NCBI GenBank assembly: GCA_034401795.1
Contig: CM067369.1
Coordinates: 188,750,742 to 188,814,741, forward strand
Origin: Chaetoderma sp. LZ-2023a
Taxonomy: Eukaryota; Mollusca; Caudofoveata; Chaetodermatida; Chaetodermatidae
Direction of reading: 5' to 3'
DNA length: 64,000 nt
A model generated the notes under the pieces. It searched no databases. It was not told where the DNA came from and worked only from the letters and a program-made list of their open reading frames with translations. Position 1 is the first letter of the stretch, and every line of letters starts with the position of its first letter. Shown here piece after piece: positions 1 through 64,000 of the stretch. A program made the position numbers and the translations under genes.

Positions 1-2204
1 TCCACTGCCATCATTTCCAACAGATTGATATGCAGCTGACTCTCCAGGAAAATTGTGCCCGAGACCTGGTGTTCTCCCAGGCAGGCCCCACACCCCTCCA
101 GCGATGCATCCGTGTACACGAACAACTGGGGGTGGGGTAGGTGCAGCGAAACCCCTACTAGAAGATTCTGACGCTGTTTCCACCATACAAGATGCGATAT
201 TGGCACCAGTTTTGACAGGGGTTCTGTTCTCTGTTTCCACAGAGACATCAGATACAACTGGATAGGTCTTCGCATTAGAGCAGCGTACAGGATCACTTGC
301 TCCATGGAGACCATCATGCCCAGCATCTGAAGAAACCGCCTCGCCTGAATGTGGTTTCCCACTCGAAAACTCTTGAGGATGGCTAACAGAGACACCACTC
401 TGGGCTCTGACGGGTAAACCCTGCCCTCCTCGAGATCGAATCGCATCTCCAAATAAACGAAATCTTGAGTGGGTGTCAACTCGGATTTCTCCTTGTTGAC
501 TATCCAGCCTAGATCTGAAAGTAACTTCAGAGTCAGAGCAGTATCCACGTTCAACCTGGCTGCAGAGTCTGCTTTGAGCAGCCAGTCGTCTATGTAGGTG
601 TGTAGCGCCACGTTCTCTTTTCTGAGAAATGCTGTCACCGCAAGGACCACTCTTGTGAAAACCCTCGGAGCTGTCGACAGGCCAAACGGGAGCACAGTAA
701 ACTCCCATACTTGATTCTGAAACGCAAATCTCAGAAACCTGTGCCAACTCCGGTTCATAGGAATGTGGAAATAGGCATCTTTCAGATCGATCGACACACA
801 CCACATTCCCTTCCTCAATCCCGCCATTACCGACCTCGGTGTTTCCATCTGGAACCGAGGCGTATGGATAAACCGATTTAATGGCCTGAGATTGAGTATG
901 GGTCTCCATCCCCCCGTGCTCTTGGGGACAAGGAACATATTTGAATAGAAGCCCGGAGTGCTCTGGTTCGCTGGTTTTATTGCTCCCTTCAGAAGCAAAC
1001 CCGACACTTCGTTTTGAACGGCTTCTAACTTGTCTGGGTCCCGTGGTACGGGTGTCCAGACAGGTGCCAAAGACAGGTTCTGCGGCGGAAAGTCCCACCA
1101 CTCCGGCATGTACCCCTGGGATAACCATCCCAGGACCAGACTGTCTGACGTCACATCTTGCCAGGCCTCGACGAAACGCATGAGCCTTCCACCCACCATA
1201 GACGCCTCGACGTCTAACGGGGTTGTCCGGCTCACGGTCCGCTCCCTCCCTTTCTCAACGAGAGAGAGAGAACCATTTCCGTCCTGGCTCGGCGGGTACA
1301 ACTGGCACCGCTGTTCCTGTCGCACAGGTGCAGTCCAGGCGGATATGAAGGTACGATCCGCTCCCTTCTTTCCGCCCTTAGAGGACTTACCCTTACCCTT
1401 CCCGCCTCTAGGGCGATCAGGAGCAACACTGGGGAGGGTAGGGGCCTCCACAACCTTCCTGGCTTTCTTAGCCGGCGGCGGCTGAGAAAACGCAGACGAA
1501 GCAGAAGTCGCAGTAGGCTTAGCTTTCGCCTTGCCTTTCTGCTTCTTCTGCTTCTTCGAAGGTTGACCAGCTAGCGGTTTCCCTACAGCCCCTAGTGCGT
1601 GCGCTTGCCGCACTAGCTCCAGCTGTAGGTTTACTGCCAACCGATTCTGCGCAATGCTGGCAGTGTCCTCTAAGAAGGCCCGCGCCTGGCCACCGAAGAT
1701 GCTAGGCCCTGCCAGGGGCTTCCCAAGAAGACGCTCCCTGACTGCCGTAGCCGGGCGCATATGGTCAAGAACCATTTGCCTCCTGGACTTTGTCACACGC
1801 GCTTGCACCCTTGCCAGTGCGTCCATAGACAGCACCAAGCCGTCATTGACGCACGAAAGCGCCACAGGTGGCACAGGGCAGCCTGCACCCGCTTCAGCCC
1901 ACACCGACTGAAGAAGGTGATACGAATGGTTGACAGCACTCATAGCTGCCCGCACACCCTCATCGCATAGGGACAGGACTTCCTCGTGGTGTGCCTGGGA
2001 CTTGTCCACAAGTGCCGGACCGGGGCCACCCGCTCCAGCACTCTGAACGCCCAGAAACCATCGGTCATCCTCGGTGACCGATGGTACCACACCATATCTG
2101 TCGTATTCCCCCCGTGGAATACGACACCTCGCCCGCACCTCCCTGGAGGCCGCAGGGAGCTGGCTCTTGGTCAGGAGCTGCTTGCTATAAATAGCATCCA
2201 GCAA
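1..2204 (-). CDS. DIRS-like Gag tail/RT/RNase H, copy A, cut by window edge
   Basis: This minus-strand reading frame is the copy A counterpart of the long frame at 16346-18934. It is open from about 2204 down to base 1, where it leaves the window at about residue 735, inside RNase H. It contains the lysine-rich stretch and the reverse transcriptase with its YIDDW active site. Only a handful of substitutions separate it from copy B. The start is not a real initiator: the frame is open upstream and overlaps the end of the Gag-like frame, so entry is probably by frameshift or by a joined reading frame. Confidence 0.8.
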   Translation of the reverse strand, partial: MLDAIYSKQLLTKSQLPAASREVRARCRIPRGEYDRYGVVPSVTEDDRWFLGVQSAGAGGPGPALVDKSQAHHEEVLSLCDEGVRAAMSAVNHSYHLLQSVWAEAGAGCPVPPVALSCVNDGLVLSMDALARVQARVTKSRRQMVLDHMRPATAVRERLLGKPLAGPSIFGGQARAFLEDTASIAQNRLAVNLQLELVRQAHALGAVGKPLAGQPSKKQKKQKGKAKAKPTATSASSAFSQPPPAKKARKVVEAPTLPSVAPDRPRGGKGKGKSSKGGKKGADRTFISAWTAPVRQEQRCQLYPPSQDGNGSLSLVEKGRERTVSRTTPLDVEASMVGGRLMRFVEAWQDVTSDSLVLGWLSQGYMPEWWDFPPQNLSLAPVWTPVPRDPDKLEAVQNEVSGLLLKGAIKPANQSTPGFYSNMFLVPKSTGGWRPILNLRPLNRFIHTPRFQMETPRSVMAGLRKGMWCVSIDLKDAYFHIPMNRSWHRFLRFAFQNQVWEFTVLPFGLSTAPRVFTRVVLAVTAFLRKENVALHTYIDDWLLKADSAARLNVDTALTLKLLSDLGWIVNKEKSELTPTQDFVYLEMRFDLEEGRVYPSEPRVVSLLAILKSFRVGNHIQARRFLQMLGMMVSMEQVILYAALMRRPIQLYLMSLWKQRTEPLSKLVPISHLVWWKQRQNLLVGVSLHLPHPQLFVYTDASLEGCGACLGEHQVSGTIFLESQLHINLLEMMAV

Positions 2205-2206
2205 CT

Positions 2207-3139
2207 CTATGAACCGTGGATCCAGTCCAACCGACTGGATCCGGGCAAGATCCCCGTCCGAATCGATACAACCGACGGACGGGGCGCATCCTCCTCGGCC
2301 GTGGCCGAAACCACAGACGGGTCAACCCTGGCTAGCCAAGCCAGAGCCTCCGACCAGTCTACTTCCGAGGAGGACACACCCGTGAACACATCACCCGTTG
2401 ACGCCTTCACGGGCCTGCCAGCCATGGCCTCCCGGCAAGGAGCCGCGGCTGACACGCCAGGCACTCCGGCACCAAACGGTTCCGCCGCCACCCCATGGGG
2501 TAGGTCCATAGCAGACGCGGAACCGTGGCCAAACAGGGGCGCCAATGGCACCCCACGTCCGACTGCCGGACCAGGCGAGATAGGTGAGTACCACGCCCGG
2601 CCCGGCACACCAGTCACTGTGTCGGCTGGCGTCAAACCAACCGTCACGGGACCGGTGCCTGGTACCAGATTGGCCTCAAACACGGGCGGAGCCGCTGCCC
2701 TGGCTTTCGCCAAGCCTGGCAGATGGAGGATGGTTCCGTCCGGGACGGAATCGCCCTCCATATTCTCCACCCGTGGCATCACAGGCTGCAGTAACCTCTC
2801 CTCTTCGGCCTCCTCAGAGTCGTCACTAGACGAGGAAACCTGGCGGACGGCTCCCACAGCTGACGGACCGGCCACCGCTACTGGACCACCCGGAGGTGGC
2901 CGCAGAGAGACGGAGCCCGACGGGACCGCCAGGGGGCCGTACAAGACGGCTCCCTCGGTAACCAGTCCAGAACCCTGTCCAAGAACAGGGTCCGTACCAG
3001 GCGTGGAGAGAAACTGCCCCCCAACCTTCGGCAGCATTGATGACACCAGAAAACCCTGCATAGCCGGACCGAACCACGCCGGCGGTGCCATCTCCGCCAC
3101 CTCCAGCTGGGGACGTGGAGCGCCCCACCCCCGCTCCAC
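2207..3139 (-). CDS. Gag-like ORF of DIRS-like element, copy A
   Basis: This is a 310-residue minus-strand frame starting at an ATG, and it precedes the RT frame as Gag does in DIRS elements. It is rich in Pro, Gly, Ala and Val. It has an acidic serine patch near residues 100-115 (SSSSDDSEEAEEER) and a tryptophan-containing segment (WSEALAWLARVDP) near the C-terminus. It has no recognisable catalytic domain. The last roughly 60 bases overlap the RT frame in another register, where a more Gag-like sequence (GDLARIQSVGLDPRFIELL) continues. It is nearly identical to the copy at 18937-19869. A plus-strand open frame over the same bases is a GC-rich shadow. Confidence 0.65.
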   Translation of the reverse strand: MERGWGAPRPQLEVAEMAPPAWFGPAMQGFLVSSMLPKVGGQFLSTPGTDPVLGQGSGLVTEGAVLYGPLAVPSGSVSLRPPPGGPVAVAGPSAVGAVRQVSSSSDDSEEAEEERLLQPVMPRVENMEGDSVPDGTILHLPGLAKARAAAPPVFEANLVPGTGPVTVGLTPADTVTGVPGRAWYSPISPGPAVGRGVPLAPLFGHGSASAMDLPHGVAAEPFGAGVPGVSAAAPCREAMAGRPVKASTGDVFTGVSSSEVDWSEALAWLARVDPSVVSATAEEDAPRPSVVSIRTGILPGSSRLDWIHGS

Positions 3140-4190
3140 GATTTACCTTCGCACCGCCTGACCCCGCGTCAGACCCAACCACATCCTTCTGGGCAAGGAA
3201 CTTTAACATCATCTCCGCGGACCACACTGCACACACACTACACCTATCATCTAGGTTACAGGGCGTACACCTAAAGCCCTTACGATTTGTGGCACTCGTC
3301 ACATGATGGCGGGGCTGGCTTGGCCTATAAATAAGCACAAACCTACAATAAGCAAGCGGAACGACACACGGATGGAAGGCAGACAATTAATTTTCAAATA
3401 ATTTGACCATAAATTAACTGCAACCCTCCCGCACCCCACCCCGCAACGTTACAGCAAAGATCGCATTGATTATGACGACAAGAACGAAGCGGGCATAAAT
3501 ACACCCATAATTGATCCTCCAGGATGTATAATGGAACCAGGAATCATATCGCGTAGCATTCGGGGTATATTTACCAATTAATATAAATTATACTCCTAAC
3601 GAAAGCCAAAACGATATGTGAAGAAACAACAAAATGTAAACAAACTGCTGTAGCACCCGGTAAAACCGCAGACCACACATCTAATCAAGAATTTTGAAAC
3701 CACCGATCATTGCAAACAGATCGTGACAACACGTAAACTTGAACATTCCAAAGTTTCCGGTACCATTTTTAGTACGCAGCACCCAGAACAAGATGCGCGA
3801 ATTAATGGAAATTTTCTTCACATAAAGATCCGAGCACCACGGGTGTGACGTCACCCGCTCGGATCCTACGGAGAACGACGTCAGCCGATATTCGTGTTAG
3901 AAATACCGTAGCAAACACCTATTTTCATATCTGCCGATCGCCTGTTGGGGTGTAAAGAAGGCGATCATCCGGCATATCTCGTTGTTAACACACGTCCCAG
4001 ATTCTTTGGGGTCAGAAATTGGAACATGCGACACAACGAAATTTAGAGACTTAAGTCTTAACTATGGATAATAAGGAATTATACAACCTGGGTATCATCG
4101 GCGGTATCCATTATTATCCAAATTATCCTTTGCAAGAGATCACTAGCTATCACAATCACAGATTATAAAGACTTAGATTTATCCACAATA
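3140..4190 (-). promoter_or_regulatory. DIRS 5' leader with CRE palindrome stem-loop, copy A
   Basis: This is non-coding sequence between the Gag start and the terminal repeat. Near 3828-3866 a stem-loop is formed by GATCCGAGC and GCTCGGATC, with the CREB/ATF-type palindrome TGACGTCA (3846-3853) between the arms. A second GACGTC lies about 30 bases on, and another inverted pair (GATCGCC/GGCGATC) lies near 3935-3966. The position upstream of Gag fits an internal promoter. Promoter function is inference. The same bases recur about 16752 further on. Confidence 0.35.
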
Positions 4191-4802
4191 TTTGTCCACT
4201 GCGAAAAGCATGTATTGCACTTGTTGCTGTGCAAACAAGAATGAGCTCTATGGTAGACGGGTACTCGGCAGTTGGGAGCCGAGTACCCGGTTCCAAGGAG
4301 TCGGTAAAGCTTTCTAAGTCTATAGTCCTAGAGCCAGCTGTCAAGGCCAGCTGTATATCAGAAGTAACAGAATGGTGAGTATTGATCGAAGGAGAAGAGT
4401 AATTTCCAATGGGAAAACCGTGATTGTCAGTAATTTCAACATGTCTTTCAGTAATGGATTTTCAGTAATTTTGAGAGGCTTTCACCAATTCAATTCTTTG
4501 TCCACTGCGAAAAGCATGTATTGCACTTGTTGCTATGCAAACAAGAATGAGCTCTATGGTAGACGGGTACTCGGCAGTTGGGAGCCGAGTACCCGGTTCC
4601 AAGGAGTCGGTAAAGCTTTCTAAGTCTATAGTCCTAGAGCCAGCTGTCAAGGCCAGCTGTATATCAGAAGTAACAGAATGGTGAGTATTGATCGAAGGAG
4701 AACAGTAATTTCCAATGGGAAAACCGTGATTGTCAGTAATTTCAACATGTCTTTCAGTAATGGATTTTCAGTAATTTTGAGAGGCTTTCACCAATTCAAT
4801 AA
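4191..4802. repeat. Two 306-bp tandem units of DIRS 5' terminal repeat, copy A
   Basis: The block starting TTTGTCCACTGCGAAAAG at 4191 is repeated from 4497 with very few changes. Each unit contains a short palindrome (GGGTACTCGGCAGTTGGGAG followed by CCGAGTACCC). The same sequence appears in reverse complement at 14264-14400, beyond the recombinase gene of the complete element, so it is the inverted terminal repeat of the DIRS-like element. Confidence 0.8.
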
Positions 4803-7734
4803 CTCTTTAATTGTCGGATCTTACACACCCAGACCTGCCAACACACACACCCAAGCAATCAGTAGTTTCACGTGAAAAAACATGATTTTCAGTTAGGGTT
4901 GGGCGATATTGCTCAAGACATGACGATATCGGTATCTCATTAAAATACCGCGGTATCACGATATATCGTCATTTGGGTGGGGTGTGCAGTTAGGGTGTAA
5001 ACATAGAATAACATGTATTTCAAATTGGTGGCGTCTGCAAGTTATTTTCATTAAATTTGTTGCATTGAAACCGTAAATTGAGATCGCCATGATTGTCATT
5101 CCCGCATATTTAATACACGAAATTCCACACTTTGACACCCTTCAATATACAGTTTAAAGCAACGAATGTAATGCAACTAACCGTATTCATCACAACTAAG
5201 AAAAATAAAGGATTTTCTTCTGTTCTTGTGTTGTATTTTGTGTTATATTTACCTCACGACAACTGTCAAAAGATTGAGCAAGGAATACGCATTAACTTCG
5301 TTGTGCAGAAAGGAATTCCGCCGGGCGAAATCTGATTGGCCGCCATATCATACCTGAGCCAATCAGAATTCACACTGCAGAATTCCGACAGCTGTTATCA
5401 CGCCCGCCGATAGCATAGACGATGCAAATTAATAAAATAACACTGCATGATTTTGAACGAGAACCAGCGTGAAGACTGGAAACAATTATATCAGATTTTA
5501 TTTGGTCTGTAATATTAAATACTAATTTGCCCCATTGTAGACCTATTCAAATTCGCTCACTACTTAGCGGGTTTATCCATTGATCTCAAGGCGTAGCCGG
5601 GATGTGTGAAATTAACCCAGTTAACTCTGCAGCCAAGACTGCCACAACAGATAGAAGACTGGAAATAATTAGGCCTAAATTCTTTATTTTAAGGACGTTT
5701 CTCACTTAGAATAAATCCGTAATGTTATATGTGGAATGAATTGTGATCTGATTCGTTTAAAAATGCTAAATATATTGTATAAAGTTACATAAAAACGTAT
5801 AACGGTAAAGCAAGAGATTAACTCCCCCCCCCCCTCACCCACCGTTCCAAGCTGTGGTATTGATAAGGGATTAAGTGTGTGTGGTTTCCTATCGACCTAA
5901 AAAATTTTAAAGTTTAAATCTTTCACGGTCAGAAGAATGTTTAACCATGCAGATAATGACTAATGGATAAATAGCTTGACCTGTAGTAATGACGTCATCA
6001 GAATGGAATGTGGGTAGTGCAAATGGTATTCCCCACTGACTAATACTCAGAATGAGGCAAGAAAAAACATGGCGTCGTCTATTTGTGTAATTATGAAAAG
6101 TGAACAACAAAGGATTATAAGTTTTTATTACCTTAGACAAAGACTGGATTATTACTTAGACTATTACTGGACCGAATAGAGGTAAGAGTATGACATTTCT
6201 AACTTAATTATTTATATTATACTCACAGTTAAAAGTGCAATATCGTCCTGTCGGTATTGACGATATCTACGATTTTTCGAAATTATGACGATTTCGGTAT
6301 ATCGCAATATCGATACCCCACAGTAATTTCGGTATACCTAACAGCTCTAATAAAAGCATAGCCTAACCTATTAAAATGTTGTAGACATTGAAACAGTATA
6401 GATAATTTTATTTATAGTGGTTTTAAAACCAGATTTCGTGATAAACCAAAGTCCATAGTAAACATATGGGAGGGGTAGATCAAGATAGAGCCAATTCGGC
6501 TGGGCTGGCAGCCAATGGACGTGCTCGTGAGTCAAGTATGTGCCTAGACTAATTATATAGACGTGCCAAGTTGACGTTATCTGCGCAATTCTCCACCTGG
6601 AGATAGTTGCGGTAAAAAGCCGGTATTCAAGGGAGATAACTATTCTTCGCGTAATGGCATAAGCGTAGCTGACTGATTTAGCTATCAGCCACCCTCTGAT
6701 AAAGTCAACAGTCTATGATAAAAAATAAAAGCGGAGCGTAAATTGTATTCTATTGAGTGTCTATAAATATTTTTCGATAATTGCAGCCATTTATTACGGT
6801 ATCAAAGTGAATTTCCGTCAATATGATGCTTTTATCGCTGAAAAAATGCAGCATCTTCCATACTAAGCGCATTACACCGTAAGCAGTTTACCGCGACTAA
6901 TTTCAAATGACGCTGTTCATAAATTTGGTATTACATCGTAGTACAGTATGATGCGTCTATATAATTAGTCTATGGTATGTGGTAGAGTAGAGTACTCAAA
7001 TTTCGTCGGTCTCGAATTTCGTCATTCAGATTTTATTTCTTGCCTCAAGTAACATAGTCTCACATGGCTCATGTTTGTGTAAAAATTTTAATTCGATTGA
7101 CACTTCCTAGTCATATGATAAGATTTCTGACAAATTTTTGATGAAATAAGAATGCAGTCACGTGATCTTTGAGACTAGTAATAAAAAATGATCAATTTCT
7201 TAATACACTTTCTTAGGCCATTTTCAACAATCGATTTACCATGTGAAATTTGCAAATTAACAGGCTTAAGGCCATCACGTGATTTGTTTGTACTATATTG
7301 TCATTTTCCATGTATGTAGGTTTTGATTTGTTACTCCAGATTTTCCTGGTGTTTCTTTGTACAGCACTACCTGAATAGTCATTCCATTACGAAAAAGGTT
7401 TGTACTTGCCAAAAAAAATAAGTCTTACCAAAACATGCAATTTCCACAATATTAGTTTTTAATTAGCATTCTGCAACCATAAATAGTAAGCATAGCCTTT
7501 TTGGAAAAACTCAACGGGGACCGTTCACGTGCGCTCATTGCCAGGCAATGATGTAGTGCTCTACCATATTTACCAAGTTCTTTCAGCTTCACATTGACCC
7601 AGTGTTGCCCACAACATCTGATTTTTGGGGGTCCCAAGGACCCCACACCCTCAGATTTGGGGGTCCCACTGTAAAATCTGGGGGTTCCATGGGGTTCTCA
7701 TCTGAAATATTGGGGTCCCATGTTTTTAACACAC
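4803..7734. other. Non-coding flank of copy A, with possible DNA-transposon remnant
   Basis: No convincing gene is seen. From about 4894 to 6349 both ends carry clusters of CGATATCG/ATATCG and loosely inverted termini (TAGGGTTGGGCGATATTG on the left; ACCTAACAGCTCTAA on the right), suggesting a non-autonomous DNA transposon. Inside, an ATG in good context at 6069 opens about 36 codons rich in Arg and Tyr and ends next to a GTAAGAGT donor-like site, possibly a relic of a transposase first exon. 7600-7720 has short repeats of GGGGGTCCC type. The block is repeated at 21553-24475. Confidence 0.35.
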
Positions 7735-7742
7735 GTGTCAGC

Positions 7743-8242
7743 NNNNNNNNNNNNNNNNNNNNNNNNNNNNNNNNNNNNNNNNNNNNNNNNNNNNNNNNNN
7801 NNNNNNNNNNNNNNNNNNNNNNNNNNNNNNNNNNNNNNNNNNNNNNNNNNNNNNNNNNNNNNNNNNNNNNNNNNNNNNNNNNNNNNNNNNNNNNNNNNNN
7901 NNNNNNNNNNNNNNNNNNNNNNNNNNNNNNNNNNNNNNNNNNNNNNNNNNNNNNNNNNNNNNNNNNNNNNNNNNNNNNNNNNNNNNNNNNNNNNNNNNNN
8001 NNNNNNNNNNNNNNNNNNNNNNNNNNNNNNNNNNNNNNNNNNNNNNNNNNNNNNNNNNNNNNNNNNNNNNNNNNNNNNNNNNNNNNNNNNNNNNNNNNNN
8101 NNNNNNNNNNNNNNNNNNNNNNNNNNNNNNNNNNNNNNNNNNNNNNNNNNNNNNNNNNNNNNNNNNNNNNNNNNNNNNNNNNNNNNNNNNNNNNNNNNNN
8201 NNNNNNNNNNNNNNNNNNNNNNNNNNNNNNNNNNNNNNNNNN
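7743..8242. other. Assembly gap of 500 N
   Basis: Exactly 500 unknown bases, a typical fixed scaffold-gap length. The sequence just before it (AACACACGTGTCA) and just after it (TGACACGTGTGTT) are perfect 13-bp reverse complements, so the gap sits inside a palindrome or between two copies of one hairpin element. Confidence 0.98.
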
Positions 8243-8345
8243 CGCATGACACGTGTGTTATTCCTGGCTCGATAAATGAGCCAGTCATTTGAGTGGTAAA
8301 TTTTCAAAAATAGTCTTCTCTTGGCTTACAAATGCACATTTACAG
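8243..8345. repeat. Hairpin MITE family 1, right arm only
   Basis: Carries GAGCCAGTCATTTGAGTGGTAAATTTTC and the AAAAATAGTCTTCTCTTGG segment typical of the right arm of the ~125 bp palindromes described at 8501-8624. The left arm would lie in the gap. Confidence 0.6.
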
Positions 8346-8500
8346 AGCAAATAATTTTAATTTCTTGACAAACCTTGACCGCTAAGGGATTAAACAAAGA
8401 ATGTCAAATTTACATTTAACATTCAAAAATTTTATAATCTTTAACTAACCCTTTAACATTTATATCAGCCAAAAACTGTTTCTGCAGTGCTCGGCAGAAA

Positions 8501-8624
8501 TGTCCATTTGCAGACCGAGAAGACTATTTTGAAAATTTACCTCTGGAATGACTGGCTCGATAACCGAGCCAGTCATTCCAGTAGTAAATTTTCAAAATAG
8601 TCTTCTCTTGGTCTGCAAATGGAC
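8501..8624. repeat. Hairpin MITE family 1, complete copy
   Basis: A near-perfect palindrome of 124 bp. It starts TGTCCATTTGCAGACC and ends GGTCTGCAAATGGAC. Inner arms are GAAAATTTACC / GGTAAATTTTC-type and the tip is GGCTCGATAACCGAGCC. It has no coding capacity. Other members are at 13415, 26700, 26880, 46593, 46929, 49680 and, as halves, 8243, 24545, 49434 and 50463. The form matches foldback MITEs; the mobilising enzyme is unknown. Confidence 0.85.
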
Positions 8625-8699
8625 CTTTTCTATGAGAAAATTGAAATTTTCATGAAAAAAATTTGAGGGTTAAAGGGTTAAAGAAAATTAATATTTAAT

Positions 8700-9480
8700 A
8701 GAATATCTCAAATCTTGTATTTAGGAGGTCAATTTCACAAAACAAAAAATTAGATTGGTTTGGTTTTCTCTCTCTGCTCACCACAGATTTTTGTGAGCGC
8801 TGTATTGCAAGAACGTTCATGTCACAGGAGAACTTGACAGATATAACTTCACCGCGATCCTCCATTCTGCAACATCATATAAACACAATATGCATACACT
8901 GAATGAACGATAATGGGTGAATTCACTGCTAGTTATGCTCCGCCCATTTCTAAGTAAGCTTCACCCATGTTTTGCGCGTGTTGGGATAGATTTATATACG
9001 TTGAATCCTGAATTCCCAGAATCCGGATTTCATGGTAACCATGCAGATAACCTGTTGAATATTTTAAAACTATTTTGACAACATACAGCGCCCCCGCCGC
9101 CCCGTCAAATTAGTTTCAAAACATTCAACAGAATGTTTATTTTAATTTCTCATATAGTGATAAAAGATATGTATCCTAACTTAATTGAAGACACCCACCC
9201 CCACCCTATTTGTTACTTTATGGACACTTTCTCTATAGCTACATGTACATGTAGGAGTGTAGCCACCATCTTAGATTGATATTTGCTGGCACCATTATTT
9301 AAACTCTATTGTTTTCGCTGGTGCCCAATTGTAGGTATAAAAGCATTTTCGAAATGCTAGTCATTCTCTTGCTCGCTACCACAGTGAGTGCATATTAAGT
9401 GCATCGGATAGTTCAATACTAGTTGTATATTTTCTATGGTGCAAGTGAAAACAAAATATTTATAACAAGTTTACTGAAAA
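8700..9480. other. Non-coding stretch with MITE family 2/3 remnant and TATA-like site
   Basis: No gene seen. 8905-9135 resembles the right half of the ~390 bp MITE (GTTATGCTCCGCCCATTTCTAAG, then the TTGAATATTTT...GTCAAATTAGTTTC hairpin with a decayed loop). GTATAAAAGC near 9336 looks like a TATA box, but no transcript can be assigned to it. Confidence 0.35.
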
Positions 9481-10050
9481 CTGTTGTTGCCTATAGCAGC
9501 AACAGCTTTCTGTCACACTGTTGCTAAAATAATCAGCTGATAATACAATTGTCACTAGTTAAAGATTTTTATAACAATCTGGCTGAAAATCATTGACACA
9601 ACTTTCAATCAAAATATCAAAGTTCTCAAAATAATCAACAGGGCAGTCAATTTTGCAAGACTTGTTGAAGACATTTCGAGTAATTTTATTAACAGGCATG
9701 ACAATGGCAGCAACAGCTTTGTTAAATCTTTTTTCAGAATAATCAGCGGGCTTTCTGTTTTGTTACACCCAACAAGTGCATGTAGCAGCTTTGCTGCAGC
9801 AACAGCTTTCTGTCCAATTGTTGTGGAAATAATCAGCTGATAATACAATTATCACTAGGTAAATATTTGATAACAATTTGGCTGAAAATCATTGGTGCAA
9901 AACCTTTCAGTCAACCTGTTCTCAAAATAATCAGTAGGGCAGTCAATGCTGCAAGACTTGCTGAAGAGATTTCGAGCAACTTTATTGACTGGCATTGATG
10001 ACAAAGGCAGCAAGAACTTTGTCCAATTTTTCTCAGAATAATCAGTGGGC
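9480..10050. repeat. Two ~300-bp tandem units
   Basis: The segment beginning GCTTTCTGTC...AATAATCAGCTGATAATACAATT at about 9504 is repeated at about 9804. The homologous continuation (GGCTGAAAATCATTG, then AATAATCA plus GGGCAGTCAAT) runs to about 10050. The units are diverged. They contain the TTGCTGCAGCAACAGC motifs found in hairpin family 2. Confidence 0.7.
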
Positions 10051-10309
10051 ATTACTAAACTTTGGATTACTCAATAGTTTATAGACACTTTAATGAGATT
10101 TAGTCTGCCATATCAATTTACTCCACACAGGTTGAAAATTCATGCTTAAAAGCATAGCATCCCAGGCTTCTTAGCTCAGTCATACACCAACAAGATTAAT
10201 TCATTGGCTGTTAACGTATACCATAAACTACCATAAGTATATTTGACAATATGACTCAATCTTTTAAAATCACCATAGGTACATGTCCAACCCAGAAAAC
10301 GAAGCAAGA

Positions 10310-10995
10310 ATTCCGCAGAATTAAATGTCTCGCATGTCTCCTGATTGTCACAGTGGCATTGGCATTTGACCGTGCGACCTCCCCATTATTATGCTGCTTC
10401 CAAACATTATAGATAACAATGTATTCAATTTTAGATCCAAAAGGATTAACCAATCCTGAAATATAATTGATTTGATTGAATAAAAAAACTTAAGGTTGAA
10501 AAAGCAGAGGTTAAATAGCAACATTAGAATGGCCCTGACCGTAGACCGGGTGACCTCCATGTCACCATCCTGTATCATCCTGGTATAAGCAATCATGTAC
10601 CCAAGTTGTGTTCCATTAGGGTTAAGCAATCCCGAACTATAACATGATAAGATTTGCTAAGCCTAAAACCTTAACATTGAAAAATAAGCTTTGTAGAGGT
10701 CAGAATGACCTTGACCTTCGACATTGTGACTTCAATGTCAATATGCTGCTTCCTAACATTATAGGTAACAATGTATCTAAGTTTAGTTTCAATAAGACTA
10801 ACTAATAGTGAAAGATAAGCCGAGAAGTTTTGCTAAACGCAAAACATTAACATTAAAAAAAAACCCAGTTTTGTATCAAGGTGACAGTGACCTTGACCTT
10901 TGACCTCAGTATCAACATGCTGCTTCCTAACATTATAGGTAACAATGTATCCAAGTTTAGTTCCAATAGGCTTAACCAATCCTGAAATATAAGCT
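10310..10995. repeat. ~175-bp minisatellite with TGACCTTGACCTTTGACC
   Basis: TGCTGCTTCC(T/A)AACATTATAG occurs at 10392, 10744 and 10918 (intervals 352 and 174, i.e. multiples of about 175), with a degenerate unit between. Each unit also has GACCTTGACC(T/C)T(T/C)GAC and a TTTAGTTCCAATAGG-type segment. The GACCT half-sites resemble nuclear-receptor elements, which may be coincidental. A related single unit lies at 49028. Confidence 0.75.
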
Positions 10996-11110
10996 GATAA
11001 ACTTTACTAAACGCAAAACCGTAACATTGTTGATGCCGCCGCGGTTGTAAAAGTGACACATACATGTATGTCTCACTTTCTGCTTCGCAGGCAAGACAAA
11101 ACTGACAAAC

Positions 11111-11187
11111 CTGAATGTGACATTCGCTTTCTCATTGGGTCCCTTGACTACCACACCCATTGCACCACCTGAGCGCACAGCAAACAC
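11111..11187 (-). CDS. RMC1: RMC1 exon 2 (regulator of MON1-CCZ1 complex)
   Basis: A 77-base exon coding for VFAVRSGGAMGVVVKGPNEK and then ANVTF plus two bases of the next codon. From known homologues this matches the conserved N-terminal beta-propeller segment of RMC1 (human C18orf8/Mic1; VFAVRSGG-T-GVVVKGP). It is preceded by TTTTGTTTCCAG (acceptor) and followed by GTTTGT (donor). It begins in phase 0, which fits the phase 0 end of exon 1 at 28406. RMC1 binds the MON1-CCZ1 Rab7 exchange factor on late endosomes and autophagosomes. I could not find exon 3 below this point; it is probably beyond the window or misplaced by the assembly. Confidence 0.85.
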
Positions 11188-11216
11188 CTGGAAACAAAAG
11201 ATTAACAATAACTTAT

Positions 11217-11300
11217 TAATGGACCTTTCCAAGCTTATCTATCCATATTATGACATCATAATCAATTATGTGACGTGTAGGCTGATGTCATTATTATTGT
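11217..11300. repeat. Left end of ~390-bp MITE (ATGGACCTTTCC family)
   Basis: AATGGACCTTTCCAAG, then ATGACATCATAATCAATTATGTGAC with GTAGGCTGATGTCA, matches the start of the element at 44537. The rest is missing. It lies 30 bases upstream of RMC1 exon 2 in the gene's direction, in intron 1. Confidence 0.6.
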
Positions 11301-12008
11301 TCTGACATTTTTAAAAAATGTCGCGGATATTGTAATCGCCTCCGTCCACCTGTCACGCCATCTCCTCCAAAACTGTTGAGTGGAACTCAACCAAATTTGG
11401 TACATGTATGTGTGTTACCAGTGGTGTAACTTAATGACTGCCATCCTGCTCGGGGCAGTTAAAAATTATGGAGGGCAGTTCAATCTCATAAATGGACTGC
11501 CCTCATGGGCAGTTAGATTTTGAGTACACAAAATAAAGTAATATACATATATGCACTCGGCAATAAAAAATCCATAATTTCTTCTAAATTATAACAATAC
11601 TACAATGCTTTAACTCATCCTGAATGTCAGACATCATATATATATTATAATAGTTTGATGCGACGTCTGATTGATTGTTTTCATTGTTACTCTAAATTAA
11701 AATCTTAATTCGGTCAATCGCTGACATAACACCAGCCATAGGCATAGCGAACGTTTTGTTTTCGAAGAACATCTACATATACTGATGCGTATCTTTCCAT
11801 TGCTATTACAGTGACACGCTAAAAATGGGTAACATATATGTCACGTAGTCAGAGCCTAACCTCATCTGACTGTGTAATTCCTGTTCCTAATGTACACATG
11901 CTTCTGCTGTTGTTTTAACATGCATAGTCATGAATACTCATGCGAAGGGAGTAAAGATAAAATGAAAATATATAAATAAATTATTTTATCACAATATCTC
12001 TACAAGGT

Positions 12009-12058
12009 GGCATCTTGGTGTAGTGGCTAGCACTTGGTGTAGTGGCTAGCACTCGGGC
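12009..12058 (+). repeat. tRNA-like SINE head (A box), partly duplicated
   Basis: GGTGTAGTGGCTAGCAC resembles the A box region of a tRNA-derived SINE (TRGYNNARYNGG). The segment CTTGGTGTAGTGGCTAGCA is tandemly duplicated. No clear B box (GGTTCGAATCC) follows, so this is a relic at best. Confidence 0.4.
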
Positions 12059-12104
12059 ACGTCAGGGCTAAATAACCAGATAACCCTGTGGGGGGCACAC
12101 AGGG

Positions 12105-12862
12105 GTCAAAAGGTCAAATTACTTGTAACACGGCGGGGAGAGTTAAAAGGTAAAATTTTAACCTTAGTATGTGAGTTACCTATATCAATGTGGAGTACAG
12201 GAGCACATTTACATTTGGCCCCGCCACCAGTGGTGCGTGGGGGATGGGGGAACAAAACATCAACAAATTTATTGTAATGCAACTCCTCTGAAATCATTGG
12301 ATGGAATTTAACCAAATTTGGTATGTGAGTTACCCATATCAATGTGGAGTGGATGAGCACATTTACATTTGGCCCTGCCCCCTTTGGATGGGGATGGTGG
12401 TCAAAAGGTCAGGAAATTAATTGTAATGCAACTCCTCCAAAACTCTTTGACAGAATCCAACCAAATTTGGTATGTAAGTTACCTATATCAATGTGGAGTG
12501 CATGAGCACATTTAGATTTGGTCACACCCCCGAAGGGTGGGTGGGGGTGCAGTCCAAGTGTCAAGAAATTGATTGTAATGCAAGTCCTCAGAAAACATTG
12601 GACGGAATTCAACCAAATTTAGTATGTGTGTTAACCATAGCAATGTGGAGTGGATGAGCATATTTACTTTTGGCCCCACTACCGGTGGGATGGGAGGTGG
12701 GGTCAAAAGGTCATGAAATTGATTGTAATGCAACTCCTCTGACATTGATGGACGAAATTCAACCAAATTTGGTATGCGAGTTACACATATTATTGTGGAG
12801 TGCAAAGGACATTTACATTTACACCCCCATGGTGGGTTGTGGGGTGGGGTCAAAATTTCAAA
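12105..12862. repeat. ~150-bp minisatellite, five units
   Basis: TTGTAATGCAA(C/G)TCCTC occurs at 12272, 12421, 12573 and 12723, intervals of 149-152. Each unit contains CAACCAAATTTGGTATG, GTTACC(T/C)ATATCAATGTGGAGT and a G-rich block (GGTGGG...GGGGTC). Units are 80-90% alike by eye. A single related unit lies at 11355-11410. Confidence 0.85.
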
Positions 12863-12899
12863 GTGGTGGCCGTGGTGATTTGCGATGACGCGTCATCGA

Positions 12900-14200
12900 C
12901 CGATCAATCTAGTTGATTATTAAATACAGAACTTTATTAAAACCAAAGCTGTCCATATAGTAGTATAAGTAGATGCCCTATACACCTAAAATGATCCCAA
13001 ATTAATCATATTTCCATACAACAATGGAATTATTAAGAAAATTACAGCTTGAGCAGATACAATGTTTCATCAGTTGGAAGAATTTCTTTTTCTTGGGTCT
13101 GAAACCAATAATTAAAATATATGATTAATTATTTCATCCACAGGTATCAATGCGAGCGGGTCATGCTTAAGCTAACAATTTCCCAACAATGGCCTAAGCC
13201 GGAGTCCTGATCCTGATTTGTCATGGTGGCACGTCCAGAGAACATTCTTTCGCAGCAGATTTGTCAAGCAGGCTCGTGCGATTATTGCATTGAGTGATCG
13301 TGACCGATTATTAAACAAAAATCATGATTACTCGATTAATCAGCTTGGATACAAATTACCAAGACATAACAACAAAATAATATCAATGACGAAAATTGCA
13401 ATGGTGTTTAGAAAGGACCATTTGCAGGGAAAGAGAAGACTATTTTTGAAAATGTATCACTGGAATGCCTGGCTCGATTCGCGAGCCTGGCTTGATTTTC
13501 GAGCCAGGCAGTCCAGTAATACATTTTCAAAAATAGTCTTCTTTTGCCCTGCAAGTGGACATACATTCACTAAGTAAAATGTCATTTTTCATGACAGATC
13601 GCATTAAAAAGTAATTGAAAGTTAGGTTTTGAAATATTCTATGCAATAGAAAATATTCACGATTATTCAATCATATAAATTCAAGATTTAAAAGATAATC
13701 CAAATTAAAATTTACCTTTTGCTGGTCGCATGCATTAATAGTAAGAACAATCCCGATAGTAAATAACGCACTCCAATGTCAAATAGCGGATTATAGTTAG
13801 CGAGTCGAGCACACACTCTAATGACATGGTCGATATGCACGTGAATGGTATTTCATCAATAAAAAATAGTTACTTAATAAAATCGTGAAACTAAACTCTC
13901 GCCATTATAGCCATAATGTTGATTTCACTTTATATCAGGAAGCAGACTACCGGTAATTTATTTGACTTATTTTAACTGTTGATGGACAATGGAAGTGAAA
14001 AGGATGCAAAAACTATCACTAATTTTGTGGTATGCCGCCTCACCCTCAGATGATGGTACATGTATATGGTGATACCACAACATTTTTCTATGGTTCCGAT
14101 ACTGTCACGTAAATGTCAATACCGGCCAGCTCTACTGCAAAGTAAGATAATTGACAGGAAGCAAATTCTGGATGTCAGCAGGGCTGCCTACCCACTATAA
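12900..14200. other. Non-coding intron sequence
   Basis: AT-rich, no gene recognised. It contains one hairpin MITE (13415-13561). The plus-strand open frame across that MITE is accidental. Confidence 0.5.
13415..13561. repeat. Hairpin MITE family 1 with duplicated tip
   Basis: Arms GGACCATTTGCAGGG...AGAGAAGACTATTTTTGAAAA and TTTTCAAAAATAGTCTTCTTTTGCCCTGC are reverse complements. The tip has three GGCTCG/CGAGCC steps where other members have two, so the central palindrome has been extended. Confidence 0.8.
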
Positions 14201-14208
14201 ACTCAATT

Positions 14209-14560
14209 GCAGGAAATTTCAATTTCCCTTTCTCCGAGATCTAACAATACTCACCATTCTGTTACTTCTGATATACAGCTGGCCTTGACAGCTGGCTCTA
14301 GGACTATAGACTTAGAAAGCTTTACCGACTCCTTGGAACTGAGTACTCGGCTCCCAACTGCCGAGTACCCGTCTACCATAGAGCTCATATTGTTTGCATA
14401 GCCACCAAACAAGAGAAATCCATGGCTTCCCTCCGTGGGGCTGGGAGGCTGGGTCCGTAACAGAATGGTGAGTATTGTTAGATCCCGGAGAAAGGGAAAT
14501 TGAAATTTCCTGCATTCTCCTTCGATCAATACTCACCATTCTGTTACTTCTGATATACAC
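14209..14560. repeat. DIRS 3' inverted terminal repeat with foldback
   Basis: 14264-14400 is the reverse complement of part of the 5' terminal repeat unit (for example 20998-21120). It is bracketed by two 57-base arms, 14209-14265 and 14457-14513, that are reverse complements with one mismatch and a 191-base spacer. A third piece, 14515-14560, again matches the reverse complement of the 5' unit. This complementarity to the outer ends corresponds to the internal complementary region by which DIRS elements are thought to circularise. Confidence 0.75.
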
Positions 14561-15058
14561 CAGATTTGATCAGTAACCTGGTGGGAAGGGGCAAGCCATA
14601 AATGCTACTTTTGCCCCTTGGAGAAAGATTTAGACTTAAAACTTGACTAACGGAGACCTAAAAGGACCGTCATGTTAACGGAACCGAATCACATTCGCGT
14701 CACTGCCCCCCCCCACCTTTTTTCTCCTAAGAAAAGGGAGAGAACTCACGAATATGTATCTCGCCTGAAACACAAATATGCCAAGAGGGTTAACTGCTCC
14801 TTGCATATTCACATGTATTAGCCTGGGAATGAGCATGAATATATAAGATGAATGAACATGATATATAGACATAATACAAAAACTCTCACTACTGAATTAC
14901 CTTATGATAATTGGACTTCAGACGTACCGCCTCCAACCATTCACTGGTCCGGCCATCAGTGACACAATCTGGTTGTCATCCTCACGCTCGACCATGCCAG
15001 CTTCAGGTTCTTTTCTTACCAAAGTGAAAAAATGGGGAAGAGCAGTGTGGTCACTTAA

Positions 15059-16078
15059 CTATCGTCTCAAAACAGCTAAAGCGAGTGGATTGGCTGAGTC
15101 TGACACATTCCTCATATAGTAATCCGTAAATGAGGACTCACAGTGCCATTGTGCAACGGCCATGATGTCCTCTAACGGAACACCACTGTAAAGGGCGGTC
15201 GAGGCGGCTATTCCTCTAACATCGTGTGCTCTTGCGCCTTGCACCTGGTGCCCAGTCGCCATCTCATGAGTAGTCTGAATGCATTCGACTACCCAACGAG
15301 AGATAGTATCCATGGATGCGGCGCCAAAAGGCTTCTTATGGCAGATCCACAGATGCCCATCGTTCGACCGTAACGAGTCAGTCCGTTTCCTGTACTTAGT
15401 CAAAGCACGGACCGGGCACCAGACACTGGCATCACGATCAAACCTAGTTAACTTCGGTATTATGATCGGTTTGCCGGGATATCTCAAAGATTGATTCTTT
15501 GATATAAACTCTGCTCTTGGCAGAAGACGCAGACCCTCTCCGGAGACAATAAATCGGTCCCTCTCTGCCGAAAGCGCATGGATCTCACTGCGCCTTCTAG
15601 CTGAGGAAGCTGCCAATAGAAAGACCGCCTTTAGAGTCAAATACTTTAGACTAGCCGAACGCAACGGTTCGAAAGGGTGCTTGGCCAGTACATTAAGCAC
15701 TAAAGATAGACTCCAGGCTGGAATGACTACCGGTTGTCTCGGTCGGAGATTGCTCATTCCCATCACCATCACATTTAACTGGGCCACCTCTGGACTATCC
15801 CTGTTGGCTAGACAAGGGATAACTGATGCCAAAGCTGACTTGTATCCAGCAATTGTGACGGGAGCTAGTCCTGAAAAGAACAGCTCACAGAGAAAGTCTG
15901 CTATTTGCTGAATAGTGGATTGAAAGATATCAATGCCCTTTTCTTCACACCAGTCTGCAAATCTGTTAACCTTGTTGTTATATGACTTGAAGGTTGACCT
16001 CCTTCTCGCAGCCGCGATGAAATCAGCAGCTTGTCGAGAAAAGCCTTCCGACGTGGAACGTTGTTTGATAACATCCAC
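15059..16078 (-). CDS. DIRS tyrosine recombinase
   Basis: A 339-residue protein with all expected catalytic residues: Arg near 162 in the box SSARRRSEIHAL, the His-x-x-Arg motif AHDVRG (His285, Arg288), Trp311 in the second His position, and the nucleophile Tyr320/321 (FTDYYMR). An N-terminal SAM-like DNA-binding region (residues 10-130) comes first (YNNKVNRFADWCEEKG). It would insert the circular cDNA without making a target duplication. It overlaps the preceding frame by about 180 bases in another register, common in DIRS elements. The true N-terminus may continue the upstream frame (FKLTAWMLS) by frameshift. No internal stop. Confidence 0.93.
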   Translation of the reverse strand: MDVIKQRSTSEGFSRQAADFIAAARRRSTFKSYNNKVNRFADWCEEKGIDIFQSTIQQIADFLCELFFSGLAPVTIAGYKSALASVIPCLANRDSPEVAQLNVMVMGMSNLRPRQPVVIPAWSLSLVLNVLAKHPFEPLRSASLKYLTLKAVFLLAASSARRRSEIHALSAERDRFIVSGEGLRLLPRAEFISKNQSLRYPGKPIIIPKLTRFDRDASVWCPVRALTKYRKRTDSLRSNDGHLWICHKKPFGAASMDTISRWVVECIQTTHEMATGHQVQGARAHDVRGIAASTALYSGVPLEDIMAVAQWHCESSFTDYYMRNVSDSANPLALAVLRR

Positions 16079-16512
16079 GCAGTCAATTTGAACATTTCGG
16101 GATGCTCATGTAGGAAGCGTCCCTTGGCCTGGGAGATTATGTTCGGAATCTCGGGCAACAGCACTGGGTTTTCCACCAGCAGATCTAGCAGATCCGTGAA
16201 CCACGCCCTGCTTGGCCAATACGGCACTATTAGCAGGACCAGACACGGTTCCTCCCTGATCCTCACCAATACCTTCGGCAGAAGGATGGTGGGTGGGTAC
16301 GCGTAAGCGTGCATCCCTCTCCAGCTTATCGCCAGAGCATCTGTATCAACGGCATTTGGATCTGGAATCGGCGAGACATAAGTCATGATTTGAGCATTTT
16401 CCCTTGTGGCGAACAAGTCCACGTTGGGTTTGGCCCAATGCTCGAAGATCCTTCGTAGAACTGGAGGGTTGAGGGACCATTCTGTTGGCAGAATTCTCTG
16501 TCTGCGAGACAA
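15901..16512 (-). CDS. RNase H-recombinase linker of DIRS Pol, shifted frame
   Basis: Continues the Pol protein after a frame change at about 16522: upstream the frame reads HIPGRLNIQ and this frame reads ADALSRRQRILPTEW, the usual RNase H end of DIRS proteins. It goes on with NVDLFATRENAQ, DTDALAISW, HAYAYPP and VPYWPSRAWF, the conserved DIRS region between RNase H and recombinase, sometimes described as a DAM-methylase-like domain. One surplus base (or two missing) separates it from the RT frame. Confidence 0.8.
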   Translation of the reverse strand: MSRRQRILPTEWSLNPPVLRRIFEHWAKPNVDLFATRENAQIMTYVSPIPDPNAVDTDALAISWRGMHAYAYPPTILLPKVLVRIREEPCLVLLIVPYWPSRAWFTDLLDLLVENPVLLPEIPNIISQAKGRFLHEHPEMFKLTAWMLSNNVPRRKAFLDKLLISSRLREGGQPSSHITTRLTDLQTGVKKRALISFNPLFSK

Positions 16513-18934
16513 AGCATCCGCATTGAATGTTCAATCGGCCAGGAATGTGAGCTGCTCTCAAAACAACCGAGTAATTCCTGCACCATTGAATCAAGTGCCA
16601 CACTTTGATACAAAGTGTGGGTGACCTGGTCCCACCGTGGCGATTTATGTATGATACTACCGCCGAATTGTCCGACCGTATCAATATCACCTTGCCCCTG
16701 ATCATCGGAAGAAACTCTTCCAACGCCAGTTCCACTGCCATCATTTCCAACAGATTGATATGCAGCTGACTCTCCAGGAAAATTGTGCCCGAGACCTGGT
16801 GTTCTCCCAGGCAGGCCCCACACCCCTCCAGCGATGCATCCGTGTACACGAACAACTGGGGGTGGGGTAGGTGCAGCGAAACCCCTACTAGAAGATTCTG
16901 ACGCTGTTTCCACCATACAAGATGCGATATTGGCACCAGTTTTGACAGGGGTTCTGTTCTCTGTTTCCACAGAGACATCAGATACAACTGGATAGGTCTT
17001 CGCATTAGAGCAGCGTACAGGATCACTTGCTCCATGGAGACCATCATGCCCAGCATCTGAAGAAACCGCCTCGCCTGAATGTGGTTTCCCACTCGAAAAC
17101 TCTTGAGGATGGCTAACAGAGACACCACTCTGGGCTCTGACGGGTAAACCCTGCCCTCCTCGAGATCGAATCGCATCTCCAAATAAACGAAATCTTGAGT
17201 GGGTGTCAACTCGGATTTCTCCTTGTTGACTATCCAGCCTAGATCTGAAAGTAACTTCAGAGTCAGAGCAGTATCCACGTTCAACCTGGCTGCAGAGTCT
17301 GCTTTGAGCAGCCAGTCGTCTATGTAGGTGTGTAGCGCCACGTTCTCTTTTCTGAGAAACGCTGTCACCGCAAGGACCACTCTTGTGAAAACCCGCGGAG
17401 CTGTCGACAGGCCAAACGGGAGCACAGTAAACTCCCATACTTGATTCTGAAACGCAAATCTCAGAAACCTGTGCCAACTCCGGTTCATAGGAATGTGGAA
17501 ATAGGCATCTTTCAGATCGATCGACACACACCACATTCCCTTCCTCAATCCCGCCATTACCGACCTCGGTGTTTCCATCTGGAACCGAGGCGTATGGATA
17601 AACCGATTTAATGGCCTGAGATTGAGTATGGGTCTCCATCCCCCCGTGCTCTTGGGGACAAGGAACATATTTGAATAGAAGCCCGGAGTGCTCTGGTTCG
17701 CTGGTTTTATTGCTCCCTTCAGAAGCAAACCCGACACTTCGTTTTGAACGGCTTCTAACTTGTCTGGGTCCCGTGGTACGGGTGTCCAGACAGGTGCCAA
17801 AGACAGGTTCTGCGGCGGAAAGTCCCACCACTCCGGCATGTACCCCTGGGATAACCATCCCAGGACCAGACTGTCTGACGTCACATCTTGCCAGGCCTCG
17901 ACGAAACGCATGAGCCTTCCACCCACCATAGACGCCTCGACGTCTAACGGGGTTGTCCGGCTCACGGTCCGCTCCCTCCCTTTCTCAACGAGAGAGAGAG
18001 AACCATTTCCGTCCTGGCTCGGCGGGTACAACTGGCACCGCTGTTCCTGTCGCACAGGTGCAGTCCAGGCGGATATGAAGGTACGATCCGCTCCCTTCTT
18101 TCCGCCCTTAGAGGACTTACCCTTACCCTTCCCGCCTCTAGGGCGATCAGGAGCAACACTGGGGAGGGTAGGGGCCTCCACAACCTTCCTGGCTTTCTTA
18201 GCCGGCGGCGGCTGAGAAAACGCAGACGAAGCAGAAGTCGCAGTAGGCTTAGCTTTCGCCTTGCCTTTCTGCTTCTTCTGCTTCTTCGAAGGTTGGCCAG
18301 CTAGCGGTTTCCCTACAGCCCCTAGTGCGTGCGCTTGCCGCACTAGCTCCAGCTGTAGGTTTACTGCCAACCGATTCTGCGCAATGCTGGCAGTGTCCTC
18401 TAAGAAGGCCCGCGCCTGGCCACCGAAGATGCTAGGCCCTGTCAGGGGATTCCCAAGAAGACGCTCCCTGACTGCCGTAGCCGGGCGCATATGGTCAAGA
18501 ACCATTTGCCTCCTGGACTTTGTCACACGCGCTTGCACCCTTGCCAGTGCGTCCATAGACAGCACCAAGCCGTCATTGACGCACGAAAGCGCCACAGGTG
18601 GCACAGGGCAGCCTGCACCCGCTTCAGCCCACACCGACTGAAGAAGGCGATACGAATGGTTGACAGCACTCATAGCTGCCCGCACACCCTCATCGCATAG
18701 GGACAGGACTTCCTCGTGGTGTGCCTGGGACTTGTCCACAAGTGCCGGACCGGGGCCACCCGCTCCAGCACTCTGAACGCCCAGAACCCATCGGTCATCC
18801 TCGGTGACCGATGGTACCACACCATATCTGTCGTATTCCCCCCGTGGAATACGACACCTCGCCCGCACCTCCCTGGAGGCCGCAGGGAGCTGGCTCTTGG
18901 TCAGGAGCTGCTTGCTATAAATAGCATCCAGCAA
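16346..18934 (-). CDS. DIRS Gag tail, reverse transcriptase and RNase H, copy B
   Basis: The frame is 862 residues to its stop, of which the last 60 or so are out-of-frame after about 16522. Residues 1-320 look Gag-like, with a Lys-rich stretch at 217-230. The RT covers about 390-640: SIDLKDAYFH (471-480) is motif A, LPFGLSTAP (505-513) motif B and YIDDW (537-541) motif C. RNase H has VYTDAS (696-701), Glu730, RSDNSAV (753-759) and HIPGRLN (796-802). The listed start is a TTG and not a genuine start; the frame is open upstream into the Gag overlap. A second long minus frame (16383-17858) is a shadow. Confidence 0.92.
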   Translation of the reverse strand: MLDAIYSKQLLTKSQLPAASREVRARCRIPRGEYDRYGVVPSVTEDDRWVLGVQSAGAGGPGPALVDKSQAHHEEVLSLCDEGVRAAMSAVNHSYRLLQSVWAEAGAGCPVPPVALSCVNDGLVLSMDALARVQARVTKSRRQMVLDHMRPATAVRERLLGNPLTGPSIFGGQARAFLEDTASIAQNRLAVNLQLELVRQAHALGAVGKPLAGQPSKKQKKQKGKAKAKPTATSASSAFSQPPPAKKARKVVEAPTLPSVAPDRPRGGKGKGKSSKGGKKGADRTFISAWTAPVRQEQRCQLYPPSQDGNGSLSLVEKGRERTVSRTTPLDVEASMVGGRLMRFVEAWQDVTSDSLVLGWLSQGYMPEWWDFPPQNLSLAPVWTPVPRDPDKLEAVQNEVSGLLLKGAIKPANQSTPGFYSNMFLVPKSTGGWRPILNLRPLNRFIHTPRFQMETPRSVMAGLRKGMWCVSIDLKDAYFHIPMNRSWHRFLRFAFQNQVWEFTVLPFGLSTAPRVFTRVVLAVTAFLRKENVALHTYIDDWLLKADSAARLNVDTALTLKLLSDLGWIVNKEKSELTPTQDFVYLEMRFDLEEGRVYPSEPRVVSLLAILKSFRVGNHIQARRFLQMLGMMVSMEQVILYAALMRRPIQLYLMSLWKQRTEPLSKLVPISHLVWWKQRQNLLVGVSLHLPHPQLFVYTDASLEGCGACLGEHQVSGTIFLESQLHINLLEMMAVELALEEFLPMIRGKVILIRSDNSAVVSYINRHGGTRSPTLCIKVWHLIQWCRNYSVVLRAAHIPGRLNIQCGCFVSQTENSANRMVPQPSSSTKDLRALGQTQRGLVRHKGKCSNHDLCLADSRSKCR

Positions 18935-18936
18935 CT

Positions 18937-19869
18937 CTATGAACCGTGGATCCAGTCCAACCGACTGGATCCGGGCAAGATCCCCGTCCGAATCGATACA
19001 ACCGACGGACGGGGCGCATCCTCCTCGGCCGTGGCCGAAACCACAGACGGGTCAACCCTGGCTAGCCAAGCCAGAGCCTCCGACCAGTCTACTTCCGAGG
19101 AGGACACACCCGTGAACACATCACCCGTTGACGCCTTCACGGGCCTGCCAGCCATGGCCTCCCGGCAAGGAGCCGCGGCTGACACGCCAGGCACTCCGGC
19201 ACCAAACGGTTCCGCCGCCACCCCATGGGGTAGGTCCATAGCAGACGCGGAACCGTGGCCAAACAGGGGCGCCAATGGCACCCCATGTCCGACTGCCGGA
19301 CCAGGCAAGATAGGTGAGTACCACGCCCGGCCCGGCACACCAGTCACTGTGTCGGCTGGCGTCAAACCAACCGTCACGGGACCGGTGCCTGGTACCAGAT
19401 TGGCCTCAAACACGGGCGGAGCCGCTGCCCTGGCTTTCGCCAAGCCTGGCAGATGGAGGATGGTTCCGTCCGGGACGGAATCGACCTCCATATTCTCCAC
19501 CCGTGGCATCACAGGCTGCAGTAACCTCTCCTCTTCGGCCTCCTCAGAGTCGTCACTAGACGAGGAAACCTGGCGGACGGCTCCCACAGCTGACGGACCG
19601 GCCACCGCTACTGGACCACCCGGAGGTGGCCGCAGAGAGACGGAGCCCGACGGGACCGCCAGGGGGCCGTACAAGACGGCTCCCTCGGTAACCAGTCCAG
19701 AACCCTGTCCAAGAACAGGGTCCGTACCAGGCGTGGAGAGAAACTGCCCCCCAACCTTCGGCAGCATTGATGACACCAGAAAACCCTGCATAGCCGGACC
19801 GAACCACGCCGGCGGTGCCATCTCCGCCACCTCCAGCTGGGGACGTGGAGCGCCCCACCCCCGCTCCAC
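18937..19869 (-). CDS. Gag-like ORF of DIRS-like element, copy B
   Basis: 310 residues, nearly identical to the copy at 2207-3139, differing at only a few positions. ATG start at 19869. The stop at 18937 lies 3 bases before the first possible start of the RT frame, but the RT frame is open through the overlap, so a +1/-1 shift near residues 285-300 would yield one Gag-Pol protein. No recognised domain. Confidence 0.65.
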   Translation of the reverse strand: MERGWGAPRPQLEVAEMAPPAWFGPAMQGFLVSSMLPKVGGQFLSTPGTDPVLGQGSGLVTEGAVLYGPLAVPSGSVSLRPPPGGPVAVAGPSAVGAVRQVSSSSDDSEEAEEERLLQPVMPRVENMEVDSVPDGTILHLPGLAKARAAAPPVFEANLVPGTGPVTVGLTPADTVTGVPGRAWYSPILPGPAVGHGVPLAPLFGHGSASAMDLPHGVAAEPFGAGVPGVSAAAPCREAMAGRPVKASTGDVFTGVSSSEVDWSEALAWLARVDPSVVSATAEEDAPRPSVVSIRTGILPGSSRLDWIHGS

Positions 19870-20942
19870 GATTTACCTTCGCACCGCCTGACCCCGCGTC
19901 AGACCCAACCACATCCTTCTGGGCAAGGAACTTTAACATCATCTCCGCGGACCACACTGCACACACACTACACCTATCATCTAGGTTACAGGGCGTACAC
20001 CTAAAGCACACATGGTCCTTGAACAAGACCCTTACGATTTGTGGCACTCGTCACATGATGGCGGGGCTGGCTTGGCCTATAAATAAGCACAAACCTACAA
20101 TAAGCAAGCGGAACGACACACGGATGGAAGGCAGACAATTAATTTTCAAATAATTTGACCATAAATTAACTGCAACCCTCCCGCACCCCACCCCGCAACG
20201 TTACAGCAAAGATCGCATTGATTATGACGACAAGAACGAAGCGGGCATAAATACACCCATAATTGATCCTCCAGGATGTATAATGGAACCAGGAATCATA
20301 TCGCATAGCATTCGGGGTATATTTACCAATTAATATAAATTATACTCCTAACGAAAGCCAAAACGATATGTGAAGAAACAACAAAATGTAAACAAACTGC
20401 TGTAGCACCCGGTAAAACCGCAGACCACACATCTAATCAAGAATTTTGAAACCACCGATCATTGCAAACAGATCGTGACAACACGTAAACTTGAACATTC
20501 CAAAGTTTCCGGTACCATTTTTAGTACGCAGCACCCAGAACAAGATGCGCGAATTAATGGAAATTTTCTTCACATAAAGATCCGAGCACCACGGGTGTGA
20601 CGTCACCCGCTCGGATCCTACGGAGAACGACGTCAGCCGATATTCGTGTTAGAAATACCGTAGCAAACACCTATTTTCATATCTGCCGATCGCCTGTTGG
20701 GGTGTAAAGAAGGCGATCATCCGGCATATCTCGTTGTTAACACACGTCCCAGATTCTTTGGGGTCAGAAATTGGAACATGCGACACAACGAAATTTAGAG
20801 ACTTAAGTCTTAACTATGGATAATAAGGAATTATACAACCTGGGTATCATCGGCGGTATCCATTATTATCCAAATTATCCTTTGCAAGAGATCACTAGCT
20901 ATCACAATCACAGATTATAAAGACTTAGATTTATCCACAATA
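19870..20942 (-). promoter_or_regulatory. DIRS 5' leader with CRE palindrome, copy B
   Basis: Equivalent to 3140-4190 but carrying the 22-base insertion near 20007-20028. TGACGTCA lies at 20598-20605 between GATCCGAGC and GCTCGGATC arms. A promoter role is inferred from position only. Confidence 0.35.
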
Positions 20943-21552
20943 TTTGTCCACTGCGAAAAGCATGTATTGCACTTGTTGCTGTGCAAACAAGAATGAGCTC
21001 TATGGTAGACGGGTACTCGGCAGTTGGGAGCCGAGTACCCGGTTCCAAGGAGTCGGTAAAGCTTTCTAAGTCTATAGTCCTAGAGCCAGCTGTCAAGGCC
21101 AGCTGTATATCAGAAGTAACAGAATGGTGAGTATTGATCGAAGGAGAAGAGTAATTTCCAATGGGAAAACCGTGATTGTCAGTAATTTCAACATGTCTTT
21201 CAGTAATGGATTTTCAGTAATTTTGAGAGGCTTTCACCAATTCAATTCTTTGTCCACTGCGAAAAGCATGTATTGCACTTGTTGCTATGCAAACAAGAAT
21301 GAGCTCTATGGTAGACGGGTACTCGGCAGTTGGGAGCCGAGTACCCGGTTCCAAGGAGTCGGTAAAGCTTTCTAAGTCTATAGTCCTAGAGCCAGCTGTC
21401 AAGGCCAGCTGTATATCAGAAGTAACAGAATGGTGAGTATTGATCGAAAGAGAACAGTAATTTCCAATGGGAAAACCGTGATTGTCAGTAATTTCAACAT
21501 GTCTTTCAGTAATGGATTTTCAGTAATTTTGAGAGGCTTTCACCAATTCAAT
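20943..21552. repeat. Two 306-bp tandem units of DIRS 5' terminal repeat, copy B
   Basis: Same tandem pair as at 4191-4802, units starting at 20943 and 21249. The tandem doubling is present in both copies, so it predates the large duplication. The partner inverted repeat is at 14209-14560. Confidence 0.8.
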
Positions 21553-24475
21553 AACTCTTTAATTGTCGGATCTTACACACCCAGACCTGCCAACACACAC
21601 ACCCAAGCAATCAGTAGTTTCACGTGAAAAAACATGATTTTCAGATAGGGTTGGGCGATATTGCTCAAGACATGACGATATCGGTATCTCATTAAAATAC
21701 CGCGGTATCACGATATATCGTCATTTGGGTGGGGTGTGCAGTTAGGGTGTAAACATAGAATAACATGTATTTCAAATTGGTGGCGTCTGCAAGTTATTTT
21801 CATTAAATTTGTTGCATTGAAACCGTAAATTGAGATCGCCATGATTGTCATTCCCGCATATTTAATACACGAAATTCCACACTTTGACACCCTTCAATAT
21901 ACAGTTTAAAGCAACGAATGTAATGCAACTAACCGTATTCATCACAACTAAGAAAAATAAAGGATTTTCTTCTGTTCTTGTGTTGTATTTTGTGTTATAT
22001 TTACCTCACGGCAACTGTCAAAAGATTGAGCAAGGAATACGCATTAACTTCGTTGTGCAGAAAGGAATTCCGCCGGGCGAAATCTGATTGGCCGCCATAT
22101 CATACCTGAGCCAATCAGAATTCACACTGCAGAATTCCGACAGCTGTTATCACGCCCGCCGATAGCATAGACGATGCAAATTAATAAAATAACACTGCAT
22201 GATTTTGAACGAGAACCAGCGTGAAGACTGGAAACAATTATATCAGATTTTATTTGGTCTGTAATATTAAATACTAATTTGCCCCATTGTAGACCTATTC
22301 AAATTCGCTCACTACTTAGCGGGTTTATCCATTGATCTCAAGGCGTAGCCGGGATGTGTGAAATTAACCCAGTTAACTCTGCAGCCAAGACTGCCACAAC
22401 AGATAGAAGACTGGAAATAATTAGGCCTAAATTCTTTATTTTAAGGACGTTTCTCACTTAGAATAAATCCGTAATGTTATATGTGGAATGAATTGTGATC
22501 TGATTCGTTTAAAAATGCTAAATATATTGTATAAAGTTACATAAAAACGTATAACGGTAAAGCAAGAGATTAACTCCCCCCCCCTCACCCACCGTTCCAA
22601 GCTGTGGTATTGATAAGGGATTAAGTGTGTGTGGTTTCCTATCGACCTAAAAAATTTTAAAGTTTAAATCTTTCACGGTCAGAAGAATGTTTAACCATGC
22701 AGATCAATGACTAATGGATAAATAGCTTGACCTGTAGTAATGACGTCATCAGAATGGAATGTGGGTAGTGCAAATGGTATTCCCCACTGACTAATACTCA
22801 GAATGAGGCAAGAAAAAACATGGCGTCGTCTATTTGTGTAATTATGAAAAGTGAACAACAAAGGATTATAAGTTTTTATTACCTTAGACAAAGACTGGAT
22901 TATTACTTAGACTATTACTGGACCGAATAGAGGTAAGAGTATGACATTTCTAACTTAATTATTTATATTATACTCACAGTTAAAAGTGCAATATCGTCCT
23001 GTCGGTATTGACGATATCTACGATTTTTCGAAATTATGACGATTTCGGTATATCGCAATATCGATACCCCACAGTAATTTCGGTATACCTAACAGCTCTA
23101 ATAAAAGCATAGCCTAACCTATTAAAATGTTGTAGACATTGAAACAGTATAGATAATTTTATTTATAGTGGTTTTAAAACCAGATTTCGTGATAAACCAA
23201 AGTCCATAGTAAACATATGGGAGGGGTAGATCAAGATAGAGCCAATTCGGCTGGGCTGGCAGCCAATGGACGTGCTCGTGAGTCAAGTATGTGCCTAGAC
23301 TAATTATATAGACGTGCCAAGTTGACGTTATCTGCGCAATTCTCCACCTGGAGATAGTTGCGGTAAAAAGCCGGTATTCAAGGGAGATAACTATTCTTCG
23401 CGTAATGGCATAAGCGTAGCTGACTGATTTAGCTATCAGCCACCCTCTGATAAAGTCAACAGTCTATGATAAAAAATAAAAGCGGAGCGTAAATTGTATT
23501 CTATTGAGTGTCTATAAATATTTTTCGATAATTGCAGCCATTTATTACGGTATCAAAGTGAATTTCCGTCAATATGATGCTTTTATCGCTGAAAAAATGC
23601 AGCATCTTCCATACTAAGCGCATTACACCGTAAGCAGTTTACCGCGACTAATTTCAAATGACGCTGTTCATAAATTTGGTATTACATCGTAGTACAGTAT
23701 GATGCGTCTATATAATTAGTCTATGGTATGTGGTAGAGTAGAGTACTCAAATTTCGTCGGTCTCGAATTTCGTCATTCAGATTTTATTTCTTGCCTCAAG
23801 TAACATAGTCTCACATGGCTCATGTTTGTGTAAAAATTTTAATTCGATTGACACTTCCTAGTCATATGATAAGATTTCTGACAAATTTTTGATGAAATAA
23901 GAATGCAGTCACGTGATCTTTGAGACTAGTAATAAAAAATGATCAATTTCTTAATACACTTTCTTAGGCCATTTTCAACAATCGATTTACCATGTGAAAT
24001 TTGCAAATTAACAGGCTTAAGGCCATCACGTGATTTGTTTGTACTATATTGTCATTTTCCATGTATGTAGGTTTTGATTTGTTACTCCAGATTTTCCTGG
24101 TGTTTCTTTGTACAGCACTACCTGAATAGTCATTCCATTACGAAAAAGGTTTGTACTTGCCAAAAAAAATAAGTCTTACCAAAACATGCAATTTCCACAA
24201 TATTAGTTTTTAATTAGCATTCTGCAACCATAAATAGTAAGCATAGCCTTTTTGGAAAAACTCAACGGGGACCGTTCACGTGCGCTCATTGCCAGGCAAT
24301 GATGTAGTGCTCTACCATATTTACCAAGTTCTTTCAGCTTCACATTGACCCAGTGTTGCCCACAACATCTGATTTTTGGGGGTCCCAAGGACCCCACACC
24401 CTCAGATTTGGGGGTCCCACTGTAAAATCTGGGGGTTCCATGGGGTTCTCATCTGAAATATTGGGGTCCCATGTT
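21553..24475. other. Non-coding flank of DIRS element, copy B
   Basis: Matches 4803-7734. The possible DNA-transposon remnant with CGATATCG-rich ends is at about 21645-23100. Nothing coding is recognised. Confidence 0.4.
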
Positions 24476-26376
24476 TTTTTCTTAAAATAAACACAACACA
24501 TTGATCTAATTATAAAGCACTTTATTAAACATGTTGAAAACAGTGCCAGTCTTCCAGTGGTAAATTTTCAAAAATATGTATTCTGTGATCTACAATGGTG
24601 GCTAAAATTGATCTATTGAAATGGCCCTTGTATATTTAACTAATAACATTTGAACTCCATGTCAATAAACAATAACTTAAAGCACTGTACTTGTTGGTTG
24701 TCTGATAAACCAACCAACCAACCTACATTGACAACCTTGTATGATTAACATTTCCAAAGACCACTACATTAGTAATTAGCAAAGACCACTGCATTAGTTT
24801 TTCTATTAAACCCTAACTTGACTTTGGACGAATTGCAAAATTACGAGTATCTGGGGCGAGTTTGCTCAAGGACGACTTGACCTACTTCGATATAACGCGC
24901 GCATATTTTTTATAATTTAACTGGAATGACCAAATATAGTGGAATACATATGTTAAGACCAGACAAAGCAATAATTTATCAAAAATAATTTGTGTAAATC
25001 AGATTAAACTGCGTAATTAGTGAAAATATATCAGCCAATAATCGGATATGTCTAATTCATAGGGAGTAACTATGTAATGCGATTGCTGATTGGTTGAAGC
25101 ATAGATAATGCATTAGCGTGTATCCAATAAGGACGCTTGTATCGGGGAGCTTTGAGCCACACGCTGTTTGGAAAAAAGTTATATTTTAATGTATGCCTAC
25201 CTGTAGATCGATGATATCGTTGAACATCGCTGCTGGGATGAGCTTTTTAGTTGAGAAATTGGGAACACCTAACGATCGAGTATTGTTAAACATTATAAAC
25301 ACTTATCCATCAGTCAATCAATCAGCCACTATTTCTAAATAAAAGACGGCTTATAGCGCGTATTGATACCGTTATTCAAACAGCAATACAAAGACATCGC
25401 CGCTAATCCATCAAATGACCATTCAAATGTAAAAGATATCACAATATCTTCCATATATTCCTTTATCCATTTAGATATTTTGATAATAGAAAAAAACATT
25501 TTGCCTGTAAGTCGTTGCTGCTTTAGGCAAGTAGGCATGCACAAATTAATTTCAAAATATTCAGCAGATTAGTGATAACAACTTTGTGATCTGTCCAATG
25601 TTCTGAGTTGTGAAAGGGGTAAGACGCCAAGACACATTTGTATACGCTTGATTAGTTGTATTGGATTTCTCAAGCGTGAGTTCCTCTAGAGGAAGATTCC
25701 GCTGGTATCCAATCAAATACTGACACGTCACACTGACGTTTAGCACAACATACAGAAACATGGCGGGTATTTTTGCAATTTGTAGGCCAAACAAGGCGAC
25801 TAACATCGGGCTTGTAAACTCATTATTTATTTTAAAAATTAGATGAAATGGAATACTAAGGTATTGTGTTTACAATTAAATGTGGTGGTTGAATATGATT
25901 TATGGGCATTAACAACTTTGAGTTGTGCAAGAAAACATACAACAAATCATAGTCTTAAACAACGCAGTAAGTTCGTTTTTATTGAACACACAATACATAT
26001 GGTATTTATTAAATTATTAGCAATTCCTGCTTAAGGGCCCCGAAACTGGATACTCCACACTAATATTTTGGCAATTCAACTAAATATAACTGTCGACAAA
26101 ATTCGAGACCATGTCAAATACGTAAATGCTATGTACAAGGGTGGTTAAAAATGCTTGTTTTGAGCTCAATTTTTTGTTTTCGTTTGAAATTTATGGATAT
26201 GATTTCTTGCATGCACCTACGGCCTGTCCGAAAAAGCTGCAGTGATCTATTTTGGCCACATATTTTCTCACTCATGGTCATTAACCGCTTAGATCCACGA
26301 AATTTGGGACCTCGAGTGTATAATTTGCATATCTGGTGCTACCCACTCTTTATACTTATCATTACATTGCCATATA
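24476..26376. other. Unique non-coding intron sequence
   Basis: AT-rich, no gene found. 24545-24600 carries a worn right arm of hairpin family 1 (CCAGTGGTAAATTTTCAAAAATA). An ATG in good context at 25760 opens 28 codons only. Confidence 0.5.
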
Positions 26377-26699
26377 CAGGGTTCATACACCTTCAGCAGA
26401 ATTAAATTCCATACTTTTTCAAGACTCAATTTCAAATTTTCCAGACCTAATTTACGACTTTCAATCAGACAAAAAACAAACACAGTTACTAAGTTCATCA
26501 TATTATCATATATAAACTTTATAAAACAACATATCAAAATAAATAATCAACTAACTTAACATCAGATAGCACTCATCACAGATAGAAAGATATACAGCAC
26601 TCTATTTGTTGATATGACATTTAAAATAACTGGATACAATCATGGCAATTTTAATGTTGATATGGATGGATAGCACTCAGGAAAGACATAAAAAAATTT

Positions 26700-26810
26700 T
26701 TAATGATTTTTTTTCGAAAATTTACCACTGGAATGACTGACATAGTGACCAGGCCAGTCATTACAGCGATAAATTTTCAAAAATAGTATTTTTTTATCTG
26801 CAAATGGACA
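26700..26810. repeat. Hairpin MITE family 1 (worn left arm)
   Basis: GAAAATTTACCACTGGAATGACTG and CAGTCATTACAGCGATAAATTTTC are opposed arms. The right end TCTGCAAATGGACAT is intact and the left end is lost in an A/T run. Nested in the hAT-like element. Confidence 0.7.
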
Positions 26811-26879
26811 TTTCTCAGGCCCACTGCATACATACATCATGACTTGATAAAACAAAGGGTTTAAGTGTAAATAGAAAAT

Positions 26880-26984
26880 GTGCATTTGCAGGTCAGATTT
26901 TTTTTTTTAATTTACCACTGGAATGACTGACATGTAGTGTGATAAATTTTCAAAAATAGTCTTTTCTTGATCTGCAAATGGACA
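26880..26984. repeat. Hairpin MITE family 1 (deleted tip)
   Basis: Starts GTGCATTTGCAGGTCAG and ends TCTGCAAATGGACA. The central GGCTCG tip is missing. It is the second copy inside the hAT-like element; the flanking segment CATACATACATCATGA(C)TTGATAAAACA is also duplicated, so this looks like a local tandem duplication. Confidence 0.7.
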
Positions 26985-27458
26985 TTTCTCAGGACTACTT
27001 CATACATACATCATGACATGATAAAACACAGAGTTTAAGTGTAAATAGAAAATGTGCATTTGGAAAGGATTTCCTAATTTTCCATACTTTTTCCAGACTT
27101 CCATACATGTGTACGAACCCTGTATGTGTAAGGGTCCACCAATACAATAGGCATTGCCTTCAGCGAACAACCTAGTTGAACCATGACTTCTATATATTTA
27201 CTATTTAGCTAGTTGTTGTTGTTCGTATATCCCTCCTCTTGATAGGAGCACCCACATGTGTGGTTACGTAAACTACAGTTTGATTTATGAACATTATATA
27301 ATTGTAATTGTAGTCCGCAGTTATAGATTAGCTAAATATGTTGACCGCATACGTTTCAATAATAATAACACAAACACTGTTCAGCACCAGAGTGCATGGA
27401 CAATTATATATAAATAGAGTTCTGATTCAGGATATCAGTTAACAGCAGTTACTGTTGA

Positions 27459-28330
27459 TTAATGTTGTTGTGGAAGCTGATTAAAGAGGAAGCTTCTACC
27501 GCAATGCAGGTTGTAACATAGTTTTCTAGTTATACATTCCAATTCACATAATAATGAGAAGTTATTAGGTAGTAATCCAGCCCTGACTAGACTTGTACAG
27601 TCGATAATAAGTTTTACGAGGTGATCTTCTATGCTGGAGATATATTTCCAGGAATTCTCGCCAAGGTGGTCGATGATGGTTTTCTTGAGCAGTGATAAAT
27701 ATTGATTTCTATACTGATGGAGTGCACCACAGTGTAGCAAAAAGTGTTGATAATCTTCAGAACTCAACTGACAGAGACGGCATGTGGGGTTAACAATGTT
27801 TTGGTTGAATTTACTTAGTGTTGCTTGTACTAGGTATGCTCCTGTGATGAGCCTGGCTTTAATGACACTACGTTTTACATCCTTGTTGTCATTGTCTACA
27901 GTGTGCACGGATATATGGCATTTCCCAATACAAAAGTCTTTAGTGTTACAGTTTTTAAGTGTACTTTTGGTTTCACACGCAAACTGTAAGTCCTCGTTCC
28001 ATTGGCTGTCCACGGCAGATTTTACTACTGATTTCCATTTTAACTTAGAGGGTAAATTCAGAATAAGCTCTTGGATGTTTGATAAGTTGTATCTCTCTAG
28101 CAAATTCTTAATATAAATAAACCAACTGCCCGATTTTCAACAATCATTTAATGATTTTGGAGTCTCAAACGCCAACTGTCTTACTAGTATGTGGTTAAGT
28201 GGCTTGTTTTGGCATGCCAGGATGTTCCTCAAAAGTGTTAGCTGACGTATGTGTAGCTCTGCAGGGATTGGTCTAGCACCAGGTAGAAGGAGTATAGCAC
28301 ATTTCGCTAGTAGCTACTGAATAAATAATT
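27459..28330 (-). pseudogene. 5'-truncated LINE, ORF2 C-terminus
   Basis: A 214-residue frame (27459-28103) plus upstream sequence to about 28330 (LPGARPIPAELHIRQLTLLR) broken by a stop. It has the CRLCQLSSEDYQHFLLHC zinc motif (C-x2-C...H...C) found at LINE ORF2 ends, and VIKARLITGAYLVQATLSKF before it. It is related to, but clearly different from, the C-terminus at 28541-29074. A third related piece lies at 41892. No RT core remains. It lies in RMC1 intron 1 right after exon 1. Confidence 0.8.
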
Positions 28331-28405
28331 TTGAATCGTTACGAAATCTGGTTATTTTTCACTTTGTATGAATGGTGAGGCTTTTACAGGACAATATATA
28401 CATAC

Positions 28406-28516
28406 TTGCTTATTTTTATCGTCAAAGAAAACATTTGTAACTTTACTGACGGGTTCAAATCGGATAGGATTTTTACTCAATTCAATATAAAAACTTAAAT
28501 CGTCTCCTTCTGCCAT
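28406..28516 (-). CDS. RMC1: RMC1 exon 1, with start codon
   Basis: 37 codons from ATG (28516): MAEGDDLSFYIELSKNPIRF, then EPVSKVTNVFFDDKNKQ. It ends in phase 0 at a GTATGT donor. From known homologues, RMC1 begins with an acidic short leader, then YLEL..-P-FE, CVFFDE-NKQ, directly followed by VFAVRSGG. That next part is exactly what exon 2 at 11111-11187 supplies. The ATG is preceded by an (AAG)n run and, only 25 bases upstream, by the stop codon of a LINE. No host 5' UTR or promoter is visible in between. Confidence 0.85.
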
Positions 28517-28517
28517 T

Positions 28518-28534
28518 CTTCTTCTTCTTCTTCT
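28518..28534. repeat. (TTC)n microsatellite between RMC1 and LINE tail
   Basis: Plus strand TTCTTCTTCTTCTTC; on the minus strand (GAA)n. It is probably the simple-repeat tail of the LINE at 28541-34450. Confidence 0.7.
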
Positions 28535-28540
28535 TATTTG

Positions 28541-29074
28541 TTACTTTTTCTGTAAATACCTCCTCTCTGTTCTATGAGCACCACCAGCCGGCACTAAGTT
28601 CCTAGCTGATGTAAAGTGTTGATTTTGTCGCGTTGTGTTATCATGCCTTCTTGGACGAAATATAGTGTACTGAGACTTTCCAGTTAGTATGCAAGATCTC
28701 TTGTGGTGCAGCTTGAAACAGAGGTCACGGGTGGCCTCCTCTAGCATGGTCGCGAGCGGATTGCATTTAGTGAATGTATGGGAGGTGTCGAGAATTAGTT
28801 TAACGATGTTGTCTTGCTGACATTCTTTCAAGGTTTGGAGGTTACCGGCTAACATGATGTGTTCAATCTTGTTGATGAGTGGTTTGCGGGTTTCTTCCAG
28901 ACATGGACAATTAAGAAGGAAATGTTCAGTGGTCTCTGGTTCAGATTCGCAGAGTGGACAATCAGTGTTAGAGGCACGGTTTCGAGTAGAGCCGGCATAC
29001 AAGTTGTAGCGCTGAGTGAGCAACTTTGCTTTGACTGTTACTTTGATGACCGTAAGGGTATCCGTGTTTGCCAT
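28541..29074 (-). pseudogene. LINE ORF2 C-terminal zinc-motif part
   Basis: 177 residues. VKAKLLTQRYNLYAG leads into CPLCESEPETTEHFLLNC, the C-x2-C...H...C motif at the end of many LINE ORF2 proteins. It is frame-shifted relative to 28968-29648, overlapping it by about 100 bases. It ends RYLQKK-stop just before the (GAA)n tail. Confidence 0.8.
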
Positions 29075-29648
29075 ATTCCAGACTGAGTGGCAACTTCCTA
29101 TTTTGCAGGACGATAATCTTGATGTATCCCAATGTTACTTTCGCTGCCGCTGCCTCGAGTATGATTTCTAGCCAGTAGTTATTCACATTAGCATGCAACA
29201 GCTTCTTCCAGGAACATTTTGTAGGTTGGGATTTTACAAGGTTGAACGCTGATGGAAGCTTATACTGAATCAGGAGCTTTCTAACAACAATCACCCAGCT
29301 ATGGGAGTTGTAGCTTTTGACAGCCAACTGTCGTCTAATAACTAATGCTTCAATTGAGTCAGGTCGTCGCAGCATGTTGAGAAACAGTGTCAGTATTCTC
29401 TTATGGATTTGACCTTCAATTGGGATAACGGCAAGGAGCAGGTAAACAGCAGCATTAGCGGTTGAGGCAGGTAGACGCTGCAGTCTTTTTAAAGTCCCTC
29501 TGTAGTAGTCCTCCAGCATTTGGACTTCACTGTTTGAGAGCACAACTGCTTCTAAGCCATGTAAAAGGATTGGTGTGATATAGATCTCCCATAGCTTGAT
29601 GGATGTCATTGGGTTGATACCATTAAGACCGTACATTCCGGCGCCCAT
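28968..29648 (-). pseudogene. LINE ORF2 post-RT (thumb) part
   Basis: 226 residues from ATG in the same frame as the RT, after one TGA at 29664. TPILLHGLEAVVLS and DYYRGTLKRLQRLP are typical of the region after the LINE RT (YGxEx). It leaves its frame near 29060, where 28541-29074 takes over. Confidence 0.8.
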
Positions 29649-29663
29649 CAGCGAGTATACTGC

Positions 29664-30863
29664 TCAGCATGCTGAGTCAATATGTGCAAAGATTGTTGAC
29701 TTGTTTTTTACATTATTTGATCTGTGAATTCCCAAATGTGCTTCCTCTGGGAAAAGTTCCAGTTCAGCTCCATTAAGATGAAGAAATGCATCTGAAGATT
29801 TACCAGGTGCTGTTTTTGGGACCATAGCTTTGGTCTTTGCTGTGCTAAACAGGTATCGCTCGTTTGATGCATCGAGCTCTGCAATATTCAATAGTTGCTG
29901 CATTTGAAAGGCACTCTTGGAGATAATGGCCAGGTCGTCTGCACACATGATGGCGCCAGTAGGAATAGAACCAATGCGAAATGTACCTGGATGAGCTGTC
30001 AGTTTATTCAGTAATGGGTTGCTACGTTGTTTGAAGAGATCAGGAACTGTGTATGTGCCCTGTCTGATGCCGAGTTCTTCATTGAAGGCTCTAGATACAT
30101 TCCCCTCCCACTTGATTACTGATGTGATGCCGGTATACATGCTGTTAAATAGCTCCCATAGTCTGCCATCTAGTCCTTGAGAAGAGGTTGCATTCAGCAT
30201 GCTTTTGTCACAGACTATGTCAAACGCTTTTGAAACATCCATGAATGTAATAAGCAGTGGCAACGCACTATCTTTTGCCTCAGCTAAGCATTCAGTAAGC
30301 AAGAAGGCTGCATGAGTAGAAGAGCATCTATTGGTGAATCCAAATTGCAGCTTGTTTTGTTCTGGGTCCAAGACTGCCCTTGACCGTTTCAGAAGTTCTT
30401 TCTCTAGCAACTTGCTTAAAAGGGATGTAACCGTAATACGCCTGTAGCTGTCTGGATTGTTTGCTGGTTTTCCTTTCTTCAAGATTGGTGATACGATGCC
30501 CATTTTCATACCGTCTGGAATCGTCCCCCGTTTCAGTATTCCGTTAATTAGACGTGTGATGACACTTATTACTTCCTCAGAGGCAAACTTCACATGCTCC
30601 GCCGATAGGCCAAATGAGTCTGCAGCTTTACCCTTTTTTATTGAATCAATATGTCTCTTTGTGTCAGCTTCTGTGAGCAGTTGAACAGCATTTTCGTTTG
30701 ATGGCAACGAGCTAAGGAGAGCATGGATCATGTTAGCAGAGTTGTTTGCATCTTCACTGAAACTAGGATGATGCTTGGCAGTAGCCAAATCCTCAAAATA
30801 GTTGGCCCATCCTTCAGTTTCTGATATTTTTGAAGAGAACTGCTTGAAGTCGATGGCTGACAT
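29664..30863 (-). pseudogene. LINE reverse transcriptase domain
   Basis: 399 residues. AADSFGLSAEHVKFA and SPILKKGKPANNPDSYRRIT are RT fingers. FMDVSKAFD (Asp near 209) is motif A, GIRQGT (265-270) motif B, MCADDLAII (306-314) motif C and LFSTAKTKAMV motif D. After RQGT the usual CVLSP-like segment is altered. It is bounded by in-frame stops (TAA at 30867, TGA at 29664), so it is one interrupted protein with its neighbours. Confidence 0.9.
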
Positions 30864-30866
30864 TTT

Positions 30867-31553
30867 TTATGCTCTGCTACCAGGTCGATGTTTACATACA
30901 AGTTTAAACATGGATTGTTTGTCATGTGTTGACATGTACATGATAGCACTGTGAAGATTGTTACGCAAGTCAGCTGACAGTTGGCGTTGAGCATGACGTA
31001 GGGCTTGTTTAGCACGCATCCTGTTATTAGTTAATTGGTTGACTTTGTCTGTAGGACGGCCTCCCTTCTTCCAGGCCCAGTGCGCAGCTTTCGCTTTAGA
31101 GACTAGCGGTTTTAGTGCTGAGTTCCATTTAGTTGTTGTACTACGGCGAGGAGGTTTAGCATATGTAGGATCACACTGAAGAACGGTCTTCTTTAGAATA
31201 GAGTTAGTGGCTTGAAGTATGATATCTGGAGAAGTGTCTGGCGGGCAGTCCTTTAAGACCTTGGTAAGTCTGGTCTTAGTCAATGACTTATAACGCTCCA
31301 TATTTGCTTTCAACCAATTAACGCGTGGTTGCGGAGGGCAGTTTATCTTCTTTACCCTCCCTGGGAGTATTGTTAGTGATAAGGTTGCAGTGACTGAGTC
31401 GTGTGCACTCTGGTTAATAATGTTTCTTGTGTCAACTACAATATCTGTGATTATTGTTTCTTGATCCATCGGTTCAATGAAGTGGTCATTATGGGATGTA
31501 ATGTTCCCTGAAAATTGGTAATATGTTGGGCAATCTGTGGTTTTATCAGACAC
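30867..31553 (-). pseudogene. LINE ORF2 end of endonuclease and EN-RT linker
   Basis: The frame is open back to the TGA at 31677. It includes ILWTGDVNADI (GDxN of the endonuclease, about 31610-31640) and SAHDSVTATLSL, the position of the catalytic SDH box, here altered. Then comes a basic linker (RRSTTTKWNSALKPLVSKA) and the start of the RT region. It ends at an in-frame TAA followed directly by the RT frame. Confidence 0.8.
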
Positions 31554-31676
31554 GCTGAAGGGTGCAGAAGTGCAGAATTCCTTAAAAAGTACATCATTCT
31601 TTGAAGTTTTCTCTCTATTTATGTCTGCATTTACATCACCTGTCCATAGAATATGGCTGTCCTCTCTGTACTGTTC

Positions 31677-32110
31677 TCAAATTTCAAAAACTTCATCCAG
31701 GATGCTTTTATAGTTGTGTTGGTCTGAAGAGCCTTGGGAAGGCAGATAGGTGTTTATGAGAACTAAGGGTGTTTCCTCTGTACGTATGCGTATTGCTAGG
31801 ACTCTGTTACTGCCAACCGGTAATACTTCAATTTTCCGTGACAGATCTTTATGCCAGATGACTGCAACCCCGCCTTTACCTCTAGGTCTATACGAGGGAG
31901 GTAGAGGGTCATCATCGTCTGAACACTTTATGGCTCCTTCATGTGATGGAAATGCTTTGCAAGTATGGTCTGCTTGGTAGTTAAAGAGCCAATGTTCCTG
32001 AAGGCAGAGGATGGTTTGGTTTCCTTTCAATAGCTCCTCCACATAGGCGATGTTGCTGGTGATATTTTCAATGTTACAGGAAACAATCTTTAGGTGTACA
32101 TCAGAGAGTT
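31677..32110 (-). pseudogene. LINE endonuclease N-terminal part
   Basis: From about 32110 the frame reads LKIVSCNIENITSN, then ILCLQEHWLFNYQ (catalytic Glu), GGVAVIWHKD and LINTYLPSQG: the EEP-fold endonuclease that nicks target DNA for target-primed reverse transcription. It stops at TGA (31677), past which the same frame continues. Confidence 0.88.
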
Positions 32111-32119
32111 GTGTAGTGT

Positions 32120-32773
32120 CTAGTCGTTTCTGTGGGGTGGTGGTTTGTCTGTCCCCTGAGGAGACTCTAAAAAATGAATGTTACTTGGAGCCGGTGAGAC
32201 TTGCTGCTGGTTGTTATCTAGCGAGGCTTGTTCACTGCAATATTGTTTATCTGCGGATGATTGGTTAGATATTTGGCGGGAATGTTCTTTCTGACTCTCA
32301 TTATTATTGTCAAACGCAGGCGCTGACCGTTCGTCTGTCGAAGTTAGAGGAGGAAGAACCTCTGATTTATTGGTCTGATTATTTGTGGCTGTGACTCTGG
32401 AGGTTACATCTTGGTTTTGATGACTTTCTGACAGAGCTTGACTTTTGCTCGTTATATTTACAGCTACTGGTTTGACTACTACGCGACAGTTGGAAGCTGC
32501 ATCCTGTAGCCCGTTGCTAGGCACTGGCTGAGATTCATTCTGGTAGAGTTTGCATGTGGGATCGGACAGTGTCAATGGCAATGTTGTTGATGATTTGTTC
32601 AAATCCTGCTGTCTAGTTTGATTCTGGTGTGAGACTCTTCCGAATTTACCCGCCTGTTGGCTACGCCGAGCACTATGGTTGTTAGGTTTCTGCAGTTGCA
32701 TAGTACTGTTAGGGACATTTGCGATCAGAGCGGTAGTTAATATTGTCCATATGACCTGAATGAGATGGTACAT
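32120..32773 (-). pseudogene. LINE ORF1 tail, low-complexity
   Basis: 217 residues rich in Ser, Asn and Gln, no domain. It lies between the Pro-rich ORF1 segment and ORF2 and is best read as the shifted C-terminal part of ORF1. Confidence 0.5.
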
Positions 32774-33173
32774 TAGGTTGACTCATATAGTGGTTTTGGT
32801 GACAGCATGGTGGGATAGGTGGCCATGGTGGAAAGCTCTGGTATCCAGCTGGTGCTGGTGGCTGAGGTGATGGAAAGCTCTGGTACCCTGCTGCTAGAGG
32901 TGGCTGAGATTGTCGAAAATTCTGGTATCCAGCTGCTGGGGGTGGTGGCAGAGGAAAGTCAAGATGTGGCGGCTGAGGTGGAGAAAAACACTGGAAGCCT
33001 GATGCTGGAGGTAACCATGCTGGACACATATAGCCGTATGGCGAATAAGGTGTCTGAGATGGAGCATTTGCCGAGGTTTGTATGTCGTTTTGAGACAGCA
33101 CTTTAAGTTTTAGTAGGCGGTTCTCTTCTGACAGAGTGTTAATCTTGGACTCTAGGTTACTGATTAGTGACAT
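32709..33173 (-). pseudogene. LINE ORF1 coiled coil and Pro-rich repeats
   Basis: Starts with a heptad-like coiled coil (LESKINTLSEENRLLKLKV) followed by imperfect repeats of the form PPxAAGYQxFxxxQPP, with AGYQSF recurring three or four times. It continues ORF1 after a frameshift near 33245. Confidence 0.65.
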
Positions 33174-33244
33174 AAGTTCTTCAAGGCGGGATGATTGCCC
33201 ACTGAATTCCTCCTGCTGTTTGTTGAGCTGGATTTGTTTAGCTT

Positions 33245-34282
33245 TTAGCGACCTTTCCTGGACTTTAACTGCTTTTCTTTGGCTTCGAGTGACAGTGATC
33301 TTATCAGCGAGTCTGTGGCATTGACATTTTTGTTTTTTGCGGCATCTTCTGGGATGGGAGCACTAAGTGCTATAGTTTCACCTGTGATGACAGTTCCGTT
33401 TCTGGGTGGCACATCGCATCGCTGGGCTGTTTGGTTCAGCTGATCGTGATCCGACGGGCTTGGTATTTCCGCTACTTCATCTTCTCTGGTGTCCTGTTCT
33501 AACAAAAGTGAGCAAGAGGAGCATGTGTATGGATGTTTATCTTGTTTCAGTTTTGTAACTGTGCTTGGAGATAAGCCTTCGCAACGATAATGTATCCAGT
33601 TGTCACATGTCTCGCATAGTACGGCGCTGGATAGAACGTATTGTTGACAGTGTAAGCACAAGTCCAAGGTCTCGGCATTGTCATCAGAGGTGTTCAGATT
33701 TTCTGGACACGTATGAGATGAAGTTGGTCCCGTTAAGGCACTATTTCCAGGAGTCATTGGCGTGAGTGGACTAGATACTGGTTCCTTCCTCTTGCTAGGA
33801 TGGCCGGTAGTCTTAGTGATGATGATTTCAACAGAATTTGTGTCATGATCTGGCTGTTTTGGTCTAGCTGTCATATGATTGTTCAAGGTCAGGTTGGATG
33901 CCGATAGCTGAGATGTACTGATACTAGGATTACTGCCTGGCTGAATTGATGGCGGAGAATGGCGCAAGTCATTGTCCTTGGTACTGGATGACTGGTTTGT
34001 CATGTAATTGTGGCAGAATTCCCGGATTTGGTCATTTACCTCGTCTAGGTTTGAGGTGCTATTTATTGCTGTTATAATGTGAGGCAAGTCTATAGATATG
34101 AACTCGTGTAGGCTAACACCATTTATGACCACCTTACACTGAGTATGGTAGAGATTGACTCTAAAGAGTTGGCGGCCACCCCACACGGGTCTGACTGCAA
34201 TGGAGTCTTCTATAGTAAGGCCATTACGATCTCTTTTCCTGGATATCCCGTCTATATATACTTCTATGAGCATGTCCACCAT
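33245..34282 (-). pseudogene. LINE ORF1 with PHD finger
   Basis: 345 residues from ATG at 34282. An N-terminal region of unknown fold (VWGGRQLFRVNLYHTQC) comes first, a Ser/Pro-rich middle follows, and then a PHD-type zinc finger: CLHCQQYVLSSAVLCETCDN, WIHYRCEGLS, YTCSSC, which gives the C4HC3 order. PHD fingers are known in ORF1 of several LINE clades. The C-terminus is basic (SLEAKEKQLKSRKGR). Confidence 0.75.
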
Positions 34283-34529
34283 ACAAAATCACACAAAGAT
34301 GTCCGAAGAACCAGCATCGAGACCAATCTAAAAATAGAGGCGTGGCTTCTACTATAATACGCCTCTAATGTATTGACCGGCCATCTTATTACGTCATCAC
34401 GTAACACGGGAAGACACAAGTAACATACCCCAATAAAAGAATGTCTCATATTCTACTGTACTCGACCTGATTAAGATTGAAGAACACGAAGTCAGAAAGA
34501 GGCTTGAAAATCTTTCTGTGTCAAAATCT

Positions 34530-35487
34530 TATTTAACGTGTCACTCAAAGAAGGAGCAGTCCCACAGGACTGGAAAGATGGACAGGTCACACCGATCTTT
34601 AAAAAGGGCAACAAAGCTATAACCCTGGAGGAAACTATATACGAGAAAGGAAACTACATGCGAGAATTATCTTGGTGTAAGCAATACAGTGCAATACAGT
34701 GCAATAAAGTTTAACCAACATGCTGAAACAGCAGCGAGCAAAGCAAATAAATTAGTCGGTATGATCCGCAGGTCCTTTGACTTCCTAAATCCAAGCACAT
34801 TCAGTTTACTCTACAAAAGCTTGGTACGACCCCACTTGGAATATGGAACCATCGTCTGATTGTCTCTATACAAAAAAGATATAAACATCATAAAAAATGT
34901 TCAACGTAGAGCAACAAAGACCATTCCAGGGCTAAAAGATGTGCCATATGGAGACCGCCTGAAATTTCTGAAACTGCCAAGTTTAATTTATCGACGTCTA
35001 CGCGGTGACCTTATTGAGGCTTACAAATACACACACAGCATATACAAGGTTGATGCCAAGAGCCTCCTGCCATCGGACAAATGCAACTTAACCCATGGCA
35101 ATAGCTTCAAACTACACAAGCAGCGATTCAACACTGACACCAGAAAACGGTTCTTCAGCATTCGGGTAAACAACCACTGGAATAGTCTTCCTGATATTGT
35201 GTTAACTGCTCCAACTCTCAAAGCCCTTAAAAGTCGGCTAGACAAATACTTTGACAACGCGGCTTACACAACACAGTTCCCGAACCAACACGTCCGCACC
35301 CAAAACGTTCAGCAGGTACAACAAATCGACGAAGAAGATAGTGAAGACCTGCTACAAGCTGTCTAGCCTATCCAGCAGAAGAGGACTATGTAACCATGTA
35401 ACTATCACAACGACTAGACTGTTGTACAGCCTCCACTTTGGTGACCAGACATATCGGGACCCAGTCCATCTCCGTAATGGACTGTAA
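34530..35487 (+). pseudogene. CR1-like LINE remnant, RT fragment plus C-terminus
   Basis: An RT fragment, KEGAVPQDWKDGQVTPIFKK, lies at 34545-34605. After a large internal deletion, SLLYKSLVRPHLEYG follows (about 34803-34850), then a stop, then a 168-residue open frame (34860-35366) with VQRRATKTIPGLKDVPYGDR, SLIYRRLRGDLIEAYK and RFFSIRVNNHWNSLP. These are the hallmarks of CR1/Rex-like LINE ORF2 ends. Opposite orientation to the LINE at 28.5-34.4 kb. Confidence 0.88.
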
Positions 35488-35520
35488 AAGGAACACTATG
35501 GATCATGTTGATTTTGGTAT

Positions 35521-35880
35521 TAGTAGGGTTCACTATGTATTTTCCTTCAGAATTTTTGGGGATTTGTAACACTATATATTTTTGGAAAGCATTTTATATG
35601 CCAATTTCAAAAACCAATGTTTGCATTTGCATAAATGTCTTCATGGTGGCCATCTTGAATTTTCAAAATGGCCGCCATCTAAATGCTTCGAAATCCAATA
35701 TATCTGCAACCATGTACCCTACATTCACAATTTTGATGTCTATATCTAGGTTTTCTGGGTCAACGAATGCATTGGTAACATTTATAATAAACTTCAAGTG
35801 CCAGAAATAATGTTTTGGTTGATAATTCCCAAAATAATAAGCAATTCTCACACAACATCTGCAAATGTCGCACCTTTTTT
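35521..35880 (+). repeat. Left terminal inverted repeat of DNA transposon 1
   Basis: About 360 bp, reverse complement of 41131-41499 at roughly 75-80% identity by eye. Best kept segments: AATGTTTGCATTTGC, the GGTGGCCATCTTG...GGCCGCCATC block, CCAATATATCTGCAACCAT and GAATGCATTGGTAACATTTA. Confidence 0.88.
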
Positions 35881-36263
35881 CTAAATCAATATTTGTTACA
35901 ATATTTAACGGTAACAGTAGCCCATAGTAATCCTATAGAGGGGATAGAATGACGATATAGCCCAATGGCCTGTTATCTACATAATCACATTGTCATCATG
36001 TTTATTAATAAACATATTACGACAGAGTATGTATATGGTGAGTGGCGTGTCACAATTTTACAATAATGGATGGCCCAGGGTAATTTTCAAATTCACCAGT
36101 AAAAGTAAACTGAAAGCAAATTTTTGCTGAAGTTGTTCAAATGATCGTCTGCTCATAGATTTGCAATAAGCATAATCAGACAGCAATAATCTTCAGGATT
36201 ATCGTTTGTAATCTTGCAATAAGCATTGATCAAATATATTTTGTCATCAAATTTGAGTAAATC
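35881..36263. other. 5' leader of DNA transposon 1
   Basis: AT-rich sequence between the inverted repeat and the first codon; no promoter motif could be singled out. Confidence 0.4.
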
Positions 36264-37046
36264 ATGAGCGATGTACAGCTTGATGCAACACAGGAGTTAA
36301 CAAACTGGAAGCTATGCATTTTATGCCAGACAGATGCTACTGTTAAAGGACCAATGGTGCAGCATCCAAGAATAGACTCATTTACCAATTTGTTGCAAGC
36401 AGTCGAAGAGAGAGCAACATTGAAAGATGGTTCATACATTGAAATACAGAAAAGACAGACTTTGCACATATGGTGACCTATCTTCACATAAAGCGGGTTG
36501 GCATCGCAGTTGTTACTCTACTGCCACTAACAAAGAAATACGATGTGCACGAAATCGCATAGAGGATGCACTATCTAGTGGGTCTTACATTACTAAGAAA
36601 ATGGGATAAAGAGGAAAAGTGCTATTGATGAGGCATCGACATCAACTTCAGTATTTACACGTTCCTCGACAATTCCACTGTGTAAGGAACTGTGTTTCTT
36701 CTGCCAGACAGACGATCATAATCAGCAGTTGTTCAAATTACGAACTCATAATGCTGGTAAAGCCCTAAGAGATGCATTGGAAATAGCACAAGATACAGCA
36801 TTACTTACTAGATTAAATACCTCGCTTTCCCCGTGTGATGCACATGCAATTGATGTCCGGTATCACAAGTCATGCTGGAGGAAGCATGTTTTCCACATTT
36901 TACGAGATTCAGATACTACAAGAAATGCTGAGAATGATCTCTCCCGGCAAATGGCATGTCTGATTGAAATTATCCATGTTGTTGATACACACACCCGAAA
37001 TGGGGCTTATCTGTCTATGGCTGACATATAAATAACATATATAAAC

Positions 37047-37442
37047 ATGTTTGACCGTAAATCCTTGGACAATCATTCACCTACATTTAGTAGGCAGTGG
37101 CTGAAAGAGAAAACCCTTTCCGAGCTAAATCATGTAAGATCTGTCCTTCAAAAGGACAGGCGCAAGTGTGCCATTCTGTACTCGCTAGAAGCATGTGAGA
37201 AAGAAACGGTTCATTCTGCGATGTGTGAAGATGATGGTATGGAAGGCATGAAGGCGATCTATAGGGCAGCACAGATTGTTCGAAAAAGCATCACAACATT
37301 CACTAAGAATGATGGTGAACCTGGTTCAGTCCTTGTTTCCAGCAACATGGATGACATCCCATGTGAACTATACACACTGCTACGATGGATAATGGTTGGA
37401 CCTGTAGATAGTTTGGATAGCAAAACCAAAGTGTCTCGTTGA
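37047..37442 (+). pseudogene. DNA transposon 1, helical region after zinc motifs
   Basis: 131 residues, charged and helical (WLKEKTLSELNHVRSVLQKD), with no motif I recognise. It runs into a stop at 37440 while the next frame (37439-38614) continues the protein. Confidence 0.6.
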
Positions 37443-38614
37443 TAGAGCAGTGCTTACATCTTGTGAAACGTGAAACCCTCATGTTTGGACTTAAATCGGA
37501 TAGGCAAGTGATGCATAAACCTAAAACTGCCTCTTCTGAAAAATTCAGATCCCAACAAAGAGAAAATTCTCAGGTTCTAGGATTGGCATTATCTGTGCAT
37601 CACGACACCAGGAATAAGAAGATTGTGAATCTTCTTCATGCACAGAACTGTTGCATATCCTACCACCGTACCATGCTTCTAGAAACAGCAATAGCTAACT
37701 CGGTTGTCGAAAACATGAGACAATTCAAAAATCTGTATGTACCACCATTTCTAAAGAAAGGGACATTTGTTTTCTTTACTGTGGACAACACCGATTTTGC
37801 TGAGGATAACATTGATGGTAAAGGTACTACACATGGAACAATTGTTGCGGTCTATCAAAAAGCTTCTGCACACGGGGAATCCATTGCACCACCGTTAAAC
37901 ATTGGTGATGCAAAGAGCTTATCCATTACACCACAACACACATCTATGTTGCCATGCGTCAAACCAAAGGCTCAACCTGGAATGCAAAGTAATTTTGTGT
38001 TGAGTAAAACCGGTGTTGCAGACTCTTATCAGCTGACCCATATGGGTTGGGTCATAGCATCTGTTGTTGCGAGGATGGATGAAAGGAAAGAGATGTGTTT
38101 GGTTCCTGGGTGGGCTGGGTATAATTCACTCCTGTCATCAAGTAGATCTCTAACCAATGTTGGTGCATTGCCTCTTCTCCCAGAGATGGCTCATGAATGG
38201 TCAACGCTAATGACTGTAATTAAACAAGCACAAACATTGAAGGAGATGGCCATTGGTAAAGACCATCTAACAGTCATTACTTTTGACATGACCCTGTATG
38301 AGAAAGCAGTGCAGCTTGTAGATGTCAACGTCAATTTAAAGAGTGGTGTTATCCCAAGACTTGGTGAACTCCATGTCGTCATGGCTGCATTGAGAGCTCT
38401 CGGTACTTCTATTGAGAATTCCGGAATAGACGATGCATGGATCGAGGCTGATGTCTTTAGCTCTACCACAACGACACAAATCCTGAAATTCAAGCACTAC
38501 TCACGTTCTCTTCATGCTCATATCTACTCTTACATCGCATTGTATGAACTGGTCTTTGACGAATTCTTCAGAGTATCCAAATCTAAGGGATGCGTGCATA
38601 TCAGCTACAGATGA
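37439..38614 (+). pseudogene. DNA transposon 1, core part with VDNxD motif
   Basis: 391 residues. FFTVDNTDFAEDNIDGKGTT (about 116-135) matches VADNVDHNICTIDGHNTFHG in element 2 and probably holds the first catalytic acidic residue of the transposase core. The match between these two distant proteins is visible by eye: VDN-D, then DG--T-HG. The C-terminal roughly 10 residues are out of frame. Confidence 0.7.
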
Positions 38615-40067
38615 CATAGAAGAGGCATGCAGTAAATCAAACCAAGCCAGCCGGGCAGAATCAGTGATGCCGGCTCATTGCAATCTTCTCCAAGTGCTGT
38701 CTAATACTGATATGCTGAATCTCTTTCAGACATGGGTGACAAAGAGGTCCCAACATGCGATGTTCAAGTCATTAATGAACTATCTGTACCATGTGGAAAC
38801 AATCCTTTTCTTTGTCGCAGCATCCCGGAATACTGATCTGACCCTTCATCTTGAAGCTGGAGAAGCATTGAGCAAGTTATTCTTTGCTTTTGATAGAATC
38901 AAATACAAACGTCTTTGGCCAAGATACATAGCAGATATGTATGCAGCACTCAAGCAGAATCATCAAGACACATGGCAAGAATTTGAAACTGAAAACATTG
39001 CAGTGACTAAGAATGACATTCCATTCACTTCAATTGGTGCGGATCATGCATGTGAGCATCTGAACAAAATGATGAAAGTGCACTCAGGACTAATTGGAAT
39101 ATCTAACAATGCAAATGCGAGACAGCGATTTTTCCTCGCTGCTCCAGAACTGTCACAGTTATCCCAGGAATTCAAGTGTCAATTTGATTTGCAAGAAGAC
39201 AAGGTCAGAGATCACCATGGCATTGGAGCAAGTGCGGTTAAACACGAACACACCACAATCGACAAGATAAAGGCTGTCATACTGACTCATGGTAATCCTT
39301 TCGCTGCTGAAGGTGACATGATCTACAACATTATCTCACTTGCTTATGTACCACAAGAGTCGGTACCACAAATCCTGGATGTAGACGAAAGAGGGCAGAC
39401 ATTATATGAAGAGTATGTGAAAGAGCGCATTAATGGAGAGGTAAGCCTTTGGGCACCAGTGAAGCGTGACAAAAACAAGATGTATACATCTGGAAACAAA
39501 AAGACAACAGTACGTATTCGTGACAAAGCTGTTGATCTCAAGGAAACTAAAGATCTATATGCTAGGCTGATGATTCTCGCAAAGTCGAGTCGAGACATTG
39601 ATTTGAAGTATTCGATCAGCAACTTTGAATTCACACTGACACCGAGGGCGTTGTTTGCTCCGTGTGGCTCTGTCCTACAGTACACCGACAAGTCAAAGTT
39701 AATCAAGCTCTTGACTGACCCACCACAAACCGAGAGCACAGAGGATTCACTCTTATTAGGTGCAACAGAAGCAACTGCCATCGCAACTAAGGAATCTAGT
39801 AGGAGAATCGCAGTTGTGGATGGAATGGTTCTTGTCCAGCTGGCAAAGAAACCAGCAACTATTGTGACAGTCAACGACCGTAGTAAATGTTTTAATGACA
39901 GGTTAATGAGTCTGACAGCAGGATATGATGAGATCATTCTTGTATTTGATACATATCAAGCAGATTCCCTGAAAAACACGACCAGAGAGAAACGACGACA
40001 TGGGAAGGATCCAATTAGATATCAAGTCAAAGATGATACCAGTATCAAGCATATCCCTATGACATGA
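38514..40067 (+). pseudogene. DNA transposon 1, core end and first half of XPG-like nuclease
   Basis: 517 residues, genuine from about residue 24 onward. SIGADHACEHLNKMMKVHSG (173-192) corresponds to GLSTDLVIEQVLMRSVKSSG in element 2 and may carry the final catalytic Glu. IAVVDGM (432-438) and IILVFDTYQ (474-482) match the N-region of XPG/FEN1 nucleases, with metal-binding Asp in each. It ends at a TGA, after which the same frame goes on. Confidence 0.75.
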
Positions 40068-40070
40068 TTT

Positions 40071-40640
40071 TTGTCTCATGACCAAACAAAGAATGACCGT
40101 GCGCAGTATCTGGCAGAGAAAACTATTGAGTACAATAAAGACTCATCTACCTTGGCCATAGCATCAGCATCAGGCCAGACGATAAGTAATAGAAGCCTAC
40201 ATTTTGAGAACAACAATCATGAGGAAGCTGATACATTAATGATCTATCATGCCATATGTGCAACACAGCAAAATCTTGATACAGCAGAGTTGGTGATTTT
40301 CTCTCCAGACACTGATGTCTTAGTGCTGGCAATAGCATATTATGACAATCTACCTAAGAATACATCTATCTCAATGGTTTCTGGTACCATTAAGCTACGG
40401 CCTATATGGAAAACTCTAGGCATGGAGAAAGTAAGAGCATTACCCGCATTTCATGCCTTTACTGGAGCAGACAATATTGGCAGGTTCTCTAGGATAGGTA
40501 AATCAACATGGTTAAAGCTTTTCCCAAAGGCAGACAGCGATGTAATCGACGCTCTGATAAATTTATCGAGAAGCACTGAGGTCACAGATGAGCTACTTTC
40601 AACTCTGGCAAAATTTGTTACGTTGGCATTTATTCTGTAA
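40071..40640 (+). pseudogene. DNA transposon 1, XPG I-region
   Basis: 189 residues in frame with the previous part. HEEADTLMIYHA (50-61) and FSPDTDVLVLA (77-87) are the acidic motifs of the XPG internal region (normally E-A-D and D-x-D). FTGADNIGRFSRIGK (130-144) resembles the helix-hairpin motif that follows. Together with the D in VVDG this gives a plausible complete metal-binding set. A frameshift ends it near 40625. Confidence 0.8.
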
Positions 40641-40956
40641 GCAGCTTGCTGATAGTGAAAGTCTACCGCCTACTATTGGTGCTTTGAAACAGCATGTACT
40701 TAGAGTACAAGTCCAGGCAAATGTGTGGGGTCAGGCAGACATTTCACATCATGTGTTTCTGGATCCACTACAGAATGGACACTACAAGGAGACAGGTGGC
40801 CAACTAAAGGCAAAAACAACAGATGTTATACCAGCTCCAAAGTCTCTCATTGAGATGGCTAGGTGTCAATGCAAATCGAATTGTTCCTCTCATCGATGCT
40901 CGTGCAAATCCAAAGACTTACCATGCACTGAGCTTTGTCAATGCAGCGCAGTGTGA
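40588..40956 (+). pseudogene. DNA transposon 1, CXC domain
   Basis: The open frame continues with CKQLADSESLPPTIGALKQH and ends CQCKSNCSSHRCSCKSK, then CTELCQC: a tesmin/TSO1-like cysteine-rich (CXC) DNA-binding motif. The matching position in element 2 reads CSCKTGCESKRCTCRKHG. A short acidic tail lies in another frame up to 41026. Confidence 0.82.
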
Positions 40957-41130
40957 AAATGATGATGACTCAATCGTTGATGTCTCTATATCAGATGATG
41001 AAGATGACGCCAATGTTGCTAGGTAGACAGCAACTGATGCAGCACATTTATTGTTGCTTGAATACTTAGATTAAATTGGTGAGATAACTCTGTTATATGG
41101 CAAATAAAATTCATCATTGCAACATTATCA

Positions 41131-41499
41131 CAAAAAGTTACAAATTTGCAGATGCTGTCTGTAAATTACATATTAAGTCAGGACTTATCTACCAAAACAT
41201 GATTTCTGTTATTTGAAGTTTATTATAAATGTTACCAATGCATTCACTGACCCAAAAAAACATAGATATAGACATCAAAATTATTAATCTAGGTCATATG
41301 GTTGCAGATATATTGGATTTCAAAGATTTTCGATGGCGGCCATTTTGAAATTCAAGATGGCCACCATGAAGACTTTTGTGCAAATGCAAACATTGGTTTT
41401 TGAAATTTACACATTAAAAGCTTTCCGAAAATATATAGTTTTAGAAATCCCCCAAAATTCTGAACGAAAAAATTTTTTTTTACACTGTGACCCTCACTA
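41131..41499 (-). repeat. Right terminal inverted repeat of DNA transposon 1
   Basis: Reverse complement of 35521-35880. It ends CCCTCACTA, followed by the TAT target duplication. Confidence 0.88.
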
Positions 41500-41502
41500 T
41501 AT

Positions 41503-41890
41503 CCTCTTAACCCCTGTATCACTAGCTTGATAGACATTAAAATGGACTTGGTCCATCCAGTGGTTTGTGTGATATCAGCATCTACGTAACGTCAGCAAAT
41601 TCCTGACATCATTTTGTGTGCGACAGATTTGAATTTTATGACAAATTCAGAGGGACTATTTTTCTGTTAACTACTTGTCATACAGACTACTATAGGATTT
41701 ATATCATCTAGTTTTACGTGAATTAATATTGTCTGGGATGAACAGAGTACCGCTCATGTTCTTTTAAGTTTCAATTCTTTCAGCCACCATATTCTGGTGG
41801 AAATCACTATGCCAATGGTTACTCAATACATACGAGATACTTTTCTCGATCTCGTATTGAAGGAGATCTCGCGAGATACGAATGCATCAA
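41503..41890. other. Non-coding spacer
   Basis: AT-rich, nothing recognised apart from a short inverted stretch (GATCTCGTATTG...GAGATCTCGCGAGATACG) near 41850. Confidence 0.4.
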
Positions 41891-41891
41891 G

Positions 41892-41996
41892 ATGAGACTC
41901 GTTACAGGAACATATCTAGTCCAAGCTAACCTAGCCAGATTCAACCAAGGTCAGATTGTCAAAGGGACGAGTGCAGTATTCGCATTCCAAAACTAG
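41892..41996 (+). pseudogene. LINE ORF2 C-terminal scrap
   Basis: MRLVTGTYLVQANLARFNQG followed by QIVKGTSAVF, clearly the same family as ARLITGAYLVQATLSKFNQN at 27459-28103. Only 35 codons remain. Confidence 0.7.
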
Positions 41997-43703
41997 TGTT
42001 TAAGATCAGTGATATACGGTGTTTTGTTTAATAGTTTTAAATAGATCAAATGAAATGACTGCAGGTACTTGCAACAAGAAAGTAACCAGGGATGCTATCC
42101 TGGCTGGTGCTACAGCTGCCAGTATAGATCCGCCAAGAGTAACATCATAACCAGCCATAAATAAGCAACTGGAGGAAAAGCCGAAGCGTATCGATGGATT
42201 GCTCAGGAGAGGGCCAGATGACAGCCTACATAAACAAACCTGAATCAGACATTAACCAGATGAGAAATAGCCTAAAACTGATGTGGGGCCAAGGACAGAG
42301 CTTCGGGGATAACCGCAACGAAGAAGGGGGCCAGCGCAGAAATGACATAGTTGGCCCACGAAATGAGGAGTCTCATCCTTAGTACTGCTAGTAATGAACG
42401 AGATGCACAGAATTGAAAAAGACGATATGAAGGCCACATTCCAGCAAGAACGTGAGAGATGGATTATGGGTGAAAGAATGAGTAGACAGGGAGAAGAGGA
42501 AAGATTAGCTGAAGGGAGAAGGCTTGAGTGGGAAAGAGAGTCAGCTGTTGTTGGAGCAAGTTAGACGGATTGGGGTTGACCTGCATCAGCTTATTGAGAA
42601 CAAGCGGATAGAGGAAGGAGAGGACAGAAGAGGGCCAAGGCCTATTGAAGAGAGTGAAAGCAGAAGAACACATGCAGCGTCTCGAAGCCAAACAGGTAAA
42701 CCAGAGAGAAAACATAAGTGCACGTGGTCAAAAACATATCGAGAAACCCTGGATGGAGGAGGGAGAGGTCAGGAGAAAGGAGAAAGACAGAATTGATAAT
42801 AGAGAGGGGAGATCGGATAAGATGGAGGAGAGAGAGAAGCCAGGGGAAAGGAGAAAGAAAGAACTGGCAAGAGAGATGGGAGATCGGCTGAGATAAACAG
42901 GGTGGGCCAAGGTCCGCACTCAAGTCATCAGTCAAGAGATGTGGCAAAAAGACGGGCTAATCCAAATTAGACCAGTAATAGAAATAGATCATGGTACGAA
43001 TACCAGGCAAGACATGAGTACGAGGCACGGCACAGGAAACATGACACAAGATATGAGGATCCTGATTACATACATCATAGTCTAGTATGCGAGAGCGTAC
43101 ACGTACCCAGCGGTGAAGGGATGGACCAGAGAAGACTGGTAGGGGTGAGAAAAGAGGAGTAGAGACGGCGCAGCCTAGAACGAGTGAGCGCACATAATGG
43201 TGTGAGGAAAGAAGAATGGAGAGTGGGTGGTCAACAATGTGAGAGTATATAGTGGGGTAGGAAGGAATATAATATATGAATACGAGCATGGTAGGCTAGA
43301 TCCAATGAGATGGTACCCTGAAGAGGGACGGAAGGATGAGCCGTGCACAGCGGATAAGCCGGAAGGGTCCACAGAAGGGAGCGAAGATGGTGCGCATTCT
43401 GTCTACTATCATGACACAGCAAAACCCTCAAACCAATACTATGCCGACGTTGATGATCCAGGGGAGAAGAGGCACTCAGGAGACTTGCTACAAACATTAA
43501 GAGGGGAAAGGAGAATGGACAATATACCGCCAGTAAGTGAATCGGCCAGTTCAGAAGACCTGCTGCTAACTGAAGAGGAGAGAGGGGCAGATGCAGTCGT
43601 TGCTGTAAGCATGGATGAATATGCACCCTGTGGAATAGAAAAAGAAGAATTGGAGGCCGAGGTGAAAGGTTGTACAGGGACAGTTACAGTGGCTGGTGGG
43701 GCA

Positions 43704-43720
43704 CAGAGAGAGAGCGAGAG

Positions 43721-43752
<32 letters not shown>
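43704..43752. repeat. (GA)n microsatellite inside LINE ORF
   Basis: About 49 bases of AG repeats with two GC interruptions, coding for alternating Arg-Glu. Confidence 0.85.
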
Positions 43753-43755
<3 letters not shown>

Positions 43756-43757
43756 TA

Positions 43758-43847
43758 TGGAATGAGAAAGACATGCATATTCATAAATGGAATGAGAAAG
43801 ACATGCATATTCATAAATGGAATGAGAAAGACATGCATATTCATAAC
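43758..43847. repeat. Three tandem 30-bp units
   Basis: TGGAATGAGAAAGACATGCA plus TATTCATAAA repeated three times at 43758, 43788 and 43818, keeping frame (10 residues each). Confidence 0.92.
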
Positions 43848-44205
43848 CTGGCTCGATCACTGGAGATGTCATTAACAGCCGATATTCAGCAGCCAATTGA
43901 TGTGGATGGGAAGTGCATGGAAGTGCTTAATAGTAGTGACCAACATTATTTAGGCAAGTGCCAAAAAAATCAAAACAAGGTAAAGTGTAAAGGGTACACC
44001 AGTAACAAGGAGGCACTGATGTGGCTGATAAGACGTAATCACGTGGTGAGCATTCAAGAACATTAGCTTCACCAGTTTGAGACTGAAGCTGTGAAAGCAG
44101 AGTTGCATGAAGCAGGGATAATGTCGTCTTTCAAAACCTATGACGAAGACAACCAAATATCATTGCCATGTAAACCACGGGGGCAAGCTGGCCAGGTGAG
44201 CTAAC

Positions 44206-44536
44206 AATGGGACAATTGTCTTTAGTATTATTATTTCACAATGAGGCAATCATCCTTGACACTAATGACTAAGAATGCAAGTGTACACTTACACAATTAA
44301 CGAAAAGGAACAAGTACCATTGGCCGATGGGTCAAGCACAACTGACACCATGTCAGACTAATAGAAGCAAGGTCATTGGCCTTATTAACCAATGAGGCAA
44401 ATATCATCGGCACAATTTACCAATGCCGTAGGAGTAGCTGATACCATTCACTAACAGGGCACAAATTTTGAGCACAGACATTATTGAGTTTATTGACGAT
44501 ACCATTTATGGGACAGCTGCCTGCAGACTGAGTGGT
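44206..44536. other. Non-coding, short ACCAATG-type repeats
   Basis: Several spaced copies of AATGAGGCAA/ACCAATGxGGCAA (44242, 44391, 44418). No gene. Confidence 0.35.
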
Positions 44537-44920
44537 AATGGACCTTTCCAGTTAATCCATTCATCATGATGTTATAATCTACTATCTGACATGTAGGATG
44601 ATGTCATAATCAATTACAGCATGAATGACTCAATTTAGTCATCTCAAACGCTTAATAGTCAGACACATTGGACGAATTGTATGTCTACTATTTAATAAAC
44701 ATTTTGTCGAATATTTTGAAACTAATTTGACTGGGCGCTGTTGCTGCAGCAACAGCACCGAGTCAAATTAGTTTCAAAATAATCAACAGCTTACCTGTAT
44801 AGTTTTCTGGAAATTTATAAGTCAGGGAGTTCAAGGATCGAGCGATCCCAACATAAGTGAGGTGTGGGTGGAGCTTAGCTAGAGATGGGCAGGACATAGC
44901 TGAGAGTGGAATGGTCCATT
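44537..44920. mobile_element. ~390-bp MITE (ATGGACCTTTCC family), copy 1
   Basis: Starts AATGGACCTTTCCAG and ends GGAATGGTCCATT. Internally it has GACACATTGGACGAATTGTA, the family 2 hairpin (44707-44789) and GAGGTGTGGGTGGAGCTTAG. The same order recurs at 48147-48515 and, inverted, at 60312-60732. It has inverted ends and no coding capacity. Confidence 0.8.
44707..44789. repeat. Hairpin family 2 (GACTGGGCGCTGTTGCTGC tip)
   Basis: GAATATTTTGAAACTAATTT-GACT faces AGTCAAATTAGTTTCAAAAT. The inner stem GCTGTTGCTGCAGCAACAGC is a perfect palindrome. Confidence 0.85.
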
Positions 44921-44924
44921 AAAC

Positions 44925-46590
44925 TGTACATCATTGCAAGATGGCAATACAGGTATCCATTTCTAGTTATGTCCAGCCCATTTCTAGCTAAGTTCCACAC
45001 CCTTATCTACACATTTTGGAATCGATTTGGAATTTTGAAACCTTAACTTCCAAACTAAATTTAAAGGTAACAATACACCAGTCATGAGTCATGTAAATTG
45101 TTGAATGGGTTTCAAATTAAAGGGGCTATACCGGATAGTTATAAATTTAATATACGAAATAATGTCCATAAAACACATCCAGTGGGTCAATACTCTCATT
45201 TTAACATCAATTCTTATATATACCTTTACTCAATATCCAAGAAGATGCAAATTCTGAATTTCACAAATAGAAAAAATTTAAACACAAATATGACGGTCGC
45301 CTGAATCTCTGTTTCGCAGAGAAACCAGAGTATTTACTACTTAGCGGTGGCTTGAGATTTTTTGCTGGTCTCGTATAAACAAAAGATATTATTATGCAAC
45401 TTATTTGTTTGATGTCAAGATAGAATTTTTTGCAGTTTCAGTCCTCCCACCAGGTATCTTTTTTATGTTTCTGATCGCCGATCATCGTGCCGCTAGTACT
45501 CTGTCCGTTGCTGGTGAACTGTCTAGGCATATTTCAGATTTTCTGAGTTCTTTCCAATTGGATTGTTTGATAAATAGAATGCTTCCCTAAATCGAAAACT
45601 CATACGCCCACACGAGTTTCCAGAAAAACAACAAATAATAACAAATAAGTGTGATAGGGTTGGAATTTATGAATAAAATTAGTATGCACTAATAATACAC
45701 CGGGATCATTATATTACAGCAAAAACACTGAAAATTTCCAAATTAATTTATATCTCAGAGGTAATGCATCTTTAATTTACCTGGGGGTATTGTCACTAAA
45801 ATTAGTTTAAAAAAATTCTACAGAATCGTTATTACATTGTAAATTCATCAAAGACATATAATTCATACACTTTAATGACACTTCGATTTTCAGGATGGAG
45901 CTGTCGTTTTTATTGTGAACTCAGCTAACACGTTACATATTTTAATGTGACATCAGATACTTGAGTAACAGATCAGATCCCTCTGTTGGTTGCAAACTAT
46001 ACAGCCTGTATAGAACGTAACCTGTAGTATGACATAAGAAGAGTTGACTGTACATTGATTTTATTTTATTTATATACACTTAACCGTTACCACTCTGATG
46101 CCAATATTTATAATTTTCAAATTATATTAAAATATACACGTGTGTTAATTTTTCAATAAATTTGGTGAAAGATGTTGCTGTGGTCGTCCACCTAAATTGT
46201 TGAAATATGAACACCAGTTACTTTGTTATTGACACAATAAAAGATAGAAAAATGATATCAGAATTTTAATGGTTAATTAATGAATTTCCATTCAGCCCTC
46301 ACATTATATGTATTTACAGTCTAATAAATATCCCTTGTGCAAACAATATTTATATTATCAATGTCTGCTTTTGTATAAATATCTAGGCCACAAATCACTG
46401 AATCCAGTAATATATACATCGCAGCCCTTATGTTTTCTTACATTCATACTAAAATACAATATAATATGTCCCACTGCATGATGCACTGTCTAAGCTGCAC
46501 TTTCAAACAAGAACCTGTATTCGGATGCCTATAGCTACTCTTTGTCTGATCATCTGATTTCTTACAAGAAAATTTAAATTTCTGTTTAGT
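44925..46590. other. Non-coding stretch
   Basis: AT-rich, no gene recognised. 44935-45005 resembles a piece of the ~390 bp MITE (TCCATTTCTAGTTATGTCC). The short open frames at 45098 and 45405 have no protein-like features. Confidence 0.5.
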
Positions 46591-46592
46591 AA

Positions 46593-46722
46593 ATGTCCAT
46601 TTGCAGGCCAAGCGAAAACTATTTGTGAAAATTTATCACGGAAATGACTGGCTCAGTTATTGACCCAGTCATTATAGTGGTAATTTTCAAATACACTCTT
46701 CTCTTGGACTGCAAATGGACAT
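46593..46722. repeat. Hairpin MITE family 1
   Basis: ATGTCCATTTGCAGGCCAAG to CTTGGACTGCAAATGGACAT, arms fully paired, tip GGCTCAGTTATTGACCCAG. Confidence 0.85.
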
Positions 46723-46928
46723 TCCCCAAGAGAAAGAAAGTTGCCGGTGTGACCATTAAAGAGTTAATATTGGTTATTCACTATATAAGAAACTGATGAC
46801 ATAACGCTATCTAAATCTTAATTTATAAACTAATTATGACTGTCATATCCAACAGATAGACTATACAACCGGCCTTAATCCATCAACCATCAAGTATGTA
46901 CAAGAAAATCCCAGCTTTCCGACAGGAA

Positions 46929-47060
46929 ATGTCCATTTGCAGACCAATAGATTATTTTTGAAAATTTACCAATGGAATGACTGGCTCAATAACAGAGCCG
47001 GTCATTCATTCCACTGAATGATTTTCAAAAGTATTGCTCTCTTGGTCTGCAAATGGACAT
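46929..47060. repeat. Hairpin MITE family 1
   Basis: ATGTCCATTTGCAGACCAA to TTGGTCTGCAAATGGACAT. The tip is GGCTCAATAACAGAGCCGGTC with a small CATT insertion. Confidence 0.85.
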
Positions 47061-47819
47061 GAAAATTTCTTTTTTTCTTGAACAATTTAGAGGGTTAAAT
47101 GGTCAATGTATGTTGCAAAGGAGTAAGCTATCAGTCATTGGAACAAACCATCAACAATGGCAGGAAGTACCCCTTTAACATGTGAAACATAGATCAACGA
47201 GTGATTACACACCGTTATTCTCCAATTTTTGCCAGATTTTAACAGTTCTTCAGATTTTCAGGATGTCTTATTTTTCAGGATTTTTTTTCTCTAGATCATA
47301 TCCAAAGTTGCGGAGATCTAGTGTAAATCAAATCTGTTTGTGTGTTAAAATTTGAGAGAAAGTGGATGTGTAACTTCTGAGATATCGATAAATCTTGATA
47401 TTGATAGGCAGCAATGTCTTCCAGTCATATTAATTTCAAAATGTTCAACAGCTTTCCTGTTTGTTTGCTCTGAGATTGAGATACAGTGAATTTATCCATG
47501 AAAGAATTTAATTGCTATACATTCTTGCTGACATCTATACAATTCATAATTTACATAACAATACATGCCATGCAAATATCAAATTCTAAATTATGCCCTG
47601 AGATCAGATGATTTTTTAGATACAGCTCCTGACATGCACACACTATAGTGTGTCCCACTTTTTTAAAGCACCATCAATATAACTAGCTTTCTAATGCTGG
47701 TATATATTACATCAGTAACCCATTAAAAAAATTCATTCTCCATACCTATAATGGGCAACTTAAAAATTACCACAATAATCTGCCTTGGCACCAAGGCACA
47801 CATGACATGCTGTTCTCAG
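47061..47819. other. Non-coding stretch
   Basis: No gene recognised; AT-rich with T runs. Confidence 0.45.
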
Positions 47820-47870
47820 AACACACATGGCCAAAGAGCTCTGTCAGATCCCATTACTCCTGAATTCACG
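47820..47870 (+). other. Possible host exon (weak)
   Basis: A 51-base segment between CTGTTCTCAG and GGTATGT, open in one frame (NTHGQRALSDPITPEFT). It could join in phase 0 to 48549-48637. No family recognised. Both donor sites read GTATGTCCAGT, which might also be a shared repeat. Confidence 0.25.
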
Positions 47871-47905
47871 GTATGTCCAGTTCATGACAGATACATTGGA
47901 AAGGT

Positions 47906-47990
47906 GCTGAATATTTTGAGAACAAGTTGCCGAAAAAGTGTCAGTCGTAACAACTTTCAGTTAACTTGTTCACAAAATATTAAGCAGCTT
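47906..47990. repeat. Hairpin family 2, worn copy
   Basis: GCTGAATATTTTGAGAACAAGTT opposed to AACTTGTTCACAAAATATTAAGC. The inner stem is degenerate (AAAGTGTCAGTCG). Confidence 0.65.
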
Positions 47991-48146
47991 TCCAATTATT
48001 CTGAAAATACTCAGCAGGTGTTATACTTACAGTACAGCTCAGGAATAACTGTTGAATATTTTTAATATACCGTAGTTGGATTGGGAGATGTCTTCCAATC
48101 CAATTACATTAAAAAAATTCAACAACATTACTTACATCGTGTTCAC

Positions 48147-48515
48147 AATGAACCGTTCCAAGTTAACCATCCATCATATGATGTCATAATAAACGACATG
48201 ATGTTTAAGATGAATGATTGGAAATAGTTCATCTTTAGCGCTTAATAGTATGACACATTGTACGAATTGTATGTCCACCATTTAATAAACATTCTGTTGG
48301 ATATTTTGAAACTAATTTGACTGGACACTGTTGCTGCCATAAGCAGCAACAGCGTCCAGTAAAATTAGTTTCAAAATATTTAATAGCTTACCCGTATAAT
48401 TTTCCGGAAATTAATAGTCCGGGAGTTCAGGGAGCATGGATTCCAACACGAGCGAGGTGTGGGTGGAGCTTAGCTAGTGATGGGCGGGGCATAGCTAAAA
48501 CTGGAAAGGTCCATT
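48147..48515. mobile_element. ~390-bp MITE (ATGGACCTTTCC family), copy 2
   Basis: AATGAACCGTTCCAAG to GGAAAGGTCCATT, with the hairpin at 48297-48390 (GCTGCCATAAGCAGC tip). Clearly collinear with 44537-44920. Confidence 0.8.
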
Positions 48516-48548
48516 GTACTAACTACCATGTCTCTGTCTTCATTCTAG

Positions 48549-48637
48549 AAACATGTTAACCTATTTATAAGCTGTACTGTAGTACCATCGAACCTATGTT
48601 TCTGGGAAATGTGGCACATTGAGGATGCCATATTCAG
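48549..48637 (+). other. Possible host exon (weak)
   Basis: 89 bases after GTCTTCATTCTAG and before GTATGTCC, open in one frame only: KHVNLFISCTVVPSNL then CFWEMWHIEDAIF plus two bases. Splice sites are good but no family is recognised. Confidence 0.3.
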
Positions 48638-48639
48638 GT

Positions 48640-49430
48640 ATGTCCAGTGAAAACACCAACCAAAACTTTATCAGACGTGAATGCTCTCCATAGTTGTCAC
48701 ATTAATGTCCAAAGAATCTGTAAGGAAGCAATAAGAACAGCTATATTTAAGACTAAGAAGAGTGATTGCCGCCACTAATATTCCTACCCCTTTCCAATAC
48801 TCCCATAATGATGACAGATATATAAATCGTAGAGGACTTCGATGAGCATTGGTGGACCTAAGAACGTAAATGTTTGACTCAAAGGCTCATGTAGATATAA
48901 TTTAACTATCTTGCTTCTGCAAGTCACCAGACAATAAATTTAATGGGTAATAACTTTGGACTCGCTGAATATTTTGAAAACAATTTGACTGAAAGTTGTT
49001 GGTGGCTTAGTCTTTAGGTAATTAATTAGGTCACCATGACCTTGACCTTTGACCATTTGACGGCAAAATTGAAAGGGTTCTTTGGACCACCAAGGACAAG
49101 CTCCCAAGTCAGATTGGTAATGATCCCTTCAATAGGACTTGAGTCATCATCCAGAAATGAAACCCAAATGGATGGACGGATGGACAAAGCAAATGCTATA
49201 TACCCCAATATATTTATATGGGAGGCATAATGAGGTACACATATTTTCTAGGCAGAGTTACATATGGCATGCCTCGATCTTCATGGTTTCATCCGATGAC
49301 CTAGGCTCTAGCGCCGAATTACGTTTGTTTTTCAGAGGGTGAAAATGATCGACTTATAATGATCGTAAATTTATTTATTTACATGCCGAGATTCTCTAAA
49401 TGATATATCTACATGTAAATCAACAATATA
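48640..49430. other. Non-coding with a lone TGACCTTGACC repeat
   Basis: 49028-49205 is a single unit related to the minisatellite at 10.3-11.0 kb (CACCATGACCTTGACCTTTGACC). 48964-49010 is half of a family 2 hairpin. No gene. Confidence 0.45.
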
Positions 49431-49433
49431 ACT

Positions 49434-49494
49434 GAGCCAGTCATTCCCGTGGTAAACTTTCAAATATATTCTTCACTTGACCTGAAAATAGACA
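49434..49494. repeat. Hairpin MITE family 1, right arm
   Basis: GAGCCAGTCATTCCCGTGGTAAACTTTC; worn, no left arm. Confidence 0.6.
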
Positions 49495-49679
49495 CTGACT
49501 AAGCAAAATTCTTGATTTTCTTGAACAAGCTTGACAATAACGTACATTTAGCAAGAAAATAATGTCAACCATCTTTTGGAGACAAAGAATAGGGGGCACA
49601 TTAATCCTTTCATGGATAAGATTTGTCAAGAAAATGTACACTTTAGTTTATGTTTTTGTATATACAGACAATGACATGA

Positions 49680-49795
49680 ATGAGAATATTTTTTTGGAAA
49701 ATTTACCAGTACAATGACTTGCTTGGTTATCCATGCAGTCATTCCTGTGTTAAAATTTCAAAAAATAGTCTTCTCTTGGCCTGAAAATTGACATT
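49680..49795. repeat. Hairpin MITE family 1, worn
   Basis: GGAAAATTTACCAGTACAATGACT opposed to AGTCATTCCTGTGTTAAAATTTC, followed by AATAGTCTTCTCTTGGCCTG. Confidence 0.7.
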
Positions 49796-49907
49796 TCTCA
49801 AGAACACTATAATGGCTGGCTTTGGCCTTCTTGATGAAAAAAGGGTTAGAAAGACTAATTGTTCAGCAAGAGTGGATTTACCCACACTGTGTTATTGTTT
49901 ACACTTA

Positions 49908-50012
<105 letters not shown>

Positions 50013-50114
50013 TTAAGTAGAAATACATGTCAACTGTGTGTTACATAACTATATACACGTCCATCATCCATCCATGTATAATTTATCACAGATCAAACAT
50101 CAGCGGTGCCCTGG

Positions 50115-50180
50115 CCAGAGAGTATAAAAGGAGGGAGCAAAATCAGTTCCCAACTATTCAGACTTTGAGTCAAACAAGAT
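50115..50180 (+). promoter_or_regulatory. TATA-like site without a gene
   Basis: GAGTATAAAAGGAGGGAGC followed about 30 bases later by an initiator-like TTCAGACT. No coding region follows that I can recognise, so this is only a candidate. Confidence 0.2.
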
Positions 50181-50462
50181 CTCAGCATAAGGTCTTAAGG
50201 ATTTGACTCAGAGATAATACGTTTTTATTACACCCTGTGTCTACACACTACAGTAAACAAACATGTAGTCAAGAGACATGTTCCAAATAATTTCAAAACA
50301 CGCTTAAAACTTTGTCTAAAATCAAGTATTATGAATACGATTAAGAATATAAGGTTTATGCAATTCAATGAAATAAATATAATTAAACACTCATTCTGTA
50401 TGCATGTTGAAAACATTTTAACCCTCAACTTTGTTCACAAAAATTTTTAGTTTCTCATAGAG

Positions 50463-50670
50463 AATGTCAATTTGCAGTCCAAGAAAAGAAGATTTTTGAA
50501 AATTTACAATTGGAATTACTGACTCGGTTATTACTTGAGCGTTAAATGATTAATCTGATATATCAATTAAGTAAATCACGAATGACTATTTTGAAAATAA
50601 CCATAGAAAGTTATTTCTGCCTTAGGCAGCGAGAACTTTCAGTCAAATCATTTTCAAAATACTCCACTTT
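50463..50670. repeat. Half of hairpin family 1 followed by a family 2 hairpin
   Basis: 50463-50545 is the left arm of family 1 (AATGTCAATTTGCAGTCCAAG). 50585-50665 is a family 2 member with tip GCCTTAGGC (GACTATTTTGAAAATAACC...AGTCAAATCATTTTCAAAATA). Confidence 0.65.
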
Positions 50671-50844
50671 ATATGCTAATGTCTTAACACTGTGAGAATT
50701 CAAAATGAAAATAGTTACATGTATCATAATATACAGGTAAATAAGGATTTCAGGAAATGCTGTATGCAAGCTTCATAAATAAATGTACAGACTTGCATAT
50801 ATACAATGTACATTGCTGAAATATGCTGTCCTCACAACAGATTG

Positions 50845-50948
50845 GGGCCCCATGTTCCTGAAACTATCATTAGGATTTTGGATAGCGATATTGTTACACT
50901 CATGTAACGATATCGCTATCCTAACGATAGCTTCTGGAACATGGGCCC
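50845..50948. repeat. Separate 104-bp foldback element
   Basis: GGGCCCCATGTTCCTGAAAC...GATAGCGATATTGTTAC is opposed to GTAACGATATCGCTATC...CTTCTGGAACATGGGCCC, with a 6-base loop. The sequence differs from families 1 and 2. Confidence 0.85.
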
Positions 50949-51072
50949 TGGTTGTCTTCTACATCATGAAAACTGTCGCACTTGATTCCATGTTTTGGCA
51001 GTCATACATGTAATTAACTGTCTCGCTGCTGCAAGCCACCAGGCAATAATTTTAATGAGCAAAAACTTCACT

Positions 51073-51162
51073 TGCTGAATATTTTCAAATCAATTTGACT
51101 GAAAGTTGTTGGTGGCTTATCCACCAACAACTTTCAGTCAAATTACTTTCAAAATAATTAGC
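51073..51162. repeat. Hairpin family 2 (GTTGTTGGTGGC tip)
   Basis: TGAATATTTTCAAATCAATTTGACTG opposed to CAGTCAAATTACTTTCAAAATAATTA. The inner stem AAAGTTGTTGGTGG/CCACCAACAACTTT differs from the GCTGTTGCTGC stem of other copies. Confidence 0.85.
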
Positions 51163-51572
51163 GGGTCTAGCGATATACCCTTTGGAATATGTCATCTTCA
51201 AAAACTCAGCAGTCAGCCGGTTAAAATCACGCTTTATCACATAAGCAAGCTTGTATTCCATTCCATAACATTCAGCAAAGCATTAAAAAAAATAATAAAG
51301 TCATACGCTTGTGATGTACTTCGCGGGAAATATATTATTGCGCCAGTTTGTTGCCTAGCAGCGATGATGTTATAATCCGATTGTGGCGTTAGTTTACTAT
51401 GTTAAAAATTTTGTAGAAAGAAACATTTGGACTAAATTTAATAGAAAGCTTGCAAATTTCAAAACGATCAATTAACAACAGGTATCAGAAGATACCAAAT
51501 ATCTCACCTTCTTATGTTGCCACAGGACTCTGCCTGCACTGAACTAAATATTCTGTGAAACAATAATGTCCA

Positions 51573-51574
<2 letters not shown>

Positions 51575-51604
<30 letters not shown>
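51575..51604. repeat. (TA)n microsatellite
   Basis: Fourteen or so TA dinucleotides. Confidence 0.95.
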
Positions 51605-51606
<2 letters not shown>

Positions 51607-51897
51607 TCCAGAGCTATTAGAAGATAGCTTACCCGTATATTAATTGTACATCACAGGACATGATGGACCACCAAATAGTCTCATTTTGAAATTTGACAAT
51701 CTACTTGTAAAATCAAAATACCCAAGGTATTACCTAATACCAATGGGCAAGCATAACTTCGGAGAAGCATAGCTTTAAGACTGAAACATAAAGCCTCACT
51801 GCCTGGTAGTAACCTGCAGTACAATGAGTCAATGACTGCATGATGTATGATTACCGTATTCTGCAGCTGTAGTAGTAGAAACATCCTACAGCTGCAA

Positions 51898-52430
51898 TCA
51901 GTCCTTCTTCGCTTTTGCCCACTGAGTCTTGTCCTCAGCCGAAACCCGTAGCTTCCTCAGGTCTATTCGTGACTTGAGTGTACCGAGCCCTGCTTTTTTT
52001 AGGTCACCCCGTAGTACGCTTAGCAGATTTATGCAATGACGTCCTCTCCTGGCTTTGTATTTGCTGGCTCTGAGTAGGGCGAATTCCAAGTCTCTCTGGG
52101 CTGGCGTCTCTTCTGGCATTGGACCATGGACCATTTTTGCTGGGCGACTTTTACAGACAGCGGCGATGTATTACACATCTTGTATAGTGCATCATTGGAA
52201 ATTATGCTGTCTGGCGATCGGTGTGAAGTGATGGTGCGTAGGTGTTTGCGGTGGCAGTCATCGAGTTTGTCTAGAGCTGCCTTTATAGCTGCCCAGCTGT
52301 TACAGTTATACATCATCAAGGATACGCAGGTTGCATCGTATAAACGTAACCTTTTTATCAAGGGCATCTTTGATCTATGAATCCATAGCTTCCAGGACTG
52401 GAAAGCTACATGTACATATATGTTCCCCAT
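51898..52430 (-). pseudogene. LINE ORF2 C-terminal end
   Basis: Two overlapping frames. 52029-52430 has DATCVSLMMYNCNSWAAIKA and LDDCHRKHLRTITSHRSPDS. 51898-52134 has MPEETPAQRDLEFALLRASK, KARRGRHCINLL and LRELR-like motifs. This is the typical tail of one LINE lineage common in marine invertebrates (RTE-like; clade not certain). A frameshift lies near 52120. Confidence 0.8.
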
Positions 52431-52633
52431 GATGCAGCGTGCAGAAATGTCAGCAGTACTGCAAAGCAGTGAGCCCAGAATTGTATTTTTCCTCTATGGT
52501 TCGCCGCCACGAAGTGGATCGTCATTTTCTTTAGTTTCATGATTTGTAGATAGGTATATGTGGGTGAACTCTGTTTTGGATTCATTCATAAATTCTCAGT
52601 TTTAACTTGCTTGCAGCTATTGGGGGAAGTTCG

Positions 52634-53065
52634 TCAAGGGGTTTCTTTTCCTCGTCTATGAAGTCCACATCGTCCGCATATTCCATCTCTAGTGGTATAC
52701 CCAGTTTTGAGACTGGGGGTGTTTGGTCTTGTGGAACTTTCCCGCACGAATTTCAATGCAGCAGCAAAGTAACAGGTGAAAAGCACCGAAGATAAACCAT
52801 CTCCCCGTGGGGAGCGGATTGATGTCTCAAACTCTATACAATTCAGTGACTTGACTCGTACTCTCAGCTTGGTGTCTGCAAGCAGTAGTCTCACTAGTCG
52901 TAGCTCATCCTCATTGCAACTGGCCTTGCATAGTACATCCAGGATCTTTGAGAATTTAATTGTGTCGAAGGCTCGTGACATGTTAATGCCCATTTTGTGG
53001 AAATCCCAGTGTTTGGACATGACTACAGACACAAGCATGAGTTGAGCGACCACGTTTGAAGCCAC
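52634..53065 (-). pseudogene. LINE RT palm
   Basis: GINMSRAFDTIKFSKIL is motif A with the catalytic Asp in SRAFD replaced or shifted relative to the usual DMSxAFD. SPRGDGLSSVLFTCYFAAAL is motif B. Motif C (EYADDVDFID) is found in another frame at about 52655-52690, so a frameshift lies between. Confidence 0.82.
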
Positions 53066-53562
53066 TATGACCTGATCCGGTAGTCATCGAGCATGTCTCC
53101 GATGCGGCATAGAGTAACATTGGATATGATTTTCTGTATGCTGTTGAGGAGCACAATGGGCCGCAAATTAGCTGGGTGGCCAGGTGGCTTGTTGAGCGTG
53201 GGTAGTGCGATAAGGGTGCCTTGGCCTACAGCATCGATGGGAAGGTGGTGCATAAAAGCTGAATTATTTAGCTGCGTGATCGGTTTTGAGATAATGTCAC
53301 TTGCATATTTGAATAGTTCATTGCTTATGCCATCATGTCCAGATGCACATACATTTTTCAGGGCTTTCAGTGCCTTCTCAACTTCTGCAGTTTTAATTGG
53401 TGTTAGTAATGCCCTGGGGTCTCCCGAGAATGGGTGCAAGGGTTCATCATCCTGGTCAGCGAACTGTTCCTTGAACCATTCTCGAATCGCCTCAGCTTTG
53501 CCCTGGATAGTCCCGAGAGTGTCCTTCAGATTAGTGTACAGTGAGTGATGGTGTGTAGTCAT
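53065..53562 (-). pseudogene. LINE RT fingers
   Basis: 165 residues: KALKNVCASGHDGISNELFK and HPANLRPIVLLNSIQKIISN are RT motifs 1-2 (LRPI.LL). It continues into the palm block after a stop. Confidence 0.85.
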
Positions 53563-53568
53563 TAACTC

Positions 53569-53889
53569 TCAAGGCTCGGGTTGATAGATGTGCAGCCGTA
53601 CCGCTTTCTGCTCTGCTGACAGTTTTACTACTAGAGGGTCGTCAGTATACCTAGTTCGGTTGTTTTTAAGAACACCTACAGTGATAGTTGCTAATGATTC
53701 CATAGATTTCAGTATTTTGGTTATGGCTTCGTTTGGATCGGAACTGACATCGATATTAGCTATCTGCTGCCAGAGGGCCTTTTTGTATGACATTTGTGTG
53801 TCAGTGTCGCTGATGAGCTTGGGTAGGTTGTAGGTGACTCTACCCTTTTGCCTGGTATGGCGTTTATACATTAGGTAGAGATCATTCAT
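53569..53889 (-). pseudogene. LINE endonuclease-RT linker
   Basis: 106 residues, basic (YKRHTRQKGRVTYNLPKL, LKNNRTRYTDDPLVVKLSAE), as in the region between endonuclease and RT. The catalytic SDH box lies just upstream in another frame. Confidence 0.75.
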
Positions 53890-53984
53890 CTGAAGGCGTG
53901 TAATGACTCATGACTGGTTTATGGTCAGAACTCAGGTCTATGCTTCCATAGGAACGAGTATTCTGAAGTATGGGTTTTGCTTCT

Positions 53985-54150
53985 TAGTCCAGTCAATCTA
54001 GGCCAAAAATATTTTAACCCGGAACAAATTGCAACAGAATTTTTTTACCTCGCCCAGTGTATAGGGGGCCATCATGTACAACATATCAAAAGTCCTCCAA
54101 AATTCCAATAGGAGAAAGGGTAAAATTTGCATAATTATTACCAGATTTGG
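53985..54150 (+). repeat. Left terminal inverted repeat of DNA transposon 2
   Basis: About 165 bp, inverse of 59185-59336, with two near-identical blocks (20 and 26 bases) and more variable sequence between. Confidence 0.9.
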
Positions 54151-54441
54151 GCCATTTCACCTGAAAAATCCATTTTTCTTTATTTCTTTAAAACCGGTAT
54201 GTAATATATGTGTGACTGGGTATTTTTGGACTTTTTTAGTAATAAATGAATACGATTGACATATTCTCCACAAATTAAATGTATTGTGTTATGCCACTTG
54301 CATGAATTTACCTAATACCATCATTGATATTGATACAATACATATTATATTTTATTATGTCACGGTATTGTGTGTTTCTAAGCTAAGCTAAGATGAAATA
54401 GTATGGCATAGTTACCTGGTTTCTACTAATTTCATCTTGCA
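54151..54441. other. 3' untranslated part of DNA transposon 2
   Basis: AT-rich sequence between the inverted repeat and the stop codon of the gene; no motif noted. Confidence 0.4.
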
Positions 54442-56652
54442 TCAATTATCCAAGTCATCTTCCTCAATGAGCGTTATTGAATTCGAGCAACTGAGACCCT
54501 TACAGTCTTCGCAGGCGGATGTGCAGCTGAGCCCATGTTTTCTACAGGTGCATCTCTTTGATTCACAGCCAGTTTTGCAGCTGCATCTAAATGAATACAG
54601 TAAATCGTCAGGTGCTGCCAGCATGTCAGTCTTAACAGGCAGCATTTGGTGGTTGAGAACTTTCCAGCCCCATTCTGTTGGATCCATATCTCCAGCATCT
54701 CCTCTCCAAACTTGAATTTGGTAGTACACGCGAAGACTGTGAAACTTTGCGGATGCGGGTGTTGGTGGTAAATCTCGTGCTTCAACATACTTGGAACTTT
54801 TTGCAACTTTCTCCCTGAATCGCTTGTACCGCAAAGCAACTAGACTATCCATTGAAGTGCCATTGTATAGAATAAGCATTGCCTTCTCACCTGCTTTTAT
54901 CACGTCATCTTTATTCGCATTACTCATTGTAAACACTTCAGCAATTTGAGAGAGTTCTTTGCAGCACTGGATTTTGCTAAGGGATGCAGATTTTCCAATT
55001 CCATAAAGCCTAGATGTTGAGTCACAGACAAGGATAGCATGGATAAATAACAGCTGTGAGCACAAACAGAACCCGAGTTTTTCCTTTGCCATTTTGATAT
55101 TCCACAGTCGGGGTTTCTTTGCATTTTGCTTCGGCTCTGGTCTGAAAAATAGCTGACAGCCATTCATATCAGTATGGTATAGAAGCAACACCAGTAGGTC
55201 GGTATCGTTTCCAACAAGAGCAGTATTTGTTGACTTTGAAGCCAAGATAGCCGTTTGCGTAATTAAGACATCAGCATCACCGCTTGCCTTTATCGTTAAG
55301 CATCCAGCCTGTTCGAGAGATGAACTTAAGATTGATATGAACCGATGTTTGTTCTGCTTGTTACTAAGAAAATCAGGCTTACTCAGAGTTACAACTGTTT
55401 GCGGAGTCAGTACAACAGTTGCGCCTGATCCACGAGTTCGCCTCTTATGTGTTACATCTTTTATGTCTGGGCCTTGGTCATAACCATAAAAAACTACTGT
55501 AGCCTTTCCATATTTGCTTATGCAATATTTTACATATCTTTGACAAACATTTGCAAATGTCTCTCCACGCTGCCATGGAACACGGTGTAATAGAGCTCCT
55601 CCATCAAGCACATAGTGGACAGAATCTGGAAGGACTGCATCTTCATTTTGAATTAATTTCCACAATGCATCAGCAAGTGCCGGCTTATTTGCTTCCCATG
55701 GAAGAGATGAATTATCAAAGAGTGCGGGCGGATGAGTGCACAACTCATACTCAAAATAAGATGATGGATTCCCTTTTGATCCATTTGTAGCAATTAAACT
55801 GAGTCTTTGAAATAGGAGTTGTGGATCAATTTGCACACATTCATCATCAATCTTGAGAGATGTTTTGGATGCTAAGGTAATAGCTTGTCTCTTTCTCTGG
55901 AACGAAATGCTTGATACACATTGGCCACACATCGAATTAATAATTGATTCTCCAATATCTTTAGCATCGTCAACATTGACTGATTCATGTGCAGACAATC
56001 CACTAACAAGTCCTCTAAGAGAAGGGTCTGGTCCAAATGGATTCAGTTCACTAAGGATTTTGAGAATTTTGTAAGTATCATCCATATCACGCTTTATTCG
56101 AGATTGTGTGGAATCTTTGTGTTGTTCACTTGAATCACAGTTTACCCCAGAGAGCTCTTGCATTGCATTACACACATCTGCACATGCAGGCATAGACAAC
56201 AACCAAACAAGACGCTGAAGTTCTGTCATTCCACGACCTTGTGTTAGACCACCACTTGACTTTACACTTCTCATAAGGACCTGCTCAATAACTAGATCAG
56301 TAGATAACCCTGCCCAATACCTATCACTTCGATGAATGACATGATGACCATTGAGGAAGCTGGTGTATATATCTGGATGACTTTCAGGTATTTCTAACAT
56401 CTTTTGTAAATATACATATGCAGACTTGGCGTACAGATTATGCCCAGCGGCTGCAAAATATGGAAGCATCTCACGAACGGTCTGAAGGTGCATGTTCCAA
56501 TCACCAGTTCGTTCTGCCTTAATGAATTTGCGCAAAATGTCAACCAACTCCATATACAAAAGCCAGAGTCGTGCAGTCCTCTTATCTTTCATGACCACCT
56601 TCGCTGAGTCTAGTTTGTCCTTGACATCATGTAATGCATTTTCCGAGGACAA
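54442..56652 (-). CDS. DNA transposon 2, core end, XPG-like nuclease and CXC domain
   Basis: 736 residues without a stop; the annotated start is a TTG, and the frame is open upstream to about 56668. HRSDRYWAGLSTDLVIEQVL (107-126) plus RSVKSSGGLTQGRGMTE (128-144) is a conserved block likely to hold the last catalytic acid of the transposase core. XPG/FEN1-like nuclease: YVLDGGALLH (348-357), VVFYGYDQG (387-395), ASGDADVLI (456-464), VGNDTDLLVLL (481-491) and CDSTSRLYGIGK (543-554). CXC domain: CSCKTGCESKRCTCRKHG (690-707) and CTSACEDC (710-717). The C-terminus is acidic. No mutation is obvious in this part. Confidence 0.88.
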   Translation of the reverse strand: MSSENALHDVKDKLDSAKVVMKDKRTARLWLLYMELVDILRKFIKAERTGDWNMHLQTVREMLPYFAAAGHNLYAKSAYVYLQKMLEIPESHPDIYTSFLNGHHVIHRSDRYWAGLSTDLVIEQVLMRSVKSSGGLTQGRGMTELQRLVWLLSMPACADVCNAMQELSGVNCDSSEQHKDSTQSRIKRDMDDTYKILKILSELNPFGPDPSLRGLVSGLSAHESVNVDDAKDIGESIINSMCGQCVSSISFQRKRQAITLASKTSLKIDDECVQIDPQLLFQRLSLIATNGSKGNPSSYFEYELCTHPPALFDNSSLPWEANKPALADALWKLIQNEDAVLPDSVHYVLDGGALLHRVPWQRGETFANVCQRYVKYCISKYGKATVVFYGYDQGPDIKDVTHKRRTRGSGATVVLTPQTVVTLSKPDFLSNKQNKHRFISILSSSLEQAGCLTIKASGDADVLITQTAILASKSTNTALVGNDTDLLVLLLYHTDMNGCQLFFRPEPKQNAKKPRLWNIKMAKEKLGFCLCSQLLFIHAILVCDSTSRLYGIGKSASLSKIQCCKELSQIAEVFTMSNANKDDVIKAGEKAMLILYNGTSMDSLVALRYKRFREKVAKSSKYVEARDLPPTPASAKFHSLRVYYQIQVWRGDAGDMDPTEWGWKVLNHQMLPVKTDMLAAPDDLLYSFRCSCKTGCESKRCTCRKHGLSCTSACEDCKGLSCSNSITLIEEDDLDN

Positions 56653-56660
56653 TCTTGTAG

Positions 56661-57881
56661 CTAATGATTTTTGATAATGTCATCATAGAGCTCTCCAACT
56701 TTAACCAGACTTTTATTTAGGGAACTTTCAATCGTTTCATGTCCTGCAACATTATCATCATTGTCAAACAATTCTTTTGAATGCATTGCAGCGGAATATT
56801 CTACTGTGTCAACTTCAGCATCTGCAATTGTAGGTAGTGGTAGGTTGTATGCATTTGCAGTCAAGATTGTACTGAGAGAAGCAAAAACCATGAGGTGTCC
56901 TCGAACTGCTCGAGAAATTGCCTTTCCACTAAGAATGTGTTTGACAGCATTCTCAGCGTAGACTACCTCTAGAATAGGCGCAAGACCGCTTCCTGCCATT
57001 AAGTGACCAATGCAGCCAAGGAAGCTCATCTCCATATGAAGACCTCCGAGTCTTAGAATAATTTGCTTTAATGGACTCCAGCTCGGCTCAATCTCTATGA
57101 TAGTCATAGCTTTCCAAAATAAGGGCTGATCAAATGTAATCACGGGTGCAACATGGTATCGGTTTGCCTGTTCACAAACATAAGTCAAAGTGGAAAAGAT
57201 GCAGGTCATGTTACTTGGCTCTAGATCTATCATCGGAAGGAAAATAACAGACGATTTACCTGGATAAACTCCTTGGTGAACAGTTTGCATCATGCCAGAC
57301 CATGACTGTCTCCTTGAACGCAGAAACAAAGAGAAATCCCAGAGGATGTCAATGTCAGCTGTTGGGTCTGTTTGTTCCATCGCAGTTAACTCCTTAAAGG
57401 TCAATGGGAAGTTCCTGGTATGCTGAGACTCAAAGTTCCTGATACAGATCTTGCCAACTTGCTTGATATCTTCAGATGTTACATTTATCCTTGGAATAAG
57501 TTTGCACGAAAGGTTTCCTGGTGTAACAGATGCAATGATTCCCATTCCATGAAATGTATTATGCCCATCTATTGTGCAAATATTGTGATCCACATTGTCG
57601 GCAACAAACTGAATGAACTCGCCTGATAATGGCTGTGGTAGATCTCCACCATGAAGTGATGCACTGCGCTCAAACCTCTGTATCTCCGCGTATGAACATC
57701 CAAATCCGTGCTTGTACAAGGTGTCAACAATAAATCTAGATCCAAATTTATGGTGCATCTCACATGACAGCCCGAACTGCAAAGGTGCCAAAATAACTCT
57801 AGGATGAGTTCCTTGCATAATAGCCTGTCCAACTGATGCCTGTTTCATTTCTGTGTCTTTTCCAGTAAACAAAATCCGCAA
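56661..57881 (-). pseudogene. DNA transposon 2, core with VADNVDH motif
   Basis: 406 residues in the same frame as 57906-58325 after one TAG stop. FQFGLS..MHHKFGSRFIVDTLYKHGF-like segment near 35-60 and VADNVDHNICTIDGHNTFHG (93-112) are conserved and match element 1 (VDNTDFAEDNIDGKGTTHG). IFLPMIDLEPSN (about 218-229) and GGLHMEMSFLGCIGHLM (284-300) follow; the latter aligns with RLGELHVVMAALRALG in element 1. A frameshift of one base near 56665 leads into the next frame. Confidence 0.78.
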
Positions 57882-57905
57882 TAATTCCCGCAGTGTCTCT
57901 GGTAA

Positions 57906-58325
57906 CTAATTCAATGCCTTTACTGGGTTGCTCATTTGCTCCCTTGATGGATAGCTTTCAGATGATGTGCATGAATCAATTAACTTAATATCGTGTCTAA
58001 GCAGTTTGGCAGCTGTCTGGATGATTAGCATGCTCTCTGATTTGGAATCCTTTCTCTTCTGTTCCTTATAGAAGTCAGTCAAAATAGTAGATGCTTTAGA
58101 ACGAAAGGTAACAACGTTTGGCTTACCATTCACAGTGCTAATAAATATTTCATTGCCATAATTATCTTTTATTTTATCCTGCATGTATTTTGTACTGTAT
58201 GCTTTATTCTCTTTATCATCGAGATACTCTTGCATTTTATTAATGAGGTCGTGCAGGGTCAGCTGCTCATCATCATTATTTTCAAGAAATGCCATTGTCG
58301 CACTAAATGCTCTTACTCTGTCCAA
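57906..58325 (-). pseudogene. DNA transposon 2, N-terminal helical region
   Basis: 139 residues: LHDLINKMQEYLDDKENKAY, DKIKDNYGNEIFISTVNGKP and NVVTFRSKAS. This is a pattern seen between the zinc motifs and the core (winged-helix-like, not certain). It ends at an in-frame TAG, past which the frame continues with LPETLRELLRILFTGKD. Confidence 0.65.
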
Positions 58326-58863
58326 GTCTTCTGGCCTTCCATGTTTTTGGGATGAGCAAGATGAGTGCAGCTACGCGGCAGCTTTGATGGTATACTGCAT
58401 TGACAACGCATAAATCCGGCGTGAAGGCAAGCCGCCAAGCTACAAGTTTGCCCCATTCGTCTTTTCTCTGCTCACAGGCCTCGGCGATACTACATTGAAA
58501 GTCATGAGTACTTACTGGATAAATATCATAGCCACGTTTCTTTCCATCTTGAATTTTTGCAGGGTATCCGCATAGCAAACAATGTTCACTAAAATTGAAT
58601 GTTGGACTTTCTGAACGGAGTGTTCGCATGGGTGGCGGAGATTGTTCAATTTTCTCTGCGTCACGGGCAATCCGCTTGGGATCAATGAACTCCCGTCGAC
58701 ATTTTACATGAACCCTCTGTCCTACTTCAGCTATGACATCGCTTTCACGGGCTCTGCTAGCATTGTTAATACCGTCACAGCCTTTAACTCGAAGCTTAGC
58801 AGTTTGTGAGCCATTTTCTAGGCTCTGGTTACAAATAACGCATGTATCTAAATCCATGTCCAT
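58303..58863 (-). pseudogene. DNA transposon 2, N-terminal double zinc motif
   Basis: 186 residues from ATG at 58863. It has two CxxC...HxxC motifs: CVICNQ...RVHVKCRREF (8-60) and HCLLCGYPA...VYHQSC (94-165). The same duplicated zinc arrangement is present in element 1. A frameshift near 58345 ends it; the second frame picks up with HGRPEDLDRVRAFSATM. Confidence 0.72.
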
Positions 58864-59184
58864 ATTCTGATTGAATTCTATAGAAATTTATTCAAATTGT
58901 GAGATAAAAGTGAAAATTAAAATGCAATTTATTTTAGATAAAATTTTAAAAGCGAAAAACAAAATTAAACTTACTTTAAATATAATTTTTTTAAATTACC
59001 CCGGCCCTGTCCATACAACCATATTTAATCTGTGGTTTGGAGAATTTGTACAAGTGGTTCAAGGCAATATTGCCAATTGCTTACTGTCTTCCGTGACCAT
59101 GAAATTCAGAGCTTAGACAACATTTCTACTTCATTTATTTGCGGAATGAAGCAGGTAAGGGAAGTTTCATTATTCGGATAATGG
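58864..59184. other. 5' leader of DNA transposon 2
   Basis: Very AT-rich; no motif recognised. Confidence 0.4.
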
Positions 59185-59336
59185 CGGTAGCTAAATATGC
59201 GAATTTACCCACTTTCCCATTGAGGGATTTTGGAGGACTTTTGATATGTGACACCTGGCAGTCCCATGAATGCCGCAGAAAAGAAATAAATTCTGTTGCA
59301 ATTTGTTCTAGGTTAATTTGTAGTTTTACTGGACTA
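59185..59336 (-). repeat. Right terminal inverted repeat of DNA transposon 2
   Basis: Reverse complement of 53985-54150; ends ACTGGACTA then TCT. Confidence 0.9.
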
Positions 59337-59945
59337 TCTGTCTTGCATAGTATGAAGTCTATTTGGTTGTAGCCTTAGAACCTTTTGGGGCTTTGCGATC
59401 AGCAATGTGTCTGGTCCATGTTGTCCAGTGATGACATGGGTGTTTAAAAGCCGTATTTGTGGCAAATAGGCCATTGGAACTAAGGAATGCACCAGTGCAT
59501 CTCCATTGCTGTTGCATGTGCCCTCTCCATACGATCCCATGCATAATCCAAGTCCTGAACTTTTGTCCGCAATTCCGAGTTTACCTAGCTTGGAGTTGAA
59601 ATCTCCACACACGAACAGTTGCCATCTAGCTGGGATTGTAATGGCGGAGCTCAGTTCTGCATAGAAGGAATCTAATATTGCTGGATTCTCTTTGGCTTTT
59701 TGGTAGTTGGGCCATATGCGTTGACAATGCAACACTTAGTGGTGGTGTGTTTTCGCGTAGGTATAGCCAGGTCAATGAATGCAATACGATCACTGACGTA
59801 TCCAAAACTAATGACATGGGCCAAGACCCTTGGTCTGATTACGAAGCCTAAACCCCGGTATGTGGCCTGTTTTTGTTCCATGAGTACCAGCTTACGGTCT
59901 GTCTGTAGTTGCTGCTCTGAGTGTTTAGCTACTTTAGTCAATGAC
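59337..59945 (-). pseudogene. LINE endonuclease, interrupted by DNA transposon 2
   Basis: Two frames. 59672-59941: GLGFVIRPRVLAHVISFGYV then CIVNAYGPTTKK. 59337-59735: FVCGDFNSKLGKLGIADKSS, LLNTHVITGQHGPDT, and the NQIDFILCKT end seen in a third frame. GDFN and the NAYGPT strand identify the EEP-fold endonuclease. The catalytic SDH box is on the other side of the inserted element, near 53925. The 5' end is truncated near 59945. Confidence 0.86.
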
Positions 59946-60006
59946 TAATGGCATTTAAATTCATGTGAGTTGTAATTTTAACAATGAAACTGTATCAGAA
60001 ACATAC

Positions 60007-60056
60007 CGGTTGTTGGGTCTGCACTCACACCAAATGTGTCGACATCATTGCTCTTT
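60007..60056 (-). other. Possible host micro-exon (weak)
   Basis: 50 bases on the minus strand between TTCACAG and GTATGT, open in one frame: KSNDVDTFGVSADPTTG. Splice sites are good and the peptide is protein-like, but the family is not recognised and no partner exon was found. Confidence 0.3.
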
Positions 60057-60311
60057 CTGTGAATGAAAAATTTAATTAAATTTAACACTTTAAACCCTCA
60101 AATTCCAGAATCTCAATTTATAAGCAACTATACACTCAGTTAACTTGTTAATTATTTTGAGAGTTAATTTGACATGTTAAATTGGTATCAAAATATTCCA
60201 CATAATAGTTATTAAAATGTAAAGAATTTTGGCATTTCATGTTCAAAGGGTTAATACATGTACTAGATTAATTCTTAGTCCAACCATGACTACATATACC
60301 TTGAACAGTTC

Positions 60312-60732
60312 AATGGACCTTTCCGGTTTTAGCTATGCCCCACCCATTTCTAGCTAATCCCCCACCCACACCTTGCACCCACACCTCGCTTGTGTTGGGA
60401 TCAATCGACCTCTGAACACCATGACTATCAATTTCCAAAAAACTACAAGGTAAGCTGTTGAATATTTTGAAACTAATTTGACTGGGTGCTGTTGCTGCCT
60501 AAGGCAGCAACAGCGCCCAGTGAAATTAGTTCAGAATATTCAACATCATGTTTATTAAATAGCAAAGAATTACAAAGACATACAATTCATACAACGTGTC
60601 GGACTGTTTGAGATTTGATGATGGTCTTTCTGGAACCCTTTGTGATGTAATGATCGTGACGTCATCATACATGCGCTGAGCTGATTATGACGTCATACGA
60701 GGTCAGATGATGGATGGCTACTCTGGAAAGGT
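60312..60732. mobile_element. ~390-bp MITE (ATGGACCTTTCC family), copy 3, inverted
   Basis: AATGGACCTTTCCGG, then TAGCTATGCCCCACCCATTTC, CACACCTCGCTTGTGTTGG, the family 2 hairpin (60454-60546, tip GCTGCCTAAGGCAGC), ACATACAATTCATACAACGTGTCGGA and the end CTGGAAAGG. This is the reverse order of copies 1 and 2. Confidence 0.8.
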
Positions 60733-60869
60733 GAATTCAGTCATTCAGATGTCTTTATTCTGACAACTGGTGTTCATTTTATTAATGTGACATAAGAGTT
60801 CTATAACAGCGCTCTGAACCAGCTTTCAGCCACATTCGTCTCAAAGTCTTCTAGCAGCTTTTGTCTCCG

Positions 60870-61790
60870 TCAACAGTGTCTTAAAAGATTTGAGGAAAAT
60901 TTCAGGAATATCAAAGAAGGCCACTGGAAAGATCGACCAATGAAAATTATAATGCGTGTATTAGTTGTAGAGCCCATGACAATCGACGATAAGATCGTTC
61001 TAGCCGAATTTGCTTAAAATCCCCCAATTTTTGGAGCAGATACATGTATACTTTAAAGAATTTACAGATTTTTTTTTTGATAATCCAAGACAGCCACCAA
61101 AATATTTGAACAAACACAATTTGGAATAGAAGCGTTGGACCCTCCCACCATAGGATACTTCTACTCAAAATTTGATTAAAATCTGTCAAGCGGTTAAGGA
61201 GTAGATAGGTTTTAAAGGTTTTCTGGAAAATTTTCGGAAAACCAAAATGGTCAATGAAAAACAATTGATCGATCAAAATTCTGAATAGAGTCTGGGAATC
61301 TACACGGATAAGATCCTTCCAAATTTGGTCAAAATCCAACAAACAGTTTAGGAAATATGTTTTAAAGATTTTCGCTTAATTGCTGGAAAATCCAATAATC
61401 TGGGCCATCCCAAACCCCACCCCCACCACCCCCTGCCAACAATAAAATTGACCACATTTCTCATTTTATATGTTAGAGCCTACTACCATAAGATGGCTGC
61501 ACCCAAGTTTTGTTGAAAACGAGTCATTGAGTGAGGAGGAGCATTTTAATGGGGTCAGGAAATTATTGTCAGAAAATCCAGGATGGCCGCTGGAAAAATC
61601 AACTCTAAAGATTTTGAATAGATGTTCTCGAGCCTAACACCATACACCATACATGCCATAAGATACTTCCAGCCAATAATTTGGCAAGTGGTTTATGAGA
61701 TGTATGAAAAATTCTAATTAAAAATCTTGGACATGTTGGAGTCTACGCCCACAGGATCCTGACAAACTTGATTATAATCTGCCAAGCGGT
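60870..61790. repeat. Diverged ~150-bp minisatellite, left part
   Basis: Units contain TTTTC(G/T)GAAAAxCCAAxATGGxC, GATCAAAATTxTGAATAGA, ATAxGATxCTTCCAxxCAAAxTTGG and GCGGTTAAGGAG/AxxAGTTTAGGAxATA. Repeats start near 60890, 61060, 61210, 61340 and 61550. The array continues after the LINE at 63186. Confidence 0.7.
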
Positions 61791-63185
61791 GGTTCTTCTT
61801 CTTTTCCTTCGCCGGGATCACACTTGGAGAGCAGCTCTCGTGATGAAACCTGTGGTCTTCCGCAGTACATCGACAGGCCCATACAGCTTGTCTTGAATGG
61901 AGGTGGGAGAAGCCCAGATTTCCTCCCTCAGCAGCCGATAACTTCTGCAATATTGCAGGATGTGCTCTGCATTCTACTATGCTTAGCCACAAGGACAAGA
62001 CAGGGATTGTGACAAGGTGGAACTGCATGTAGATGTGTTGCTTTAGTCTGTTGTGTCCAGTTATCAGGCAAAAATTAACAACTTTCTCTAGTCTTGACAG
62101 CTGATGGTAGTCATCTCTTGAATGTGGTGTTCTGTACAGTGACTTGATGATTGTTTTCATTTCTGTATGGATAACCTAGTTTTCTGTTTGATTCTCTTCT
62201 GCACCCAGCTTTACCATCCTGTCTGCCTCTTCGTTTCTTTGAACACCACAGTCATGACAGTGTGAGGTGAACCACTGCAACGCTACATGTAGTTGAAAGC
62301 ATTTAATGGTTTGCAATGCTTCTTCAAGATGTGGCAGTTTGCCTGTGGTGACTGCCTAAGGACAGACCGGGCATAAGATGGAAAGACAATCTGTGCATTA
62401 GTCTGCTGTTTTGCTGATCAATTATGTTAGCTACATGAATCAGGGCTTCAACTTCAGCTCTGTAGCTTGTGCAGTGCTGGCCTGTTGGTATTGCGGATGC
62501 TTCCCGCTGCGCATTGGATACTGTATGTGCACCTCCACTCCTGATTGAATATGTGGCTAACCCATCTGTGTAAATCTGTGTCCATGCTTCCTCGAGGTAC
62601 ATGTCTTCCATCATGGCTAATGTCAGGGATTTCTTGCTCATATCACTGTGCTCTTCTCTTGTTGTGAGTTGAGGTACTGTGGTGCGAATGGTAATGCTCT
62701 CCAGTTTGCTTTCCCAGGGCAAAGCATCAAGAGCAGGGTTTGTTCCGGCATGCTTGCCTGGGGTTTCTTTAGAAGCGCATTTGTCTCTCTCACAAGACGT
62801 GATCTTTTTAGACTTCCCGACGAATTTGGTCTGTCTGATGTTCATCGGGTGGTCTTTGGATGATGTGAACTTCGCAGCTTAAATTAATGCCTTGCATTTC
62901 TTTCTTTTGCTCAGCAGAGGTATGCCAGCTGTCTGTTCCATTTTTTTCTATTAGCGTAGATTAATCTCATTCCACCAGTGATAATGCACAATGCCTGGTT
63001 TTGAACACTTTTTTTTTTGTGTGACTTAGCTGGGGTCATCATGAGCAGGATCATACTGCCCCGTGGTAGGTGTTCTTGATGATCTCCTCATTAACACTTT
63101 GTTCCTGTTAGCTTCCACATGATGTTTAGTGTTCTTCTGGCCTTGAACTCCACATTCTCGATGTGCTCTTTCCATGTTCACCTTT
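61791..63185 (-). mobile_element. 5'-truncated LINE with RNase H, inserted in the minisatellite
   Basis: Minus strand. At the high end, WKEHIENVEFKARRTLNIMW (about 63090-63165) is the end of an RT domain. Then 62324-62845 encodes an RNase H (AWTQIYTDGLATYS, GQHCTSYRAEVEALIHVAN), and 61791-62160 the tail (DYHQLSRLEKVVNFCLITGH, NRLKQHIY). A (GAA)n-like 3' tail lies at 61793-61803. It is flanked by TGCCAAGCGGT (61780-61790) and TGCCAAGCAGT (63186-63196), a probable 11-bp target duplication. LINEs with RNase H belong to the I/R1/Jockey-like groups. Confidence 0.85.
62324..62845 (-). pseudogene. LINE RNase H domain
   Basis: 173 residues. IYTDG (first catalytic Asp), GGAHTV, HCTSYRAEVEAL (Glu) and a shifted LMPGLSLGSHHRQT, where the usual SDS/SQS-AL segment should be; the frame is lost after about residue 150. 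Confidence 0.8.
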
Positions 63186-63560
63186 TGCCAAGCAGTTTAG
63201 GAGATACATTTTAAAGAATTTCTAGATAATTTTCGGAAAATCTAAGATGGCCACCAAAAAAACAAATGACTAATCAAAATCCTTGTTTGATCTGTTTGTC
63301 CATTACCATAGGCTCTTTCCACCCAAGTTTCATTGAAAATAGGCAATTGATTAAGGAGGGAGGAGCGTTTTAAAGTATTCCACATAGATTTTCAGAAAAT
63401 CCACTATGACGCCATAAAATTGACTAAAGAAAATTCTCAACAGACATTATAGAGTCTACCGTCATTGGATCTTTCCAGCCAAATTTGGTTACAACCTGCC
63501 AAGTGGTACAGGAGGAGATAGATTTAAAAAAAAGAAGTTGATGACTGACAGACGACGGAC
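63186..63560. repeat. Diverged ~150-bp minisatellite, right part
   Basis: Same unit as 60870-61790: TTTCGGAAAATCTAAGATGGCC, AATCAAAATCCTTGTTTG, CTCTTTCCACCCAAGTTTCA, then a second unit from 63360. It ends near GACTGACAGACGACGGACTG. Confidence 0.7.
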
Positions 63561-64000
63561 TGTCTGGATGATGGATGGATGGTCACCGGCATATATACTC
63601 ATTTGGCCATTCTGGCCAGCTGAGCTAATAATACAATATTATTCATTAGCCAAATATTTAGACAATCCTGTTTTCTACATTTTTGTATTAGGCCAAACAA
63701 AATAATATATATGTTTCCGATTACATGCCCCCAAAAATTCAGGTAGGTAGGTAGGGAATTCATTTTTTTTTTATGTGTTTCTTTTTTAAACCGTGTTTTT
63801 GCTAAATACTCATCAAATTAAGGTAGAAAATATGATAAAAATACTGAAAATTCAATAAATCCAGCATTGAAAATTTTCAGGGTGAAAAAATTGAGGTAGT
63901 TTGGCCATGCCATATTTCAATTTTACTAGCATTTGACTAATGATATTTACTAGTTAATTTGACTAATGGTGGACAATTTCCTGAATACCATGGCATGCAT
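63561..64000. other. Non-coding, nothing recognised
   Basis: AT-rich sequence; short GTAGGTAGGTAGG run at 63744. Confidence 0.5.

Follow-up and report, generated by a model that had tools for sequence, protein, structure and literature searches.

The window, a stretch of 64,000 nucleotides from Chaetoderma sp. LZ-2023a, contains at 53985–59336 a DNA transposon with terminal inverted repeats (TIRs) and a TCT target-site duplication (TSD), lying inside the endonuclease frame of a LINE. The element and its immediate surroundings are laid out as follows:

53985–59336, gene on the minus strand: DNA transposon of 5352 bp, very probably of AcademX type (ends, TIRs, TSD and 39 other copies)
53982–53984, no strand: left TSD copy, TCT (sequence; empty sites in other LINE copies)
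59337–59339, no strand: right TSD copy, TCT (sequence; empty sites in other LINE copies)
53985–54137, plus strand: left TIR, imperfect, about 150 bp (alignment of the ends)
59192–59336, minus strand: right TIR (alignment of the ends)
59337–59948, minus strand: interrupted LINE, 5' side, endonuclease (LINE relatives and junction alignment; outer limit approximate)
51898–53984, minus strand: interrupted LINE, 3' side, rest of the endonuclease, reverse transcriptase and beyond (frames and LINE relatives; outer limit approximate)

Elsewhere in the window, a DIRS-like element was recognised by eye at 15059–19051 on the minus strand, with a reverse transcriptase/RNase H frame (16346–19051) followed by a tyrosine-recombinase-like frame (15059–16105). 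Two nearly identical frames of 396 aa lie 16.7 kb apart on the plus strand (1971–3161 and 18701–19891), a pair that suggests direct repeats, perhaps belonging to the DIRS-like element. A further LINE-like element, likewise seen by eye, occupies 27459–34288 on the minus strand; its first frame is PHD-finger-like, and it also holds an endonuclease-like and a reverse transcriptase frame. A block of N, about 500 bases long, stands at about 7740–8250, for which an assembly gap is one possibility.

The first-pass annotation had described short inverted ends with TCT on both sides, and both are present. The 9-bp end TAGTCCAGT is found at 53985–53993 on the plus strand and at 59328–59336 on the minus strand, with no other exact occurrence in the window. 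By itself this pair is weak, as 0.37 matches are expected and two or more were obtained in 5 of 100 shuffles, but the repeat is really about 150 bp long and not just 9 bp. Alignment of the two ends gave 71% identity with gaps and a score of 64.5, compared to a maximum of 20.3 among 1000 dinucleotide shuffles, and exact blocks such as AACAAATTGCAACAGAATTT are common to both TIRs.

Removal of the element together with one TCT yields QIDFILCKTEAKPILQNTRSYGSIDLSSDHKP and rejoins the LINE endonuclease into a single open frame across the junction, as had been claimed. The further claim that this restoration proves the exact ends did not hold up: the frame stays open with none, one or both TCTs removed, since a difference of three bases does not disturb it, and therefore does not by itself fix the ends. 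The ends are instead fixed by length, since 55 of 69 LINE relatives, found with a read-through LINE query in which frame breaks were written as X, cross the junction ungapped when exactly one TCT is removed; the remaining 14 comprise one gapped, one partial and 12 scoring too low at the junction to count. The empty site was sought in the same 2.44-Gb genome with the right LINE flank, which returned 3597 candidates, of which 40 were scored including the window's own. From the other 39 scored places 20 were taken, namely the first 21 minus one matching from base 3 of the query. All 20 run through the site uninterrupted, with no gap within 12 bp, which demonstrates the empty site; the uninterrupted LINE that the annotation had proposed to look for thus exists, and in none of these 20 does the insert form a regular part of the LINE at that position. 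At the site itself 18 copies read TCT, L056 reads TTT and L067 reads GCT. The window's LINE copy is itself broken by frame shifts. It also holds seven bases at about 53903–53909 that are absent as one gap from 16 of the 20 copies, while two of the other four lack seven bases in two pieces, one lacks 19 and one does not cover the stretch.

The dispersal of the element was assessed by searching the genome with its 216-bp left end. Among 978 candidates the best 40, the window's included, were scored, all at 100% identity (rounded). Both ends are present in 35 of the 40; L015, L019, L034, L041 and L044 were left out of the counts, no right end having turned up in the retrieved stretch. All 35 two-ended copies start TAGTCCAGTCAA and finish TTTACTGGACTA, and no two of the 35 share a left or a right flank. 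An exact 3-bp TSD flanks 30 of them, one has 4 bp and four have neither; the chance level of a 3-bp flank match, obtained by pairing flanks between different copies, is 2.7%. The gene had been suggested to have moved in as a unit, and identical ends in different flanks throughout bear this out; no copies with different ends were seen. Sixteen of the 35 are longer than 5.2 kb, most full-length copies spanning 5352–5392 bp; internal deletions have reduced the other 19 to between 704 and 4536 bp. L013 and L024 have one deletion in common but different 3-bp duplications, which indicates that an internally deleted form has itself moved.

The description of the element as gene-carrying stands in that it carries a transposase gene, though the gene is broken here. 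Its parts, all on the minus strand, are the following:

54442–58863: transposase gene, broken; pieces 58887–58303, 58370–57906, 57905–56661 and 56679–54442 (frames; comparison with L025)
58303–58863: N-terminal Cys-rich region, putative zinc finger (Cys pattern by eye; no Pfam match)
56664–57905: putative RNase H-like transposase region, first part (VADNVDH, ITFDQPL), running on into the next frame (DLVIEQ) (frames; folds of relatives)
54670–55695: predicted XPG/FEN1-type nuclease region (model of residues 726–1067 of relative P0006, mapped by alignment and motif positions)
54481–54585: C-terminal CXC (Tesmin/TSO1-like) cysteine motif (alignment with relatives)
58370–58372: frame break, 29-bp deletion (window copy alone among 16 full-length copies)
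57906–57908: in-frame stop codon (not in L025)
56661–56679: frame break, 4-bp deletion (window copy alone among 16 full-length copies)

Family searches were of limited help in reading this layout. The only Pfam match of the window protein is a weak one to DUF6589 (17.3 bits compared to a cutoff of 27), a family also matched by 12 of 47 relatives (E 0.01) and by 13 of 17 relatives of a second element, E2, described below, and the CXC families of Pfam match one relative in each of these two sets. A sequence search of solved structures returned nothing credible, and viral contigs, when scanned, yielded no confirmed relative. The XPG/FEN1-type nuclease was revealed by fold comparison alone, using the model of relative P0006; Foldseek on the RNase H half gave no clear transposase match. 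One candidate for the third catalytic residue, the Glu in KAERTGNW (residue E453 in P0006), was dropped, the E2 family reading AASRNADL there. Both the first family and the E2 family almost always have the Glu of D-x-x-x-E (DLVIEQ / DHACEH), and our guess is that this may be the residue. The nuclease motifs of the window copy read VFYGY, GNDTDL and VCDSTS, compared to VFDGY, GDDTDL and GCDSTS in most other copies, and the window's versions occur in none of the 34 others. With two deletions, one stop and changed nuclease motifs, the window copy is dead, as judged from its sequence.

The family as a whole appears young. Among the 16 full-length copies the mean difference is 1.15% (0.17–1.86%), 421 variants are singletons and 37 are shared, and the tree is star-like; older copies are under-represented, the copies examined being the best-scoring ones. 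Substitutions from the majority number 3 in L010, 8 in L025 and 29 in the window copy, of which 22 are unique to it. L025 alone among the 16 has an uninterrupted frame, of 1,490 codons. The frames of the 15 others are all interrupted, that of L010 not until after 1,416 codons, upstream of the CXC motif. Many near-identical copies, one with the whole gene open, argue that the family probably transposed very recently. We also put forward, tentatively and with the balance tipping slightly the other way, that it is still mobile, in which case at least one copy would encode a complete intronless transposase with its XPG-type nuclease and the genome would harbour a natural active Academ element.

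A distant relative, E2, lies in the same window:

35521–41499, plus strand: E2, beginning TAGT, finishing ACTA and flanked by TAT; TIRs about 360 bp long; gene of like layout, broken (TIR alignment; profile comparison)

The E2 gene, on the plus strand, is interrupted by several stops and frame breaks, and its protein has 41 relatives at E 0.001, of which 18 are at least 1,500 aa long. The profiles of the two families align over 1052 columns (E 2e-86) with 21% identity in aligned columns. The elements are alike in layout, in TAGT ends and in the 3-bp flank (TAT for E2), whereas the TIRs of E2 are longer and its end sequence differs beyond TAGT. TAGT ends and 3-bp flanks are therefore common to two distant lineages, with one copy representing E2.

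AcademX, a lineage within the Academ superfamily, reportedly goes back to Kojima (2020, Mob DNA 11:15). KDZ elements were considered as well, in view of the CXC motif. In the parts of the publications used here, AcademX is described as making target duplications of 3 or 4 bp and AcademH of 9 or 10 bp, the latter with a helicase (PMC10045372), and duplications of 8 bp are given for Zisupton and Dileera and of 7 bp for Kyakuja (PMC12730594). The present family has duplications of 3 bp (once 4 bp) in 31 of 35 copies, a model-based XPG-type nuclease joined to the putative transposase region, and TIRs, which fit AcademX. A flank match of 5 bp or more occurs in none of the 35, and no helicase family appears among the Pfam matches (E 0.01) of the 47 relatives or 17 E2 relatives; AcademH was set aside on both grounds, and KDZ/Zisupton on duplication length. 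The same duplication lengths, along with the predicted XPG-type fold, make it unlikely that the element belongs to another superfamily, be it AcademH, KDZ/Zisupton, Kolobok or an undescribed one, even if such a reading draws some support from the filing as AcademX being by published description of duplication length and nuclease, and from the weak DUF6589 similarity naming no transposase family.

Two further explanations deny that a transposon inserted here at all. At least 464 relatives of the element protein were found at E 0.001, and databases name them as host proteins: 'uncharacterized protein', 'Tesmin/TSO1-like CXC domain-containing' and once 'ERO1-like protein beta'. This would suit a host CXC/nuclease gene copied or captured at the locus, with the inverted ends incidental, but such an origin is hard to credit given dispersed near-identical copies that hold all or part of the gene and share identical ends in different flanks, mostly with 3-bp duplications, and given a second element, E2, of like layout and similar ends. 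The names rather agree with the earlier remark that proteins of this kind are easily taken for host genes. The ERO1-like name (P0120, first family) and the name acetyl-CoA carboxylase subunit beta carried by an E2 relative (P0217) are each probably a gene-model fusion or a wrong name. That the junction is an assembly artefact has practically nothing to commend it: nothing was found in its favour, and the target duplication, the exact ends and copies on nine contigs besides the window's own speak against it. In all likelihood, a cut-and-paste transposon of the AcademX lineage entered a pre-existing LINE with a 3-bp duplication and then decayed in place. The first-pass reading as a DNA transposon is supported, while it missed that the element fits a known superfamily.

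In the mechanism we propose, a single protein some 1,480 aa long would bind the inverted ends via its Cys-rich N terminus and/or the CXC motif, and its RNase H-like DDE domain would cut the ends and join them to the target strands at points separated by 3 bp. The XPG/FEN1-like nuclease may trim strands or flaps in excision or joining, and the protein of whole copies could move internally deleted copies in trans.

The element is rated as a new family of an already known kind of transposon, the Academ kind being well known because 100 curated elements, averaging 5565 bp, are counted in bivalves in the part of PMC10294476 used here; set side by side on length, most of the present full-length copies span 5352–5392 bp. 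The results suggest that widespread animal proteins called 'uncharacterized' or CXC-domain proteins are probably transposon proteins. Academ elements are known from sequence, and among the papers listed by a literature search none reporting an assay of their transposition or excision was seen. Young, with one uninterrupted gene, a wealth of matched copies, derivatives shortened by internal deletion and empty sites that are proven, this family makes good starting material. If the family is mobile, one could test how the nuclease contributes to excision and how it helps to set the 3-bp stagger.
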